Positions 1 to 64,000 of a stretch of 64,000 nucleotides of DNA are shown here, in pieces; the stretch's first letter is position 1, and each line of letters begins with the position of its first letter. The stretch covers positions 62,001-126,000 of the forward strand of contig NZ_PJBF01000040.1 in assembly GCF_002836505.1 (NCBI RefSeq). The letters run 5' to 3'. The translations under genes were made by a program, and so were the position numbers. This DNA is from Psychrobacter sp. Choline-02u-9 (GTDB taxonomy: Bacteria; Pseudomonadota; Gammaproteobacteria; Pseudomonadales; Moraxellaceae). A model generated the notes under the pieces. It was not told where the DNA came from. It saw nothing but the letters and a program-made list of their open reading frames with translations, and made no database searches.

Positions 1-364
1 ATATATTCTTAAAGTTATTAAAAATAGTCATGAGCTTCCAAAGTTAGAAAATGACTTATCAGACGCAAATAGAACTATTGCTAGGCAAGACAAAGAAATT
101 AGAAATCTTAAAAAAGAATTAGAAAAAATTAGATCTGAAAAACCAAAAAATGATGTTAAGGATAGTGTTTATGCTCTTATTTTAGTTTTTAAAGATTTGT
201 TGCTAAACCCTGATATTAATGCTTCTAACTTTAAAAGTGATAGTCCTAAAAGCACAGGCGAACCAACCCAATCTGGCTTAATTGAGCACATTATAAGTAA
301 GAATATTCCAAAACTTGGTAAACGGAATATTGAAGAGATACTTAGACTTGCAAACCAACTATAA
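1..364 (+). CDS. Hypothetical protein, C-terminal part (5' end outside window)
   Basis: An open frame with codons starting at base 2 runs into the window from the left and ends at TAA 362-364, giving about 120 residues. The first third is rich in Lys, Glu and Leu (for example the stretch RNLKKELEKI) and should form a coiled coil. The rest contains a hydrophobic helix (YALILVFKDLLL) and a short polar tail. I do not recognise a family. Codon use is AT-rich, like the two genes that follow. A membrane-associated or DNA-island helper protein is possible, but nothing proves it. Confidence is in the reading frame, not in a function. Confidence 0.6.
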   Translation, partial: YILKVIKNSHELPKLENDLSDANRTIARQDKEIRNLKKELEKIRSEKPKNDVKDSVYALILVFKDLLLNPDINASNFKSDSPKSTGEPTQSGLIEHIISKNIPKLGKRNIEEILRLANQL

Positions 365-438
365 AATCAGCAAGTAGAAATTTGCGATTTAGTGATCGCA
401 AATTGCGATGACATCCTTATCTTATCTTACTATCATTC

Positions 439-473
439 CATACGTACCGCAGCATGTCGCTGCAGTACGTATG
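439..473. repeat. 15-bp inverted repeat upstream of the AlpA-like gene
   Basis: The left arm 439-453 (CATACGTACCGCAGC) and right arm 459-473 pair over 15 bp with one mismatch around a 5-nt loop. The right arm runs into the GGAG ribosome binding site (473-476) of the HTH gene starting at 484. It could be an operator bound by that HTH protein, or an RNA hairpin that hides the ribosome binding site. It has no T-run, so it is not a simple terminator. Confidence 0.6.
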
Positions 474-483
474 GAGAAATAAA

Positions 484-747
484 ATGAACGATCAATATAA
501 CGATAGTGACTGTAACGCGTCATTAAAAAACGAGTTAATAAGTACGTTACCTGCCCAGGGCATGTCACGAGCAAAAACCATACTTCCTTTTTTACCATTT
601 TCGAGAACGACTTTACATCAGTGGAGTCATGATGGTAGGTTTCCTGCCAGCATAAGACTGTCTCCAACCGTGGTGGCTTGGCAAAACTCTGAGGTTCTAG
701 CATGGATTGAGAGCCATTCTAAGTCTTCTAATGATAAGGAGGCATAA
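484..747 (+). CDS. AlpA-family / MerR-like helix-turn-helix protein
   Basis: A small DNA-binding protein of 87 aa. The C-terminal 55 residues have the AlpA (phage regulatory protein) pattern: LPFSRTTLHQW, then a short wing FPASIRLSP, then VAWQNSEVLAWIESH. AlpA proteins usually regulate excision or replication genes of prophages and islands. I chose ATG 484 because GGAG (473-476) lies 7 nt upstream; an ATG at 454 is in frame but sits in the loop of the hairpin and has no ribosome binding site. The gene ends 2 nt before the DUF3631 gene, so the two form an operon. The function is family-level inference. Confidence 0.72.
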   Translation: MNDQYNDSDCNASLKNELISTLPAQGMSRAKTILPFLPFSRTTLHQWSHDGRFPASIRLSPTVVAWQNSEVLAWIESHSKSSNDKEA

Positions 748-749
748 TC

Positions 750-2174
750 ATGAGTAAAAACAACAAAGTTACACCTCCTGAGGCAATTGATGAGCGATCA
801 GTTGACACAATAAAAAAGCCAAGCATCCTGCAAGATGCTCAGCTTTTAGAAACTACTACAGATGATATAGACCAGCCATCATCAGTTATTTTACCACAAG
901 AAAATTTAAAAATTAGCTCGGATTTAGCACAAACTACTATTGATAGACTTGCTACATTATCAGAACTCGACTATGAACTACAACGAACTGAAACTGCAAA
1001 GTCTCTTAATAATATGTCTGTTCGTTCACTTGACAAACTGGTTAAGAAAGCTAAAAGTAAAATAAAGTCTGAGACATCAGAAAGCTTGGTCGTTGATACT
1101 GAACCATATTCAGAGCCAGTGTCAGATATTGCTTCAGTAGCTGACCAAATTTATCAAATACTAGACGATCATATCGCTTGTACTCATGCAGTTAAAGTGG
1201 CTACCACGTTATGGATATTAATGACGTGGTTCATACCAGCAAGCCATATTTTACCCATTGCTTGGATAAATGCGCCTGAAAGACGCTGCGGTAAAAGCAC
1301 ACTACTGACATTAATGAGTAGGATGAGTAAAAGATCATTATCAACGTCAAACATTACAGGATCGGCATTATTCCGCTCAATTGAAAGTTATAAACCAACG
1401 CTTTTCATTGATGAGATTGATACTTTTATTAATGATAATGAAAGCATTCGAGGCGTTCTAAATGCGGGGCATAGTCGAGATAATCCGTACATTATACGCT
1501 GTGTCGGAGATGATAACGAACCTTTACTATTTAATGTCTTTGGAGCTAAAGCTATCTCCGGTATTGGCAAAATCCCTAGCACATTAATAGATCGATCAAT
1601 ACCATTGACTCTTCGACGTAAAATGAGAGATGAGACAAAAAAGCGAGTTCGTGATTTACCGCTTGACGTTACTAGCATGATTCAATCTCAGCTTGCTAGG
1701 TGGTCTGATGATAACCTGCAAGTAGTAAAAGATGCTAAACCAGTTTTGCCTGTTACGATCAACGATCGCGCGCAAGATAATTGGCAGATACTCTTTAAAA
1801 TAGCTATGATATTGAGTGATGACTGGCTAGAGAAAGCTCATAGAGCTTGCATCGAAATATCAGGTAGTGATAGCGATGAGCCCAGCTCAAATGAGCAACT
1901 ATTATCTGATATTAAAACCGTTTTTAGCCTAAATCAAACTAACAGACTCTTAAGTAGAGATTTATTAACTGAGTTACGTCGAGACCCAGAAATGAGTTGG
2001 TCAACATATAATGAGGGCAAAACAATTACACTTCGACAAATTGCAAAAAAACTGAGTGCATTTCGTATATCGTCTAGAGACCTACGAGCATTTGATATTA
2101 ATGGAAATGAAGTACGAGGCAAGGGCTACGACGTCCTTGACTTCCAAGATGCTTTTTCGCGTTATCTATCGTAG
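750..2174 (+). CDS. DUF3631 domain P-loop protein (island helicase/primase-like)
   Basis: A 474-aa protein. The N-terminal 130 residues are polar and probably disordered or helical. From about residue 135 on it matches DUF3631 proteins: a hydrophobic helix, a Walker A-like APERRCGKST (about 175-187) and a Walker B-like TLFIDEID (about 217-224), then a region ending with a small winged-helix-like domain (LLTELRRDPEMSW ... LRQIAKKL). DUF3631 is found in replication or primase-like proteins of plasmids, phages and genomic islands, where it probably acts as an ATPase on DNA. A strong GGAGG precedes ATG 750. It is cotranscribed with the AlpA-like gene and followed by a terminator at 2254. The exact enzymatic activity is unknown. 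Confidence 0.8.
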   Translation: MSKNNKVTPPEAIDERSVDTIKKPSILQDAQLLETTTDDIDQPSSVILPQENLKISSDLAQTTIDRLATLSELDYELQRTETAKSLNNMSVRSLDKLVKKAKSKIKSETSESLVVDTEPYSEPVSDIASVADQIYQILDDHIACTHAVKVATTLWILMTWFIPASHILPIAWINAPERRCGKSTLLTLMSRMSKRSLSTSNITGSALFRSIESYKPTLFIDEIDTFINDNESIRGVLNAGHSRDNPYIIRCVGDDNEPLLFNVFGAKAISGIGKIPSTLIDRSIPLTLRRKMRDETKKRVRDLPLDVTSMIQSQLARWSDDNLQVVKDAKPVLPVTINDRAQDNWQILFKIAMILSDDWLEKAHRACIEISGSDSDEPSSNEQLLSDIKTVFSLNQTNRLLSRDLLTELRRDPEMSWSTYNEGKTITLRQIAKKLSAFRISSRDLRAFDINGNEVRGKGYDVLDFQDAFSRYLS

Positions 2175-2253
2175 CGTTTACCTCTATTTTCGCTGACTTA
2201 AGGTATTAACTTTAAACATTATCTGAAGTATTGCAGCACGCCCTTTCCTAAAT

Positions 2254-2291
2254 GCCCGAGATCTGTTTGATACAGGTCTCGGGCTTTTTTT
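2254..2291 (+). terminator. Rho-independent terminator after the DUF3631 gene
   Basis: The stem GCCCGAGATCTGT pairs with ACAGGTCTCGGGC (one mismatch) around a short loop and is followed by seven T residues (2285-2291). It lies 80 bp downstream of the DUF3631 stop and ends the AlpA-DUF3631 operon. Confidence 0.9.
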
Positions 2292-2462
2292 GTCTAACTT
2301 CATTATCTTTCAAAAATAATGTTAAGACTTGCCTGCACTTAAAAACTGCGTAATTCATTGACACGGCTAGCCGCTAGTATAGACTGTATTTATATGTACT
2401 CTTTCGACACAACTAGGAGTTATGTGATTAAAAAAACCCCTAATAAGCATTGTATCTATATA

Positions 2463-2501
2463 CGGGAAAACGTGAAATGCTATTGGATAAACGCCTTCAG
2501 C
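2463..2501 (+). repeat. Diverged copy of the CGTGACAACGTGACA 42-bp repeat family
   Basis: CGGGAAAACGTGAAATGCTA and the following GATAAACGCCTTCAGC align with the copy at 6820-6860, and the similarity continues through TTATAAG (about 75 percent by eye over 60 bp). This copy lies at the left side of the MoxR/VWA operon and the other three at its right side, so the family brackets that operon. Confidence 0.55.
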
Positions 2502-2576
2502 AAGTTATAAGTTTTGAAAGCCATTCAAAAGTTGAGCTTTACTGTCTGCGCTTAGTGGGATTTTACTATTTTCAAA

Positions 2577-2610
2577 TTTTCTTAGCTGAGTTAATTGATA
2601 TTGGGGTTTG
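2577..2610 (+). repeat. Module-boundary repeat R1 (TTTTCTTAG...GGGGTTTG)
   Basis: The sequence TTTTCTTAGCTGAGTTAATT followed by GATATTGGGGTTTG matches R3 (33401-33434) at about 28 of 34 positions. It lies just left of the 3' end of the VWA gene. The rest of the 2175-2666 gap holds the terminator, the diverged 42-bp repeat and no convincing gene; a 68-codon frame at 2450-2656 has no ribosome binding site and overlaps both repeats. Confidence 0.6.
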
Positions 2611-2666
2611 CGTAGCAGCAGCATACAGAATCAAAGCAAATCATTATTTATCTTAGCTAACTGACT

Positions 2667-4316
2667 TTAGTGCATATTTGCATTCAATACTATAACCTCA
2701 TCGCTAAAGGTGTCTTGCGTAGCAATGCCTGCACATAAGATCGTGTAAACAGTACAATCTAGCAATGACTTCTTTTGTTTTAGCATTGTCTTAAAACTGT
2801 CCGAGATTTGACACAAACCATCAGTAATCATTAAAATATCTGCTTTTATATAATCCTCTGAGCTTTCTATAATATCTAGTGCACGAGATAAAGGAGTCTC
2901 AAAATCAGTACCTCCATTAAATCCTGATTGTAAAAAAATCAATAGCTCAGTAACCTCTTGACTGTCACTCACTACAAATTCAGATAGCTGTCCTTGGCTA
3001 CCAAACAGCAAAACATGTAAAGAGCGATTTTCTTTTTTAAGTATATTAGCACTGGCGACTAATAAAGCTTTTGCATATAGTAATGGCATTCCACTCATGC
3101 TACCTGATGTATCGAGACACGCTACCACAGGTCCTGTTGTTTTCTTATGAGTTTCCATGATTTCACCATTTATTAGACTTGTACCGCTCAACTCATAGGT
3201 TATTAGTTGCTTTTCTAGCATTCGCGAATAAAATAAATACTCAAGCGTCTCGTCTTCTAGGTTTACCAACTCAACGGGCAACAAGCGCAGCAGATCATCA
3301 CTAAGATGTGTACCATGCACCTCACTTTTACTCATCGAAGGTATTTTGCTCTGCTTTTTCTTTTCTTCGGAAATATGATTGCGGCCTAGCTTTTTTACTA
3401 GCTCCTTGATTTTTTCATTATCTTTTAGAGTCTGACTAAGCTTACTAATGTCAGTTTTAACCTCTTTTAATTTGGAATAGTTAAACCTAGCATCTGGGCA
3501 TAATGCTATCAACTCTTCATATTTTTTATAAGTTTCCTCAATATCTTGCATTAGCTCTTGATAGTTAACCAATCTTTTGAAGACTGAGTCAGGCAAATCC
3601 TCATCTGAAATCTCATCTAGATAAGCCTGAGTCTGTATTCGTTGTTCTTTTATATCATCGATACTTTGAGAGTTGAATTCCAAACTCTCAAAGTAGTCTT
3701 GATGAGCTTGCCAGTTTGGTTCAGGCTCGCTATCAGCATTATTATCCCAGTCCCACAGCAGCCACTTTTTTGTCCCTAGTTTTTTCCGCGCTGCATTTTT
3801 TAAAGCCTTTAATGTAGGCTCCCAAGTCTCTGATGGTAGCATTGCCATAAACGCATCTGTAAATGGAGCATTCGTAACGTTTGCTAGCTTCTGGTTAACA
3901 CATTTAGTAGAAAACTGATGACAGTTTTTTAGAATTAAATTGTACTGATACTCTTGTCCTAAGCAACTATAGGCAGCATTAGCGATACTAGTGTCACCTA
4001 CAGTCTCACTAATATCATTGCAAGAGACATAGATTTTTTTACCCAGTTTACTCTTACTTGTGAATTCTTCAGGATTATTAAGCAGTACTGTGCTTTTGGT
4101 AAATTTGTCCACTACGATATTAGCAATCTTACCTTCGCCAATGTATATACCAGAGTGCTCAACGGCAAACCATAAGTCACTATAAACCACACTGCCCGCT
4201 ATAGGCTCAACTTTTTGGCGAAAGGTACTATCAACAAAGTATTTGAACGTTTTTATACCTATTGGAAATGCAGCGTTTAGTAAACCCTGACCTTTGGCTA
4301 TCAGTGCTGTCAACAT
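2667..4316 (-). CDS. VWA-domain protein with N-terminal LRAT-like (NlpC/P60 fold) domain
   Basis: A 549-aa protein with three parts. Residues 35-135 resemble the LRAT-like permuted papain fold: a catalytic-type His in AVEHSGIYIG (about 54) and an NCHQF motif whose Cys (about 132) would be the nucleophile. Residues 200-330 are charged and helical, probably a coiled coil. Residues 395-549 form a von Willebrand A domain with the MIDAS motif DTSGSMS (about 402) and GGTDFETPL. Partners of MoxR ATPases typically carry such VWA domains. I chose ATG 4316 because AGGAAAG sits 8 nt upstream; a GTG at 4322 is too close to it. It lies 12 nt after the MoxR gene, in the same operon. A papain-like domain on a VWA partner is unusual and could be a protease or acyltransferase effector. 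That role is inference. Confidence 0.8.
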   Translation of the reverse strand: MLTALIAKGQGLLNAAFPIGIKTFKYFVDSTFRQKVEPIAGSVVYSDLWFAVEHSGIYIGEGKIANIVVDKFTKSTVLLNNPEEFTSKSKLGKKIYVSCNDISETVGDTSIANAAYSCLGQEYQYNLILKNCHQFSTKCVNQKLANVTNAPFTDAFMAMLPSETWEPTLKALKNAARKKLGTKKWLLWDWDNNADSEPEPNWQAHQDYFESLEFNSQSIDDIKEQRIQTQAYLDEISDEDLPDSVFKRLVNYQELMQDIEETYKKYEELIALCPDARFNYSKLKEVKTDISKLSQTLKDNEKIKELVKKLGRNHISEEKKKQSKIPSMSKSEVHGTHLSDDLLRLLPVELVNLEDETLEYLFYSRMLEKQLITYELSGTSLINGEIMETHKKTTGPVVACLDTSGSMSGMPLLYAKALLVASANILKKENRSLHVLLFGSQGQLSEFVVSDSQEVTELLIFLQSGFNGGTDFETPLSRALDIIESSEDYIKADILMITDGLCQISDSFKTMLKQKKSLLDCTVYTILCAGIATQDTFSDEVIVLNANMH

Positions 4317-4328
4317 TATCACACTTTC

Positions 4329-6734
4329 CTATAACCAGATATTTTGACTAATTTGTCGAGTTAGTAAGTCTTCAGTAAGCAATTTTTCTGTGGAACGCGC
4401 GTCAATTATCAAATTTCCAGTTTGCATTTGTAATACAGGACTATTTCTGTCATTATCCCAATACCATACACTTTCAAAGTCCCAATGTAGAGTGTTTTCA
4501 AAGTAGTTTTGAGTCAGTCTTAGCTTATCCATAGTTTCACCATTTTCCCCAGTGCTACTTCTAGCACCTGTCTGCGTACTGACAGAAATATTGCTTTTAA
4601 AAGTAGATTTTTCTGTATAACCTGCTATACGACTTTTGCGTCCTACATAAATCCCGTAATTACTAGGTTTCTTAAGTCTACAAGAGCCTAGTACACAGCC
4701 TTCCACTTTAGAGTCAAAACAACCAGACGCTATTCCTGACCACATCATACTGTAATTCATTACAACACCACGCTTTAAATCATGAGCAGTCACGAAGGTA
4801 TTTAATATATTACTACTTTCGAGATGACTAACCACAAGTCCTACATTTAAGTATTCGTCTGTATTATAGTTTCTATGTTGTATTTCGTTAGACTCAATAC
4901 CAAATAATTGATCAGGTAAATCATATTGTGATGAGTACCTAAGAAAGATATCTTCAGTTGTCTTTAGCAATACAAGGCAGTTCTCTATATGGCTTTCTAT
5001 AGCCGACTTGCCCACCAATACACTAAACGACTGACATTGTTTGAGTATGGCTTTTTTTAAATATAATGCTATGCTAAGTTCTGCCACGCTTAACTGAATA
5101 GTAGAGTCCGTTACTGTATGAGCTAATATTGATGAAGTGGAAGTACATTGATTTATTATAGAGTCTGATACTTTATAAGCCAATGCAGATGAGGTTTGAC
5201 AATTAGTAACTTTGCTTTTTTTAATATCCTTTATAAGATAGCTTATCTGCATGTTATGTTTATCATCAGATATGTTGTTTAGAACACTAACACAATCGCT
5301 CACAGTACTATCATACAAGTCTTGGCAAAGACAAAGATCTTCTAAGTTAATATTGAGTAAGTTTGAATTACCTTGAACTGATTCAAACAAATACTCGATT
5401 TTACTAGCTTCATACTTACTAGTTCCGTATCCATAAAGCATTTGGCTCCCTATTAAGGACGCAATTCCACCATCAACAGTAGTAATCTTATTTTTTCCTT
5501 TCTTATACTTAATAGTATGACCACCACCATCATAAGTACCAATAAAATTAATATTTGGCCAAGTATTTATTTCCGTACAATCTATATCGGTAGTTTGCTT
5601 AAAGTAGTAACCTTGTTGTCCAACGTCTTTTCGTTCAAGATCTAAAAGCTCTTCATAGTTACTAATTAGTATAGGATTGTTTTTTGTACCACTGCCTTTA
5701 TACCCTTTTATTAGTCTGGATTCAGCCGTGATATCTCGTTCGATATTTTGTGGTTTTTCAATTTTCTTCTGGCTATCTTTTGTAGAAATATCATTAGGCA
5801 TTACTTCAACAGTGCAGCTGTTTTTCTGAAGTACCTCAAAAATAAGATCAAATACAGCTTCTTTATTTTCAGGATGATTCCATAAGCTATCTTTGAGTAG
5901 CACTACATCGGATAGGTCAACCTCATAACGTCCATTACTGGCTGCAGATATACGTAACAGCTTAATGAGCTTCACTAGACGTCTATCTGACAAGCTTTCT
6001 CTACGATCTTCTGAAAATATCTCTCTATGCTTTAGCCATATATCTTGGACTACTCTAACGATCTGCGAGGCTACAATAACATCATCACTTCGCTTCGTTA
6101 ATTCTTTTATCTCATCCATACTAATACTTTCGACATTGCCATAATCACTATTTAGCTCGAATAGAGATGCGATATCATCTGGTCTTACATAATCAACGAA
6201 CTTTCTAATCAAAAATCTATCATACAGAGCATTCAGCTCTTCTTGTCCAGTAGGTAGCTCATTTGATGCCGCGATTAATGCTTGTAGTGGAACGGCACTC
6301 AGCGTAGCACCATTATGATATTGGCGTTCATTTAGGATAGTGAGTAGAGCATTAAGAATTGAAGAGCTGGCTTTAAATATCTCATCAAGAAAAGCAATCT
6401 GTACGGTAGGAAGATAGCCTGTAGTGTTACGCTTAAAGTTGTCTTTTTTAAGCTCAGATATGGATAACGGACCAAAAACTTCTTCAGGTGTTGAAAATTT
6501 TGTTAGTAAGTATTCAAAGTAAACTGGGCTAGCATCATGTTTGTCAGTAGATTGCAAACAGCCAGCAACACGACGTGCCAATAAGCTTTTTGCTGTACCT
6601 GGCGGACCTACTAATAATAAGTTCTCACCTGCCAGCAAGGTTAGTAAGGCGGCTTTAACTTCATTTTTGCGTCCTACCAGTCCATGGTTTAAATGCTCTT
6701 GCAATCTAATTATTTTATTTTTTAAATCTGTCAT
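4329..6734 (-). CDS. MoxR-family AAA+ ATPase with C-terminal GLUG-like beta-helix domain
   Basis: An 801-aa protein. Residues 1-290 are a MoxR/RavA-type AAA+ module: Walker A GPPGTAKS (43-50), Walker B FLDEI (115-119), sensor SNELP (157-161) and an arginine-finger region ALYDRFLIR (169-177). After a linker, from about 345 on, there is ISNYEELLDLE and TYDGGGHTIKY, then repetitive strand-rich sequence with many Cys/Ser/Thr, and near the end the GLUG-type closing motif WYWDNDRNSPVLQM. GLUG repeats are usually found in secreted adhesins, but there is no signal peptide here. MoxR ATPases act with VWA proteins as chaperone-like machines, and the VWA gene follows directly. The fusion is odd and may form a sensor. 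RavA-ViaA and MoxR-VWA conflict systems are the nearest known relatives. Confidence 0.85.
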   Translation of the reverse strand: MTDLKNKIIRLQEHLNHGLVGRKNEVKAALLTLLAGENLLLVGPPGTAKSLLARRVAGCLQSTDKHDASPVYFEYLLTKFSTPEEVFGPLSISELKKDNFKRNTTGYLPTVQIAFLDEIFKASSSILNALLTILNERQYHNGATLSAVPLQALIAASNELPTGQEELNALYDRFLIRKFVDYVRPDDIASLFELNSDYGNVESISMDEIKELTKRSDDVIVASQIVRVVQDIWLKHREIFSEDRRESLSDRRLVKLIKLLRISAASNGRYEVDLSDVVLLKDSLWNHPENKEAVFDLIFEVLQKNSCTVEVMPNDISTKDSQKKIEKPQNIERDITAESRLIKGYKGSGTKNNPILISNYEELLDLERKDVGQQGYYFKQTTDIDCTEINTWPNINFIGTYDGGGHTIKYKKGKNKITTVDGGIASLIGSQMLYGYGTSKYEASKIEYLFESVQGNSNLLNINLEDLCLCQDLYDSTVSDCVSVLNNISDDKHNMQISYLIKDIKKSKVTNCQTSSALAYKVSDSIINQCTSTSSILAHTVTDSTIQLSVAELSIALYLKKAILKQCQSFSVLVGKSAIESHIENCLVLLKTTEDIFLRYSSQYDLPDQLFGIESNEIQHRNYNTDEYLNVGLVVSHLESSNILNTFVTAHDLKRGVVMNYSMMWSGIASGCFDSKVEGCVLGSCRLKKPSNYGIYVGRKSRIAGYTEKSTFKSNISVSTQTGARSSTGENGETMDKLRLTQNYFENTLHWDFESVWYWDNDRNSPVLQMQTGNLIIDARSTEKLLTEDLLTRQISQNIWL

Positions 6735-6819
6735 TCTATTGCCTATTAATATTATTAATGGATACTATTTTTATCTTTGCTAAGAGGGGGTAATTAATAT
6801 TAAGGTTTGCACCTTTATA

Positions 6820-6860
6820 CGTGACAACGTGACACGCTATTAGATACATATCTTTCAGCA
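6820..6860 (+). repeat. 42-bp repeat family, copy 2
   Basis: CGTGACAACGTGACACGCTA is followed by TTAGATACATATCTTTCAGC. The core CGTGACAACGTGACA is identical in the copies at 6904-6945 (reverse) and 7384-7422. It lies 86 bp upstream of the MoxR start, so it could also be an operator for that operon. Confidence 0.75.
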
Positions 6861-6903
6861 TATTATAAGCTATAGATAGTATTAAAAAGTCACGAATATA
6901 AAA

Positions 6904-6945
6904 CAGCTGTATGCTATACAGTATATAGCTTGTCACGTTGTCACG
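6904..6945 (-). repeat. 42-bp repeat family, copy 3 (inverted)
   Basis: On the minus strand this reads CGTGACAACGTGACAAGCTA and then TATACTGTATAGCATACAGC. It faces copy 2 in inverted orientation, 70 bp apart, and is most similar to copy 4 beyond the core. Inverted iteron-like sites of this kind are typical for binding by a dimeric regulator or by a recombinase. Confidence 0.75.
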
Positions 6946-7025
6946 CTAAAACTATCTACTCTACACTTCGCTGCTATCATTACCGAAGACTTAATATTTT
7001 AAGGAAATGCAAAAGAACACTAATA

Positions 7026-7087
7026 TTAAAAACAAAGCTCAACCCTCTAATCTCTTTCATGGTTAGAGGGTTGAGCTTTGTTTTTAA
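7026..7087. terminator. Perfect 25-bp hairpin, bidirectional terminator
   Basis: Arms 7026-7050 and 7063-7087 are perfectly complementary (TTAAAAACAAAGCTCAACCC begins the left arm) with a 12-nt loop. The stem is flanked by A-run and T-run and can end transcription from both sides. The right arm overlaps the stop codon of the broken gene 7084-7335, so it probably served that gene. Confidence 0.85.
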
Positions 7088-7335
7088 TCAAACATACAAG
7101 TAATTGTTTTGTTTTGAGGGCTGTAGGTTAATCCTATATCTGCCATTTCACCCCAGTATTCCATAGTGCGAGTAGTAAAGTTTGGCCAAATAGCCGCCAC
7201 ATCTGCATTTGATGCAAACTTTCAAACATCTTCATCACCTGACGACTCACCTCTGAATTTAAATATGTATTCATCTAGCGGCTGATTACGATATTTTATA
7301 CCATCTATAAAATCAACGTAATATTCAAGATCTAA
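7084..7335 (-). pseudogene. Broken hypothetical gene with in-frame TGA
   Basis: On the minus strand one frame of 84 codons stays open except for a single TGA at 7222-7224. The part after the TGA reads like a real protein end (VAAIWPNFTTRTMEYWGEMA, then DIGLTYSPQNKTITCMFD, stop at 7084-7086). The part before it reads YVDFIDGIKYRNQPLDEYIF. The frame begins just after a TAG at 7336-7338 and has no start, so it is a gene tail with a nonsense mutation. The family is not recognised. The terminator at 7026-7087 directly follows it. Confidence 0.6.
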
Positions 7336-7383
7336 CTAGATAGAATATGACAGTCATCATATACCCCTACACCCTTTTTTTAC

Positions 7384-7422
7384 CGTGACAACGTGACAAC
7401 CCTTATACTCTATAGCATTCAG
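7384..7422 (+). repeat. 42-bp repeat family, copy 4
   Basis: CGTGACAACGTGACAACCCT then TATACTCTATAGCATTCAG. It aligns over about 40 bp with the inverted copy 3. It is the copy nearest to the tyrosine-recombinase gene (190 bp from its 3' end), a typical place for an attachment site. The 7423-7616 stretch to its right shows no gene. Confidence 0.7.
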
Positions 7423-7616
7423 AGCAATATTATCCTTGACAATCTTTAGGTCGAAAAAGTTAAAAATCAGGTTGTAGCCCTTTCGAAATATGACTTGTCG
7501 CTCTGTCACATCACTAATAGACTTATTAACGCTCATATGACCAATTCGGATGAGTCAGCTTGATAACTACTACGAATTCCATTCAAGAAAATAGTCATTT
7601 AAAATTTTAAAAGGAT

Positions 7617-10600
7617 CTAGTTTTTAAGTAGCACCATTAGTAAGCACCCCAAATACTTCAGCACCCCCGACGAAGCATAATAATCAACTGTCATAGCCAA
7701 ATTCTTATCAGACCACTTATGTTTTTTCTGTACCACCCTCACCTCATAGCCATGAAAATTTTGACGAGCTCCTTTCCTTATCTGACTATATAGACGGAGA
7801 TCCTTTTTAATATCTCGTACTGCTTGCTCGCTATGCGCCCTAACCTGCCAATGACTGGCATCAATAAGCTGACAACCAACTATCATGAACTCCTGTAGCA
7901 TTTTAAGCTGGGCCTCTTTCATACCGAAATGAATTGATGAAGTATTTAAATTGTTTTTATCTGCAAATATTTCCACGAACAATTTCAGTCTAGCAGGCTC
8001 ATCAATTGACATTTGATAAGCTCGATCAAGCGCTCTAACTAGAACCTCTTGGTTTTTATGTCCCGTTGGCGCACTTAGAAACAACCTATCATCGGTAAAA
8101 ACCTGACGAGCTTTATCGTAAACTTGTCTAGCTTCATTGATAGCGATCGCATGCCTTAGTGCGACCTCTTGCAACCGCTCAGCTCTTTTATCAATATTTA
8201 TATTTTGTAGCTCTTCTAACAGTGCAATGACATCATAAACTTTAGGATGAATAAATATAGACAGCTGAGTATCTACTGCATCATTTTGCGGGGCTTGCTG
8301 GCAAGCCATGTTAACTGGTGTGCTGTTATAAGAAAATAGAGAATCTTTGCTCGCAATCTTATTGGTTAAATAACCACGCATCTTATCAAGATAAACCTGT
8401 TTAGTACTAGCATTATATGCCCTGCCGTCTTGCCTATTCACTGTCTGGTAACCAATGCCAGTCACCATCTCAAATACGGTTATAGGCATAAAAAGTTTGG
8501 CTTGACTCATTTGCCAACCAGCCAGCAAATGAGCGGTATGGATATAATATTCAAACGTAGTATCTGGCGTTAGATGCCCAGCAAGACTAGCCAGCCCAAA
8601 CCATATCCCTTTTTCTTTATTATTAGAAAGCACAGCGCTAACAATAGCGTCGCTATGATCTCTATCATAATCTGTCATCACCTGCTTAAGTGGCGATCCG
8701 CTTAACACAAGTGCCAATTGAGTAATCGCAGTATGTCGAAAGCTATGAAAGGTAAAGTCATGTGTAATTAGCAATCTATCCCATATTATTTTCATCACAT
8801 TGCTGAAAAATACAGATGGTAGTGGTTGATCGCCTGACCCTTGTGAGAATAGATAAAGGCGCTTTAACCTTTTTTGTTGATAATAGAATGTGATGAACGG
8901 TTGCAACTCATCAGTCTGCAAAAGCTTGTCTATCGGTATTAATCTTTTGGCACTACTGCTTTTTAGCCGGCGATAGCGGTTAGGTTTGAGAATTATTTTT
9001 GGCATTTCAATCACTTGACCATTGATGAAACCTATATCTGTAATGTCTTTAACCTTAATACCAATAATTTCATTAATACGCATCCCTGTTCGATAAGCAA
9101 GCGCCAGTACAATGAAACATAGCTGCTTTTGTTCTATCTCTAACTCTGATGTTTGGATATAGCTTTTCATCGCTCTATACACGCGCGGTGATATCATTTC
9201 AGCTTTTACGACTTGCCGGTTACTACCCCATGGAAAATACACATAAGGTGCATCAAAGTGTATACGCTGATGATCATGAAATGCACGCAGACGCCCATAA
9301 GTAAATTTCTGGCTGTCTTTCAGGCGGTCAAGATGAGATAGCTGCTGACCAGTAGCATTGTTATCATTATCTATACCACTAGACGTATCATCAAACTCTG
9401 TTGATTTGCACAGTACAGACAATTTGCGACCATCTTTTACCTTACTTTGAATAATCTGCTCATAAACTTCCTCAAAGTCATTACCCTCCCACTGATCAAT
9501 ATCCTCATCCATTGTCAGCATCAACCAGTCACGACCAATACAGCCCACATATTTACTGATAGTATTAAGTCGAACGCTAGTATCATCTAGCAATGATAAT
9601 GCCCAGCTAAGCAAGCGTTGTGCATTAAGCTGGCTAGCATCTGTCTTTAATATTGTGATAGTAGAAATAGCAGCGCTTCTAGTCAATTTGAGCGCATCTT
9701 GCAGCTCTTTAATCAGATTTTTACTAAAACTAGGATAGTTTATGGTACTACTTTGGCTATCCGATTTTATCAATGATTGATAGCTGGCATCAAACAGCTC
9801 AGACCACTCGAGTGGCTCAGGACTTGGATTGATGAGCTCTCGGTTATAATGGATTAGCTTATCCGTAAACAAACCAGTGGTTTTAATATCACCTTGCTTC
9901 ACCACGGCTAGCGCCCCATCAATCAGGCTACCCTCTAGCTGTCGCCAGTGGTAGTTGGCACATTTGATGAGCAGTGAGTGCTGCGGGCGATCGATATCTT
10001 TATTGGTGAGTTTAAGTGTTTTCGAGATATCGTTGATGATGGTATTAAATGACTTTATCTTGGCAGTGTTTAACTCTTTATCCTTTAGAGCATATAAAAA
10101 ACACAGGCTCATATCATCGGGAACATAATCAACAAAACGGTGTAAGCTTTCGCTGTCATCTAGCGTAGTTCCATAATTATCATCACGCACTCTAAGCGGT
10201 ATTATAGCCAAACATTCTACTCTGCTTTTTTCATCAGTCGCTGGCATGTCAATCTGATAAATCTGACGCTCACCAAACAGCCAATCGTATAACGCTCTTA
10301 GTACCTCAATGTCATTAATACCACCATACATGATGCTGCAATACAGGAACCCCTCAACCAAGTCATTGACTGAAAAACGCCGCTTTCGTTGCCAAACCTC
10401 TATCGTTGTCGTACTACTGTCTGCCACAGCACGTCCATTCACAAACCAATCATAGTTAATGGTCAAGCGCTCACGAGTTGCAAGTATCGGTACCACAGGC
10501 TCATTAAGATATATCTGGTGAGTTTTATTATAATCACGAACAAACTCTAAAAACCCGCGCCGAGCCAATTGGAAGTTTTGAGCGGTATCGAACTTCTCCT

Positions 10601-10781
10601 CTAGCAACTGGTTAATTGCTTCATAATGATGCTGCAGCTCACAAGGCGGCTGCATGGAATTTTGATTGATATATTCTTCGATTAATTTTTTAGCATCACG
10701 CTTAACACTTTTTTTGGATTCTTCTCTATTAAGCTGTCGCAGTTTATGAGCGCTAATATTATCCATATAGACGAACCTCAA
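7617..10781 (-). CDS. Very large tyrosine recombinase (phage integrase family)
   Basis: A 1054-aa protein whose central part is a tyrosine recombinase catalytic domain: YRTGMRINEIIGI with the first Arg (about 568), a Lys-bearing beta region, HSFRHTA (HxxR, about 679), LAGH (about 740) and a Tyr in FEYYIHTAHLL (about 748). All catalytic residues are present, so it should cut and join DNA. The long N-terminal region (1-540) and the 280-residue C-terminal extension, with basic helices, exceed the usual 300-450 aa. Its start overlaps the 770-aa gene by 23 bp. The three-gene order resembles the integrase operons of integrative elements with several tyrosine recombinases, such as the intA/tfp/intB type. 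I am not certain it belongs to that family. Confidence 0.85.
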   Translation of the reverse strand: MRFVYMDNISAHKLRQLNREESKKSVKRDAKKLIEEYINQNSMQPPCELQHHYEAINQLLEEKFDTAQNFQLARRGFLEFVRDYNKTHQIYLNEPVVPILATRERLTINYDWFVNGRAVADSSTTTIEVWQRKRRFSVNDLVEGFLYCSIMYGGINDIEVLRALYDWLFGERQIYQIDMPATDEKSRVECLAIIPLRVRDDNYGTTLDDSESLHRFVDYVPDDMSLCFLYALKDKELNTAKIKSFNTIINDISKTLKLTNKDIDRPQHSLLIKCANYHWRQLEGSLIDGALAVVKQGDIKTTGLFTDKLIHYNRELINPSPEPLEWSELFDASYQSLIKSDSQSSTINYPSFSKNLIKELQDALKLTRSAAISTITILKTDASQLNAQRLLSWALSLLDDTSVRLNTISKYVGCIGRDWLMLTMDEDIDQWEGNDFEEVYEQIIQSKVKDGRKLSVLCKSTEFDDTSSGIDNDNNATGQQLSHLDRLKDSQKFTYGRLRAFHDHQRIHFDAPYVYFPWGSNRQVVKAEMISPRVYRAMKSYIQTSELEIEQKQLCFIVLALAYRTGMRINEIIGIKVKDITDIGFINGQVIEMPKIILKPNRYRRLKSSSAKRLIPIDKLLQTDELQPFITFYYQQKRLKRLYLFSQGSGDQPLPSVFFSNVMKIIWDRLLITHDFTFHSFRHTAITQLALVLSGSPLKQVMTDYDRDHSDAIVSAVLSNNKEKGIWFGLASLAGHLTPDTTFEYYIHTAHLLAGWQMSQAKLFMPITVFEMVTGIGYQTVNRQDGRAYNASTKQVYLDKMRGYLTNKIASKDSLFSYNSTPVNMACQQAPQNDAVDTQLSIFIHPKVYDVIALLEELQNINIDKRAERLQEVALRHAIAINEARQVYDKARQVFTDDRLFLSAPTGHKNQEVLVRALDRAYQMSIDEPARLKLFVEIFADKNNLNTSSIHFGMKEAQLKMLQEFMIVGCQLIDASHWQVRAHSEQAVRDIKKDLRLYSQIRKGARQNFHGYEVRVVQKKHKWSDKNLAMTVDYYASSGVLKYLGCLLMVLLKN

Positions 10782-13071
10782 TTTGTTTTAAGTGAAGATC
10801 TGTAGCGATCGCATCTAAATGAGGGCTGAGCTGGTGCAGCTGATTGATAGAGCTTGATGACATCGGGTGCATGAACTCCTGATCAGGATGCTCGTGACCG
10901 TAAAGCGCGCAAATTAGATAGTCAGGTACGCGCCCTGTGAGCATAGTTCTCAGCTGATGACGCAGCCAATTATCCTGATGACTAAAAAAGTCTTGCAACT
11001 GATAACGGACTCGGCTTGGCGTAATACTGGCGAAGCCTTTTGGGTTTTTTTGGTAAATTTGAATGAGGGGTTGTTCTGATTGCAAGATGGCATTGATGGG
11101 ATAAGGCGCTGCTGGACATAATGGATTATAGATAGCGGCAAATTGTTTAATATAAATAATGTAGTTTTGAATAGCCGTTATCAAAAACTTACTAAGAGGA
11201 ATGAGCCTGCCATCAGACTGCGCATGACGCTCTTCTTTGTCAGACACCCATAGCATGCACCGCTGAAAGTCAAACTGGTGTAGCAAGCCTGGTGCGTGCT
11301 TGACTGGGCGAATACCAGTTTGGATCATAACAATATGCCACAGCCAAATACTATAGCTATTAAACTGCGCAATGTAGCGATCCATGTGGGATTTTAGCTT
11401 GCCATTAAAACTCTCGGCACTGACAGCCAGTTGATTAAAGAACTGCTGGCACATTGTGGTCTTTAGCACCATATCGCTACCAATGTGGCTTCTATGCCCG
11501 TTCATCTGTACGCTACACTCATCTATTAAAAGTGCTTTTTGCTCATCATTGCAGTATTCAGTTATCAGCTCTGCCGCTTTTATATAAGTTTGCTCTAGCT
11601 CTACCGTTTTAGTGCTAAGGTAATACAGCGCAGAGCTATGCCGTACATCAACACCTGTGATCAGGTCAGCATATAATGGCTTATTAAGCTCGTTTTTGAT
11701 CAATATAAACAGGCCTGCTTCAATATACTGAGGACTCAGTGCTGGCAGGTTAAGCAGATCTTTAGCATAAGAGATAGCGTCTTTAACAGTATCGGATGAA
11801 ACGGTAATTTTATCCTCAAGCATAATCTGTAAAGCTTCAGGAATTGCACGATAAAAGGTACTGCCATAGCTTTGTCTGTGGGCAAGCAGATGACTTCGAG
11901 TATTGGTCGTCACATCAATCATGATGGCAATGCTACTAACTTTACGGACACGGTCATAAATGAAATACCTCCGTTGACTAAGACTACATTGCCAATCAGC
12001 AATGATGCTATCGATACTAAGTCCACTTAATAGTGACAGTAGTAAGACGACATACCCAGTGCCACTTTCTTTATCAACACTCATAAAGCGCTGCCAAAGC
12101 GTGGCAAATAACATTTGGTATCCGGTAATGCTTAGCTGACGATGATTGGTTGGGAAATGAAATTGATTACGGCGGGCATGTTGATGGTTATTTTTCAATC
12201 GCCATTGCTGCAGCTCAGAGGATTTAGCAATTTGTGTGGCTGGCTTAAAGTCATTGTCTAGCAAAGGTACTTCGTTGTCATCAGCAATATTTTCAGCGAT
12301 TGCCACGTTACTGTGCTTTTTTGATTGTTTCGTACCAAACACTATACTTTGTAGTGGCTCATTGTCAGTATCCACTAATGTCTTGATGACGGTTTGAGCC
12401 GACTTTACGCGTTTAGTACTCTCAGTATAAGTTTTGCCAACAAAGGTTTTATTATTAATTACCACCTCATAAGCCAGCCTGATTTGACCTATTTTACTAC
12501 CAAGATATTGGTTCGCTGTTTTACCTGTTGCCTCTCTCTGTTTAACGCTTGCTTCATATTGTCTGATATAAGATAAGCATGAGGACAAGCTATCGCACTG
12601 ATCGTGAATACTGATTAACTGGTCGAGAATCTCACACTGCGGATCAGTAGGTCTTAGTGCCATACGAATACGCACGCCAAGCTTATCAATTTTAGCAAAG
12701 TGCTTGTCATGGCGTGCTGTGATCATAAATATAATTTTTAAGTAGCCGCTCATAAACCGCCAAGCATTACTGTTAATATCAACTTTTCCATACGTCTGAT
12801 AAAAGACAATTAGCATATAGCTGACCGCCCACTCTCCAGTTTTACCTTCCCGAATAATTTGTGTCATTACCTCAGTGCAGTTTATGCCAGTAAAGTCTTC
12901 AAAATTAGACTCTAGTGTTGAGAGCAATAAATCAATATCATCATCTGGTACTAAATTAATCACATCAATCATAAGCTGAGACATTTGTATGTGATGTGGT
13001 GAACCTACTGGGATAAGCTTATCAAACACTCGCCTATCGATTACTTCATTAAATAATTTAGTGTGAACCAT
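10759..13071 (-). CDS. Degenerate tyrosine-recombinase-fold protein
   Basis: A 770-aa protein. The C-terminal third keeps pieces of the tyrosine recombinase fold: IQTGIRPVKHAPGL (Arg I), a segment LRHQLRTMLTG with H..R, and LYGHEHPDQEFMHP with a Gly-His. The position of the catalytic Tyr seems to be replaced (FMHPMSSSS), so it may bind and bridge DNA rather than cut it, acting as a partner of the 1054-aa enzyme. The N-terminal 500 residues are helical and show no family I recognise. It overlaps the upstream 189-aa gene by 14 bp and the downstream recombinase by 23 bp, so translation is probably coupled. Loss of the Tyr is read by eye and needs structural confirmation. Confidence 0.7.
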   Translation of the reverse strand: MVHTKLFNEVIDRRVFDKLIPVGSPHHIQMSQLMIDVINLVPDDDIDLLLSTLESNFEDFTGINCTEVMTQIIREGKTGEWAVSYMLIVFYQTYGKVDINSNAWRFMSGYLKIIFMITARHDKHFAKIDKLGVRIRMALRPTDPQCEILDQLISIHDQCDSLSSCLSYIRQYEASVKQREATGKTANQYLGSKIGQIRLAYEVVINNKTFVGKTYTESTKRVKSAQTVIKTLVDTDNEPLQSIVFGTKQSKKHSNVAIAENIADDNEVPLLDNDFKPATQIAKSSELQQWRLKNNHQHARRNQFHFPTNHRQLSITGYQMLFATLWQRFMSVDKESGTGYVVLLLSLLSGLSIDSIIADWQCSLSQRRYFIYDRVRKVSSIAIMIDVTTNTRSHLLAHRQSYGSTFYRAIPEALQIMLEDKITVSSDTVKDAISYAKDLLNLPALSPQYIEAGLFILIKNELNKPLYADLITGVDVRHSSALYYLSTKTVELEQTYIKAAELITEYCNDEQKALLIDECSVQMNGHRSHIGSDMVLKTTMCQQFFNQLAVSAESFNGKLKSHMDRYIAQFNSYSIWLWHIVMIQTGIRPVKHAPGLLHQFDFQRCMLWVSDKEERHAQSDGRLIPLSKFLITAIQNYIIYIKQFAAIYNPLCPAAPYPINAILQSEQPLIQIYQKNPKGFASITPSRVRYQLQDFFSHQDNWLRHQLRTMLTGRVPDYLICALYGHEHPDQEFMHPMSSSSINQLHQLSPHLDAIATDLHLKQIEVRLYG

Positions 13072-13627
13072 AAGAAGTTTCCATCCAACTCAGGTTTTTG
13101 GGCAGCCCCAGCATCACCTCATCATTGGCTAATTTACACTGCTGATACTCATAAGCACTTTGGCTGATACCAGCGAACCTACAATAATTGTCTACCGTCA
13201 GGCGCTCAATATTCATGAGTTCGCAAATAATACTTTTTGGTGCACTATTACTGATTGCCTTAAAAAACTCAGGATGATTAATTCCCCTTGAGAAGGCTAG
13301 CTCGATCACCTCACTCCAAGCTAAGCGCTTAATATCTCTCAGGCTTTCAGCAGCAACTAAGCAAGGCTGACGTGAACTAGTCTCTTCTATTAGAATTTCA
13401 TCAAACCTTCTAAACTCATTAAAAAAATAATAAGTCGAATCTTTACCAATCACCAATCGTAGCGGTGGGCGGTAATAATCATCCAAGCCACCTATATTTA
13501 TACTAGCTATTCTTGGCCTAAATTGATGCCATATCAGCAATGCCTTTTGCGCATCTTGATGAACAACCAGATTATATTTACTGAAAGTTATAAACTTCTG
13601 AGTAGGTTTTAGATGAATATCATTCAT
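13058..13627 (-). CDS. Accessory protein of the recombinase operon (unknown fold)
   Basis: A 189-aa protein at the head of the recombinase operon. Its first 90 residues look like a small beta-rich domain (LVIGKDSTYYFFNEF). The second half contains helices with a possible helix-turn-helix (SIICELMNIERLTVDNYCRF, then AGISQSAYEYQ), suggesting DNA binding and perhaps control of site choice. Operons with several large tyrosine recombinases often carry one such small accessory gene. The family is not recognised. It overlaps the next gene by 14 bp. The 240 bp upstream hold an AT-rich promoter-like stretch and the terminator of the XRE gene. Confidence 0.6.
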   Translation of the reverse strand: MNDIHLKPTQKFITFSKYNLVVHQDAQKALLIWHQFRPRIASINIGGLDDYYRPPLRLVIGKDSTYYFFNEFRRFDEILIEETSSRQPCLVAAESLRDIKRLAWSEVIELAFSRGINHPEFFKAISNSAPKSIICELMNIERLTVDNYCRFAGISQSAYEYQQCKLANDEVMLGLPKNLSWMETSYGSH

Positions 13628-13757
13628 TTTAATACTATTAATAGTGAAATATATTCATCATAATATGTTATAACTTATTGTTTGTAAAGCCTTTAATATT
13701 GCTGTTATATTTTTATCTTTGGATAACTCAAATACTGATTCATAACCATTTCTTAGA

Positions 13758-13816
13758 CAAAAAAATACTCCCTAACCCATGATAAATAAAGGCTAAAGAG
13801 TATTTTAAAATTTCAA
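13758..13816 (-). terminator. Terminator of the XRE regulator gene (minus strand)
   Basis: On the minus strand AAAATACTCTTTAGCC pairs imperfectly with GGTTAGGGAGTATTTT and is followed by a run of seven T. It lies 55 bp beyond the stop of the small XRE gene and separates it from the recombinase operon. Confidence 0.6.
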
Positions 13817-13870
13817 TTTTAGTTGGGTGAGAAGGTTAACGTTTTATATCAGTCCACCTTCCTATCAAGC

Positions 13871-14089
13871 TTAGTTCTCTTCATTCTCATCGGGAACATA
13901 CTTTAAAACATCCCCTGGGGTGACTTTTAATACTTGGCACAACTTACTCAAGGTATCGAATTCTATGCGAGTTGTCTCATCGTTATAAATTCTATGAAGC
14001 GTTGACTTGCTGATGTCTGTCATTCGTACTAAATCTGCAACTCGCAATCTTCTTTCTGCTAAAAGCACTGGTAGATTACATGAAATCAC
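13871..14089 (-). CDS. XRE/Cro-type helix-turn-helix regulator
   Basis: A 72-aa protein that is nearly all one HTH domain of the Cro/C1 (HTH_26, YozG-like) type: LLAERRLRVADLVRMTDISK, STLHRIYND, then FDTLSKLCQVLKVTPGDVL. Such regulators repress neighbouring mobile-element genes, often including their own. A near-palindrome (14104-14126) lies directly upstream and is a good operator candidate. The gene is read away from the Cys-rich gene at 14340, so the two may share control. It has its own terminator, so the recombinase operon is transcribed separately. Confidence 0.85.
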   Translation of the reverse strand: MISCNLPVLLAERRLRVADLVRMTDISKSTLHRIYNDETTRIEFDTLSKLCQVLKVTPGDVLKYVPDENEEN

Positions 14090-14103
14090 AATAAAATCCT
14101 TAT

Positions 14104-14126
14104 TGGTAAGTAAAAAATACTTGCCA
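14104..14126. promoter_or_regulatory. Candidate operator of the XRE regulator
   Basis: TGGTAAGTA (14104-14112) and TACTTGCCA (14118-14126) form a 9-bp inverted repeat with one mismatch around AAAAA, 15 bp upstream of the XRE start codon. The position fits autoregulation by the XRE protein. This is inferred from position and symmetry only. Confidence 0.45.
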
Positions 14127-14339
14127 GTGACTACTTTTCTGTTAAAATAATACTCGTTGGCAATAACTAAGTTTCCGTCAAAAACTATTTTGTGCTGACT
14201 AACGCTTTATTATGTCATAGACTCATCTTGCTGCTCAATAGCTGGCTAACTATGATGGGTGCGACTTGTTCGACAGATATAGTCACCATAAAAATGTGAT
14301 ACTAATCATAGTCATTCTGCCATTAAAAAGGAGTATGTT

Positions 14340-14660
14340 GTGGGCATCAGGATTGAATGGAGCATGACACAAAATGCTTGGGACAAACGGGTCTGTGAAG
14401 ATTATTGGGCCTATAATCATAAAATCAGCTATGTAGATTATGTACGTATGCTTTGTCAAAAATACAATATTAGCTCGCAAATATTATTTGAAACTATAAG
14501 CCAATGCTATGCTTGCTTAGATGATGTTTGCTGTGAATATTGTGGTAGCGCCTGTCCAATTGAAGTACCTGCTGATATCGCCTATATGCGGGCAAAAGAG
14601 AGTTGGTTTTGTGCAGTATGTGAGCATGCTATGTGGAGAAGTGACTTTATTAGCAAATAA
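14340..14660 (+). CDS. Small Cys-rich, probably zinc-binding protein
   Basis: A 106-aa protein starting with GTG; AAGGAG lies about 8 nt upstream. It has a helical N-terminus (WDKRVCEDYWAYNHKI) and two Cys knots, CCEYCGSACP (about 63-72) and CAVCEHAMW near the end, which together can hold one zinc ion. No clear family is recognised. Small zinc-ribbon proteins of this kind occur in mobile elements of Moraxellaceae as regulators. It lies between the XRE regulator and the HsdR remnant and has no cotranscribed partner. An ATG at 14364 is an alternative start without a good ribosome binding site. Confidence 0.55.
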   Translation: MGIRIEWSMTQNAWDKRVCEDYWAYNHKISYVDYVRMLCQKYNISSQILFETISQCYACLDDVCCEYCGSACPIEVPADIAYMRAKESWFCAVCEHAMWRSDFISK

Positions 14661-14710
14661 ATAATCAAATCTACTTTCGGCTAAAAAACTCATATTTTTA
14701 TCTGACATAA

Positions 14711-15132
14711 TCAATCCCTCTCACTCAAAGCGCTAACTCTATTCGTATGCATGACGATTTGGTTGTCGTTAACTTTATCCCAGATAGTTTGCGAGTAATT
14801 GATTAGGTCTCTATCAGCCAGGTTTTCAGTATCGAATAGATCATTTAACCTTGCGACTATTTTGATAGCCAGTCCTCTTGTTTATCCTTAGCATTGCCAG
14901 CTCCACCGCTACCAATATTCAGCGGATAGAAACTAACTTATTGCAGCTTTAAATCTTGTTGACGTAGCTTAGAAAAGCGGTAGTGGCTCATAATAATATT
15001 ACTAAAATAAACCTCATTATCATCGAGCCTCTCACGTAGCATAGGTTGCAAATGGCGAGCATAAAGACTTATCTTCTCTATATCCTTATTATCATAATCG
15101 ATAATCTGCGACATAAATTCATAATTTATCAT
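14711..15132 (-). pseudogene. C-terminal remnant of a type I restriction enzyme HsdR
   Basis: The fragment starts at the edge of the 280-bp repeat (15125) and reads FMSQIIDYDNKDIEKISLYA and FSNIIMSHYRFSKLRQQDLK, the C-terminal helical region of HsdR-type restriction subunits. A TAA (14938-14940) interrupts it. The same frame continues as VSFYPLNIGSGGAG and then, after a one-base loss near 14863, as RLNDLFDTENLADRDLINYS up to a stop at 14711-14713. So it is truncated at the 5' side and has one nonsense and one frameshift. It is a relic of a lost type I restriction system. hsdM and hsdS are not in the window. Confidence 0.7.
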
Positions 15133-15408
15133 TGTGTGCTTATTAGTCTTTAAACAGCTCGCTAGTGCTAAATCTCACTGACGATTACGCTTTTGGGAAA
15201 ACTATTTTATGGATCAAGTAGTAATTTCTTAGATGCTTATAGCCTTGTTAACGAGGGTTTAAGATTATTATTGTGATGAATAAATATCGATAATGATTAG
15301 ATATAGGTAGTAGAAAAAAAGATGCTAACGATATATACGGCATATTGCTATCACCCTTTTTGGGTTCGGAAGTTTACTCAGGCGAGTTTGTCAAAATTGG
15401 GGTTTGAG
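15125..15408 (+). repeat. Long repeat A, copy 1 (about 280 bp, pair with 35747-36029)
   Basis: From TTTATCATTGTG to GGGGTTTGAG this noncoding stretch is about 90 percent identical by eye to 35747-36029. It includes AGTAATTTCTTAGATGCTTA, TAGCCTTGTTAACGAGG and a hairpin region around TATATACGGCATATTG. It truncates HsdR at its left end and an IS256-family transposase at its right end. Its last 34 bp (15373-15406) are boundary repeat R2. Confidence 0.9.
15373..15406 (+). repeat. Module-boundary repeat R2
   Basis: TTTACTCAGGCGAGTTTGTC followed by AAAATTGGGGTTTG is the right end of long repeat A. The transposase fragment begins immediately after it. Confidence 0.7.
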
Positions 15409-15733
15409 CACTTTGATGAGGTATGGGGGGGATGAGTATCCGCATGTGGTTAAGTCTTGGCGCAGCAATTGGGAGGGCTTAACGGTGTTCTTCGAGTATT
15501 CTAAAGACATCAGAAAAGCAATTTATACCACCAACGCTATAGAATCACTGAACAGTGTGATTCGGACAGCGGTGAATAAGCGTAAGGTGTTCCCATCTGA
15601 TCAGGCCGCACTCAAGGTGCTGTACTTAGCCACCCAGCGGGCATCCAAAAAATGGTCGATGCCAATTCGTAACTGGACGGCTGCTCTTAATCGTTTTATG
15701 ATTATGTTGATGACCATATTAGCAGGCATTTAA
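15404..15733 (+). pseudogene. IS256-family transposase, C-terminal remnant
   Basis: The fragment encodes the C-terminal part of an IS256/MULE-type transposase: VKSWRSNWEGLTVFFEYSKD, IYTTNAIESLNSVIR, FPSDQAALKVLYLA, then the stop. Full proteins have about 400 aa and this is 109. The 5' part is missing at the junction with long repeat A. A run of seven G at 15425-15431 shifts the frame relative to the expected FDEVWGDEYP, a one-base insertion. The element's right inverted repeat follows. The fragment cannot be active. Confidence 0.85.
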
Positions 15734-15768
15734 TCTAGATGGCAGTTACACAGAATCTGGGATGAGCC
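15733..15768 (+). repeat. Right inverted-repeat end of the IS256-family element
   Basis: ATCTAGATGGCAGTTACACA followed by GAATCTGGGATGAG is the terminal sequence just beyond the transposase stop. The GGCAGTTACACAGAA form is typical for IS256-family ends. A second copy without the transposase is at 37402-37440. The stretch 15769-16117 to its right shows no gene. Confidence 0.7.
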
Positions 15769-16117
15769 CTCTTACGCAGGGGACGAAATAACTAAAAATA
15801 TTAATATTCATTCGTTAAGTTTCCGACAATCCCAGGACAGTTCAGAGCGTGTATTACTCTTCTAGATTTTAGTATATTTAGTAACTGCTGCCATATATTT
15901 ACCGTATAGAATTCATCGAAGTTTACCTACTGCACGAATATTTACGCAAAGTTTGGGAAAATCTCAGTTTGGTAGGAATTTGATCACGGCTACATTTTAT
16001 TCTGTTCAATCACTTCTAAAATCTTGTGAGCTTTACATATATAACGTTTAAGTACCATTTGCACGCTATCACACCAAATGACGTAGAAATCGAGAGCCCA
16101 AGAAATAGTTAATGGGC

Positions 16118-16189
16118 AACTATCGCAAATTTTGCGACAGTTACACCTTCTTCTAAAAGGCAGTTATCGCAAAAATTGCGATAACTGCC
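16118..16189. promoter_or_regulatory. Two tandem palindromes, probable operators of the VbhA-like gene
   Basis: AACTATCGCAAA (16118-16129) pairs with TTTGCGACAGTT (16131-16142) with one mismatch. GGCAGTTATCGCAA (16159-16172) pairs perfectly with 16176-16189. Both share the half-site AACT(A/G)TCGCAA, so the same dimeric protein could bind both. They lie 25-96 bp upstream of the antitoxin start. Autoregulation by an antitoxin or a lost toxin-antitoxin complex is the likely role. Confidence 0.65.
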
Positions 16190-16213
16190 TCAACTTATGA
16201 AATGGAAAGAGAA

Positions 16214-16438
16214 ATGTCTGATGATCGCCCCATCCTTGTAAGTGAAGCCGAAATTGCGAAGCGCCGGCGCATCACTGCAGATACGCTTGCTAGTTTTGCA
16301 GTTGATAACATCCCCGTGAATCCTGAGACCCAATATATCTTTGACGACTTCGTAGAAGGTAAGATTGCGACCAATGCAGAAGTTGACGAACTTTTACACG
16401 CTCATTATTCTAAAATCGCAAAGCCATCTAAGCATTGA
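16214..16438 (+). CDS. VbhA-like antitoxin, orphan
   Basis: A 74-aa protein with the VbhA antitoxin pattern: ILVSEAEIAKRRRI, a helix, then IPVNPETQYIFDDFVEGKIA and ELLHAHYSKIAK. VbhA-type proteins block Fic-domain toxins that AMPylate target proteins, by inserting an inhibitory helix. I chose ATG 16214 because GGAAAGAG is just upstream; ATG 16202 has no ribosome binding site. No Fic gene follows: after the stop there is only a 44-codon fragment (16496-16630). The gene may be the survivor of a broken toxin-antitoxin pair. The strong operators fit that idea. The assignment is by pattern and moderate. Confidence 0.55.
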   Translation: MSDDRPILVSEAEIAKRRRITADTLASFAVDNIPVNPETQYIFDDFVEGKIATNAEVDELLHAHYSKIAKPSKH

Positions 16439-16495
16439 TGGTTTAAATGCATGCGCTTTTAGTCTCCGCTGGTTATGCGTCTACTTTACTAATAA

Positions 16496-16630
16496 CAATC
16501 CAAAATCGAGGATTTACAGTCGGAGCCAGCAGGCGTAAAAGAGTTAAAAACCCTAAATGACGCAGGAACGTACGCTGTTTTTAGAGCGTCTATTGCTCCT
16601 CTGAATTTTATTGAGTATACCTATGGCTAA
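16496..16630 (+). pseudogene. Short coding-like fragment after the VbhA-like gene
   Basis: An open frame without a start reads KIEDLQSEPAGVKELKTLND, AGTYAVFRASIAPLNFIEYT and a stop at 16628-16630. Amino-acid composition is protein-like. It may be the tail of a lost gene, perhaps the partner toxin, but no Fic motif (HPFxxGNG) is visible. The remaining stretch to 16948 holds a palindromic GTACTTCGTGGTGTAC (16731-16749) and no convincing gene. Confidence 0.3.
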
Positions 16631-16948
16631 CCAATCAGGTGCTTTCACTGGTTCGGTACCCTAGTGAGGACTTGAATCTTTGGCTGTGGGCTAATGGTAT
16701 CAAAGTTTTAACTCGCGGAAATAATTTCAGTGTACTTCGTGGTGTACTTGTCATACATATTCTATTCGTAATCCGGGTGCTATACAGAAATCGAACTGCT
16801 AATGTTAGATATAAATTCAATGGCTATGAGGTCGATAGCATGGGTCATTATCATTAAGCTTTCTTATTAAAATCTCTCAAGTTGGTTGCTACAAGGTTAG
16901 CAGCATAGGTCATCTTAGAGTCTGCGTAAAAAATAGGATGTATACCTA

Positions 16949-17296
16949 TTACTTATTGCCATACTCATCAACAGTAAGACCCAATGTGGCTTCTTGTCGT
17001 GTTGTAACCGCTTCTTCTACAGGCATTACTGCTTTAATCTGCTCAGGTTGATTTTCTTCGACTGTAGCAGGTTCAGAACTCTTTGCAGTAACGCTTTCAG
17101 TGTCAGTGTCTACGAAAATTGGAACGATAGCTACCACTGCAAACCAAATTAAAGCAGTGATGCCTGTAAATTGCATTCTGCTATATTTGCCATTGGGGTT
17201 TTTACCTGTACGTACATTGAACTTCTCAGGCTTAATAAAAGAGTAAATATATATCGCAGGTATAACCAATAAAAGAAATCCAAGAAGAACTGCCAT
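16949..17296 (-). CDS. Small inner-membrane protein, unknown
   Basis: A 115-aa protein with two hydrophobic segments: residues 1-21 (MAVLLGFLLLVIPAIYIYSF) and about 46-63 (GITALIWFAVVAIVPIFV), joined by a basic loop, which by the positive-inside rule would be cytoplasmic. A polar Glu/Thr-rich tail follows and ends with LTVDEYGNK. The family is not recognised; such short proteins are common in Psychrobacter and Acinetobacter. The gene stands alone, and 360 bp lie between it and the divergent alcohol dehydrogenase. That gap has AT-rich promoter-like sequence but no gene. Confidence 0.65.
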   Translation of the reverse strand: MAVLLGFLLLVIPAIYIYSFIKPEKFNVRTGKNPNGKYSRMQFTGITALIWFAVVAIVPIFVDTDTESVTAKSSEPATVEENQPEQIKAVMPVEEAVTTRQEATLGLTVDEYGNK

Positions 17297-17654
17297 GGCA
17301 ACCTCAAATAAAAAAAATGTTAATAATTATTAAATTAAATTATAGCCTTATCTAACAAAAAAAGTTACTTTAAAAATACAAACAGCTTTTATAAGCCTTC
17401 AGTCCTCGGCAGGAGGCCTCGAAAAGTTAATTTATCGGGTATCCTAAATTAGTTGACCACTACAACTTTTCACTTACAACACGCAACCTTTTTAACACAC
17501 GTTGATTATAAATCTTGTTTTTCAAGGTGCTAATATAATTGAGTAATACTTAACTTAGATATCATAAACCACTGATTCTAATAACTTTTATCTTGTATTA
17601 TCACAGATTATTGGTTTATCGAGATTTTGCAAGCTTTACTTAACTGGAGAAATT

Positions 17655-18794
17655 ATGCGTGCTTTAACTTATCATGGTGCTAAAGATGTGCGAGTGGACA
17701 ATGTCCCAGAGCCTAAACTGCAAGAAAAAGATGATGTTATTTTACGTGTGACTGCAACTGCAATTTGTGGTTCAGATTTACACTTATATCGTGGCAAAAT
17801 ACCTAAAACCGAGGAAGGCGATATCTTCGGTCATGAGTTTATGGGTGTGGTTGAAGAAGTAGGCTCTGAAGTTACTGCTGTTAAAAAAGGCGATAGAGTT
17901 GTTATTCCTTTTGTTATTGCATGTGGTAACTGCTTTTTCTGTCAGCATGACCTAATGTCCGCTTGTGAGACTACAAATACAGGCCCAGGCGCTGCTATTA
18001 ATAAAAAAATAATTCCGCCACCGGCTGCTTTATTTGGTTTTAGCCATTTATATGGTGGGATTCCTGGTGGACAAGCAGAATTTGTACGGGTTCCTAAAGG
18101 TAATTTTAATACGTTCAAAGTAAATGGCTCACTGTCAGATGAGAAGGTTTTATTTTTATCAGATATTTTACCAACTGCTTGGCAGGCCGTGACTAATGCC
18201 AATATTACTAAAGGTTCAACCGTAGCTATTTATGGTGCGGGTCCTGTGGGGTTGTTATCAGCAGCTTGTGCCAAAATGTTAGGCGCTGAGCAGATCTTCG
18301 TAGTAGATCATAATGACTACCGTTTGCAGTATGCCAAAGATACGTACGGGGCTATTCCGGTTAATTTCGATAAGGTAGATGCTGCTGAATTCATCATTGA
18401 ACAGACCAAAGGACATCGCGGCGTTGACGGTGTTATTGATGCGGTTGGCTTTGAAGCTAAGGGCAGTTCGAAAATTGAAGGATCAAGCGCTCCAGCTTTA
18501 CGTCAATGTATGGCAGCTGTGCGTCGTGGCGGGGTCGTTAGTGTTCCTGGTATATATGCAGGACCCATTAATGATTTCTTAATTGGTGACGCTTTTGATA
18601 AAGGGCTTACTTTCAGAATGGGCCAAACCCATGTACACAAGTATATACCACAATTATTAGAGTATATTGAAAATGGTGATTTATCACCTGAAGCTATTAT
18701 TACTCACCGTATGAATTTGTCTGACGCTGCTAAAGGTTATGAAATTTTCGAAAAGCGTGAAGAAGAATGTCGTAAAGTCATTTTAACTCCTTAA
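17655..18794 (+). CDS. Zinc-dependent alcohol dehydrogenase (formaldehyde dehydrogenase-like)
   Basis: A 379-aa medium-chain dehydrogenase. It shows the catalytic zinc ligands in [11 protein letters not shown] (Cys about 38) and the GHEFMG motif (His-Glu about 59), the structural zinc loop [15 protein letters not shown] (about 91-105), and the NAD-binding motif GAGPVGLL (about 195). The order and the long insert [17 protein letters not shown] fit the FDH-like class (glutathione-independent formaldehyde or threonine dehydrogenase-like). It oxidises an alcohol or aldehyde with NAD in the cytoplasm. CTGGAG precedes the start. It stands near the frmA-fghA pair but is not in that operon. The substrate is not certain. 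A weak hairpin (18841-18889) follows. Confidence 0.85.
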
Positions 18795-18840
18795 TTTTTC
18801 AAATTTACCCTTAACTTTTAACATTTAAAGGTTAGGTCAT

Positions 18841-18889
18841 AGCTGCTTTAACGAGGTTGTCTTAAATAATGATTATCGCTAAAGCAGCT
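18841..18889 (+). terminator. Possible terminator after the alcohol dehydrogenase
   Basis: AGCTGCTTTA (18841-18850) pairs perfectly with TAAAGCAGCT (18880-18889), but the loop is 29 nt and no T-run follows. It may instead be a repeat. The rest of 18795-19339 holds the pseudogene 19009-19228 and the resolvase promoter region. Confidence 0.3.
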
Positions 18890-19008
18890 AGTAAAAAAAT
18901 CTTTGACTTGCTTTTCTCTGCACACGGCAAAAAAAATCATCCTCCAACCGATTTTCATGGGTTTAGGGATTAAAAAAACTAACTAACTGTCTTAGATGGT
19001 CTTAAAGC

Positions 19009-19228
19009 TTAGAAGTATAAAGCACAATAAACTTTCTTATATTTATCAGGATCATCTTTATTAGCTACAAACCCTTTGCTAACCAACTTTACCGTTAAAT
19101 GTTTCACCTTCATCATTAGTTATCATAACAATCAAGTTTTGATCCTCAAAACTTTGGAGTTCTTTAATCAGCTCTTTAATTGTCTTAGTTCTATCTTCCC
19201 ATTGCACTATACATAAAACATAAAACTT
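19009..19228 (-). pseudogene. Frameshifted remnant of a small hypothetical gene
   Basis: On the minus strand the frame reads FYVLCIVQWEDRTKTIKELI, KELQSFEDQNLIVMITNDEG and ETFNGKV. A stop then follows, and the next frame continues as LVSKGFVANKDDPDKYKKVY up to TAA at 19009-19011. One base change in GGTTAG restores the frame. There is no start codon. The family is unknown. It is debris directly upstream of the serine recombinase. Confidence 0.45.
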
Positions 19229-19339
19229 CTAAACGATAACCTATCTATCATTAGACTTGTTTCTATTATTAAATGATAGTAATATCTTGCTATTATCAAT
19301 GAACATTAATTATTAAGTCTAAGTAATAGGGATAGCGTT

Positions 19340-19930
19340 ATGACCGTGCGTATTTATGTGAGAGCTAGCACTAAGGATCAAGACGCTACTAGAGCATTAG
19401 CGGAATTGATTACTTTCAGTAGAGATTATGATGACAACCATGTTGATTACGTTGAGCACTTCAGTGGTACGAAGCTCGATAGACCAGCATTAGCTAAGCT
19501 GCTAAAGGACGCTGAGCAAGGCGATATTCTACTAGTTGAAAGCGTGGATAGATTAAGCAGGCTATCTCAAGATGATTTTTCGATTCTAAAGCAGCGCATC
19601 AAAGATAAGGGTTTACGATTGGTAGTGGCTGATCTACCAACAACGCATATGGTAAGTAAGGGTATGACAGGTGAGATTCTAACAGTGATTAATCATATGC
19701 TGATCGACTTATTAGCAACGATGGCAAAGCTTGATAACGACAAACGTAGAGAGCGTATTAAGCAGGGATTGGCGAACAGTGGCTATAAGCCCACTGGTAA
19801 GAAGCCTAATACAACGAAACACAATCGTATTAGAGAATTAGATAGTCAAAACAATATGACAAAAGAGGAAGTCGCTAAGGCGGTTGGTGTTGGGGTAGCT
19901 ACCGTTTATCGTGTCTTAAAGCAGAGCTAA
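19340..19930 (+). CDS. Serine recombinase (resolvase/invertase family)
   Basis: A 196-aa protein of usual resolvase length. The catalytic domain begins RIYVRASTKDQDA with the nucleophile Ser10, followed by GDILLVESVDRLSRLSQDDF with the conserved Arg residues (about 68-73), a long E-helix and a C-terminal HTH (MTKEEVAKAVGVGVATVYRV). Such enzymes resolve plasmid or transposon cointegrates at a res site. The AT-rich 140 bp upstream contain inverted TGATAGTAA/CTATTATCA elements, a good place for the res site. No transposase partner is present, so it may be an orphan from a plasmid or a transposon. The beta-lactamase gene lies 260 bp away. Confidence 0.9.
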   Translation: MTVRIYVRASTKDQDATRALAELITFSRDYDDNHVDYVEHFSGTKLDRPALAKLLKDAEQGDILLVESVDRLSRLSQDDFSILKQRIKDKGLRLVVADLPTTHMVSKGMTGEILTVINHMLIDLLATMAKLDNDKRRERIKQGLANSGYKPTGKKPNTTKHNRIRELDSQNNMTKEEVAKAVGVGVATVYRVLKQS

Positions 19931-20076
19931 CAGTTATAGTTGGAGTGAATAAGGTAGTCTAAATGTACTTCGTTGTGTACATGCAGTGAGCTTTTGGATC
20001 TTTATTCTTATTTACCATAAGCGCTGTTATGGGAAGAAGGGCTGCTATCTAGTGAGAACTTAAACCTTCAATTGTG

Positions 20077-20114
20077 AGCTATATTGATCAATGGTTTGAT
20101 TTATCAATATAGCT
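20077..20114. repeat. 12-bp perfect hairpin between resolvase and beta-lactamase genes
   Basis: AGCTATATTGAT (20077-20088) and ATCAATATAGCT (20103-20114) pair perfectly around 14 nt. It lies between convergent genes and may terminate one of them, but there is no clear T-run. The gap also contains TGTACTTCGTTGTGTACATG (19965-19984), similar to the palindrome at 16731. Confidence 0.45.
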
Positions 20115-20189
20115 AAAATGTACACAAAATGAGATTTTTGCGAGTAAATTAAACTATTTTTGATCTACCTTTCATCCTTATTCATTAGA

Positions 20190-21086
20190 TTATTCAAGAG
20201 TACGTTCTATCAACACTGTGTTTGCTATCTCTATACCGATTTTCGCAATCACAGCGTTTCTATCTTCAAACGAAGCATCGGTGTCCGTAATGTATAAAGC
20301 GGCGATGATAGGTTTGCGACCTGGAGGCCACATTACAGCCGTAATCGCACGTGATCCATAACCGCCAGCGCCTGTTCTGTCTGCTATGATCCAGTCACTT
20401 GGAACACCTTTACGAAACAGCGCATCACCAACCTCATTAGCCTTAAGCCAAGATTGCAGTTGTTGACGAGACTCAGTAGATAATGTTTCTCCCACCACTA
20501 ATTTTTCAAGTGTCGTTATCATTGCCATTGGTGTGGTGGTATCTCTTTTATCTTTAGGTGTCGCCTCATTCAGCTCAGTTTCCCAGCGATCAAGTCGCGT
20601 TGTATTGTCCCCAATAGAACGTAAAAAATGAGTGAGAGATTTAGGTCCACCTATGGCTTGCAAAATAAAGTTGGCAGCTGAATTATCACTGGTTGACAGG
20701 GTTGCATGACACAACTCCCCAAGAGACATACCTTTTTTGCCTACCTGCTTTTCTGTCACAGGAGAGTAAGTAACCAGATTTCTTTTAGAGAACCTTATGA
20801 CTCTATCTATCTTTTCCTGACCTAAGTCAACATTATGAAGAACATTGGCACAAGCAAGTGTTTTAAAAGTACTGCTTAAAGGAAAACGTTCATCAGCTCT
20901 ATACTCCCAGCGTTGCTCGGTCTCTAAATCATGCACAGCCATGCCGATTCGAGCACCCAATTTATTCTCAGCATTTTTGACAGAGTCAATTAGTGAGCCT
21001 GCTGCATTGACGTGTAATGATAGCGTAAGACAAAAAATAGTGATTAGTGTGCTAAAAATTTTAATCTTGTTTTGGAGTAAATGCAT
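20190..21086 (-). CDS. Class A beta-lactamase (RTG/CARB-type carbenicillinase)
   Basis: A 298-aa secreted penicillinase. Residues 1-28 are a signal peptide ending at VNA-AG, so it acts in the periplasm. The active-site motifs are complete: STFK (Ser72, Lys75), SDN (133-135), the omega-loop Glu169 in RWETELNE, and RTG (237-239) in place of KTG. An Arg in this last motif is the mark of the CARB/RTG carbenicillinase branch. I chose ATG 21086, where the signal peptide begins; an upstream ATG at 21188 adds 34 residues with no export signal. It is a single gene with no regulator. The nearby resolvase suggests possible acquisition, but no IS flanks it directly. The narrow substrate range is inferred from the family. 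Confidence 0.93.
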
Positions 21087-21262
21087 GATGATTAGAGTTT
21101 CCTTTGAAGGCATATGATCTACAGTTATAACGCAAACCCTTTGAAAACAATATGCCTTGCCTATACGGTGTAAGGGTATAGCTACCATACTCGAAATCAG
21201 TCCCGTAACACTATTACTGATAGTGTTACGGTTAGCTAAAAATATTTCATCAGTTGTTCAGT

Positions 21263-22102
21263 TTACTGACTTAGATGTTTGGCATGAAAGCGCAAATGCT
21301 CTTCAATAAAGCTGGCGATAAAATAGTAACTATGGTCATAGCCCTCATGCAATTGATACATTAAAGGATAATCGTTTGATTCTGCAGCTGCGAGTAAAGC
21401 TTCTGGCTTGAGCTGCTCTACAAGGAAGTTGTCAGACTCACCCTGATCTACTTTAGCAGGAACTAATTCAGTTGCTCGTTTCATGAGCTCACTAGGATCG
21501 TAGTTCAGCCAATTGGCTTTATCTTCACCTAAATAAGCAGTAAAAGCTTTTTGTCCCCATGGAGAATTCACAGGGTTACTGATAGGACTAAAAGCAGACA
21601 TTGAGCGGTAACGCTCTGGGTTAAGCATGCCAATGTTCAACGCACCAAGACCACCCATCGAATGACCAGAAATGGCTCTCTTATCAGATACTGGAAACGA
21701 TGCCTCAATTAACTCAGGCAACTCATTGACCACATAATCATACATCTGGTAGTGCTTGCTCCAAGGCATCTCAGTAGCATTAACGTAGAATCCTGCCCCT
21801 TGACCTAAATCGTAGGCTGCATCATCAGCAACATCTTCACCACGAGGGCTAGTATCTGGGGCGACAATAGCGATACCCAATTCTGCAGCAATACGCTGTA
21901 TCCCAGACTTCTGCATGACGTTCTCATCTGTGCAGGTCAAGCCTGACAACCAATAAAGGACAGGGACTTTTGTACCACTGCCCATCTGAGGCGGCAAGTA
22001 AATAGCAAACTGCATACTACAATTTAATGATTTTGAATGATGGCTATACTGCTTATGCCAGCCACCAAAACTTTTATTGACACTAATATTCTCTATGGAC
22101 AT
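21263..22102 (-). CDS. fghA: S-formylglutathione hydrolase
   Basis: A 279-aa esterase that splits S-formylglutathione into formate and glutathione, the second step of formaldehyde removal. It has the esterase D signature: LYWLSGLTCTDENVMQKSGI, the nucleophile elbow GHSMGGLGAL (Ser about 147), an Asp in the C-terminal part, and the His in EGYDHSYYFI. AGAGGTG is a good ribosome binding site. It lies 137 bp after frmA on the same strand, and the two form one pathway unit. Length and motifs are normal, so it looks intact. Confidence 0.95.
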   Translation of the reverse strand: MSIENISVNKSFGGWHKQYSHHSKSLNCSMQFAIYLPPQMGSGTKVPVLYWLSGLTCTDENVMQKSGIQRIAAELGIAIVAPDTSPRGEDVADDAAYDLGQGAGFYVNATEMPWSKHYQMYDYVVNELPELIEASFPVSDKRAISGHSMGGLGALNIGMLNPERYRSMSAFSPISNPVNSPWGQKAFTAYLGEDKANWLNYDPSELMKRATELVPAKVDQGESDNFLVEQLKPEALLAAAESNDYPLMYQLHEGYDHSYYFIASFIEEHLRFHAKHLSQ

Positions 22103-22239
22103 ACTAAAACACCTCTGTTAAAACATTAAATGCTGCCCCCAAAAAGAGACAGCACTGTTATCATGACAACATAACTACTTAATGTTAATCACCTATAAAT
22201 GACCGATTATTTGTTAAAAAAGATCATGATGACTCATTC

Positions 22240-23382
<1,143 letters not shown>

Positions 23383-23569
23383 TTAGTTGATTGTTGTCCC
23401 TGTTCAACTCAGACATATTTCTAGAACACCATGTTGAGCTGAGCGAAAAATTTGATCTCTATTTACCTTACCATTTTGTGATATGAGTGTTCTACTGCTT
23501 TACTATTATCTTTTAGCCCCATCAAATGCAGCTACTTAAAAGGATACAGTACTTCGTTGCTACTTTACA

Positions 23570-23896
23570 TCAATGGCTATGCCCTTGTGATAGGCTAATG
23601 GTAGCAACGCCTACTGCAACCAACCCCATGCCGATCCAAGTGCTCAAATCGAGATGTTGTCGGTAGATAACCGCAGACAATGCCGTTACCGTCACTATCG
23701 CAAGTCCTGCCCATAGCGCATGAACAATACCAACCGGCATTCCTTTCATAGCCTGTCCTAAAAAAACAAATGCAGCTAGATGTCCTAACAGAACTAACAT
23801 ACTTGCTAACGGCTTAGTGAAGCCATCCGTCTGTTTTAATGCAACGTGAGATAAAGCTTCTGCAACCACTCCGAAAAAAAGAAACATCCAACTCAT
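23570..23896 (-). CDS. Small multidrug resistance (SMR) family transporter
   Basis: A 108-aa inner-membrane protein with four membrane segments. The conserved membrane Glu (about 13) lies in FGVVAEALSHVALK, and GIVHALWAGLAIV matches the Gly-x-x-x-x-Trp signature of helix 3. SMR proteins work as dimers and export quaternary ammonium compounds, or guanidinium, in exchange for protons. It is divergent from the LysR gene at 24030, which may regulate it. It could be EmrE/SugE-like; the exact substrate cannot be told from the sequence. Confidence 0.88.
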   Translation of the reverse strand: MSWMFLFFGVVAEALSHVALKQTDGFTKPLASMLVLLGHLAAFVFLGQAMKGMPVGIVHALWAGLAIVTVTALSAVIYRQHLDLSTWIGMGLVAVGVATISLSQGHSH

Positions 23897-24029
23897 TTTG
23901 CACCTCTTGTATTAGCAAGCTTTAGTTGCAATGAACTGGAGCCTGTTTGAATTTATGCTTGTATTATATCTATTTCTGATTAGATGATAATATGCTATAT
24001 TCGAAACTATCTTTTGCATATAGGTAATA

Positions 24030-24905
24030 ATGATGAAATGGGATGGTATCAGTGAGTTCGTTTACGTGGCTGAATACGAGAGTTTTACGAAAGCTGCAAA
24101 GAAAATAGGCATCTCGACCGCTCAAGTAAGTCGACAAGTCAGCGCCTTAGAACAACGTCTCAATATTAAATTACTTTACCGAACGACTCGTAAGGTCTCG
24201 CTAACAGAAGAAGGCCGTGTTTTTTATCAGCACTGCCGCGGGGTACTTGATGGTCTCGATGCCGCAGAGCAAGCGGTGACTAATTTGCAGTCAAAACCGC
24301 AAGGCATGATTAAACTGACAACTCCTGTCACTTATGGTGAACAACAATTGATGCCATTGGTGAATGACTTTATGGTGCAATATAGTGATATTGAAGTGAC
24401 TGCCTTTTTGAGTAATCAGCAGGTTGATTTGATTGAAGAGGGCTATGATTTAGCCATTCGCATTGGAAAGCTTCGTGATTCGACTATGATGGCAAAAAAA
24501 CTCAGTAGTCGTACTAATTTTGTCTGTGCGGCGCCCTCCTATATTGAGAAATACGGCATACCGCATTCTCTGACCGAACTTGGTCAACATAACTGTCTGC
24601 TGGGGACGCTAGACTACTGGCACTTTAAAGAGTCTGGTAAAGAGAAAAACATTCGAGTGACAGGTAGCGTGCGTTATAACAGCGGTTATAGTTTAGTCGA
24701 TGCGGCTATAAAGGGATTGGGTATTGTGCAGCTACCTGATTACTACGTACAAAAGCATTTAGAATCGGGGGAGCTGGTCAGCTTATTGGATAATCTTAGG
24801 GAACCTGAGGAAGCTATTTGGGCTCTATATCCTCATAATCGCCATTTGTCGCCAAAAATTAGGCTGCTACTAGATTATTTAGCAGCACATTTATCTAAAC
24901 CCTAA
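24030..24905 (+). CDS. LysR-type transcriptional regulator
   Basis: A 291-aa protein with an N-terminal winged HTH (FTKAAKKIGISTAQVSRQVS, residues 15-34) and a periplasmic-binding-like effector domain from about residue 90. The effector part reads LTTPVTYGEQQLMPLVNDFM and GYDLAIRIGKLRDST, typical of the CrgA/DsdC-like branch. It probably controls the divergent SMR gene, with the 133-bp space between them as the operator region. AGG at 24021 supports ATG 24030; ATG 24033 is also possible. Effector and regulon are unknown. Confidence 0.92.
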   Translation: MMKWDGISEFVYVAEYESFTKAAKKIGISTAQVSRQVSALEQRLNIKLLYRTTRKVSLTEEGRVFYQHCRGVLDGLDAAEQAVTNLQSKPQGMIKLTTPVTYGEQQLMPLVNDFMVQYSDIEVTAFLSNQQVDLIEEGYDLAIRIGKLRDSTMMAKKLSSRTNFVCAAPSYIEKYGIPHSLTELGQHNCLLGTLDYWHFKESGKEKNIRVTGSVRYNSGYSLVDAAIKGLGIVQLPDYYVQKHLESGELVSLLDNLREPEEAIWALYPHNRHLSPKIRLLLDYLAAHLSKP

Positions 24906-25022
24906 CTGGGTGATAGTAAGAACTACCCATACTTTAAGGCCTCGCACCTCGAAAGATAAATCATCTAATTACTTGGAGGTCTTGCACACTACTCTAACCA
25001 ACTCGATCGTTAGGAGGCTGAC

Positions 25023-25949
25023 ATGATCGTCAAGCAAAAACCGAACGCACTCAAGCTGTTTTTTACCTTGCGCGGCTCTATCCTACCAAAAATTTATCCT
25101 CAGATTTTTCTCACCATCTTGCTTAGCACTCTAATAGCAGGCATCCAGTACTGGTTTCCAGGCTTCTTCTCCTCTTATAGTACGGCTCCCTTCACTTTTC
25201 TAGGGGTTGCTTTATCATTGTTCCTCGGCTTTCGTAACAATGCCAGCTATCAACGCTGGTGGGAAGCTAGGGGTCAATGGGGTCAGCTAGTAGTGGATGC
25301 TCGTAGCTTGGCCCGCCAAGTGCTCTCATTTATGGATGAAGAAACGGAGACTGGACGGCAAACCCAGCGCCGTATGATTCACCTAACCATCGCCTTTACT
25401 CATGCTCTGCGCCATCGACTACGTGACACTGAACCTTGGCAGGACGTTGATCGTTTTGTAGAACCCGAGCATCACCTCAGCATGCGCCAAGCGCAAAATC
25501 TGCCCGAGTACCTGCTGCGGCTGATGGGGAAAAAGGTCGGTTATAGCCGACGTGAGCGATTATTATAGGAATTTCTAGTACAGAACATGGATGAACGGCT
25601 GACCTCTATGACTGTAGTTTTGGCCGCCTGCGAGCGCATTCATTATACGCCACTACCATTTGCTTATACGCTGTTAGTACATCGCACCACCTACTTATAT
25701 TGCTTTATGTTGCCTTTTGGTTTGGTGTCATCTCTGGGATGGGCTACTCCGTTTGTCTGTGCAGTGATCGCCTATACTTTTTTTGGTTTAGATGCTCTTA
25801 GTGAGGAGTTGGAATCGCCTTTTGGCTTGGCCGCTAACAATCTACCACTGAGTGCTCTGTCGCGTACCATCGAAATTAACTTACTAGAGGCACTGGGAGA
25901 AACCGATCTGCCGCCCGATATAAAATCTAAAAATGGCTACTTACAGTAA
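25023..25949 (+). pseudogene. Bestrophin-like (RFP-TM) family gene split by in-frame TAG
   Basis: The two halves, 25023-25568 and 25587-25949, are in the same frame. Only the amber codon TAG 25566-25568 separates them, and the sequence in between (EFLVQN) is open. Together they encode about 308 aa, the normal length of the bestrophin-like UPF0187 chloride-channel family. The first half has LRGSILPKIYPQIFLTILLS and FLGFRNNASYQRWWEARGQW. The second half has LPFAYTLLVHRTTYLYCFML and FFGLDALSEELESPFG. These are conserved family blocks. Without readthrough the protein is truncated after residue 181. A GGAGG-like site precedes ATG 25023. Confidence 0.85.
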
Positions 25950-26237
25950 ATTATTTTGCGTAAGCAGTTAGCCTTAAGTCTCTGGCTGAGTAGTTATATA
26001 AACAGTCTTGATGGTGACGGAACAAATAATGGCATTGTTCAAACATGAGTAGATATACGAGCCTCTATTAATAAAAATTATTATTACCTTATGGTAAAAG
26101 TCATTTTCTTTTTAGACCTATTATCTTTTATATGAAATAACGTATGATGGTTTCTATCGACAGACGACGCGGCAAACTTGCTGCAACTCGATAGAAAAAC
26201 TATTGATAAAAAATCATCCACAACCGGAGAACAACAC

Positions 26238-26621
26238 ATGAGCATTTTTACTCACGTTACCCTTGGCACTAACGATGTTAATCAAGCACGTACATTCTAT
26301 GACAACGTTTTAGAGATTCTAGGGCTTAAACGTATTGCTGACCTAGGTGATAATGGTTCAATATGGGGCGTAGATGCACCATCTTTATTTGTTATGAAAC
26401 CTAATAATGGTCAACCAGCTAGTGTTGGTAATGGTAATATGGTGAGCTTTGAAGCACCAAGCCGCGCTGCTATTGACGCATTTCATGCAGCAGCATTGAG
26501 CGCTGGTGCTCAAGATGAAGGCCAGCCTGGTACACGCGATTGGGCGCCTAACGCTTACGCGGCCTATGTTCGTGATCTAGATGGTAATAAGCTTGCCGTT
26601 TATTGCTTCAAAGAAGCATAA
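26238..26621 (+). CDS. VOC-family (glyoxalase-like) protein
   Basis: A 127-aa cytoplasmic protein of the vicinal oxygen chelate superfamily. It has the beta-alpha-beta-beta-beta pattern: FTHVTLGTNDVNQARTFYDN with a metal-type His (about 5), LFVMKPNN, and the closing YAAYVRDLDGNKLAVYCF with a Glu/His-poor metal site. I chose ATG 26238, because CCGGAG lies 8 nt upstream and homologous proteins begin M-IFTHVTLG. The frame is open to 26178. It stands alone and is followed by a perfect terminator. The substrate is unknown. Confidence 0.88.
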   Translation: MSIFTHVTLGTNDVNQARTFYDNVLEILGLKRIADLGDNGSIWGVDAPSLFVMKPNNGQPASVGNGNMVSFEAPSRAAIDAFHAAALSAGAQDEGQPGTRDWAPNAYAAYVRDLDGNKLAVYCFKEA

Positions 26622-26675
26622 CAGCAGTCTTACGGACCGCTCGTTCGTAACCGCTAATATTAGTATCAATACTAC

Positions 26676-26714
26676 CGAAAAAGGGTCCTGCAAATTTTGC
26701 AGGACCCTTTTTCG
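26676..26714. terminator. Strong terminator after the VOC gene
   Basis: CGAAAAAGGGTCCTGCAAA and TTTGCAGGACCCTTTTTCG form a 19-bp perfect stem with almost no loop, and the T-run is part of the right arm. It ends the VOC transcript; the A-run makes it work from the other side too. 26715-26954 holds the AT-rich upstream region of the UvrA-like gene and no gene. Confidence 0.92.
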
Positions 26715-26954
26715 TCATTGAAATCAGCTTTATAACACTTGATACCCTGTCTATTTATGTGAGTCCGCGTACTATGTAAGTAACGCACAGACTCTGTAAT
26801 AGCAACAAAATGTTAAAATTCTTCTTATTACATTCAACCTTTTATAAAGAATATCAATAGATAAATAACACTTATCCATGACTGCAAACGTCAATGAGCA
26901 AAATCCAAATATATTTAAAATCAAGAAATACAATTCAATAGGAGTCGCCTGTTT

Positions 26955-29489
26955 ATGGCCACCAATAACAATAAACATATCAATAAAGACATTCTCTGTG
27001 ACACTGACCACAGTGTTCGAGTCAGGGGAGCTCGCGTTCATAACTTAAAGAATATAGATGTAGATTTACCTCGTGATGCACTGGTCGTTTTTACCGGTAT
27101 ATCAGGATCAGGTAAGTCATCACTTGCTTTTGGCACTTTATTTGCTGAGTCACAACGTCGTTATTTAGATTCAGTATCCCCTTATGCGCGTCGATTGATA
27201 GATCAAGTTGATGAGCCTGATGTTGATATGATAGAAGGTCTGCCGCCAGCAGTTGCTCTACAACAACAACGAGGTACGCCCTCAGTGCGTTCATCAGTGG
27301 GCAGTGTTACCTCTATCTCAAACGGGCTACGCATGCTCTATTCACGAGCTGGAGATTATCCTACTGGTCAAGAGATATTGTATGCCGATGCGTTTTCGCC
27401 AAATACACCTGAGGGTGCCTGTCCTACTTGCTCTGGTATTGGCCGCGTGTTTGAAGTCACCGAAGAGTTACTAGTACCTGATAACACCAAAACCATTCGA
27501 GAGCGTGCTATCGCAGCATGGCCACCAGCGTGGCAAGGCAAAAACCTAAGCCGCATACTGGTGTCACTCGGCTACGATATTGACACGCCTTGGCATAAAC
27601 TGCCAAAAGAAACCCGCGATTGGATCTTGTTTACAGATGAAACCCCAACCGTTCCTGTCTACCCTGAATACAGCCTTGAGCAAGTAAGAAAAGCGATTGA
27701 GAGCGGCGAAAAGCCCAACTATATGGGCACGTTTTCGAGTGCAAAGCGCTTCATACTGCATTCTTTTGCCACTACTCAGAGCTCATTGACAAAAAAGCGC
27801 GTTTCTCAGTTTATGCAAATCTCTGTATGTCCAGAATGTGATGGTAAAAAACTGAAAAAAGAATCACTATCCGTTACGTTCGCAGGACTTGATATTGGGG
27901 AGCTGTCGCAACTGACCTTTATCGAACTGGCGCGCAAGCTTGAGACTGCGGCCAATAAAGTCCCAACTGACAATATGGCAAATCGTGAAAAGGCTATCGT
28001 CGCTCAGCGCATTGCCAGTGATATGTTATCTCGGGTAAAAGCACTGACCCTATTGGGTTTGGGGTACTTATCACTTGAGCGCACCACACCTACACTATCT
28101 CCTGGTGAGCTACAACGCTTACGCCTAGCCACTCAAATTCGCTCACAACTTTTTGGGGTGGTTTATGTACTAGATGAACCATCCGCTGGTCTTCATCCAG
28201 CAGATACCCAAGCATTACTAAGTGCCTTAGATGAGCTCATTGCCGCTGGTAACTCAGTGTTTGTCGTCGAGCATGATGTGAGCGTCATCAGACACGCTGA
28301 TTGGATCGTAGACGTTGGCCCCAATGCGGGTACTCATGGCGGCGAGGTGATTTATAGTGGTCCTGTAGAGGGATTGCGCGACTTGACTCACTCGCATACC
28401 AGCCGCTATCTGTTCAGCACTGACGCTATCGTAAAACGCACACCAAGAGAGCCGACAGCGTGGCTTAAACTTACAGGGATTACGCGTAATAACTTACAAG
28501 AGCTGGATGTCGGTTTTCCATTGGGTGTGATGACTACTGTCACGGGTGTATCAGGTTCAGGAAAGTCGAGTCTAGTGAGTCAAGCTTTGGTAGAGCTCGT
28601 TTATGAGGCTCTAGGACAAAAACAAACGGTTGAAGCTCCAACTGGCGAAGCCGATTTACTTGAGCAAGAGTTGGAGACGCCAACCGGTGGACAAATCATT
28701 GAGGGTATGGATGATGTCAAACGACTGGTAACCGTCGATCAAAAAGCTATTGGGCGTACGCCGCGCTCAAACCTTGCTACCTATACCGGACTGTTTGATC
28801 ATGTCCGTAAGCTATTCGCGTCAACGAGCGAGGCAAAATCTCGTCGTTACAACGCAGGGCGTTTTTCATTCAACACGACTAAAGGTCGTTGTCCTAATTG
28901 TGAAGGCTTAGGCTTTGTGAGTGTCGAGCTACTGTTTCTTCCTAGCGTCTATTCGCCTTGCCAAGTCTGTCACGGACAGCGCTACAATGAGGACACGCTA
29001 GAGGTCACGTATCGTGACAAAAACATCGCCGATGTGCTGGCGCTCACGGTTGAATCAGCTTATGAATTCTTTGCAGACGACCCTGCTATCTTGCGAGCAT
29101 TAAGTGCCTTGCTACAAGTCGGGCTTGGCTACTTACGACTTGGCCAACCAGCAACTGAGCTATCTGGCGGTGAAGCCCAACGTATTAAACTTGCCACTGA
29201 ATTGCAGCGAACGCAGCGCGGCGATACGCTGTATATCCTAGATGAGCCAACAACGGGTTTGCACCCAAAAGATGTCTCGATGTTGATGGCGCAATTGAAT
29301 GGACTTGTTGATGCCGGTAACAGCGTTATCATGGTCGAACACGACATGCAGGTTGCTAGTAGTAGTGATTGGGTGATTGATATCGGCCCTGGTGCAGGTG
29401 GTGAAGGTGGCCATATCGTGGCGCAAGGATTACCTGAAACAGTCGCTGAGTCGAAGATCAGCCGAACCGCACCTTTCATGCGCCTCTAG
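26955..29489 (+). CDS. UvrA-like ABC ATPase (class II, UvrA2 type)
   Basis: An 844-aa protein with two ABC ATPase halves. Walker A motifs are TGISGSGKSS (about 47-56) and TGVSGSGKSS (about 532). Signatures are LSPGELQRL and LSGGEAQRI, and the Walker B regions are VYVLDEPSAGLHP and LYILDEPTTGLHP. Three zinc modules are visible: CPTCSGIG, CPECDGKK, and CPNCEGLG with CQVCHGQ. It is about 100 residues shorter than UvrA, because the UvrB-binding region is missing. That is typical of UvrA2, which is linked to resistance to DNA-damaging compounds rather than to canonical excision repair. GGAG precedes the start. A bidirectional terminator separates it from ndh. Confidence 0.93.
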   Translation: MATNNNKHINKDILCDTDHSVRVRGARVHNLKNIDVDLPRDALVVFTGISGSGKSSLAFGTLFAESQRRYLDSVSPYARRLIDQVDEPDVDMIEGLPPAVALQQQRGTPSVRSSVGSVTSISNGLRMLYSRAGDYPTGQEILYADAFSPNTPEGACPTCSGIGRVFEVTEELLVPDNTKTIRERAIAAWPPAWQGKNLSRILVSLGYDIDTPWHKLPKETRDWILFTDETPTVPVYPEYSLEQVRKAIESGEKPNYMGTFSSAKRFILHSFATTQSSLTKKRVSQFMQISVCPECDGKKLKKESLSVTFAGLDIGELSQLTFIELARKLETAANKVPTDNMANREKAIVAQRIASDMLSRVKALTLLGLGYLSLERTTPTLSPGELQRLRLATQIRSQLFGVVYVLDEPSAGLHPADTQALLSALDELIAAGNSVFVVEHDVSVIRHADWIVDVGPNAGTHGGEVIYSGPVEGLRDLTHSHTSRYLFSTDAIVKRTPREPTAWLKLTGITRNNLQELDVGFPLGVMTTVTGVSGSGKSSLVSQALVELVYEALGQKQTVEAPTGEADLLEQELETPTGGQIIEGMDDVKRLVTVDQKAIGRTPRSNLATYTGLFDHVRKLFASTSEAKSRRYNAGRFSFNTTKGRCPNCEGLGFVSVELLFLPSVYSPCQVCHGQRYNEDTLEVTYRDKNIADVLALTVESAYEFFADDPAILRALSALLQVGLGYLRLGQPATELSGGEAQRIKLATELQRTQRGDTLYILDEPTTGLHPKDVSMLMAQLNGLVDAGNSVIMVEHDMQVASSSDWVIDIGPGAGGEGGHIVAQGLPETVAESKISRTAPFMRL

Positions 29490-29521
29490 TGCCCGTCGCA
29501 AACCTCTTATGATAGTGTAAA

Positions 29522-29558
29522 AAAACGACAGCGATAATCAGTTTATCGCTGTCGTTTT
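29522..29558. terminator. Bidirectional terminator between uvrA-like gene and ndh
   Basis: AAAACGACAGCGATAA (29522-29537) pairs perfectly with TTATCGCTGTCGTTTT (29543-29558) around a 5-nt loop. A-run and T-run flank it, so it serves both convergent genes. Confidence 0.93.
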
Positions 29559-29560
29559 AC

Positions 29561-30865
29561 TTAATGTAATTTGATCTTTGGACGACCTATGCGTAGTATC
29601 TTTTCGCTAATCCATAAAGCAAATGTCTTGAAGGCACCATGAATAGACATCTGATGCATGCGATAGAGCGATATGTACATAAAACGGGCAATCTTTCCTT
29701 CAATGAAAAAGCTGTTATTGGTGAGATTACCCATTAAGTTTCCCACAGTACCGTAACGTGATAGATTAACCAGTGACCCATAATCGTTATAGGTAAAACC
29801 TCGTAGTGGCTGCTTTCTTAACGTTGCAATTATATTTTTTTCAACACATTTTGCCATTTGATGTGCAGATTGCGCGCGCGGTGGCACTTGTTTGCCATCG
29901 GTTTGGGTGAAGGCGCAGCAATCGCCTAATACAAAGATACGGTCATCAACCGTGCTTTGTAAAAATTTATTTACCCGAATTTGATTATTAGAAGTAAGCT
30001 CAAAAACCCCCAAATCTTTAATAAAATCAGGGGCTTTTACGCCTGCCGCCCATACCATGATATCAGCCTCAATCTGCTCATCATCTTTCGTAATAAAGCC
30101 GTACTTCGTCGCCTCTTTCACCTGTGTATGTTCACGTACATGAACGCCTAGTTTCAATAATTCGCGCTTAGCACTTGATGCAATACGCTCAGGCAAGGCA
30201 GGTAAAATGCGTGGTCCCGCTTCAATTAAATGGATGTGTAAACGTTTCGGCGACATATTTGTCAAGCCGTATAGCTTTAATAGATTAGACACATGGTACA
30301 GCTCAGCTGAAAGTTCTACTCCCGTTGCACCTCCACCAACAATGGCGATATTAAGTGCTTGCTGCTGGTTATCATCTTGATGAAGACGCGTAAAACCATC
30401 AAGCAATGAATGCTGAAAACGTTGAGCTTGCTGAGTTGAGTCCAAAAAGTAGCAGTTTTCCTTCACCCCAGGGGTATTGAAGTCGTTACTTATGCTGCCA
30501 ATGGCAATAACAAGATGATCGTAGTGCACGTGGCGTTCCGGCAAGATAGTATGGCCTGATTCATCATACAGTGCAGCAAGAGTGATGGTTTTAGTTTTTT
30601 GATCAATATTATCAAATTCCCCCAGCTGAAAGTGGTAATGATGCTGAGCAGCATGCGCCGAGTACACCACACCATCTAAATCAGAATCAATAGAGCCTGT
30701 CGCGACTTCATGCAGTAACGGTTTCCAAATATGAGTACGGTTTTTATCTATTAATAATATATCGGCTTGCTTTTTCTTTCCTAACTTGTGTCCTAATTGG
30801 GTTACAAGCTCTAAACCACCAGCACCGCCGCCAATAACGACAATTTTAGGTGTGATTATATTCAT
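29561..30865 (-). CDS. ndh: Type II NADH dehydrogenase
   Basis: A 434-aa flavoprotein that passes electrons from NADH to quinone without pumping protons. It has an N-terminal FAD motif VVIGGGAGGLELV (8-20), a second nucleotide-binding motif IAIVGGGATGVELSAELYHV (about 168-187), the WAAGV segment (about 271), and FVLGDCCAF (about 307), the FAD-contacting block. The C-terminus carries an amphipathic stretch (FMYISLYRMHQM) for membrane binding. Length and motifs are normal. It is a monocistronic gene convergent with the UvrA-like gene. Confidence 0.95.
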   Translation of the reverse strand: MNIITPKIVVIGGGAGGLELVTQLGHKLGKKKQADILLIDKNRTHIWKPLLHEVATGSIDSDLDGVVYSAHAAQHHYHFQLGEFDNIDQKTKTITLAALYDESGHTILPERHVHYDHLVIAIGSISNDFNTPGVKENCYFLDSTQQAQRFQHSLLDGFTRLHQDDNQQQALNIAIVGGGATGVELSAELYHVSNLLKLYGLTNMSPKRLHIHLIEAGPRILPALPERIASSAKRELLKLGVHVREHTQVKEATKYGFITKDDEQIEADIMVWAAGVKAPDFIKDLGVFELTSNNQIRVNKFLQSTVDDRIFVLGDCCAFTQTDGKQVPPRAQSAHQMAKCVEKNIIATLRKQPLRGFTYNDYGSLVNLSRYGTVGNLMGNLTNNSFFIEGKIARFMYISLYRMHQMSIHGAFKTFALWISEKILRIGRPKIKLH

Positions 30866-31056
30866 AACGTTGTCCTAGACAATAACATATTCAAATAACT
30901 GACAATCTATTCGCAAGGTAGGTTATGAAAACCAGAGTAACTAATAGACTGCTGTCATTATGAGGTGAGATTCATGAAAGCTAAAATCATAAATCAGGCT
31001 TTTACGTGGCAGGAAATGGTGAGCTTATGGCCATCACAATCATGAATATTAGAAGC

Positions 31057-31161
31057 TTAATCGTGAGTACTTGATGTATCTACCCTCCTCAATAGATCGA
31101 AGGCAGATGACTTGTTCAAATCGTTATTAACAACCATGAAATCAGCTAACAGGCTCATCAT
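31057..31161 (-). other. Possible small ORF or gene tail of 34 codons
   Basis: On the minus strand MMSLLADFMVVNNDLNKSSA FDLLRRVDTSSTHD is open from 31161 to TAA at 31057, and the frame is open up to 31185 (AYYEKY before it). There is no clear ribosome binding site. It may be the end of a lost gene. Otherwise the stretch 30866-31187 shows nothing. Confidence 0.25.
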
Positions 31162-31187
31162 GTATTTTTCATAATAAGCCTGAAATT

Positions 31188-31604
31188 TTACTTAGGTGCA
31201 AACATGTTATCAGCACTGCGATGTGCGGTATAAACTGCCTCACCATCACTTTCGCCATCAAATATAACCGTCACGTTAGGTGTAAATAGTAAGATATCAC
31301 CTACTTCTGCCACGTATTTGTTGCCTTGTAAATCCCGCATCACAATTTTACCCTTAGTGATTACTTTGTATTCTACAAATTCATAAGTGTACTCAAACTC
31401 AACACCAGGTTGCATGGCAAAAAAACCAACCGTTAAACCATTAGTATTATTGGTGACGCTAACTTCTGCCATCTGACTTTTTAGGTTGTTAACTTCAAGT
31501 AAGCCAGCGAGTTGGTTTAGCTTATAAGTACCTGCTTTAATAAGTTGGATACCAGACTCTTGAGCAAGTGAGGCTACATTGTTTTTATTTACGGAAAGAG
31601 TCAT
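31188..31604 (-). CDS. Cupin-fold protein (EutQ-like)
   Basis: A 138-aa cytoplasmic protein made mostly of beta strands. The cupin part runs from about residue 45 on: MQPGVEFEYTYEFVEYKVIT with the double Tyr/Glu pattern, then GKIVMRDLQGNKYVAEVGDI, and VTVIFDGESDGEAVYTAHRS. The sequence resembles the EutQ type of ethanolamine-utilisation cupins, but no other eut gene is near. AGGATTAAAATA precedes the start. The ligand is unknown. The 300 bp upstream (31605-31909) show no gene. Confidence 0.75.
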   Translation of the reverse strand: MTLSVNKNNVASLAQESGIQLIKAGTYKLNQLAGLLEVNNLKSQMAEVSVTNNTNGLTVGFFAMQPGVEFEYTYEFVEYKVITKGKIVMRDLQGNKYVAEVGDILLFTPNVTVIFDGESDGEAVYTAHRSADNMFAPK

Positions 31605-31909
31605 TATTTTAATCCTAATAAGGTTGACTGAAAGATCAGTATCTGTAAATCATATGTTTTTTTAGCACTATAGATTCAGCTCATTACTTACTATCTGATC
31701 TATAACGCCTACTTTACATTGTTTATGAGAAATAATAACCAGCATTAGAATAAAATGACTTTTACATGTTAGTAATAATAGAAGATAATTGCAGAGTATA
31801 AAATAAGGTTGGGTGTTCGTCATTGACGTTAGTTAAACGACTGTTATATGAACATTCTAAAAATAAAAAGTGGCTCTGAAATTATGAATCATAAATAAGG
31901 CTTCCATCA

Positions 31910-32125
31910 TCAGCATTTGAGCTTTGCAGATATTAGTTTAGTTGCTATTGAGCATATATAAAGTACGACCGCTAGTGTTGCCAATATGAAGGATAACGGC
32001 AAAAAGAAACTTTCTTGCAATATACCATCGGCATTAATACCGTTGTAAAATACAATTTCCAGTAGCCCTGACAAACCAGATAAAAATAACAGTATGAGCA
32101 CCACAATGATTAGCTTAGACATCAT
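31910..32125 (-). CDS. Small membrane protein, unknown
   Basis: A 71-aa protein with two membrane segments: residues 4-28 (LIIVVLILLFLSGLSGLLEI) and about 42-65 (LPLSFILATLAVVLYICSIA), and a short basic C-terminus. A GGA lies 12 nt before ATG ATG. The family is not recognised. It is a plausible real gene because of its clean membrane topology, but it is short and stands alone. No gene is seen in 32126-32431. Confidence 0.45.
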   Translation of the reverse strand: MMSKLIIVVLILLFLSGLSGLLEIVFYNGINADGILQESFFLPLSFILATLAVVLYICSIATKLISAKLKC

Positions 32126-32431
32126 AATAATTTTTCCATTTGATTGTTTGTATGTTTACGCCAATGCAAAAACTAAACTAGGCAGCTTAATTCTACTGGA
32201 TAAGTATCTTATGCTTGGGAGAGTTAGCTAACTACTTTGAATGATATGAAAATTACCAACAAATCTTTTTTGGACTTATTAACTTCAAGTGAGCATTGTA
32301 AATTAGGGTATACCCCAAAGGAACCAGGTATCTCACCCTCCAAACCCATTAATATACCACTTAAAATAGACTGATATAATAGAACCATCTATAACAGACT
32401 GCTAAGCTCCTCATATTTATGAAGGCTAATT

Positions 32432-33148
32432 ATGACCACATACATACTTGACACAGAAACAACAGGATTAATCTAGCCACATATGACTGAGTCCTCCTAC
32501 TCTATTGTTGATATCATCGATGGCAAGGTGACTGTGTTGCAGGAGCCGAGAGCTAAGCGCTTCAACCCTTTAAAATAAATTAGCTTGGGCTCTATGGCGA
32601 TATCACATATCTGTAATGAGGATGTGGCAGGTGAACCACCTCATACAGATTTTAGACTGCCTAACAGTGTTTATTACTTAATTGGTCATAATATCGATTT
32701 CGATATGACAGTTCTTAAAAATGTGGGTGTGACTCATACACCTAAGTTGATATGCATCAATGCAATGGCTAATTTCCTTCTTCCTACGCTGAAAAGTCAT
32801 AAGCTAGTACCCCTCCTCTATCATTTTCACCGAGATATAGCGCGTGCTCAAGCAAGAGATGCTCATGCTGCCATTGCCGATATTTACTTTGCTGAGCTGG
32901 TGCTTGGTAGTTTGATTGACTTGGCTAATAGTCAGGGTCATGAAATAAGTGATGTGAAGAGCTTATATGGATTTAGCCAGATGGCACGTGTACCCACGCA
33001 TTTAAGTTTTGGCAAGCATAAAGGTGAGGCTATTGCAGATTTGGCTACCCATTCAGATGGGGCTGGATATCTGAAGTGGCTGCTAAAACAAGATACGGTT
33101 GACCCTTATTTAGCTGAAGCTTGCCAGCAAGCATTAGAGTCCGTATAA
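32432..33148 (+). pseudogene. DEDD-family 3'-5' exonuclease gene with two in-frame stops
   Basis: From ATG 32432 one frame reads MTTYILDTETTGLI, stop TAG (32474-32476), PHMTESSYSIVDIIDGKVTV, stop TAA (32576-32578), then ISLGSMAISHICNEDVAGEP and on to 33148 without break. DTETTGL is the ExoI motif, and YLIGHNIDFDM (about 89) is ExoII of DnaQ/ExoX-like exonucleases. ExoIII-like HAAIADI follows, and a C-terminal domain LSFGKHKGEAIADL is typical of the ExoX-type tail. Both stops sit in one frame, so it is a dead gene of about 238 codons. A downstream start at 32585 would miss the catalytic ExoI. Its tail is duplicated at 52367-52588. Confidence 0.82.
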
Positions 33149-33434
33149 ATACACTGATGTAGTCAGTTTTATAGTCGAGCTATGCTCAACATTCAAATCG
33201 ATACTAGAAATAGTTAACGCTAAAGTAGATCAAGTTCTTACTCAAACTATAACTTATTAGGTAGTAAGTCCCTCAATATTATGGTGTTTAAAATATCATC
33301 AATATTTGCATATGCCATGGAACAATCTTACTCTGACAAACTGGAAAAGCTCTATATGCTATTATTTATATAGTGTAGAGGGCGGGGGTATGAAATTTAA
33401 TTTTCTTAGGTGACGCTATTAATATCGGGGTTTG
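32927..33434 (+). repeat. Long repeat B, copy 1 (about 500 bp, pair with 52367-52867)
   Basis: This repeat contains the last 73 codons of the exonuclease and 280 bp of noncoding sequence, including ACTGATGTAGTCAGTTT, GATCAAGTTCTTA and CCTCAATATTATGGTGTTTA, to the R3 end. The other copy is 52367-52867. Noncoding identity is about 90 percent by eye and the coding part is lower. The last part has an imperfect hairpin CTCTATATGC..TAGTGTAGAG (33350-33380). Confidence 0.9.
33401..33434 (+). repeat. Module-boundary repeat R3
   Basis: TTTTCTTAGGTGACGCTATT followed by AATATCGGGGTTTG ends long repeat B. The hydrolase gene (minus) ends 84 bp to its right. Confidence 0.75.
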
Positions 33435-33517
33435 GTTGTTACCTGCTATATACTCTTTTAGAGTGATAAACCTCATTACTACCTGATCATACTTTTTAAT
33501 GATATCAATAGTGTCAG

Positions 33518-34102
33518 TTAATCTTCCCCATGATACGTTGCCTCATCCATCCAAATGATAGGGTCTTCGCATAGATGGACTAAGTGATACCAAATATCTT
33601 CACTGCGAGCAATTCGATGATGACCGCGCTCAAAGTAGTCCACGTCCCAGCTCTCAGGCAGGTTGACCAACGTCCGTCTAGCAACGGCTACATCCAAGCA
33701 TTCGTCCTCGATCTCAACCATGACTCGCATCATTTCAGTACTTGAGGTAGGAAATGACAGCTTTATATTAGCCACCTCAGGTATTCGATCGGCTAAGACC
33801 TCACTAGGATAAATACAAGGTGCTATCAATAGCGCACGTAGATTATATTTATGCGCGAAGTGATTGGCAAACCAACCGCCAAGCGAATGTCCTGCTAAGA
33901 CCACTCGCGGATACTGTTTCATTTTTTCTTGTATTAATATGTCGTAAACATCGAAAATTTCATTAAAATTCTGTCTGTAATTGACGGTTTGACAGTACTT
34001 AGGCTCACGGGTAATACAAGTATACTTACTAGTTTCATTGCTCGAATCAAGACCATGAAAGAACAGTAAAAAAGTATCATTATTTTCAATTGGAAACATC
34101 AT
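33518..34102 (-). CDS. Alpha/beta hydrolase (YqiA/UPF0227-like esterase)
   Basis: A 194-aa protein with the alpha/beta hydrolase pattern of the YqiA family: TFLLFFHGLDSSNETSKY (oxyanion side), VVLAGHSLGGWFANHF with the nucleophile Ser (about 72), LRALLIAPCIYP, and a C-terminal His in YFERGHHRI that can complete the triad. It probably cleaves a small ester or thioester in the cytoplasm. It is 15 bp downstream of the 295-aa gene, so both form an operon. The partner gives no clue about the substrate. Confidence 0.75.
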   Translation of the reverse strand: MMFPIENNDTFLLFFHGLDSSNETSKYTCITREPKYCQTVNYRQNFNEIFDVYDILIQEKMKQYPRVVLAGHSLGGWFANHFAHKYNLRALLIAPCIYPSEVLADRIPEVANIKLSFPTSSTEMMRVMVEIEDECLDVAVARRTLVNLPESWDVDYFERGHHRIARSEDIWYHLVHLCEDPIIWMDEATYHGED

Positions 34103-34117
34103 AACCTTCTCCTTTAA

Positions 34118-35005
34118 TTATTTAACGATATCTTTATACCTTAACCATAGACCATAGATATGCTCAGCGATCTCTTTAGGCACTGTGGTATATCCAGCAC
34201 CAAACGATGAATCATAGACCGCTATCATTACTGTCAAAACCTCCTCTACACTATCAGCACTATTCTTAATCAGTAGATTGGCGATCAGCTCCGCTTCAGT
34301 ACTGTACTCATCCCAATTACTATTGTAATAACATCCTACAATACCAAAGTCATAACGATAAATCGCATCTGTGATAGCTGTCATCAGGCTTGCATAAGCA
34401 TCGTCATAATAATTAGCCCATTTCTCATACAACTGCTGACGTATGGGCAATACGCGAGGTAAAATAGGTCGATCTTTGGAATCGTTTAGTTTTTCCGCGC
34501 TCACAACACATGATGGTTTAGTGCTATCCTCCCATAACAAGGGATAAGATGACGAAAATAAGCCTTTCTCGCACACGCTCAAGCGCCATACACCCCACAT
34601 CTCCTTGTTAGCACGACTCATGGTATAAACAATGATTTGATTAAGATAGTCACTATCGTAGATGATATGCTGACGATCAATTTTCACGCCTTGCTTAGGT
34701 AATACATCAGTATAGGTAAAAACTTTATCACGCTCACTAGGCTCGACAGAAATGACTATCTCAGGGTTGTCTGAATCCCTCTTCATCAATTCATAAGGAG
34801 CAACAAAGCTCAATATCTCATCGCTATTGTTCACAAAGTAAATATCCTCTTCATAGTCATTGATAGACTCGTTATGCAGATAAAACAGCGGGATCTTTTG
34901 CTTGCTTTGTACATTATCTTGAATTGATTTAGAGACTTTAGATATATCTGACCAGTGCATATCATCTATACGTTTTGGTTCAAAAGCACTCTTTGTATTT
35001 GTCAT
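34118..35005 (-). CDS. Hypothetical protein, first gene of hydrolase operon
   Basis: A 295-aa soluble protein. The N-terminal half is beta-rich (IPLFYLHNESINDYEEDIYF, SDEILSFVAPYELM), and the middle reads MWGVWRLSVCEKGLFSSSYP. The C-terminal half is helical and contains RYDFGIVGCYYNSNWDEYST and EEVLTVMIAVYDSSFGAG. I do not recognise a family. The operon with an esterase-like gene and the place between boundary repeats R3 and R4 suggest a small two-gene cargo module, perhaps an effector with an immunity or modifying partner. That is only a guess. Confidence 0.5.
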   Translation of the reverse strand: MTNTKSAFEPKRIDDMHWSDISKVSKSIQDNVQSKQKIPLFYLHNESINDYEEDIYFVNNSDEILSFVAPYELMKRDSDNPEIVISVEPSERDKVFTYTDVLPKQGVKIDRQHIIYDSDYLNQIIVYTMSRANKEMWGVWRLSVCEKGLFSSSYPLLWEDSTKPSCVVSAEKLNDSKDRPILPRVLPIRQQLYEKWANYYDDAYASLMTAITDAIYRYDFGIVGCYYNSNWDEYSTEAELIANLLIKNSADSVEEVLTVMIAVYDSSFGAGYTTVPKEIAEHIYGLWLRYKDIVK

Positions 35006-35689
35006 AGAATTTTCCTTATTTTTTATTTTTTTTGGATAGTAGCGTTTCTAATTTTTTGTTTTCATTCTTGAGCCAAATTTAAGTCAGCCGCGTTTGTTCG
35101 CAGCTTTTGAATCCACGTTATAAAACAATATATTTAAGTAAAATATGATTTTTTAATGACTGACTCGTCTTATCATTTTGATAAGACAAAATCTCTTACC
35201 ATCATTTTCATAATGGCTATCATTTGATATGCGCTTGGATTTATTGATAATAAGAGTAATGATTAATACCAGTCAGAGTTTTTGATATTTACCAGCAATA
35301 GCAGAGTTATAGGGTGAAGCGTTGCGCCTCGAGGGTTAACTCTATATTGCTATATTCTTTCAAATTAATAACGCCCTGACTCAATAACTATAGTATAAAA
35401 ATGGATGACAGAAAAGACCTTAATTAGAGGATACGACAACTGCTGTCGCTAAATATGAGTGAAACGAAGTTTTAATAAGGCTAGGATACGTTAAACATTC
35501 GCCCATGACGCTGACAGCAAGTATTCAAAAAGTGATCTATAGTCATCCTTAACTAGAGGTCTACTCTAAATTCTGCGTTATGGGTTCTTATTTTATCGAT
35601 AAATATCTATTGTTATACTTAGTTTACTTGTACAATTTCTTCAGCATAGCTCACAATGACAAAACAACGACCTTCAAAAAAGGCGATGT

Positions 35690-35773
35690 ATGGCAATTTG
35701 GTATGACAGTAATGGGTGCTTCGGCGCATTAGCAGCCTTTTTAGTATTTATCATTGTGTTTATTAGTCTTTAA
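35690..35773 (+). other. Possible 27-aa membrane peptide
   Basis: ATG at 35690 opens MAIWYDSNGCFGALAAFLVF IIVFISL and a stop. It is a single hydrophobic helix and runs into the left end of long repeat A. It could be a small toxin-like peptide or only the tail of a lost gene. There is no strong ribosome binding site. The remaining bases 35006-35689 show no gene. Confidence 0.25.
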
Positions 35774-36029
35774 ATAGCTGGCTAATGCTAAAGCTCACTG
35801 ACGATTATGCTTTTAATAAAATTATTTTATAGATTAAGTAGTAATTTCTTAGATGCTTATAGCCTTGTTAACGAGGATTTAAAATTATTAGCGTGATGAA
35901 TAAATATCGATAATGATTAGATATAGGTAGTAGCAAAAAAATATGCTAACGCTATATACGGCATATTGTTAGCACCCTTTTTGGGTTCGAAAATTGACTC
36001 AGGTGAGTTTGTCAAAATTGAGGTTTGAG
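35747..36029 (+). repeat. Long repeat A, copy 2
   Basis: It matches 15125-15408 from TTTATCATTGTG to GGTTTGAG with scattered substitutions. Near its end GCTAAC (about 35945) and GTTAGC (about 35968) form a hairpin that is better kept here than in copy 1. The CoiA-like gene begins 114 bp beyond it. Confidence 0.9.
35993..36027 (+). repeat. Module-boundary repeat R4 (GAGGTTTG variant)
   Basis: ATTGACTCAGGTGAGTTTGT followed by CAAAATTGAGGTTTG is the right end of long repeat A copy 2, with one substitution in the conserved GGGGTTTG. Confidence 0.65.
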
Positions 36030-36142
36030 GTCTAACACACTATCCGTAACAAACCCTAAGTACATTAGCTGTCACACAGTAAAATAAATGGTATACCAAG
36101 GATATTGCAAAAGCGATCGGCATCATACGATAAGGATAATTT

Positions 36143-37333
36143 GTGGCATTTGTATGTTTGAAAGATAGTGAGCTCACATACAGCTTCCATTACTCACAAA
36201 CTGAATGGGTAGTGCTTAAAGCTCAAGCAAGAGAACATGACCTGACCATGCCATGTTGTGGCTTGCCAGCCATATTGAAAACCAGTGCCTTGGGTACACA
36301 GTTTTTCGCGCATAAAGGCAAAATACCAATGGGTTGTAATGGTTCAGATGGTGAGTCTAGAGAGCATCAATTTGCAAAGTACCTAGTAAGTAGAACCTTG
36401 CATGAAATGGGCTGGCATGTTGAGGTAGAAAAACGCGGTCAAACCGACGCAGGTGATACTTGGATTGCAGATATCTTTGCAGAAAAAGGCAAAGCAAGAA
36501 TGGCAGTTGAGATACAGTGGTCACCGCAATCCTATAAAGAAACTCAGCGGAGACAATCTCTATACGACCAATCCAATATTCGGTGTGTTTGGCTACTACG
36601 TGGTAGCAGGACCAAAAAGCATAACGCCCTAGTGGGAGATTATGCCTATCGACGTAAAAGCTTGCCAGTATTTACTCTCTCTCAAGACCACGATAAGTAT
36701 ATGCGGGTTCATAATAGTTACTTATTCGACAGGAAATTGGCTGCGTTTACCCCTATTTCACTTGAGCTAGTGGATTTTATCAAGCAGTTATTTGGCGGGC
36801 ACTATGAATTCATTACAAGGGACAATGGTGAACGTTATTTATCTGTTGAAATTATGCAGACAAATTGCTGGCAATGTCATAAAGATATTCAGCCAGTCAA
36901 CGGAGCTTTTTACCATGATTATGCTTACGGTCAATGGATAAAGGTGGCTGATGAGGCTTCAGAAATAAGAGAGCTGCCAATACAAGAAATTCAGCTTATT
37001 AATCGAGAGTTTTTAGCGGAATTCCAGTTCTCGCCGTTAAGAGAGCGATATAGCAAGACTGCGAAGACAAGCTATATGGCAAACTCATGCCCACATTGCG
37101 AAGCGTTAATGGGTAGGTTTTTTTCAACAACTGAATATCTATCATGCCAGCGTATAGAAAGCCGCAAGGTACTGACCATTTCTAGTCATGAGTTTGGAGG
37201 TATTGGACAATGGGTTCTTAATGTCGATACGTACAAGCCCGTACACTACTATTTAGATGAAGCAAATGAGTTTGTAGATGTAGTCTTGAGTCACTACTCA
37301 GAGTTGGGATCATTACATAACTATATGTATTAG
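36143..37333 (+). CDS. CoiA-like competence family protein (putative nuclease)
   Basis: A 396-aa protein starting with GTG, with AAGGA 6 nt upstream. The N-terminal part has a zinc-ribbon-like LTMPCCGLPAILKTS and FFAHKG. The nuclease-like core reads SREHQFAKYLVSRTLHEMGW, WIADIFAEKGKARMAVEIQW (with Asp and Glu-Ile-Gln of a PD-(D/E)xK site) and RRQSLYDQSNIRCVWLLRG. This is the CoiA family of competence-linked proteins. A second Cys set, CWQCHKDI and CPHCEALM, lies in the C-terminal part. CoiA-like proteins are also common in mobile elements. It stands alone between boundary repeat R4 and the BREX operon. A role in DNA uptake or defence cannot be decided. Confidence 0.75.
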   Translation: MAFVCLKDSELTYSFHYSQTEWVVLKAQAREHDLTMPCCGLPAILKTSALGTQFFAHKGKIPMGCNGSDGESREHQFAKYLVSRTLHEMGWHVEVEKRGQTDAGDTWIADIFAEKGKARMAVEIQWSPQSYKETQRRQSLYDQSNIRCVWLLRGSRTKKHNALVGDYAYRRKSLPVFTLSQDHDKYMRVHNSYLFDRKLAAFTPISLELVDFIKQLFGGHYEFITRDNGERYLSVEIMQTNCWQCHKDIQPVNGAFYHDYAYGQWIKVADEASEIRELPIQEIQLINREFLAEFQFSPLRERYSKTAKTSYMANSCPHCEALMGRFFSTTEYLSCQRIESRKVLTISSHEFGGIGQWVLNVDTYKPVHYYLDEANEFVDVVLSHYSELGSLHNYMY

Positions 37334-37401
37334 TCAGATACTCATTGACCGTCAATAAGTGGCATTTATATATTCACACGCAAAATATATTTATTAAGAT
37401 T

Positions 37402-37440
37402 TTAATCTAGATAGCAGTTACACAGAATCTGGGATGGGCT
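37402..37440 (+). repeat. Solo right end of an IS256-family element
   Basis: TTTAATCTAGATAGCAGTTA CACAGAATCTGGGATGGGC is nearly identical to the end of the IS256-family remnant at 15733-15768, in the same orientation. No transposase sequence is left here. Otherwise the gap 37334-37621 shows no gene. Confidence 0.75.
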
Positions 37441-37621
37441 CCAAAGTCCGCCATTTATTTGAAAGTGCATTCGTTCACTTAAAATCGCCATTAGATATGA
37501 CAAGCTTAAGCAAAGATATGAGAATACAGTGGCGCTAGCTTGTGCCTTTATTTGGCTTAAATTATAAATGTTCGACATGCCCTAGTATTACTGATTCTAT
37601 TAACATTTATCTTCATTTAAT

Positions 37622-39691
37622 TTATTTTTTAAATATATCTACTCTAGTCTCTACACATTTTCGTAATAGTACATTATTACTACCGATACCAAATAAGCTG
37701 TCAGGTTTTTGATAAAAATCTAACCCTCTGTCAATCTTAAAAACCCATCCATTATCTATGATAATTTCATTATCATGCAGCATGTGCTCATTGATCTGTA
37801 CTTCAAGCTCAATATCTATCTCCATTAAACTCTGCTGAAGCTCATTCAATCTACCTGACATCTTCCTAACATCAGTATCTTCATCATAAGTAGTAATCAA
37901 CTTTATTTTCTTAATGTTTTGTATGCTGATTACAGCTTCACAGAAACGTACAAAATTTTGTATTTGATGAGTCTCGCGAATAAAAGGATCTTTGACTTCA
38001 ACTGATTTCGCACCTTGTAAATAAGGACTAAAAATTGTCTCGTAGCTATAACCTGTGGCTCCGTAGTGAATTGTAAAATGCTGCTCAGTCAATTCTTTGA
38101 CAAGAGTTTCTGTAATATAAGGTTCAGCAGCTAATTCAGAGCTAACGTGCTCAGCTTTATGAGTAGGTAAAGTGGATAAAGAGCTATTAATTTCACTATC
38201 TGCATGGATGTTCTTTCGTTGAGGATTCTGAGTAGCATGCGCATCTTTTGATTCAGGACAATAGATTATGACCTCTTTACCCGTCGAATCAAAATAAGAT
38301 AAATTTATCTTCGCAAACTCATTATCTGATTTCCGCTTATTCATTTGCTCTTTTACGCGACGACGTGCCTCTATAGCATAGCTTACATACTCTTCAAACT
38401 CTTTATCGGTTGGCGGAGCACTAGGGTGTAAGATTTTTAGAAACGCAGCAACAGTCTTTTTAATACCTTTCTCATCGCGGCCTTCGACCGCACTACCCAG
38501 CTTGATACGTCTACTCACCTCTTCATAGCGGTTGGTTTGCTTCAGCTGATAATGAAAAGCTTCGGCTAAGTAATCAGTAATGAAACCATAGTTACTAGTT
38601 AAGAACTCACTACTATTCTTAGGCATTTCCCAGCCCGGTAAATAAAATGCAAATCTGTCCATTACCGCTAAATCAAATTCTTTAGGCAAAGGCTGAAATA
38701 AATCATAAACTTCCGAGTTTACAATTTGCTCGACAGACAAATCCAGATTACCAACGAATGCCATAGAAGCATCAGCAATGACTTCAACTCCTCGTGAGAA
38801 CCTTCCATTCGCCATGAAGTCTTTCATGATCTGAATAGTATCTTGGTCCTTAACCTTAATGCCTCCGACTTCATCGAATGCCACCGTATCCCAAAAACCA
38901 ACCAGACCAATTTTTTTGCGCTGGTTATTGTAAAATAGCGTTGCCTTAGTAGCTTGACCGCCACTAATCAATGTTGAGTAAGGAGAAAACTCACTAAAGA
39001 AGTAAGATTTACCAGTGCCACGTGGGCCAAGCTCAATGAAATTAAAGTTAGGTTCAACCAGAGGAAGCAAACGTGCAATAAAATGTATTTTTACGCGCGG
39101 GCTCAGCTTATCTGGCTCTAATCCGACAGTTCGTAAAATGAAACTCATCCATTCATCACGACTACACTCCTGCCGACCTTCACAGTAATGTTCAAAATTA
39201 AACCGACTAAGCTGTATGGGACGTAGGTCTTCGATATAAAAAGTATAATCATCTTCTTCTATTTCGTTATAGGCAATAGTAACTTCAGCCCATAACCCAC
39301 CCTGTAATAATCGATCATGATCACGATAGAATTTCTCGCTAATAGCTACTTTCCTAGAATCAAAGTTCTCTAAGGCTGCCCAATGTCTACGATCTTTTTC
39401 ACTATAATTTACATGTACCTTATCAATAAATCGGTATTTACCTTTGGTCGCTACTTTAGATTGTGCCATGTTCGATTCATTAGGGCGCACATAGTTATCA
39501 TTCAGTGTCTCTAAAACCGCTTCCATACCTGCTTGGATCTCAGCTTCATCATCACTAGCACAGTAACGTGCCAGCAAAAACTCAAGAACAAAAGTAGGAA
39601 CGTTGGTCCCCTTTTTTATTCTATGTACTAGATCTTTTCTGACCACTTTTCCATCAAACAATCTATTTAACTGTGTATCTAAAGCGTCCAT
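37622..39691 (-). CDS. brxL: BREX protease/ATPase BrxL
   Basis: A 689-aa protein, last gene of the BREX operon. The N-terminal domain is followed by an AAA+ core with Walker A GPRGTGKS (222-229), a Walker B-like TVAFDEVGG (about 272), and FVGNLDLS (about 314). The C-terminal third (about 560-689) is the Lon-like region. BrxL proteins form ATP-driven ring assemblies and are required for phage exclusion in type I BREX. The length fits the family. It starts 3 nt after the pglZ stop, so they are coupled. It looks intact. Confidence 0.93.
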   Translation of the reverse strand: MDALDTQLNRLFDGKVVRKDLVHRIKKGTNVPTFVLEFLLARYCASDDEAEIQAGMEAVLETLNDNYVRPNESNMAQSKVATKGKYRFIDKVHVNYSEKDRRHWAALENFDSRKVAISEKFYRDHDRLLQGGLWAEVTIAYNEIEEDDYTFYIEDLRPIQLSRFNFEHYCEGRQECSRDEWMSFILRTVGLEPDKLSPRVKIHFIARLLPLVEPNFNFIELGPRGTGKSYFFSEFSPYSTLISGGQATKATLFYNNQRKKIGLVGFWDTVAFDEVGGIKVKDQDTIQIMKDFMANGRFSRGVEVIADASMAFVGNLDLSVEQIVNSEVYDLFQPLPKEFDLAVMDRFAFYLPGWEMPKNSSEFLTSNYGFITDYLAEAFHYQLKQTNRYEEVSRRIKLGSAVEGRDEKGIKKTVAAFLKILHPSAPPTDKEFEEYVSYAIEARRRVKEQMNKRKSDNEFAKINLSYFDSTGKEVIIYCPESKDAHATQNPQRKNIHADSEINSSLSTLPTHKAEHVSSELAAEPYITETLVKELTEQHFTIHYGATGYSYETIFSPYLQGAKSVEVKDPFIRETHQIQNFVRFCEAVISIQNIKKIKLITTYDEDTDVRKMSGRLNELQQSLMEIDIELEVQINEHMLHDNEIIIDNGWVFKIDRGLDFYQKPDSLFGIGSNNVLLRKCVETRVDIFKK

Positions 39692-39694
39692 ACA

Positions 39695-42244
39695 TTACAC
39701 CGTATAATCTGTTTCTAAATTGAGTTGGCAGAAAATTGCCATCGTAGATGGATTCAGTGCTTTCACTGTAAACTTACCTTCAAAATCAAGCTGCATTTTT
39801 ATCGTAATTTGATTTTTATCGCCAGGTTTCAGGTGAATTGTTCCAGTTGCAGGATTGACCGCACCGCCATGCTTGGCTTCGCCTACGACTTCACCAGAAT
39901 TATTGTGAGCTTCTATGAGTATTTCAAAATCGCTATCCACAGAGAACATATCCTGGCTTTCAAGTGATATCTCAATTACAGGCAAGCGTGTAGTAATACG
40001 CTTAGCACCATTTTTATAGTTCAATTCAACATTTGCCTTCGCAACTGGCATTTGCTCTATAGCTGATAACTGAAGGGTAATCACAGGTACGACACACTCT
40101 TGTAGCGATGCACCTCCATGATAATAGAGCATACCTGACTTATAAGAGGCTAAAGACAATGGACCCGCTATTGTCGAGAAATCACCTTTAATGCCTGCTT
40201 TTTCACAAGAAAGCTTATAATGATTATTATCAACATCCCCTTCTCCTAATAGGCAGCGCTCATGCACGTTATTCCAATTGCCTTGCAGTTTGCTACAAGT
40301 ATCTCCCGCTGCCGCATGTGTGTTCATAAAGAAACCGTGATCAGTGGCTATCACAACTTCATTAAACCCAGCATCCTTTAGTTTATGAACAGCCACACGA
40401 ATACGCTTTAATGCGTTAATGATTTCGGTAGGTGCGGTGTCAGGGTGGTTTTCAAAATGACTGTCTATCTCTACTGAGCGTAATATAAGTAGCTCAATAT
40501 CATTTTCAACTTTAAAGCGACCACGTACAAACTCTTCAAGCCTTCCCTCTTGGAAGCGATGCCCATAACGCTTCTTAACTAGATTCATACGCTGTACAAC
40601 TGTTTTAACTTCCTGTTCCTGAATATAGGGTACAAAACCATTCTCAGATTTAACCAAACGGAAATCAGTACTGGCTCCTGGCAGTAAACTTGCCATACCG
40701 ACTAAGGTGATACTGGGTAGTTGAGCAAGAGCAGTTATAAGCTCTACCTTTCCATCTTCAGCAAGCTGTTGAGCCAATGCCACACCCAGCTCATAGCGCA
40801 AAGCGTCAACCATGAAGTAAGCGACCTTATTGCCGCTTTGCATCAGCTTAGGAGCAACCATCTGATCGAAAACTTCCGTATTAGCACGTTTACTCGCCAG
40901 CGGCCACCCACTCTGTTCGAGATGACTGGTAAATATAATCTGTACTTTTTCCATCAGCCTGCCGTATTGCTTACGGACTTGCTGTTGTAATGGCTTCATT
41001 AAGCCTTGAGTATCCTGCCAATCATAATCGCTAACCGCCTGCTCAAACTCACGATGTGAGCGATCTACCTCATGTAACTGACTAACATAGAAGTCTATTA
41101 GCATTTGCATGCTATTCTTATGTTCATTTAGTAGTCGCTCGTTATTTTGGCAGGCTCCTACTAGAGCTAAAGCGGAACGTAGCAAATCCCACTGTATTTG
41201 GCTTTCACCTTTACCTGTCCATACCGACTGCGCATGACGTGATAAAATCAACCGCACCTTATCAGTATCATTATGATTTAAAGAGTCTATTGCCTGTAAT
41301 AGAAAAGTTCGCTCTTCGAATGGGAAAGTATCTCTTTCACCTAAGTCCACCATATGACTACAACAGTCTTTAAGATTCAAATCACTTTCAATAGCTTCAG
41401 CTTGCTCTATATATATATCCTGTGTGCGCCTATCACTACGTAAACGTTCACAAATATCTTCAACTAACGGTTGAGCACTATCGTCTGCTCGCGGCACATC
41501 TAGCAAGTCTGAGGGTAGCGACTCCGGTAAGTCAAAGGCAAACTCGCTAAACAACATAAATCGCCATAATTCATCAGCAATAGCAGGCCAACTCTCAGCC
41601 CGAGTCTTTAAAGACAGACCGATACTATCCTTGAACAACTCTTTAGCCTCACCTACCCAAGCTTTGCTTTCTTTTAATGCAGCTTGCTGTATGGCACTAG
41701 GTGCTAATAAGGCAAAAATAATACCTTTGGCAGATTCCACTCCAAGCTGTGCCTGCAAATTGGGCCAGCTCTGACCATCACCGATATTATTTATAATGGC
41801 AAAGCTAGGATTTGAATCAAGAGCAAAAGCTTTACGTATATCAGTAGTGTGGTCAGGCTTAGCTTGCAGGCACAAATCCATATAGCTATCACTATCCCCA
41901 TCGGGAAATACCGCACCGCACTCAGCATAAAGCGAAAAAGGATCTATTTGCTTTTCTTCATCCTCTATTGGTTTCGAAGATGGCACGTAGACGAGTAGTT
42001 GTTCTATCTCTTTACGACCTAACAGACCTAAAGCCATAATTGCATCTGCACGACTTTTTATACTCGTTTCAGTAGCATCTACAACCACGCGTTTTTCATT
42101 AGCCATACTAGAGCAGATATCGCGATAGCGCTGATCTGGATCATATACTACTAACACTTCACTATGGTTCAGGCGTGGTATGAATATTTGTTCTTGTATG
42201 AATTGCTGAATAGTCATACGTTGCATTTCTCCATTGTAGTTCAC
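39695..42244 (-). CDS. pglZ: BREX alkaline-phosphatase-like protein PglZ
   Basis: An 849-aa protein of the PglZ family. The phosphatase-superfamily core contains YFMVDALRYELG (about 470) and IATDHGFFMNTH (about 630) with metal-type Asp and His. The rest is helical. PglZ is needed in BREX systems for methylation and for exclusion. The outer start is GTG 42244, which overlaps the pglX stop by one base. An ATG at 42217 (MTIQQFIQEQ) is also plausible and has GGAG 11 nt upstream. The position in the operon between pglX and brxL is the standard type I BREX order. Confidence 0.93.
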   Translation of the reverse strand: MNYNGEMQRMTIQQFIQEQIFIPRLNHSEVLVVYDPDQRYRDICSSMANEKRVVVDATETSIKSRADAIMALGLLGRKEIEQLLVYVPSSKPIEDEEKQIDPFSLYAECGAVFPDGDSDSYMDLCLQAKPDHTTDIRKAFALDSNPSFAIINNIGDGQSWPNLQAQLGVESAKGIIFALLAPSAIQQAALKESKAWVGEAKELFKDSIGLSLKTRAESWPAIADELWRFMLFSEFAFDLPESLPSDLLDVPRADDSAQPLVEDICERLRSDRRTQDIYIEQAEAIESDLNLKDCCSHMVDLGERDTFPFEERTFLLQAIDSLNHNDTDKVRLILSRHAQSVWTGKGESQIQWDLLRSALALVGACQNNERLLNEHKNSMQMLIDFYVSQLHEVDRSHREFEQAVSDYDWQDTQGLMKPLQQQVRKQYGRLMEKVQIIFTSHLEQSGWPLASKRANTEVFDQMVAPKLMQSGNKVAYFMVDALRYELGVALAQQLAEDGKVELITALAQLPSITLVGMASLLPGASTDFRLVKSENGFVPYIQEQEVKTVVQRMNLVKKRYGHRFQEGRLEEFVRGRFKVENDIELLILRSVEIDSHFENHPDTAPTEIINALKRIRVAVHKLKDAGFNEVVIATDHGFFMNTHAAAGDTCSKLQGNWNNVHERCLLGEGDVDNNHYKLSCEKAGIKGDFSTIAGPLSLASYKSGMLYYHGGASLQECVVPVITLQLSAIEQMPVAKANVELNYKNGAKRITTRLPVIEISLESQDMFSVDSDFEILIEAHNNSGEVVGEAKHGGAVNPATGTIHLKPGDKNQITIKMQLDFEGKFTVKALNPSTMAIFCQLNLETDYTV

Positions 42245-45200
42245 TACTTACTACCTATAACAGTTTGCTTTATCAATGCTGTTAATTCAGTATCGGTAAG
42301 ATTTTTTGGCTGCCATTCAATCTTTGTATCACCAGTAGGTTTCTTACCACGCATTATAGGCACTTCGACTTCGTGCCAAAAGATATCTTCAACGTCATGT
42401 GCAATTGCTATACTGTGGTCTTGATGACATTTACGCAATACACGTTCAGGCCAGACACTACCTGCTAAATGCGCCCAATCGTATTCACCATCTTCAAGTT
42501 TTCCCCAGGTTTCTCTTAACTTCTTTTGCCAAGCTTTATGTTGGAATAACTTCCATAAAGGTGCAGCAGTAATTTGCACGCCATCATTTAAGTTTGGCTT
42601 CCAAAATTTAGCCAAGCGCAGTAACTCATTACGGAATTCTCTGAGTTCAGCTTCTAAATCAGCCAAATGAGCCAACTCTTTTTCTTCTTCAGTGCTACGA
42701 GTAGATTTATCACGCAAGCCATTTAAATCTGCAGTGACGATAGCTAATTTAGGTTCAATAAAATCGTTGACACAAGTATAAAGAGTTTGTTGGTTTAAGG
42801 AATGATAATACACCCAAAGAGTATAAGAACCTGAAATAGTCTGTAGAGGCCAATAAATAGGAAAATATCGTTTACTTTTCGTATATTTATTTAAATGATC
42901 GTTGAAGAAGCCATTTACCTTATTAATATAATAAGATATATCATCAAAACCTATATCTTTAGCAAAACTAGTTTCCCAGGTATTATCAATAAAAATAGAG
43001 TTTAAAACTGAAGAAATACTTTCCGAGTCAATTGACAAAACACTCTTTTTATTAATATCTATTAAGGCAGGAGAGATAAAGCCTGGATTAGAGAATGGAT
43101 CGTCTTCAATATTATTAGCTTCTAATCTTCTTTCATAGTCCCACCTTCCAAAAAGGCAGCCTACTGCAAATGAAAAAGTACTTTTTGCAAAATCCTTATT
43201 AGTTAACAAAGAAAAGTCATTAGCATTTAATTTAGACCCGTCCCTCATATCAAGAAGAAAATTATTATCTATTTCACTTTGGTTTTTTATAATATTTAAT
43301 ATACTACTTTTCTGACTGTTAACTGTATTATCAAAAGCTTGTAGGTAAGTAGTTTTCTTACCAGAAATAAATGGATATAAGTAGGCATGGGATACTTCAT
43401 TTGTAGTATCTAAATCCCTATAATTATTCCATTGCAATAAAGACACTTCTGATAATCTATCTACGTCGTAAGATCTACTTGGAAGGGCTGAAATTATTCC
43501 AACCTCAAAGGACTGAGCTAGTTCACTACTACCAACCATCAGTGAAACCAATCCATCAACGGATGAGCTATTTAATTGACTAATTAAAGGAATTAATTCT
43601 TTTGGTTCATTTGAGATACTTTGAATCACAGGACTTTTATCACCAAAAACACAGCCCTGAGGTAAGAATCTAAAACTTAGTCTACTAGTTCTTCTAGGCC
43701 AGGTTATACCAGGTAAAAAATAGCTTTTATAATTCATCATAAGTGCTTGCCAGTCAGGTGACCAACCTAAAGCTCGCCTATATTCAGAACAATGAGATTT
43801 GAGTTGATGTCCTCTTTCTTTCCAATTTAAAGCTAGGTGGACATCAAAGTAATATGGCGAAAACTCACCACCCTTTGAGTACAACACATAATCTTTATGA
43901 TTTGACTTCCCAATCTCGATCCAATGCCTAACAAATCTAAAATCATCTCTCGGATTGCCTCCAGACATAACAGTATAGCTATCACTTATTGATGAGTTTT
44001 CAATAAAGCTAGATAGTTGCTCCTCACTTGCCCAGTAACAAGTAGGAGATCTAGGGATTTTACGAAATGAAGATTGCTTCTTTATATATAACTTACTGTT
44101 ATCTAAAGCTATAATTTCATTAGACTCGATTTTTTGGTGACTTCCTTTTTGATCATAATAAAGCCCATAGTCATTTAGTCTTGCTTTACATATAGTATAT
44201 GCAGCTGTCTCGACTGCAGCATCCAGCACACCAAACCCAAGATCTAGAAAAACTTCAGTACCACGCCCTTTCGCATCTATATTTTCTCGCCAATCAACAT
44301 AACCCTTAAGAAAAAAGAGTGTCCTTGTAGTAATTGCACCCAGTCTTCCATTTATACCAGCCAAGTCAAGGCCTTGAGTAACAAAATCAGCAGCGAGATC
44401 GCGCCCTTTCATTCCTAGTTTTTGAACATGCGCTTGAACCTTTTTCGATGGTTGACCAAACGGCGGATTCATTAGCACCACATCAAACCGCTTACGGCAC
44501 AGATCGATAAATGCAAACCCCTTGGCAGCATCTTCAGCAAACAGTCTTTTTTGATCGGTATCAGACTCTGCTTGATTAGCATAATCACTTAATGCCTTTA
44601 AGATTAGCTGCTCAGCATCATCCCAAAATGTCTCACTATCTATACCATATAAGTCAAACCCTAGCTCTTGCTGCGGTGTAGCAGCCTCAAGTTCATCCTG
44701 AAACAAATCACCGATGCTATCACTACCCTTTTTAGTTTCCCATTGAGCACGTGCATTATCTATGGCTATTTGGATCTCTTCTTCAATTTTTAATAGCGTG
44801 CCAGCCTCTCCTGCTAGCTCCATCTTATCGAAGATAACTTCTACCAACTGACCTAATGCAGGTGGATGAAGCTTCTCGGTAAACTCTTTTAGTAAGTCTT
44901 TATCGCCAGGCATCGGTTCAGCACATACGATATTCGACTTCACAATCACAGGGCGCTGCTGCGGCTTCAAACCTTGCTGCTGCCAGGCACGCTGAGCACG
45001 CTGCCATAGACTTAGACCTGCTATCTGAACTGCTCGAGGATCAATATCAACGCCATGAATGTTATTTTCAATAATGAGCTTAGGTATTTGTGCTTTGAAA
45101 TCATCTAGATTGGCAAAGCTAGTTTGCAGAGCTTGTTGATTGGCCTCACGCAGAAAGGCATCTGGTCCCAGCTCTTGCTCTAATTGCCAAGCTTCCAAAT

Positions 45201-46236
45201 AAACCTGCTCGTATAGATCAAATGCATATAGTCCAAAGTGCATAGAACCACAGGCTGGGTCAAGCATACGGATACTACGTGGATCTTTCAGCTTGCGGTA
45301 CGGTATATAAACAGGCTGCTTTAGTAGCTCGTCCTGACTTAAAGATTTGCCTTCGACGCTATCAGTTTCAGGTGATTGCTCACCAGGCTTTAAAAATATC
45401 TCAGTAGGTCGACGCACCAGATAACTGCAGCTGTCAATCAACGCCGTATTACCTTGAGTCATTTCATACCAGATACGCCCTAGGGTATTATCCGTTAAGA
45501 ACTCCACTACATAACGTGGCGTAAAAAACTGGTTACGGACTGCTAATTCACGGCTGTTACGCGGTGCTTGTGATTCGGCACGCATTTTTTTGCGTTCTTC
45601 TTGTGAGTTAAAATATTGGTAAATCCAACCAATGGTTTCGTCCTCAGCCCAAAGTTCTTCAATTTCGTGATGGTTGATCTCTGCTAGTAGTTCTAATAAC
45701 GCCGACTCACGAGGAAACAGTCGACCTTGTCTGCTATAGCGATCAAACAATACTGCAAGATCTATACTAAACTCATCGAACAAACTAAATAAATAGTTAC
45801 GATAGGCATCACCTGTTTCGCCGTGGCTGGTACCAGCCAATTGACGATATAACTGAAAGCCTTTCGAGCTTTGCCCTTTACCAACAGATTCTAATAAAAA
45901 ATCACGAGCCTCTGCCATACGCAAAGCAGCCAGGCGATTAAGCACAGTGAACGCTTGCTCTCGTACGATACGACTTAACACTTGCTTGACTCTATCTTTG
46001 TCGCTTTTGCCCGGTGTAGTAGCTAAATAGTGTTCTAAAGTCTCACGTAATATATGAGCCGTTTGGCGCTGACTATTATTCAAATGTGTCAAGGAGCTAA
46101 TATCTGCCACGGTGCCCTGTTTTGGGTCCATACCGTAAACTGCTTGCAACTGACGTGTGAACTCATCACTTAGAATTTCGCGTGCACTATTAACAAATCG
46201 TTGTAGTCGATTTCGGGTAGTTTGATCAAATGCCAT
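42244..46236 (-). CDS. pglX: BREX adenine-specific DNA methyltransferase PglX (BrxX)
   Basis: A 1330-aa protein. It carries the N6-adenine methyltransferase motifs: DPACGSMHFGLYAF (motif I, about 324) and NPPFGQ (motif IV, about 587). The N-terminal region is conserved (MAFDQTTRNRLQRFVNSARE). The C-terminal half, with target-recognition function, is more variable and AT-rich. PglX marks a non-palindromic motif in host DNA, and BREX then blocks unmarked phage DNA. I chose ATG 46236, because AAGGA lies 8 nt upstream and family members begin this way. A frame open to 46332 overlaps brxC and is not needed. It starts 10 nt after brxC. Confidence 0.95.
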   Translation of the reverse strand: MAFDQTTRNRLQRFVNSAREILSDEFTRQLQAVYGMDPKQGTVADISSLTHLNNSQRQTAHILRETLEHYLATTPGKSDKDRVKQVLSRIVREQAFTVLNRLAALRMAEARDFLLESVGKGQSSKGFQLYRQLAGTSHGETGDAYRNYLFSLFDEFSIDLAVLFDRYSRQGRLFPRESALLELLAEINHHEIEELWAEDETIGWIYQYFNSQEERKKMRAESQAPRNSRELAVRNQFFTPRYVVEFLTDNTLGRIWYEMTQGNTALIDSCSYLVRRPTEIFLKPGEQSPETDSVEGKSLSQDELLKQPVYIPYRKLKDPRSIRMLDPACGSMHFGLYAFDLYEQVYLEAWQLEQELGPDAFLREANQQALQTSFANLDDFKAQIPKLIIENNIHGVDIDPRAVQIAGLSLWQRAQRAWQQQGLKPQQRPVIVKSNIVCAEPMPGDKDLLKEFTEKLHPPALGQLVEVIFDKMELAGEAGTLLKIEEEIQIAIDNARAQWETKKGSDSIGDLFQDELEAATPQQELGFDLYGIDSETFWDDAEQLILKALSDYANQAESDTDQKRLFAEDAAKGFAFIDLCRKRFDVVLMNPPFGQPSKKVQAHVQKLGMKGRDLAADFVTQGLDLAGINGRLGAITTRTLFFLKGYVDWRENIDAKGRGTEVFLDLGFGVLDAAVETAAYTICKARLNDYGLYYDQKGSHQKIESNEIIALDNSKLYIKKQSSFRKIPRSPTCYWASEEQLSSFIENSSISDSYTVMSGGNPRDDFRFVRHWIEIGKSNHKDYVLYSKGGEFSPYYFDVHLALNWKERGHQLKSHCSEYRRALGWSPDWQALMMNYKSYFLPGITWPRRTSRLSFRFLPQGCVFGDKSPVIQSISNEPKELIPLISQLNSSSVDGLVSLMVGSSELAQSFEVGIISALPSRSYDVDRLSEVSLLQWNNYRDLDTTNEVSHAYLYPFISGKKTTYLQAFDNTVNSQKSSILNIIKNQSEIDNNFLLDMRDGSKLNANDFSLLTNKDFAKSTFSFAVGCLFGRWDYERRLEANNIEDDPFSNPGFISPALIDINKKSVLSIDSESISSVLNSIFIDNTWETSFAKDIGFDDISYYINKVNGFFNDHLNKYTKSKRYFPIYWPLQTISGSYTLWVYYHSLNQQTLYTCVNDFIEPKLAIVTADLNGLRDKSTRSTEEEKELAHLADLEAELREFRNELLRLAKFWKPNLNDGVQITAAPLWKLFQHKAWQKKLRETWGKLEDGEYDWAHLAGSVWPERVLRKCHQDHSIAIAHDVEDIFWHEVEVPIMRGKKPTGDTKIEWQPKNLTDTELTALIKQTVIGSK

Positions 46237-46246
46237 CTGTTTTTCC

Positions 46247-49200
46247 TTACCCTTTATTAGTAATAGAGTGATTACTATGCGAACCATCAAGTGAAACAAG
46301 CAGCTCAAACTCTTCAGCATGACGCAACTCACCGCGCAGTTGTTCTAGCTGTGTGATAAGTTGATTTAAATCAGTCATATTCGTGATATAGGCCTTTGCT
46401 TGTATATTACGAGTAATGAGTGTTTTTCCCTCTTGTTTTTGTACTTCTTGCTCTTCATCCAACTTAGCTTTTAGACGCTGCTGGCTAGTACGCTTGATAT
46501 TTCTTTTAATCTCCTGCAGCTGATTCTGAATACTATAATCTTGATTTACCAATTTGCGCAGCCCAATCAAGTCTTCACTAACAGGTATAGACAAGCTTTC
46601 TAAATCTGCAAATACAGTATGTTGTTCTTGCTGCGTTAATTCTTGCCATTCCGCTATAGTAGTTACTTCTTGTTGTGCTTCTTTAATACGTTCAGCTTGC
46701 TCAGTTTGCATGATCATAACCGTATTACGGACATGACTCTTAATACTGGTTAAATAACTAGCAAACTCTACGCTATATTTAAAAAACTCAGCTTGGTTGA
46801 GGCGCTCGCTCACATTATCGAGTACTTCTGCTAATTCAGTTTTTAATCTGCTCGGAGTACCACTATCTGGTAAAGAGTTAATCTCATTACGATGCTGTTG
46901 TAGATTTTTTAAATCAGTCTCTAACCCCTGCTGTAAAGCAAGTGTGAGATCAGCCGACCATTTCAGACTGTTATAAAAATCTGAATCCTCGCCACCTAGT
47001 CGTACTGATACATCAGATCCATCAGTAGAGAGCACTTCTGTAATATTATTAGTTAACGCTTCTATTCGATCTGATCCAGGTAAATCCATGCCTTTCAGCT
47101 TTTCTGCTAAAGGAGCATAATTACGCTGTAGTAAAGGAAATAACTTAATAGCTGCCTTACTTATTTCATCTTCTAACGGTACTACAATATCACCGCTCAA
47201 TTCAGTCAAGCGACTAGCCGCATTTGCAAGAACTTCCATACTCGGACGCTCTTCACGCAAAGACACGCCTATAGATTTAAACGTATTATTAGTTTTTAAG
47301 GCGTCAATCGCTTTTTGTCCATTAACAGTTACTTCGCGCCCGGCAACTTTTAGTTTAATCTCTCCTGCCAGTAACATAGCAGAAATCAGATAACGTACAG
47401 TATCTGGCGACCAACCATAAGGAGCATCAGTAAAAATATCACTGAGGCGCTTGCCTTCAATAGAACCCTGACGTTCGACCATGTCACGGATACTTGTAAT
47501 GGCCTTATGATCTGTATTAATCGTAGTGTTACCACTAGTACGCTGTATTAATCCAAGCGGGTCAATATCACTGGTAATACCTGATAAGCTATTAGTACTA
47601 AGGAATTTTTCTGCTAGGTTAGTATTCACTCGCACAGGCGCCTCACTGTAACGTTCAAATACTTGCGCCGCCACAATAGCTAAATGTTTACGTCCTGCTT
47701 CAATAAGATCTTGGTTAATACTTTCAACAGCCGTTACTTCTCCACGAAATACAAAAGACCCTTGCAATAAGCTACGCTTAATTAAACGTACCAGTTCACT
47801 AAGCTTACGTTTAGAAATTTCTATCTGGCCTGCACAATACTCTTTAACTTCTTGATCTGGCTCATTACGATACTTACTAGCGATTTCACGACAACGATAA
47901 ATATCTCTAGTCAGATCTATCATCTCAGGCGTAGTGCGACCGACAATGAAAATATTGTGCTTTGCAAGTTTCTCACGGCTTTCACTGATTAAGCGTGCTT
48001 TTGTAGCCTCGTAGTCTTTAGGATCAACTAATTCAGCTATTGTTTGTACTGCATTACGCTCACCTAATAAAGACGCAGGAACCCCATTCTCATTTTGAGA
48101 TTTTAGACCGGTTTGTACTGATAAGGAGCCATTTAGTTGTGTTGAAGGCAAAGGTGAATACGCTTCTTTCAAACACTCGTTTTGAATACGACTTAGCTCG
48201 ATAGGCCGTAAAGGTATGGTTGCACGCTCTTGCTCTATGTTATTAAGTTTTTCACTAAAGAAGCATAGACTACCTTCTTGCTCTCCAAAAGGAACAATGG
48301 CATCGTTAATAAGCTCATCAACTGCTTTTTTCACTGCATCAGCATTAGATGCCGCCATAATATCTGAATGCATAAGGCTGGTTATATTTTGCAATGAAAT
48401 TGGTAAATTACCTAAAATTTGCAACACACATACGGTCTTAGCAATATCTTGATGTAGCTCTGAGTCTGAAAAACGAATTTTAACTTTACCTACTGACTGA
48501 TAAAGTGCTGGATAACCTTTTTCAATATCTTTTTTCAAAGAGTCAAATAAAGTAACTGTATTGGCTAACCAACCTACCGGCTGATTTGCAATAGGCTTGG
48601 TGACATCAGTCCCTTCAACCAAAATATCTTGGACGACTTTAATCGCTGAACGTAGACCAATACCACCCGTCGATTTAGCTAAAGAGCCTAACAGATGTAG
48701 CAGAATATCGAAGTGGGCAGGCAAGAATGGATAGAGATTAATAAAAGTCTGCTTATCAAAGTCAGCGCCGTAAGCGCGTGCATCTACAAGCTTTGTATGG
48801 TTACGTAGAGCTTGACCATGATTATCAAATAGATTCCCTAGTGTTGTTTCACCTGCTGGTGACTTACTGAGCAGGCGACTATAACAAATCTCTTTAATAT
48901 CATTAGCTTCAAGGTCTATTTGTATTGGGAAGCGGTCTTTCAATTTATATAGTTCAGGAGAATTAAGTGAAGCTTTTGGATCATCTTCTGTAAGTGTTTG
49001 CTGTGCGGTACCGATTACCCAAACCTTACCATTACCAATATTTTTTAAGTTTTTGGCTAGGCCATCTAAGTTTAAAATAAGGTTTTGTCGTGATCCAACA
49101 TACTGACCTACTTCATCGATAATAAAAATGATATGTTCTTTACCCGAAGCCTCACGGGCTATTTCAATCATTTCCTCTACACGATCATTTTCAAAACGGA

Positions 49201-49906
49201 TTACTTCGCTAGCTTCAGTGTTGAATGATGAGGACGTTTTGAATAGTGTTGGGTACATCTGATGTGCTATTTCAGGAATAACACTGTCAACAATCAAATC
49301 ATCATTGCGATAGTCATCCCATTCCTCTCCTTCAGTGTAATCTCTGAAAACTTGTAAAAACTCATCATGACGGTTTTCTTTTTTTAACTTTCTTTCAAAA
49401 GCTGCTACTTTCAAATTACGAGAATAACCTGCCCATTGTAGAACTTTGTAGTACAGGACTGTAGACACCTCTTCCATTGTCGCACCAGCCAGCTGCTCAC
49501 TAGCTAAGTCAAGCATAAGGACAGCCGCAGGAAAACGTTTTGAAACAGAAGCTAGCAAAGCCTTCGTAGTTGATTTTTTAAACCTATCTTGAAGATGCTG
49601 GATAAAAGGTGTGCCATCAATTTTGATATTATCATCAAAAGCTAAGCCTAAATATTTTGTAAAAGAACTCTTACCTGAACCATAGAAACCCGAAACCCAG
49701 ACACCTACCTCGTTTTGCCCGCCTGCTTCCATGGCTGCCTGCATCTTACTAAGTAGTTTTTCAAATTGCTCTTCGATGCTCTCAGTGACAACATACTCAG
49801 ATATCTCAGCTTTTAAACGTTCCTCTTGAGATACCCCATAAGTAATGACCTTTTCAATAGTGCGGTAAATATCTTTATTATTATCAAATAAATTTTTAAT
49901 TTCCAT
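46247..49906 (-). CDS. brxC: BREX P-loop ATPase BrxC
   Basis: A 1219-aa protein. It begins MEIKNLFDNNKDIYRTIEKV, has a Walker A motif GFYGSGKSS (73-81) and a Walker B-like HIIFIIDEVGQYVGSRQNLI (about 260). The long C-terminal part has coiled coils (about 1000-1200). BrxC is a core component in nearly all BREX types and is thought to power complex assembly. It is 40 bp after brxB and 10 bp before pglX. No frameshift is seen. Confidence 0.95.
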   Translation of the reverse strand: MEIKNLFDNNKDIYRTIEKVITYGVSQEERLKAEISEYVVTESIEEQFEKLLSKMQAAMEAGGQNEVGVWVSGFYGSGKSSFTKYLGLAFDDNIKIDGTPFIQHLQDRFKKSTTKALLASVSKRFPAAVLMLDLASEQLAGATMEEVSTVLYYKVLQWAGYSRNLKVAAFERKLKKENRHDEFLQVFRDYTEGEEWDDYRNDDLIVDSVIPEIAHQMYPTLFKTSSSFNTEASEVIRFENDRVEEMIEIAREASGKEHIIFIIDEVGQYVGSRQNLILNLDGLAKNLKNIGNGKVWVIGTAQQTLTEDDPKASLNSPELYKLKDRFPIQIDLEANDIKEICYSRLLSKSPAGETTLGNLFDNHGQALRNHTKLVDARAYGADFDKQTFINLYPFLPAHFDILLHLLGSLAKSTGGIGLRSAIKVVQDILVEGTDVTKPIANQPVGWLANTVTLFDSLKKDIEKGYPALYQSVGKVKIRFSDSELHQDIAKTVCVLQILGNLPISLQNITSLMHSDIMAASNADAVKKAVDELINDAIVPFGEQEGSLCFFSEKLNNIEQERATIPLRPIELSRIQNECLKEAYSPLPSTQLNGSLSVQTGLKSQNENGVPASLLGERNAVQTIAELVDPKDYEATKARLISESREKLAKHNIFIVGRTTPEMIDLTRDIYRCREIASKYRNEPDQEVKEYCAGQIEISKRKLSELVRLIKRSLLQGSFVFRGEVTAVESINQDLIEAGRKHLAIVAAQVFERYSEAPVRVNTNLAEKFLSTNSLSGITSDIDPLGLIQRTSGNTTINTDHKAITSIRDMVERQGSIEGKRLSDIFTDAPYGWSPDTVRYLISAMLLAGEIKLKVAGREVTVNGQKAIDALKTNNTFKSIGVSLREERPSMEVLANAASRLTELSGDIVVPLEDEISKAAIKLFPLLQRNYAPLAEKLKGMDLPGSDRIEALTNNITEVLSTDGSDVSVRLGGEDSDFYNSLKWSADLTLALQQGLETDLKNLQQHRNEINSLPDSGTPSRLKTELAEVLDNVSERLNQAEFFKYSVEFASYLTSIKSHVRNTVMIMQTEQAERIKEAQQEVTTIAEWQELTQQEQHTVFADLESLSIPVSEDLIGLRKLVNQDYSIQNQLQEIKRNIKRTSQQRLKAKLDEEQEVQKQEGKTLITRNIQAKAYITNMTDLNQLITQLEQLRGELRHAEEFELLVSLDGSHSNHSITNKG

Positions 49907-49946
49907 TATATATCCCTAAGTAAATCTCATTAATTAAGCCAGATTA

Positions 49947-50558
49947 TCAGCCGCCTACATGTACTGAACGGTAGTTACCATCTTCCGGATAAAACCCTAA
50001 AAATTTAAGTTGGGTTTTACCTGTCCTCATACCTGGATAAAAAAATATAGTAGGTACATGAAATTTACCTTGAAGTTGGCTTTCCATAGACCCTATACGG
50101 AGATAAGGATGAAGTGCTTCAATATCTGACACTAATAAAATTGAGTTTGGCCTACCTTCAAGGTCGAATAACTTAGCTTCAAGCTTATTTTGTAATGCGT
50201 TTTTTTTGGTAAGTGCTTCTGCTAATGATTTATTGGTTTTTTGCCACTGCAAGCCTATATTTTCTGCTGAGTCTCTATTCTCAAGAGCCGCTGAATCTTG
50301 CTTTTCCCAGGTTTTCTTAATGAAAACAGGCATTTCATCAAAGACTTCTTGTACGGCTTTAGCCATGGAGAAAATATGGACATCCCAACCTTCATTTCGA
50401 AGTTTTGCTGCCCATGCAGGAAGCTGACGCTTTATTTTCAATATTTTTTGTGGATCAAAGATCAAATAAAAGATAGGCTCGAAGCTGGCATGCCCAAACT
50501 CTCGGCCTGCTCTTACTCGCTCCATTAACTCATTAAAATCAGTATTGAGCGATGACAT
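49947..50558 (-). CDS. brxB: BREX protein BrxB (DUF1788)
   Basis: A 203-aa protein with the DUF1788 pattern: ERVRAGREFGHASFEPIFYL, FDPQKILKIKRQLPAWAAKL, SILLVSDIEALHPYLRIGSM and VPTIFFYPGMRTGKTQLKFL. BrxB is a small helper of type I BREX with an unclear mechanism. Its start overlaps the end of brxA by 20 bp, so translation is coupled. Confidence 0.92.
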   Translation of the reverse strand: MSSLNTDFNELMERVRAGREFGHASFEPIFYLIFDPQKILKIKRQLPAWAAKLRNEGWDVHIFSMAKAVQEVFDEMPVFIKKTWEKQDSAALENRDSAENIGLQWQKTNKSLAEALTKKNALQNKLEAKLFDLEGRPNSILLVSDIEALHPYLRIGSMESQLQGKFHVPTIFFYPGMRTGKTQLKFLGFYPEDGNYRSVHVGG

Positions 50559-51333
50559 CTATTACCTCCTCCATTTTTTTAAACTGCCAACTGATGCGAG
50601 TCACGTCACCTGCTGACTGCACAATTAACCAGTTATTTTTTGCTAGTGTTCTTAACTCATCACGTACTTCATTAGGCTCCATACCAAAAAGCTTCCACGA
50701 CTCATGACTAATGATCGCGTTATCACCTAGACCGTTAAAATGTAAAAAGTGAGCTAAATATAAAGAAGTGTTTAAATGAATACGGATAGGTTGAATGGTT
50801 CGCGTAGGCGATCTGCCTGACGACAATAGATTATAGTCAGCACAGCAACCAATAAGATAAGAAGATACACGTTTAACAACCGAGTCTGCCCATGGTTTTT
50901 GCATTTTCCCTTCATCTATAGCATAGGCCATAAAATCCCGAGCATCTTCAGTAGTTATTGTATCGTGACCACCTGAGTAACGGTTCCAATATACTTCTAT
51001 AATAAAATCCTGTAGAACTTTATTGGCTTGTGCAGTGTGTATCAAAAATAGCTGATTAATATCTTGTGATGATACAACTTGAGCCAGTTTTTTCAAATGA
51101 ACAGCTACATTAGTTTTGATGTATCGAGGTGAGAAACACTCAGCAATAATATTGCGTAGTCTACGTGCCGTAACCATTGGAAATAAACCGGAACTTAATG
51201 CTTCTTCATATAACTCAGAAACCGTCATACCATGTTGGTATATCTCCAATAGAAGCTTAGTTTCATTAACGAGGCCTAGACCGGCTCCCAGTTGCGTAGT
51301 ATAAAACTGATTTTGAGAAATATCTGAACTCAT
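50539..51333 (-). CDS. brxA: BREX protein BrxA (DUF1819)
   Basis: A 264-aa protein with the DUF1819 family pattern: FYTTQLGAGLGLVNETKLLL, FPMVTARRLRNIIAECFSPR and the C-terminal YLAHFLHFNGLGDNAIISHE. BrxA resembles NusB-type helical RNA-binding proteins in fold, according to what is known of the family. It starts at the stop of the brxE-like gene (TAATG overlap of one base) and overlaps brxB. Confidence 0.92.
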   Translation of the reverse strand: MSSDISQNQFYTTQLGAGLGLVNETKLLLEIYQHGMTVSELYEEALSSGLFPMVTARRLRNIIAECFSPRYIKTNVAVHLKKLAQVVSSQDINQLFLIHTAQANKVLQDFIIEVYWNRYSGGHDTITTEDARDFMAYAIDEGKMQKPWADSVVKRVSSYLIGCCADYNLLSSGRSPTRTIQPIRIHLNTSLYLAHFLHFNGLGDNAIISHESWKLFGMEPNEVRDELRTLAKNNWLIVQSAGDVTRISWQFKKMEEVIDVIAQY

Positions 51334-51821
51334 TACGCTTCCTTCATATAAGGAAAGCTTTTATAGCCTTCTTTAAAGGCATTAAGATAGTGCCTCGCTG
51401 CTACTTTCAGCATAAGCTCTAAACCCTCATCATTAAATACACCTATATTGACAGGCCCTTCAGACTTTTCAACTTCACTGTAAACCAGCTGTTCCAATGC
51501 TTCAAAAGCACTATCTTTACTTATCAGTCTTTCTTTCATATCGATATTTTGCACTGCTTTGGAAACTTCTCTTTCAAGTGAGTCTGGTAGCCTGTATAGA
51601 TGGTAGTTTTCACCTACACCGATATATTCATCGTGTACCAATAATGCTGCCTCACACACTCCATGATACTGCGCTAACAGCATTGTTCTAGGATATGGAT
51701 ACATAAGGAAGGCTGGACTAGATGCACCGAGAAAATTACTTCCCCACCAATCAAATTGACTCTTTTCACCCAGATAGCCAATTAAAAATCGATAATTTAA
51801 TACTAAGTCTACAATTGGCAT
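51333..51821 (-). CDS. BrxE-family protein, first gene of BREX operon
   Basis: A 162-aa protein with the BrxE-family look: YRFLIGYLGEKSQFDWWGSN, FLMYPYPRTMLLAQYHGVCE, and HDEYIGVGENYHLYRLPDSL. BrxE was first named in BREX type 6, but similar genes also open some type I operons. It overlaps brxA by one base, so it belongs to the operon. The 540 bp upstream are AT-rich, hold no gene and are the natural place for the operon promoter. Assignment is by pattern; the role is unknown. Confidence 0.75.
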   Translation of the reverse strand: MPIVDLVLNYRFLIGYLGEKSQFDWWGSNFLGASSPAFLMYPYPRTMLLAQYHGVCEAALLVHDEYIGVGENYHLYRLPDSLEREVSKAVQNIDMKERLISKDSAFEALEQLVYSEVEKSEGPVNIGVFNDEGLELMLKVAARHYLNAFKEGYKSFPYMKEA

Positions 51822-52366
51822 TTTTCAAAATTCCATAAAATTCATATTTATTATCAAAATAACTTATACATGCTAACATTCTTATAAACACATTTAACAA
51901 GCAATTGTCTGGTTTTTATAAAGACTTGTTCAATATTGCTCTATATACCCTATCCGACGTACCAAACAAATAGCAGATTATCTCGTAAAGTATCGAAAAA
52001 GAGCGTATGCGATGGATAATTCAAACTATCCTACCATTCAAAAAAATAATGAAAAATGTTAGCTGATGTTGCGGGCTTACTTTCCAAAAACCCTACTATA
52101 TAATTTAATTTTCTACTAATAACATAGGATTTCAAAGCGTCTTAAACATATCGAATTTTATTTACTATATGTTATCGCAGTAGTAGCATTCAGAATAACT
52201 CTCCGAACTGCTTATCGGTAGCTGTAATGTTGCCATTTTGATTATATTGACGGCTTCGGCTTTAAGTAGTGTACTGTATTAGGTTCTCCATTTTTTGTCC
52301 ATGATAAACTCCACTTATTACGCTTAGTTTAACTGCTTTGACCGTACGGTTTCTTTAGCGTAGATC

Positions 52367-52588
52367 AATATCCAAGGTCAAGAGATAACTGATATGGAGG
52401 GCTTATAAGAGCTTAGCCAAATAGCGCGCATACCCACGCACTTAAGTTTTGGCAGGTATAAGGGCGAGGCTATTGCAGATTTAGCTGCGAGCTCTGAAGG
52501 TGCTGGTTATATTAAATGGCTGCTTACACAAGACAGTGTTGACCCTTATTTAGCTCAAGCATGCCAGCAAGCATTAGAGTCGGTATAA
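52367..52588 (+). pseudogene. Exonuclease C-terminal remnant (duplicate of the ExoX-like tail)
   Basis: The frame reads IQGQEITDMEGL, TAA where the other copy has Tyr, then LSQIARIPTHLSFGRYKGEA IADLAASSEGAGYIKWLL and the end QQALESV, stop 52586-52588. It matches the last 73 codons of the exonuclease at 32432-33148 with many conservative changes. So it is a tail from a related, not identical, gene. The 5' part is missing. Confidence 0.8.
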
Positions 52589-52833
52589 ATATACTGATGT
52601 AGTCAGTTTGAGCTATGCTGAAAATTGAGATCGATACTAGAAATAGTTAACGCTAAAGTAGATCAAGTTCTTATTGAAACTATAACTTATTAGGTAATAA
52701 ACCCCTCAATATTATGGTGTTTAAAATATTATTAATATCTGCATATGCCATGGATCAATCTTACTCTGACAATTCGAAAAAACTCTATACGCTATTATTT
52801 ATATAGTGTAGAGGGCTGGGGTATGAAACTTAC

Positions 52834-52867
52834 TTTTCTTAGGTGATGCTATTAATATCGGGGTTTG
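52834..52867 (+). repeat. Module-boundary repeat R5
   Basis: TTTTCTTAGGTGATGCTATT followed by AATATCGGGGTTTG ends long repeat B copy 2. The next gene (minus) ends 18 bp to its right. Confidence 0.75.
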
Positions 52868-52884
52868 ACCACTAAAGAACTGAG

Positions 52885-53520
52885 CTATGCCTCAGCATAC
52901 ATTGCCCTTAATCGAAAAGATTCAGGTTCATTACTAATACTGGTGCAGTAGTACGTATATAATTCATCAGCCATAACGTTCTTTTCAATACATGCCACTA
53001 TATAAGAAGTAGTATCTAGTGAGGGGCTTTCGCTACTCTCCATACCTAACAATAGCCCTTTAATATTAAGGTTTTTAGGGAACTGACCAACCAACTCACT
53101 AGCTGCTTTTTTTGCCATATCTGTTTCAGATCCATCTGTTATATGAATTTGAATAAATTTATATAATTTTTCTCGTTTGAATAAGCTTTTAATATCGATA
53201 ACATCTATACCTATTAAACCACGTGGACTGATATTCAATAACTTAACTACTTGACTTACGTCTTCAGGCTGACATTTAACAATGCCCTCTATAATATCTA
53301 AGCGATCAAAATCCATATCATTTATTTGCAATCCCACTAAAAACCAAGCCTCTGACTTCTCTTTTAGCTCTAGTAGTGCCTGCTCATCCCAATCCTCGCT
53401 GATAATAAAACAACCAATAACAGACTTAGGGTAACGATCCATAATTCGTTGGTATAGAAATGCATTAGGTCTGTCATCTATATACGATTCGTCCAGATGG
53501 TATTTCATCGCTATACTCAC
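52885..53520 (-). CDS. Hypothetical protein with FtsZ/tubulin C-domain-like pattern
   Basis: A 211-aa protein. From about residue 70 to the end the order FDRLDIIEGIVKC, GIDVIDIKSLF, FIQIHITDGSETDMAKKAAS, LNIKGLLLGMESSESPSLDT and ESFRLRAMYAEA resembles the C-terminal domain of FtsZ-like proteins (a Gly-rich helix, then LLLxMxS and the closing strand). No GTPase domain is present, so if the likeness is real it would be a detached domain. It is a paralogue of the broken gene at 54099-54773, with the DUF1810 gene between them. Function unknown. Confidence 0.5.
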   Translation of the reverse strand: MSIAMKYHLDESYIDDRPNAFLYQRIMDRYPKSVIGCFIISEDWDEQALLELKEKSEAWFLVGLQINDMDFDRLDIIEGIVKCQPEDVSQVVKLLNISPRGLIGIDVIDIKSLFKREKLYKFIQIHITDGSETDMAKKAASELVGQFPKNLNIKGLLLGMESSESPSLDTTSYIVACIEKNVMADELYTYYCTSISNEPESFRLRAMYAEA

Positions 53521-53592
53521 TGATAATTAATGTTTCTTGGTATGGTTGGAAGTATCAAATTTTAGTGCGAGTTAAATCATATTCGGTTTTAT

Positions 53593-54048
53593 TTACTTAT
53601 ATTGCTGGTCATTGATTTGCCTTAGCATCTTGATAGTCTTTATATCGTAATTGCCTTCAAAATACTGATCCAAAAGCTCGTCAAAAATACATTTTTTATT
53701 AGAGGATGCTAAAGTAAACAACGTAAGTGAAGATTGCAGCTTCAAATTGTCCGGTGAACCAAAGATATTTAAAGCGCTTTTATCAGGGTGCGACAGCAAT
53801 AGTTCAGTACACTCTATGAGCCGTGCTCCAAGCACCTCATGCTGCAAATACGCTTTCGCTTGCTCCAGACTCTCTATTGCAAATCGTCGAGACATTTTAC
53901 TATGCCCTAACCCTTTCACCTGTGGAAAAATAAACCACATCCAATGCGTGCGCTTACGACCTTGGGTCAGCTCTTCAATCACTTGTGAATAGATGGCATC
54001 TTGAGCTTGGATAAAGTCATCAAACAAATCTTTATCTATTGTTGTCAT
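53593..54048 (-). CDS. DUF1810 family protein
   Basis: A 151-aa protein with the DUF1810 signature: FIQAQDAIYSQVIEELTQGR, THWMWFIFPQVKGLGHSKMS, AYLQHEVLGARLIECTELLL and LFTLASS. The family is all-alpha, is widespread in bacteria, and is structurally known but without a proven function. It lies between two paralogous genes; spacing is 72 bp to one and 50 bp to the other. TGTGAAAAATG gives a weak ribosome binding site. Confidence 0.9.
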   Translation of the reverse strand: MTTIDKDLFDDFIQAQDAIYSQVIEELTQGRKRTHWMWFIFPQVKGLGHSKMSRRFAIESLEQAKAYLQHEVLGARLIECTELLLSHPDKSALNIFGSPDNLKLQSSLTLFTLASSNKKCIFDELLDQYFEGNYDIKTIKMLRQINDQQYK

Positions 54049-54098
54049 TTTTCACACTCCTTACGATTTAATTAATGAGCATTTGCCTACCTGCCATG

Positions 54099-54773
54099 CT
54101 AACCAGCCACATATATCGCCCCCATCCAATAATGGTCAGGTTTATCAATCATCCTATTGCCGTAAAACACTTCTGAATCATCAGAAATCCGACTTTCAAC
54201 AGCAGTTGTGACGCTAAAAAACTCATCAAGAGATAGCTTATGATCGCTTTCAATATCAAGCATCATATACTGGATACTAAGACCTTCAGGAATTTGATTG
54301 AGCAGATGATTAACGGCACTTTTTACTTGTTCTGAATCTGGCATGCCCGTTACTCTAGTCTGTATAAACTTAGCAGTCTTTTCAGCCCCACAGGATCTTC
54401 TAATATCATTAACATCTATACCAGCCTTATCCCGATCAGATAGTACTGATTCAAATACGCCTATTACCTGCCCGACTTCATCCGCTTTGCAAATAATGAT
54501 CCCGTCTATTACTTTGAATCTATCAATTTGCTTATCTGTGGTTTGTAGCGCAAACAATGTGCAACCGACTTGTTGTTGTAGATTTAGCAATGACTATTCA
54601 TCCCAGCCATCTTCGATAACAATAAATCCAACCTCAGACAAGAGGTAGCTATCTGATTGTGGCGTATATAAAGTAGCTAAAGGCATGGGCTCTATCTGAA
54701 GCTCATCACTACGTTCCTCATTGATATCGTTTTTTATAGTCTGTTTATCTTTAAAAATACTATCTACTGTCAT
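54099..54773 (-). pseudogene. Paralogue of 52885-53520, interrupted by in-frame TAG
   Basis: From ATG 54773 the frame reads MTVDSIFKDKQTIKNDINEE to VGFIVIEDGWDE, then TAG 54596-54594, then SLLNLQQQVGCTLFALQT and on to 54099. The paralogue has SEDWDEQALLEL at that place, so TAG replaces a Gln codon (CAG to TAG). The C-terminal part shares FKVIDGIIICKADEVGQVIG, GIDVNDIRR, FIQTRVTGMPDSEQVKSA and YMMLDIESDHKLSLDEFF with the paralogue. A TTG restart at 54590 would give 163 aa without the N-terminus. Probably a recently dead gene. Confidence 0.72.
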
Positions 54774-54800
54774 ACTCGGCTCCTTTTTAAAGTAAAAATA

Positions 54801-55892
54801 TTAATTACGGTTATAAAGCTGCATCCCACTTTCTAGTCGCTCAAGAATAACCGTCTTTAACTCTAATGGTTCAATGACGACGGACAATTGCGACATACTT
54901 ACCAGCCAATCTTGCAGACGAGTAGTATTAGCAACTGTAGCGCTGACCTGATTCCAAGTGTCATCGATAATAGTAATTTGCTGATCTATCGCTAGTGGGC
55001 GCTCATAAAGGTGCTGACAGGCATATTTCTGTACTTTTAAAACCAAGTTGATTTCAATATTTTTACCAAACTCTAGCTTGCCTAGCTTCTGTAAGCTATC
55101 TAATGTAAAAATGTCACGCCCTACCCAGTCAGGTATTGGCTTATTTATGACTACTACCTCGGTAATACGGTTGACTGCAAAGTTGCGATGCTCCTCTAGC
55201 AATACGTCATCATCGACATGATCATTTACTGGATTAAAACCTGTGAGATAGATTATATTGTCAATAAAGATCAGTCCTTTGGGATACACCACTCTTTGAC
55301 TTGCCTGTCCTTCCCATTTATTGTGATAGCATATTTGTAATTGACGACTTTGCAGCAGAGCCTGATGAATACTTCCAATCACCTCACTATCAAGCGTTGG
55401 CGCTTGCACAATACTAGATAAGGTGATGAGATGATCTTGCCATTGTCCTAGCCGACTTTGATGAAATTTGTCTTTATCCTGTCGACGTAATTGAGTGAGC
55501 TTGTCTGTGATTTCTTGTTTAAAAGATAGTGGTAAGTAGTTTGCGGTATATTTATCCAGCATTTCCCAAAAGAATACCGTTTGCTCGTTAATGACATCGA
55601 TACTAAAGCTAGATTCAATATAAAACCGTGCCATCTTGCCACTGATATTCTTGCCCCATGCTGGCACCCGAATTAATGCGTCACTATAGAAAATATCGTT
55701 AAAGACTTGGTTTAAGCCAATTAGATCGTTCTCTAAGTTTTTACGCTCATTTGTATAATTATCAGGATCATTACCGTAGTTTTGCATAAGCTCAGTGAGT
55801 GACACAGCATCAGTTTCACTCCGAGGAAGGCTTTGATATAAAGCAAAGAGACGTGCTGACTTTGTATAGCTGGCGATTGGATATGTAGGCAT
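54801..55892 (-). CDS. WYL-domain transcriptional regulator
   Basis: A 363-aa protein. The N-terminal 100 residues contain a winged-HTH-like region (SLTELMQNYGNDPDNYTNER KNLENDLIGL). A WYL domain lies at about 185-260: QALLQSRQLQICYHNKW, QRVVYPKGLIFIDNIIYLTG and the following RNFAVNRITEV, with the ligand-binding Arg near the end. A WCX-like C-terminal domain follows. WYL proteins act as repressors or activators and often guard defence genes (BrxR-type). It is 52 bp downstream of the PP2C gene and in the same direction. It might regulate the BREX or the DUF262 module; no evidence beyond closeness. Confidence 0.85.
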   Translation of the reverse strand: MPTYPIASYTKSARLFALYQSLPRSETDAVSLTELMQNYGNDPDNYTNERKNLENDLIGLNQVFNDIFYSDALIRVPAWGKNISGKMARFYIESSFSIDVINEQTVFFWEMLDKYTANYLPLSFKQEITDKLTQLRRQDKDKFHQSRLGQWQDHLITLSSIVQAPTLDSEVIGSIHQALLQSRQLQICYHNKWEGQASQRVVYPKGLIFIDNIIYLTGFNPVNDHVDDDVLLEEHRNFAVNRITEVVVINKPIPDWVGRDIFTLDSLQKLGKLEFGKNIEINLVLKVQKYACQHLYERPLAIDQQITIIDDTWNQVSATVANTTRLQDWLVSMSQLSVVIEPLELKTVILERLESGMQLYNRN

Positions 55893-55944
55893 ATGGGTTG
55901 CTCAGTTAAGTAGTAAATTATGAAGCGAGCTTTAAAAAATATGT

Positions 55945-56802
55945 TCAATCAAAACGAACCAATATTGCTGTGCCATTATCATAAGCATTGCCATCAGAGT
56001 CATAAATTTGGTTCTTAAGATTGATTAGCCAAGCTTGTAAATCAGTTTTGGCACTGATAGGTTGCCATTCATGGCTTGTCACTAAGTCGTGGATACCATC
56101 CGTACAGACCAAGATACAATCGCCGCTATTAATATCAATTTGGCAAGAGCTATCTTCTGGCGCTTCACTACTTAGATAACTGTCATCAGCCGTCAATGCA
56201 AAGCACTCTGTAATACTATATAGACTCCCCGCCATTCCTTCTCGGTTATAGTCAGCGAACTTCGCTTGGCTACCTTGCTCTTGTGCTTTCTGGTCAATGA
56301 GCTCATTCAATAGGTTATGATCTCGAGTCAGGCACTGCCACTGTGACGTACCTTTAGGCAGCCAGTACACACGGCTATCACCCACATGCGTGATTGTTGC
56401 TTTTATTATTCCATCATAATTTAACTCACAGGCAACCATCGCGAGCGTTGCCGCTGCACCATGACGCTTGGATAAGTGCTTGGTTTGATTAATCAGCTGA
56501 TGGATACTATCTGAGCAGATATGCTTCTGATCGTTCCATAACCGTCCGATTGCTTTTACCACCGCCTTTGAGCAGTGCTGCGAATGATGAGAGCTGGCAA
56601 CACCATCAGACACTGCCAAGCAGAAAGGCACTACTGCTGATGTCACTGCCATCATGCCTAAGTCTTCTTGATACCAGTTATCTAAAAAGAAAAAAGCATC
56701 CTGCTGCAATTTATTACTGGCATTACCTTGAAAAGTGATTGCACAAGCTTGTGCGATAGAGGAAGTACTCCATGAAGGGCAATTATTCGAAGAAGCAATC
56801 AT
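55945..56802 (-). CDS. PP2C-family Ser/Thr protein phosphatase
   Basis: A 285-aa protein. PP2C motifs: a QQDAFFF segment (about 33), VSDGVASSHHSQHCSKAV (about 69), ATITHVGDSRVYWL (about 136), RDHNLLN, and CILVCTDGIHDLV (about 232). Metal-binding Asp residues are all in place. PP2C enzymes remove phosphate from Ser/Thr of proteins, with Mn or Mg. No kinase gene is near. It precedes the WYL regulator and is perhaps cotranscribed with it. A 21-bp hairpin (56836-56882) lies upstream. Confidence 0.9.
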   Translation of the reverse strand: MIASSNNCPSWSTSSIAQACAITFQGNASNKLQQDAFFFLDNWYQEDLGMMAVTSAVVPFCLAVSDGVASSHHSQHCSKAVVKAIGRLWNDQKHICSDSIHQLINQTKHLSKRHGAAATLAMVACELNYDGIIKATITHVGDSRVYWLPKGTSQWQCLTRDHNLLNELIDQKAQEQGSQAKFADYNREGMAGSLYSITECFALTADDSYLSSEAPEDSSCQIDINSGDCILVCTDGIHDLVTSHEWQPISAKTDLQAWLINLKNQIYDSDGNAYDNGTAILVRFD

Positions 56803-56835
56803 GATGGTAAGCCTATCTATTTATCATATAGATCA

Positions 56836-56882
56836 GTATAGCGGACAACCTGTAAAATAAATTTACAGGTTGCCCGCTATAC
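56836..56882. repeat. 21-bp hairpin upstream of the PP2C gene
   Basis: Arms 56836-56856 (GTATAGCGGACAACCTGTAAA) and 56862-56882 pair with one mismatch. There is no T-run, and the position is 5' of the PP2C gene, so it may be an operator or a repeat rather than a terminator. Confidence 0.55.
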
Positions 56883-57017
56883 TAGACTATTGACGATATA
56901 TATATTAATTCAATAAATAAAAACTAGATTAACTAAAGAACTAATGTTTGTTATATAATTCAGTAAATTTGCTGCTCTGCATTACAGTTAAAAGTTAATT
57001 ATAACAACTAATGTAAG

Positions 57018-57192
57018 CATCAAACCCTTGACAATTACGGATATTGAAGTAGCTACTAACCTTAATATTTAACATATGCTTGCTCATTCTTATAAAATAG
57101 AATGTTTCTATGAGCTTTATAAAATATAGCTTGCATGGTTTTTCAATCTTTGTATTTTTCTTAGTTAAATGCAAGCAAATTGGGGTTTGATG
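57018..57192. repeat. 175-bp segment with 10-bp perfect inverted ends
   Basis: CATCAAACCC (57018-57027) and GGGTTTGATG (57183-57192) are perfect inverted repeats, and the right one is the end of boundary repeat R6. The interior is AT-rich without a gene. This could be a minimal mobile element end pair or a coincidence. The rest of 56883-57382 shows no gene. Confidence 0.35.
57156..57189 (+). repeat. Module-boundary repeat R6
   Basis: TTTTCTTAGTTAAATGCAAG followed by CAAATTGGGGTTTG. It lies 193 bp before the DUF262/DUF1524 gene and shares both ends of the motif with the other copies. Confidence 0.6.
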
Positions 57193-57382
57193 TGGTAAGA
57201 AGCTCTTTAATCGCTACTCCTACTTATAAGGAACAACCCGCCATCGCCATCATCCTCTTCGATATGCACATAGAAATCCAAGCACTATAAACGAGACTTG
57301 CTAAAACGCAGGATATTAAGCAGGAATTGCTGACTGGCAAGATATGATTACTACATTCACTATTGAAAATTGAGGAATCACA

Positions 57383-59227
57383 ATGCAAGATAATGCATTA
57401 ATGCTAAAGCCAATCAATGATTTACTTGACAAAGAGTTTTACATACCAGCGTATCAACGGGGTTACCGTTGGACTAAGAGACAAGTAACTGACCTACTTG
57501 AGGATATTAAAGAATTCCAACAGCAAGTCGAAAATAGTACTAATGCTAAAGATAAATTTTATTGCTTACAGCCCATAGTAGTTAAAGAGCATGGCAACAA
57601 ATGGGAAATTGTAGATGGTCAACAGCGCTTAACCACAATCCATATTATCTTAACCTGCCTTAAGGAAATCCTTCCCTTAGTTGGAAAATCTCGATATCAA
57701 ATCAGTTATGAGACTAGAACTGACTCTTCTGAGTTCTTAGCTAATATCAACGAGGATCAAGCCGAAGACAACATCGATTTCTTCCATATTGTAGAGGCCA
57801 AAAAGGCCGTCGATGAGTGGTTTAAAGATAAAGGCAATTATCGAATACAGCTTATTCAAACTTTGCTTAATGAAGATGAGATTGGCAAAAATGTTAAAGT
57901 TATCTGGTATGAGCTTGGTGAGCATGAAAATGCTACTGAAGTATTTACTCGATTAAACATGGGTAAAATTCCATTGGTGAACGCTGAACTTGTGAAAGCA
58001 TTGTTTTTAAAATCTAGCAATTTTATTGATAATAATCAAAGCATAAAAGAACAAAATAAATCTATAAGATTAGAACAAGCGAAGATATCTCAAGAATGGG
58101 ATTCAATTGAAAAAAGCCTGCAAGATGATGCGCTTTGGTACTTTATAAGTAATAAAAACATCAAAACCAACCGCATTGAGTTTATTTTACAGCTTAGAGC
58201 ATTGGAATTTAAAAACAGTCAAAACCTTATCGATAACGATAAGTTTAAAACTTTTATCCAATTCAATAAATGGTTTGATAATAATCAAGTCGATATAAGC
58301 AATGAATGGCTCGAGGTCAAAAAAATATTCATGACTTTAGAAGAATGGTTTAACGACCGCACGTTATTCCATCTAATCGGCTACCTAGTATCTCAAAATA
58401 TCAGTATTTCTGAAATATTTAAGCTGAGTAGTAATAGCAAAGGTAAAAAAGATTTTCATAAGCGCTTAATTAAACGCATCCTTCATCTGATATTTAACGT
58501 GAAGATAGATAATGTGCTATCTCATAGTAATCTAAGGAATACAATAGATAACTACCTAGCTGAGCTGAGCTACGAAATCAGTACAACAAACCACCTACGC
58601 CAAATCCTACTGCTATTTAACATTGCAAGTCTGCTAAACAATCCAGATTCTAATGCTCGCTTTCAGTTTGAAAAATTTAAACTGGATCAGTGGGACATAG
58701 AGCACATCCGCTCTGTTAGCTCAGAAATGCCGGAAAGTAAAGACAAGCAAGAACAGTGGCTTGAGCAGGTTATTGAGTATATTTCTGATAACAACACACT
58801 AGCTGAACCAGCCCTCCTACCACCTAACGACTTGGCTGAAGCACAACTTATCAAAACCCAGGCCATAAAACTTTGTTCTACATCCTTTACCAAGGATCAG
58901 TTTAAAGATATATACGACCGTGTCATCAAATTATATGATCCCAACAGTAATGATGAAGTAGACAGTTCTATAGGTAACTTAACCTTGCTTGATAGCTCCA
59001 CTAATCGCAGCTACAAAAATGCCATCTTCCCTATCAAACGAAAACGGATAATCGAGCTGGATAAACAAGCTACCTATGTACCTTTATGCACTAAAAACGT
59101 GTTTTTGAAGTATTACAGTGAAAACGTAGACAAGATGCTGTACTGGGAAACTAAAGATAGCGAAGACTATCAAGAAGCTATGCTAGATATCATGACTGAC
59201 TTTTTTACTGAAACGGGAGCTCAATAA
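57383..59227 (+). CDS. DUF262-DUF1524 protein (GmrSD/BrxU/SspE-like defence nuclease)
   Basis: A 614-aa protein. The N-terminal DUF262 (ParB-like) domain shows IPAYQRGYRW (about 19-28) and the nucleotide-binding signature VDGQQRLTT (about 79-87). The C-terminal DUF1524 part shows WDIEHIRS (about 438, His-nuclease-type) and NLTLLDSSTNRSYKNAIFPI (about 533). This domain pair is found in GmrSD, in BrxU from BREX islands and in SspE, which restrict modified or unmodified phage DNA depending on the family. GAGG lies 7 nt before ATG. It overlaps the next gene by one base. The substrate is not known. Confidence 0.85.
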   Translation: MQDNALMLKPINDLLDKEFYIPAYQRGYRWTKRQVTDLLEDIKEFQQQVENSTNAKDKFYCLQPIVVKEHGNKWEIVDGQQRLTTIHIILTCLKEILPLVGKSRYQISYETRTDSSEFLANINEDQAEDNIDFFHIVEAKKAVDEWFKDKGNYRIQLIQTLLNEDEIGKNVKVIWYELGEHENATEVFTRLNMGKIPLVNAELVKALFLKSSNFIDNNQSIKEQNKSIRLEQAKISQEWDSIEKSLQDDALWYFISNKNIKTNRIEFILQLRALEFKNSQNLIDNDKFKTFIQFNKWFDNNQVDISNEWLEVKKIFMTLEEWFNDRTLFHLIGYLVSQNISISEIFKLSSNSKGKKDFHKRLIKRILHLIFNVKIDNVLSHSNLRNTIDNYLAELSYEISTTNHLRQILLLFNIASLLNNPDSNARFQFEKFKLDQWDIEHIRSVSSEMPESKDKQEQWLEQVIEYISDNNTLAEPALLPPNDLAEAQLIKTQAIKLCSTSFTKDQFKDIYDRVIKLYDPNSNDEVDSSIGNLTLLDSSTNRSYKNAIFPIKRKRIIELDKQATYVPLCTKNVFLKYYSENVDKMLYWETKDSEDYQEAMLDIMTDFFTETGAQ

Positions 59228-61752
59228 TGAATATGGGAGAAAAGCTGACCTTTAATGGGTTATTTGATCGAGTCGAATTTGTTGAAATTCCAATCATCCA
59301 ACGCGACTATGCTCAAGGTAGAAAAGACGAGTATGAAGTTAGAAATACGTTCCTAGATGCTTTATATCTGGCATTAACTGCTGATCATACTAATGCCAAT
59401 CAATCCCTAGATTTAGACTTTATTTATGGAAATATTGACTATGGTATATTTTCGGTACTTGATGGTCAGCAACGACTGACCACTCTGTTTTTATTACACT
59501 GGTTTTTAGCAGTTAAAAACCATCGAACTGCTGAATTTAGAGAGCGTTTCACAATAAATAATAAGTCACGCTTCACTTATAAAACCCGTCCGAGCTCAAC
59601 GGAGTTTTTTGATGCCTTAACTGCAGATGATAGCTTTAAAAACAAGCTCACTCAACCAAAGGACTTAAACACTTATTCAGTAAGCGAGCTAATTAGCGAC
59701 AGTAATTGGTTTTATCTATCATGGAAGCAAGACCCTACTGTTCAAGCCTGCTTGCATATGCTTGACACCATTCAGAAGAAATTCTCGGAATATGAAGGTG
59801 ACTTATACCAGAGACTAATAAATATAGAGACTCCTTACATCACATTTCAGTTTTTGCGTTTAAAGTCTTTTGGTTTATCCGACGAGCTTTATATTAAAAT
59901 GAATGCACGTGGTAAACCTCTGACTTCGTTTGAAAACTTCAAGGCCAAGCTTGAGCAAATCATAGAATCGTACACTGACGGCTGGCCGGACTATAAATTG
60001 GATATTACAGGCTTTAATGATAACCGTGTAGATGGCTATAAATATTTTATCCATAAAATCGATACCCATTGGGCAGATTTATTTTGGCCTTATAGAAACC
60101 TATTCTCACAGGATAATACTTACGATGATGAGCTTATGAACTTCATTCGCTTAATCATCTTATATCAATATCTACTAGATAAGAAAGACTCATCTAAAGC
60201 ACCAGCAAAAGATGACTTAAGCGTGCTTATGGGTACAGGATCTAAGCTATCGCCTACTACAATATCTGAATATGAAATCCTAAGCTGCTTAAACCAAAAA
60301 TTTATTATTCGTTTAATCAGAATTTTTGACTTAATCGAGGACCAAGACTCTACTCAAAAAATAAAAACATATCTTCCTAATCAAAAATACTATACCGAAG
60401 AAGAGACATTCAAAAAAGTTCTATTGAATGAAACAAGCTATGTCGACAAGATTAGATTTTTTGCGTTTTACTCTTACCTGTCAAAGCATGATTCGTCATT
60501 AAATCAGACTGAACTGAGAAATTGGACACGCGTTATCTACAACCTAACTGAAAATACTATCGTCGACGGCTCAGACGACTTTTATCGTGCCTTACATTCA
60601 ATTGAGGCATTAAACGAGCTTGATGAGCCAGTTCTAGATATCCTAGTGAAAAATACTAATATAACTGGATTTTTAGGCGACCAAATTCTAGAAGAAAGAA
60701 TAAAGGCTCATTTACTATTAAAGTCAGAAGACTGGCAATCGGCAATTTATACGGCAGAGAATCACCCATTTTTTAAGGGTCAAATTGGTTTTCTGTTGAA
60801 TTTTTCGGGAGTTTTAGCATTTTATCGTGAACATAAAGATTGCAATTGGAATGAGGTAGATAACAACCAATATCTTATTCAATTTAATAAATATGCGAAA
60901 TCAGCGGGAAGAATATTTAGCTTGATTGAAGATAGCATTAGTAATCTCGAGTACCGTTGGGAACGAGCTGTACTTAGTAAAGGGGTCTACTTTACCAAAA
61001 GAGATACTCGTTTTAATATGCTACACACACGTTCAACTAAGGACAATATTAGTCGAGATCACAGTTGGAAACGTCTATTGCGTATCGGCTCTAATGAGAT
61101 GGAAACTAAGCAAGAATATATCAAAGCCGTATTAGATGATAAAAATTATGATAATGATGATATTACTAATTCACTAGAGAAAATCTATAATCAGGCTTTG
61201 GAAAAAGGTCAGGTTGAATATTGGCGTAAAATGCTCATTGAGCACTTTACTATTTTTGGATATAGCAAAAGAGGATTTATAGAATTTGAAGATTCTCAGA
61301 TCACAATTCTTGGAAAATCCCAAAGAAATCATTATCACTCTGAGTTTTATACTAAAGTTATTGAAAATAAATTGCGAAAAATCGAAGACTCCTTCCCTTC
61401 TTTACTAAAACCTTTTACCCATTTACATTATCATGAAGTTAAATCCAGATATGAGTCAGCAGGCTTACATGTAAAAGGCTGGGACTTTGATGGTCAGCTA
61501 TTTTCTATTGAAATAACAAAAGCAGATGACCATTTTAACATCATCTTTAAAAACAGCACTCTCAACTCTTATCCCGAACCAATTAAAGACTTATTACTAG
61601 ATTCAGGATTTGAACGCATAAGTCCAAAACAAGAGCTAGATACAGTAGCTCATCCTGCTTACTTCATTAACACCGAACAAACTACTGTAGAAGATGTTAT
61701 TGATAACCTAGAAAGATTATGTGAAAAGTTAAGGACTATCAATGATGAGTAA
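59227..61752 (+). CDS. Large DUF262 protein, partner of the preceding gene
   Basis: An 841-aa protein. The first 110 residues form a DUF262 domain: IPIIQRDYAQGRKDEYEVRN (22-41) and SVLDGQQRLTTLFLLHWFLA (about 77-96). LYIKMNARGKPLTSFENFKA (about 220) is another conserved DUF262 block. The C-terminal half is long and helical and has no DUF1524 His motif I can see. The start overlaps the stop of the first gene (TAATG), so they are translated together and probably act as a complex. Two-gene DUF262 pairs are a common defence-island unit. Which part cuts DNA is inference. Confidence 0.8.
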   Translation: MNMGEKLTFNGLFDRVEFVEIPIIQRDYAQGRKDEYEVRNTFLDALYLALTADHTNANQSLDLDFIYGNIDYGIFSVLDGQQRLTTLFLLHWFLAVKNHRTAEFRERFTINNKSRFTYKTRPSSTEFFDALTADDSFKNKLTQPKDLNTYSVSELISDSNWFYLSWKQDPTVQACLHMLDTIQKKFSEYEGDLYQRLINIETPYITFQFLRLKSFGLSDELYIKMNARGKPLTSFENFKAKLEQIIESYTDGWPDYKLDITGFNDNRVDGYKYFIHKIDTHWADLFWPYRNLFSQDNTYDDELMNFIRLIILYQYLLDKKDSSKAPAKDDLSVLMGTGSKLSPTTISEYEILSCLNQKFIIRLIRIFDLIEDQDSTQKIKTYLPNQKYYTEEETFKKVLLNETSYVDKIRFFAFYSYLSKHDSSLNQTELRNWTRVIYNLTENTIVDGSDDFYRALHSIEALNELDEPVLDILVKNTNITGFLGDQILEERIKAHLLLKSEDWQSAIYTAENHPFFKGQIGFLLNFSGVLAFYREHKDCNWNEVDNNQYLIQFNKYAKSAGRIFSLIEDSISNLEYRWERAVLSKGVYFTKRDTRFNMLHTRSTKDNISRDHSWKRLLRIGSNEMETKQEYIKAVLDDKNYDNDDITNSLEKIYNQALEKGQVEYWRKMLIEHFTIFGYSKRGFIEFEDSQITILGKSQRNHYHSEFYTKVIENKLRKIEDSFPSLLKPFTHLHYHEVKSRYESAGLHVKGWDFDGQLFSIEITKADDHFNIIFKNSTLNSYPEPIKDLLLDSGFERISPKQELDTVAHPAYFINTEQTTVEDVIDNLERLCEKLRTINDE

Positions 61753-61779
61753 CGCCAACCAATAGGAACGCATAAGAGA

Positions 61780-62503
61780 AATTATTTGGGGCTGTCCTAG
61801 ATAACTAGTTCAAACCCTGTTTAACCCATTGTTTTAATTGTAGTAATTGCGACTTTGGGTCACTGTGATTAAAACGCCACTCACATTCCTTTAAATAGAG
61901 GTGAAAATGCTCTTTTGGAACCCCGTTAAACTTACGTAGATGCCGTTTAGCTTGGTTCCAGAAGTTCTCTATACCATTAATGTGATTCTTGTCATTAACA
62001 AAGGTTTTGGAGTGGTTGATACGATAATGAGTAAACTCACTGACATCTAGTGCGTTATAGCTTTTAAATGAGTCAGTATAAACAATGCTATCAGGCTTCA
62101 CTTTTTCTCTTATGATGGGGATCAAAGTATCTGCTTTAGCATTGGGTATAATACAAGCGTAGACCTTGCCATTACGCTTTAATAGGCCAAACACGGGCAC
62201 TTTGCTACCGGCACCTCGCCCTCGCTTGCCTTTACGAGTGCCACCAAAGTATGATTCGTCTACTTCGATTTCGCCTTCAAATAGACCAGGGTCTTGACTA
62301 TTCTCGTAAATAAGCAGTCTTAGCCTATGAAAGTAATAACTGGCTGTCGTTTTATTAACACCAATTAGGCTTGCTGCTGTTCTCGCGGTAGAACCAGCAA
62401 CAAATAACTCGATGAGTCTGTTTTGTTTATACCAACTTAGTTTACTCTTTCTCATAGTGCTATCCTAAATAATTTTATTTATCTAGGACAGCCCCAATTA
62501 TTT
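61780..62503. mobile_element. Intact IS1595-family insertion sequence with 8-bp target duplication
   Basis: The element is 61788-62495 (708 bp). The left end GGGGCTGTCCTAGATAA and the right end TTATCTAGGACAGCCCC are perfect 17-bp inverted repeats. Both sides have the direct repeat AATTATTT (61780-61787 and 62496-62503), and 8 bp is the usual duplication of this family. The single transposase gene is complete. So this is a recent, probably active insertion. Confidence 0.95.
61805..62455 (-). CDS. IS1595-family transposase
   Basis: A 216-aa transposase. It has an N-terminal HTH (NRLIELFVAGSTARTAASLI GVNKTTASYYFHR) and the DDE_Tnp_IS1595 (ISXO2-like) domain: IEVDESYFGGTRKGKRGRG (Asp about 66), IVYTDSFKSYNALDV (Asp about 124), and HINGIENFWNQAKRHLRKF with the Asn/Glu-type third position (about 162). 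The length is complete for the short branch of the family. It lies inside perfect inverted repeats. It moves the element by cut-and-paste in the cell. Confidence 0.95.
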   Translation of the reverse strand: MRKSKLSWYKQNRLIELFVAGSTARTAASLIGVNKTTASYYFHRLRLLIYENSQDPGLFEGEIEVDESYFGGTRKGKRGRGAGSKVPVFGLLKRNGKVYACIIPNAKADTLIPIIREKVKPDSIVYTDSFKSYNALDVSEFTHYRINHSKTFVNDKNHINGIENFWNQAKRHLRKFNGVPKEHFHLYLKECEWRFNHSDPKSQLLQLKQWVKQGLN

Positions 62504-62612
62504 TATAGGCTGGCTTGAGATTTGTCAGATGCCAACTACCTCATTAATGCGGTTATAAGGATATTGATATCATCAATTCATATACGGTATGACTGATTTT
62601 GATAGAAGTAAA

Positions 62613-62655
62613 AAAGGTTGCCAACACTGTATTATGCATAGTGTTAGCAACCTTT
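62613..62655. terminator. 15-bp hairpin, probable terminator of the DUF262 operon
   Basis: AAAGGTTGCCAACAC (62613-62627) pairs with GTGTTAGCAACCTTT (62641-62655) with one mismatch. The A-run and T-run are short. Before the IS inserted it lay about 150 bp after the DUF262 operon. It also forms the hairpin preceding boundary repeat R7. Confidence 0.65.
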
Positions 62656-62667
62656 CTCTAGTTAGCA

Positions 62668-62702
62668 TTTTACTTAGGTGGAGTTGTCAAAATTGGGGTT
62701 TG
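62668..62702 (+). repeat. Module-boundary repeat R7
   Basis: TTTTACTTAGGTGGAGTTGT followed by CAAAATTGGGGTTTG. It shares GTTGTCAAAATTGGGGTTTG-type sequence with R2 and R4 and TTTTnCTTAGGTG with R3 and R5, so it links both sub-families. Confidence 0.75.
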
Positions 62703-62813
62703 TTATTCTAAATTACTATTCTACGCTTTATCATATATAGGTAGTATTTTTAGTTTGACTATTATGGTATAAACAGTTTTAGAATAGTTAACATTATTAT
62801 AAGGGCAAAAAAA

Positions 62814-64000
62814 ATGGTTGAACTATTTAGTCTATATGAGAAAGCTGAAGTTAGATTAGTTACAGCTATGGTGAAAATTAATGATTCTGAACCTGCTGAA
62901 AGCAGATTAATCTTTGCAACCGTTAGATTACTTCCTAAAGACTTCCATCAATCCTATTCAAGTGAATTAAAAAAGGGACCAAAAAGTACATTTTATCGCA
63001 AAGTAATTTTATCAGCTAGCGATGCTATTGAATGGTATCGTACCGCAAATGGCAATAATCTAATAGTTCTTGAGGCTGACGAGCAATTCGGTGAAGTGGA
63101 TAAGGAACCAACATTCCCTAATATTCAAATAGCTGACTTTACAGATGAGACTGCTTGGGGAGATTTCAGTATACCTTTATTAGATAAAAATATGCTCGAT
63201 GTCTTTATAGGTAACCCAACCCCTTTTTTAGGTTATAACTCTGCTCGTATACATCGTCGTTTTGGTAAACAGGATAACCTGCTTAAAATTATCGATCACC
63301 CACAAGTGGTAGACTTTGTCAAACGAGGACTATTTATAGATTTAAAGGAGTATCCTGAATATATTGGAGGAATGGTACTTATTCTACCAAATCCAATTGT
63401 AAAATCTATTGAAGACAGACTTCTTCAAGCACAAGAAAAGGAGGGAATACAGGAGTTACGTCTGCTGAAGTTAAACCCCTACCCTTCCCAAAGCTTGGAA
63501 AAATTAAAACTTATAAACTTTGAAACACACTTAGGTCTTTTGAAAAACTTTGAACAGATTGATATACCAGACGATGGCATCATAGCTTTGCCGAATAAAA
63601 ATCCTTATCAGTCCCATGGATACTTTTTGATTCATGAACTCTATGGTTGCTTGGAGTTTAGACCTGCCACTTCGTATATAAGACAAGTAAATTCTAATTT
63701 ACAAATTGTTGGATCGACTCTTAATGTTAGGACTCGTGAAAACAGTAAAAAAACCTCTCCAACTCATGAATATAGTTCTTCAATAATCGATAGTCAGCAG
63801 GAAACAGTAATTGGAAGCATCGAACCAGATGAAGTTTTTCATCGAGTTATTAGAGCTCAAACAAATAGAAATAGCGATAAAATGAAGCTTCAAGCTTCTC
63901 AATTCTGGTTTGAGGAAGGAGATAGACAGCAAGCCCTTAATAAGATTGGTGGGCTAATCAATGAGGCAAATAGTAAAATAGAATTTTATGATCCATATTT
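62814..64000 (+). CDS. Hypothetical protein, N-terminal part (3' end outside window)
   Basis: ATG 62814 opens a frame that runs to the window end (395 codons); AAGGG lies 8 nt upstream. The protein begins MVELFSLYEKAEVRLVTAMV and contains FIGNPTPFLGYNSARIHRRF. Late in the visible part there is a charged linker and then NKIGGLINEANSKIEFYDPY, which looks like the beginning of a phospholipase D-like domain (kI-x-DPY) of the type found in defence proteins. I do not recognise the N-terminal domain. It follows boundary repeat R7 and is the cargo of the next module. Confidence 0.65.
   Translation, partial: MVELFSLYEKAEVRLVTAMVKINDSEPAESRLIFATVRLLPKDFHQSYSSELKKGPKSTFYRKVILSASDAIEWYRTANGNNLIVLEADEQFGEVDKEPTFPNIQIADFTDETAWGDFSIPLLDKNMLDVFIGNPTPFLGYNSARIHRRFGKQDNLLKIIDHPQVVDFVKRGLFIDLKEYPEYIGGMVLILPNPIVKSIEDRLLQAQEKEGIQELRLLKLNPYPSQSLEKLKLINFETHLGLLKNFEQIDIPDDGIIALPNKNPYQSHGYFLIHELYGCLEFRPATSYIRQVNSNLQIVGSTLNVRTRENSKKTSPTHEYSSSIIDSQQETVIGSIEPDEVFHRVIRAQTNRNSDKMKLQASQFWFEEGDRQQALNKIGGLINEANSKIEFYDPY

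Follow-up and report, generated by a model that had tools for sequence, protein, structure and literature searches.

What three overlapping genes, two of them encoding oversized recombinase-like proteins, might do for the mobile DNA that carries them is the question raised by this locus of Psychrobacter sp. Choline-02u-9, which we analysed within a 64,000-nucleotide stretch of DNA (the window). All three open reading frames lie on the minus strand and encode, in order of transcription, a small protein of 189 aa without a known family in family scans (S, 13058–13627), a recombinase-fold protein of 770 aa that alignment and profiles showed to lack the canonical tyrosine and HisII (T, 10759–13071) and a large tyrosine recombinase of 1054 aa with a TTG start (L, 7617–10781). 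The S and T genes overlap by 14 bp and the T and L genes by 23 bp, and the ORF coordinates thus agree with the initial annotation of this operon. Because the ORF of one relative (L074) starts at that point, L may instead begin at the ATG at 10766, five codons on, which would yield a protein of 1049 aa and an overlap of 8 bp. The description of all three products as tyrosine-recombinase-type proteins held for L and T but was unsupported for S by any test made, as neither Pfam, NCBIfam nor the profile tests revealed recombinase similarity in S. No Pfam or NCBIfam family was found above cut-off for S or T, and S, T and L returned no PADLOC lines.

The L protein matched PF00589 at residues 535–701 (E 9e-11, above cut-off), placing about 530 residues N-terminal to the recombinase domain, close to the 540 first claimed. 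The complete catalytic set (R568, K607, H679, R682, H736 and Y746) was invariant in all 16 aligned rows, and a PDB sequence search with L led to integrases, while its extensions outside the domain matched nothing tested by profile. Judged from these residues, L is predicted to be able to cut DNA, and it is the sole subunit of the trio shown to retain every cutting residue.

For T the only Pfam line lay at E 0.07, and a PDB sequence search gave chance-level lines only. Its last 235 residues nevertheless matched a profile of ordinary integrases (13 sequences, two of them present twice) at 96.5% and E 8.5e-10, a score equalled by none of 60 column shuffles. In an alignment of 24 rows, R588, K612, R704 and H726 (ArgI, Lys, ArgII and HisIII) were retained throughout, whereas HisII was never present, being replaced by N, D or Y in every row, and the nucleophile position was occupied by F, A, L, I, M, V or C. 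A nearby tyrosine was missing in 22 of the 24 rows, the two relatives with a tyrosine near the canonical place being L084 and L039. The C-terminal part of T thus matches the recombinase-domain profile, but T does not carry the complete catalytic set. The profile match and the alignment bear out the earlier suggestion that the 770-aa protein keeps pieces of the fold and seems to lack the tyrosine, and the canonical place revealed no recognisable tyrosine. From these residues, T would be unable to cut through its canonical domain.

As Y484 of T is invariant in all 24 rows, the nucleophile may be displaced to another position in the protein. This residue lies within a second, degenerate recombinase-like region: the middle of T (residues ~285–535) scored 33.8% (E 4e-4) against ordinary integrases, with none of 60 column shuffles equally high, which is suggestive only of such a region. 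The regions designated A1nt, A2nt, A2nt2 and A2ct scored at most 0.2% against the same profile. Compared as whole profiles, T and L showed no significant match (2.6%), and their recombinase domains scored 11%. Both structure models were of low confidence (mean pLDDT 34.7 and 38.1), and that of T was unusable for judging its fold.

Besides Psychrobacter, the recurrent family of T-L pairs is represented on Acinetobacter plasmids and in a small number of other Gammaproteobacteria. Relatives of T were present in 25 of the 57 genomes searched, all 25 of them within the genus, and, class-wide, in 9 of 369 genomes at E <= 1e-6, the window's own genome being counted in both cases. Among 72,556 plasmid records, 258 contained T relatives (252 of them from Acinetobacter), none of which covered 80% of T, and none of 50,697 phage records matched L. 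In 46 of 49 T-bearing loci L lay directly downstream of T, and in 34 of the 49 an S-type gene lay directly upstream of it, four places being counted twice in both tallies. The genome from which the window derives contains four T-L operons of different clades, one T fragment and one operon resembling GInt. At locus L080 we observed an operon copy in which the T and L frames are broken into pieces.

Two layouts were distinguished: S-T-L, as in the window, and that of the C19 clade, in which a canonical integrase of ~390 aa precedes T, L and a small gene. In that clade the canonical integrase was upstream of T in all seven loci, at a distance of 1.31 kb or less in six of them; in the seventh, L123, T is split in two pieces. 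The C19 small gene, sought in all but one of the seven loci, gave a profile that did not match S (1.7%). The T and L proteins of the window group matched the C19-clade profiles at E 1.9e-26 and 3.6e-49, respectively, in a comparison from which the C19 clade's own row was left out.

The trio has neighbours on both sides. Upstream of it are a small HTH-like (XRE-like) protein of 72 aa, named by eye (13871–14089, minus strand), and a cysteine-rich protein of 106 aa that looks zinc-ribbon-like by eye (14340–14660, plus strand), which are 40% and 45% identical, respectively, to proteins encoded beside the C19 operon. A transposase remnant, IS256-like by eye, lies further upstream at 15404–15733, and related DNA occurs in several relatives. 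On the other side, family scans identified a VWA/LRAT protein and a MoxR/RavA-like ATPase that are probably island cargo (2667–6734, minus strand), the LRAT match of the VWA protein being barely above cut-off, and an AlpA-like gene (by eye) with a DUF3631 gene belonging to the surrounding island (454–2174, plus strand). Immediately past the L stop, loci L068, L078 and L079 contain a 9-bp repeat, TTTTGTCAG, in 8, 2 and 5 adjacent pairs, respectively. Locus L069 and the loci L071/G030 have common DNA downstream of the L stop, with an intervening piece of ~70 bp in the former versus ~945 bp, including a gene of 177 aa, in the latter.

A further gene run at 37622–51821 of the window resembles a BREX defence cluster by eye, and in L116 a CRISPR-like array adjoins the trio, ~0.9 kb and further upstream of it. 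With BREX-like (by eye), restriction, toxin-antitoxin, Fic, HipA and MoxR-VWA genes among its neighbours, the trio could itself be a defence system. However, mobile genes are common in such islands, S, T and L matched nothing in PADLOC, and L has an intact recombinase active site, and we regard a defensive function of the trio as highly improbable.

The surrounding island encodes its own integrase of 392 aa, located left of the window (C3:60138–61316, on the contig whose positions 62001–126000 form the window) beside a 49-nt copy of tRNA-Met, the intact tRNA-Met being at C3:8360. An integrase of the same 50%-identity cluster was found near an intact tRNA-Met with the trios of L068, L075 and L079. 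A window-clade trio in genome G009 is accompanied by a 488-aa integrase of another cluster, and in G019 a 490-aa integrase occurs in the same genome region as the window-clade trio. In the closed genome G035, a 51-nt tRNA-Gly copy precedes the trio by ~350 bp, with the intact tRNA-Gly 66 kb away. Some trios at least thus ride in tRNA islands bearing their own integrase, although an integrase was not seen in many of the trio stretches examined.

We considered whether partial tRNAs beside trio loci could be insertion sites of the trio itself; in G035 the tRNA-Gly site was credited to a canonical integrase of 419 aa because it lies close to the intact tRNA-Gly. In the c751 loci, an 18-nt tRNA-Gly-like core was present at the left edge in all four members whose edge was covered (exact in three, with 2 mismatches in one), and in L110 it can also be read as a coding start. 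Some matches of 13–15 nt to tRNAs beside trio loci are probably due to chance. Three tandem TGTCAC motifs in the window (~7385–7398, 6931–6944 and 6821–6834) were read as repeats of the island, and TGTC-type tandem repeats were rejected as trio sites because similar pairs in G009 adjoin the DUF3631 gene, 15–16 kb from the trio. A scan for pdif sites by their arms found one in the scanned sequences, at 551 in L082, away from the trio edges. In the loci examined, neither ends, a recombination site, an empty site nor a circle could be assigned to the trio itself.

The edges of homology between related loci raised another explanation, in which the ~7 kb spanned by the cysteine-rich gene and L (7617–14660) would be a small mobile element in its own right, nested inside larger islands and ending at or near the stops of its outer genes. 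Of 136 window-clade pairs, in which three places were counted twice, 111 lost homology between -60 and +100 bp relative to the L stop (21 pairs extended further and 4 stopped earlier), as did 20 of 27 c56 pairs (1 extended and 6 stopped earlier). On the other side, window-clade homology often ended at the stop of the cysteine-rich gene, and differing DNA follows the same trio clade downstream, as a nested element would predict. However, the edge was seen in just 6 of 15 c3b pairs (0 extending, 9 stopping earlier), 3 of 9 c751 pairs (0 and 6) and 4 of 9 c19 pairs (2 and 3), the remainder mostly stopping earlier, and no terminal repeats or motif were found at the trio block in Psychrobacter loci. 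Trio-less loci found via a neighbour gene yielded no clean pair with and without the trio, because the DNA past the neighbour gene differs from that past the trio. Moreover, in a control of 11 loci without the trio, homology broke off just as sharply at the stop of a neighbour gene that has no relation to the trio, so ordinary shuffling of islands may suffice to produce such edges. These results leave the nested element, in our estimation, a doubtful explanation.

On Acinetobacter plasmids, many of which carry relatives of the trio, some alongside resistance genes, the trio unit has a start sequence in common with two cargo units, and the block of cargo and trio unit was recovered with at least 80% query coverage in 143 of 345 matching records. 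This common start hints at stepwise addition of cargo at the trio, in the Acinetobacter lineage only. In loci L103, L104, L106 and L107, a 48-aa ORF occurs in tandem, in varying copy number, to the left of the trio block, with a spacing of ~343 bp in L106 and close to repM in L104. The Acinetobacter GR13 plasmid pDETAB5 carries an S-T-L operon with an L of 1064 aa adjoining fic, and additionally encodes an integrase of 399 aa. A tyr13 gene has been described on Acinetobacter GR13 plasmids (PMC9455709), and from the portion of that description available to us, either the 1064-aa L or the 399-aa integrase of pDETAB5 may correspond to it.

Replication or partition genes lie beside the set in several of the Acinetobacter records, the window has a primase-like DUF3631 gene and repeats nearby, and the C19 clade places a canonical integrase before T and L. 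These associations are consistent with an upkeep module that would resolve dimers of islands and plasmids or aid their resident integrase or replicon. Three genes and 6 kb would, however, be large for a resolution system, whose site was not found, and we consider this role quite unlikely.

Tn554 and RIT elements also have several recombinase genes in a row. Both are also named in PMC10214605, which describes strand-biased circularizing integrative elements (SE) with the genes intA-tfp-intB-srap. According to that source, the strand bias was established by experiment, the circle forms without an empty site, the ends are terminal inverted repeats with a 6-bp spacer, and Tfp has a recombinase fold but is said to be without catalytic residues. 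The trio resembles SE in its overlapping operon, large recombinase, recombinase-fold partner and small protein, and the C19 clade further does so in having a canonical integrase in front, whereas the window has the order S-T-L without intA, which differs from the SE order. The proteins also differ in size, T and L having 770 and 1054 aa versus 508–581 and 681–720 aa for Tfp and IntB in the five SEs used. In profile tests, T scored 0.1–0.9% against Tfp, L 2–8.5% against IntB and S 0.1% against Srap, none of which is a match, in a test limited in reach because the SE profiles had five rows each and Tfp itself scored just 0.6% against ordinary integrases. The 84–92% obtained for L against the SE IntA profile, from the same five elements, is expected for an active recombinase. 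An SE-type terminal motif was present in none of the Psychrobacter loci, unit starts in common being seen only on the Acinetobacter plasmids.

The GInt elements (ginABCD) likewise combine several recombinase-like genes with a small protein, and in these elements (PMC5385486) GinC too is without a catalytic residue and the stop of the final gene marks the start of the cargo. They differ in having three recombinase-like genes with the small gene last, where the window has two with the small gene first (PMC5385486). The same genome contains an operon encoding proteins of 414, 817, 702 and 170 aa (G000:C71, L042 6949–13260), which we named GInt-like from its gene order only. The trio gave no profile match to the one GInt-like GinC named in this way, but a T relative of the C56 clade had a weak BLAST match to it (E 0.009). 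We located a presumed gamma-mobile-trio (GMT) of 441, 908 and 200 aa with model NF040692, which we take to be GmtX. The window trio had no profile match to this single presumed GMT trio, S scoring 0.2% against the presumed GmtX. The GMT of Mahata et al. (2024) is, as a later paper describes it, a trio likewise linked with defence cargo.

Since its plan is like that of SE and GInt but the profiles of Tfp, IntB, Srap and the one GInt-like GinC went unmatched, we filed the module as a member of neither. It is without a family name in Pfam, NCBIfam and PADLOC, and the comparisons with GInt and GMT, of one example each, were thinner than that with SE; no paper among the literature matches listed was recognised as describing the T-L family, nor did placement in a known family with ends inside the window emerge. 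The initial annotation had proposed a multi-recombinase module that drives an integrative element and circularises it. The module does sit in integrated DNA and shares the plan of circularising SE and GInt, but the driving and circularising parts of that proposal were unsupported, as Tfp, IntB and Srap gave no profile match and the island has its own integrase and a tRNA-Met attachment copy.

Our preferred explanation is that the trio forms an accessory, heteromeric site-specific recombinase in which one recombinase-fold subunit cuts and the other does not. For it speak the gene overlaps, the adjacency of T and L, the intact catalytic set of L, the integrase match of T, the canonical integrase of the C19 clade and the recurrence of the family; against it speak the failure to find a site, empty site or circle, the islands' own integrases, the lack of a profile match between T and L, and the replication or partition genes next to the set on several Acinetobacter plasmids, where it may instead take part in plasmid upkeep. 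We place its probability at about 0.5, slightly lowered because the edge control and the weak GinC match were weighed again. S, T and L would work as one recombination machine, in which L would do the cutting and S would be a helper. Because T keeps four of the six catalytic residues and is missing the canonical nucleophile, it would most likely bind one arm of the site and shape the complex. The set would serve integrative islands and plasmids as an accessory and would most likely excise, integrate or resolve its carrier DNA, by analogy with SE and GInt modules, with the island, the trio or neighbouring cassettes as candidate substrates.

If the arms of a site were divided between L and T, exchange would be limited to a single strand at each site. 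Two versions of how such a complex might work can be suggested, tentatively and with low expectation. L might occupy one arm and non-cutting T the other, so that a single strand is exchanged and host replication finishes the reaction, or the active site of T (R588, K612, R704 and H726) might accept the tyrosine of L in trans. In Flp, the tyrosine is donated in trans. If true, either the one-strand or the in-trans design would explain strand-biased circularisation. Multi-recombinase modules, whose cargo includes defence and resistance genes, pose the question of why partners unable to cut are needed. A family that pairs a complete recombinase with a partner retaining four of six catalytic residues and missing the canonical nucleophile may bring this question within reach of tests on two proteins and a helper.
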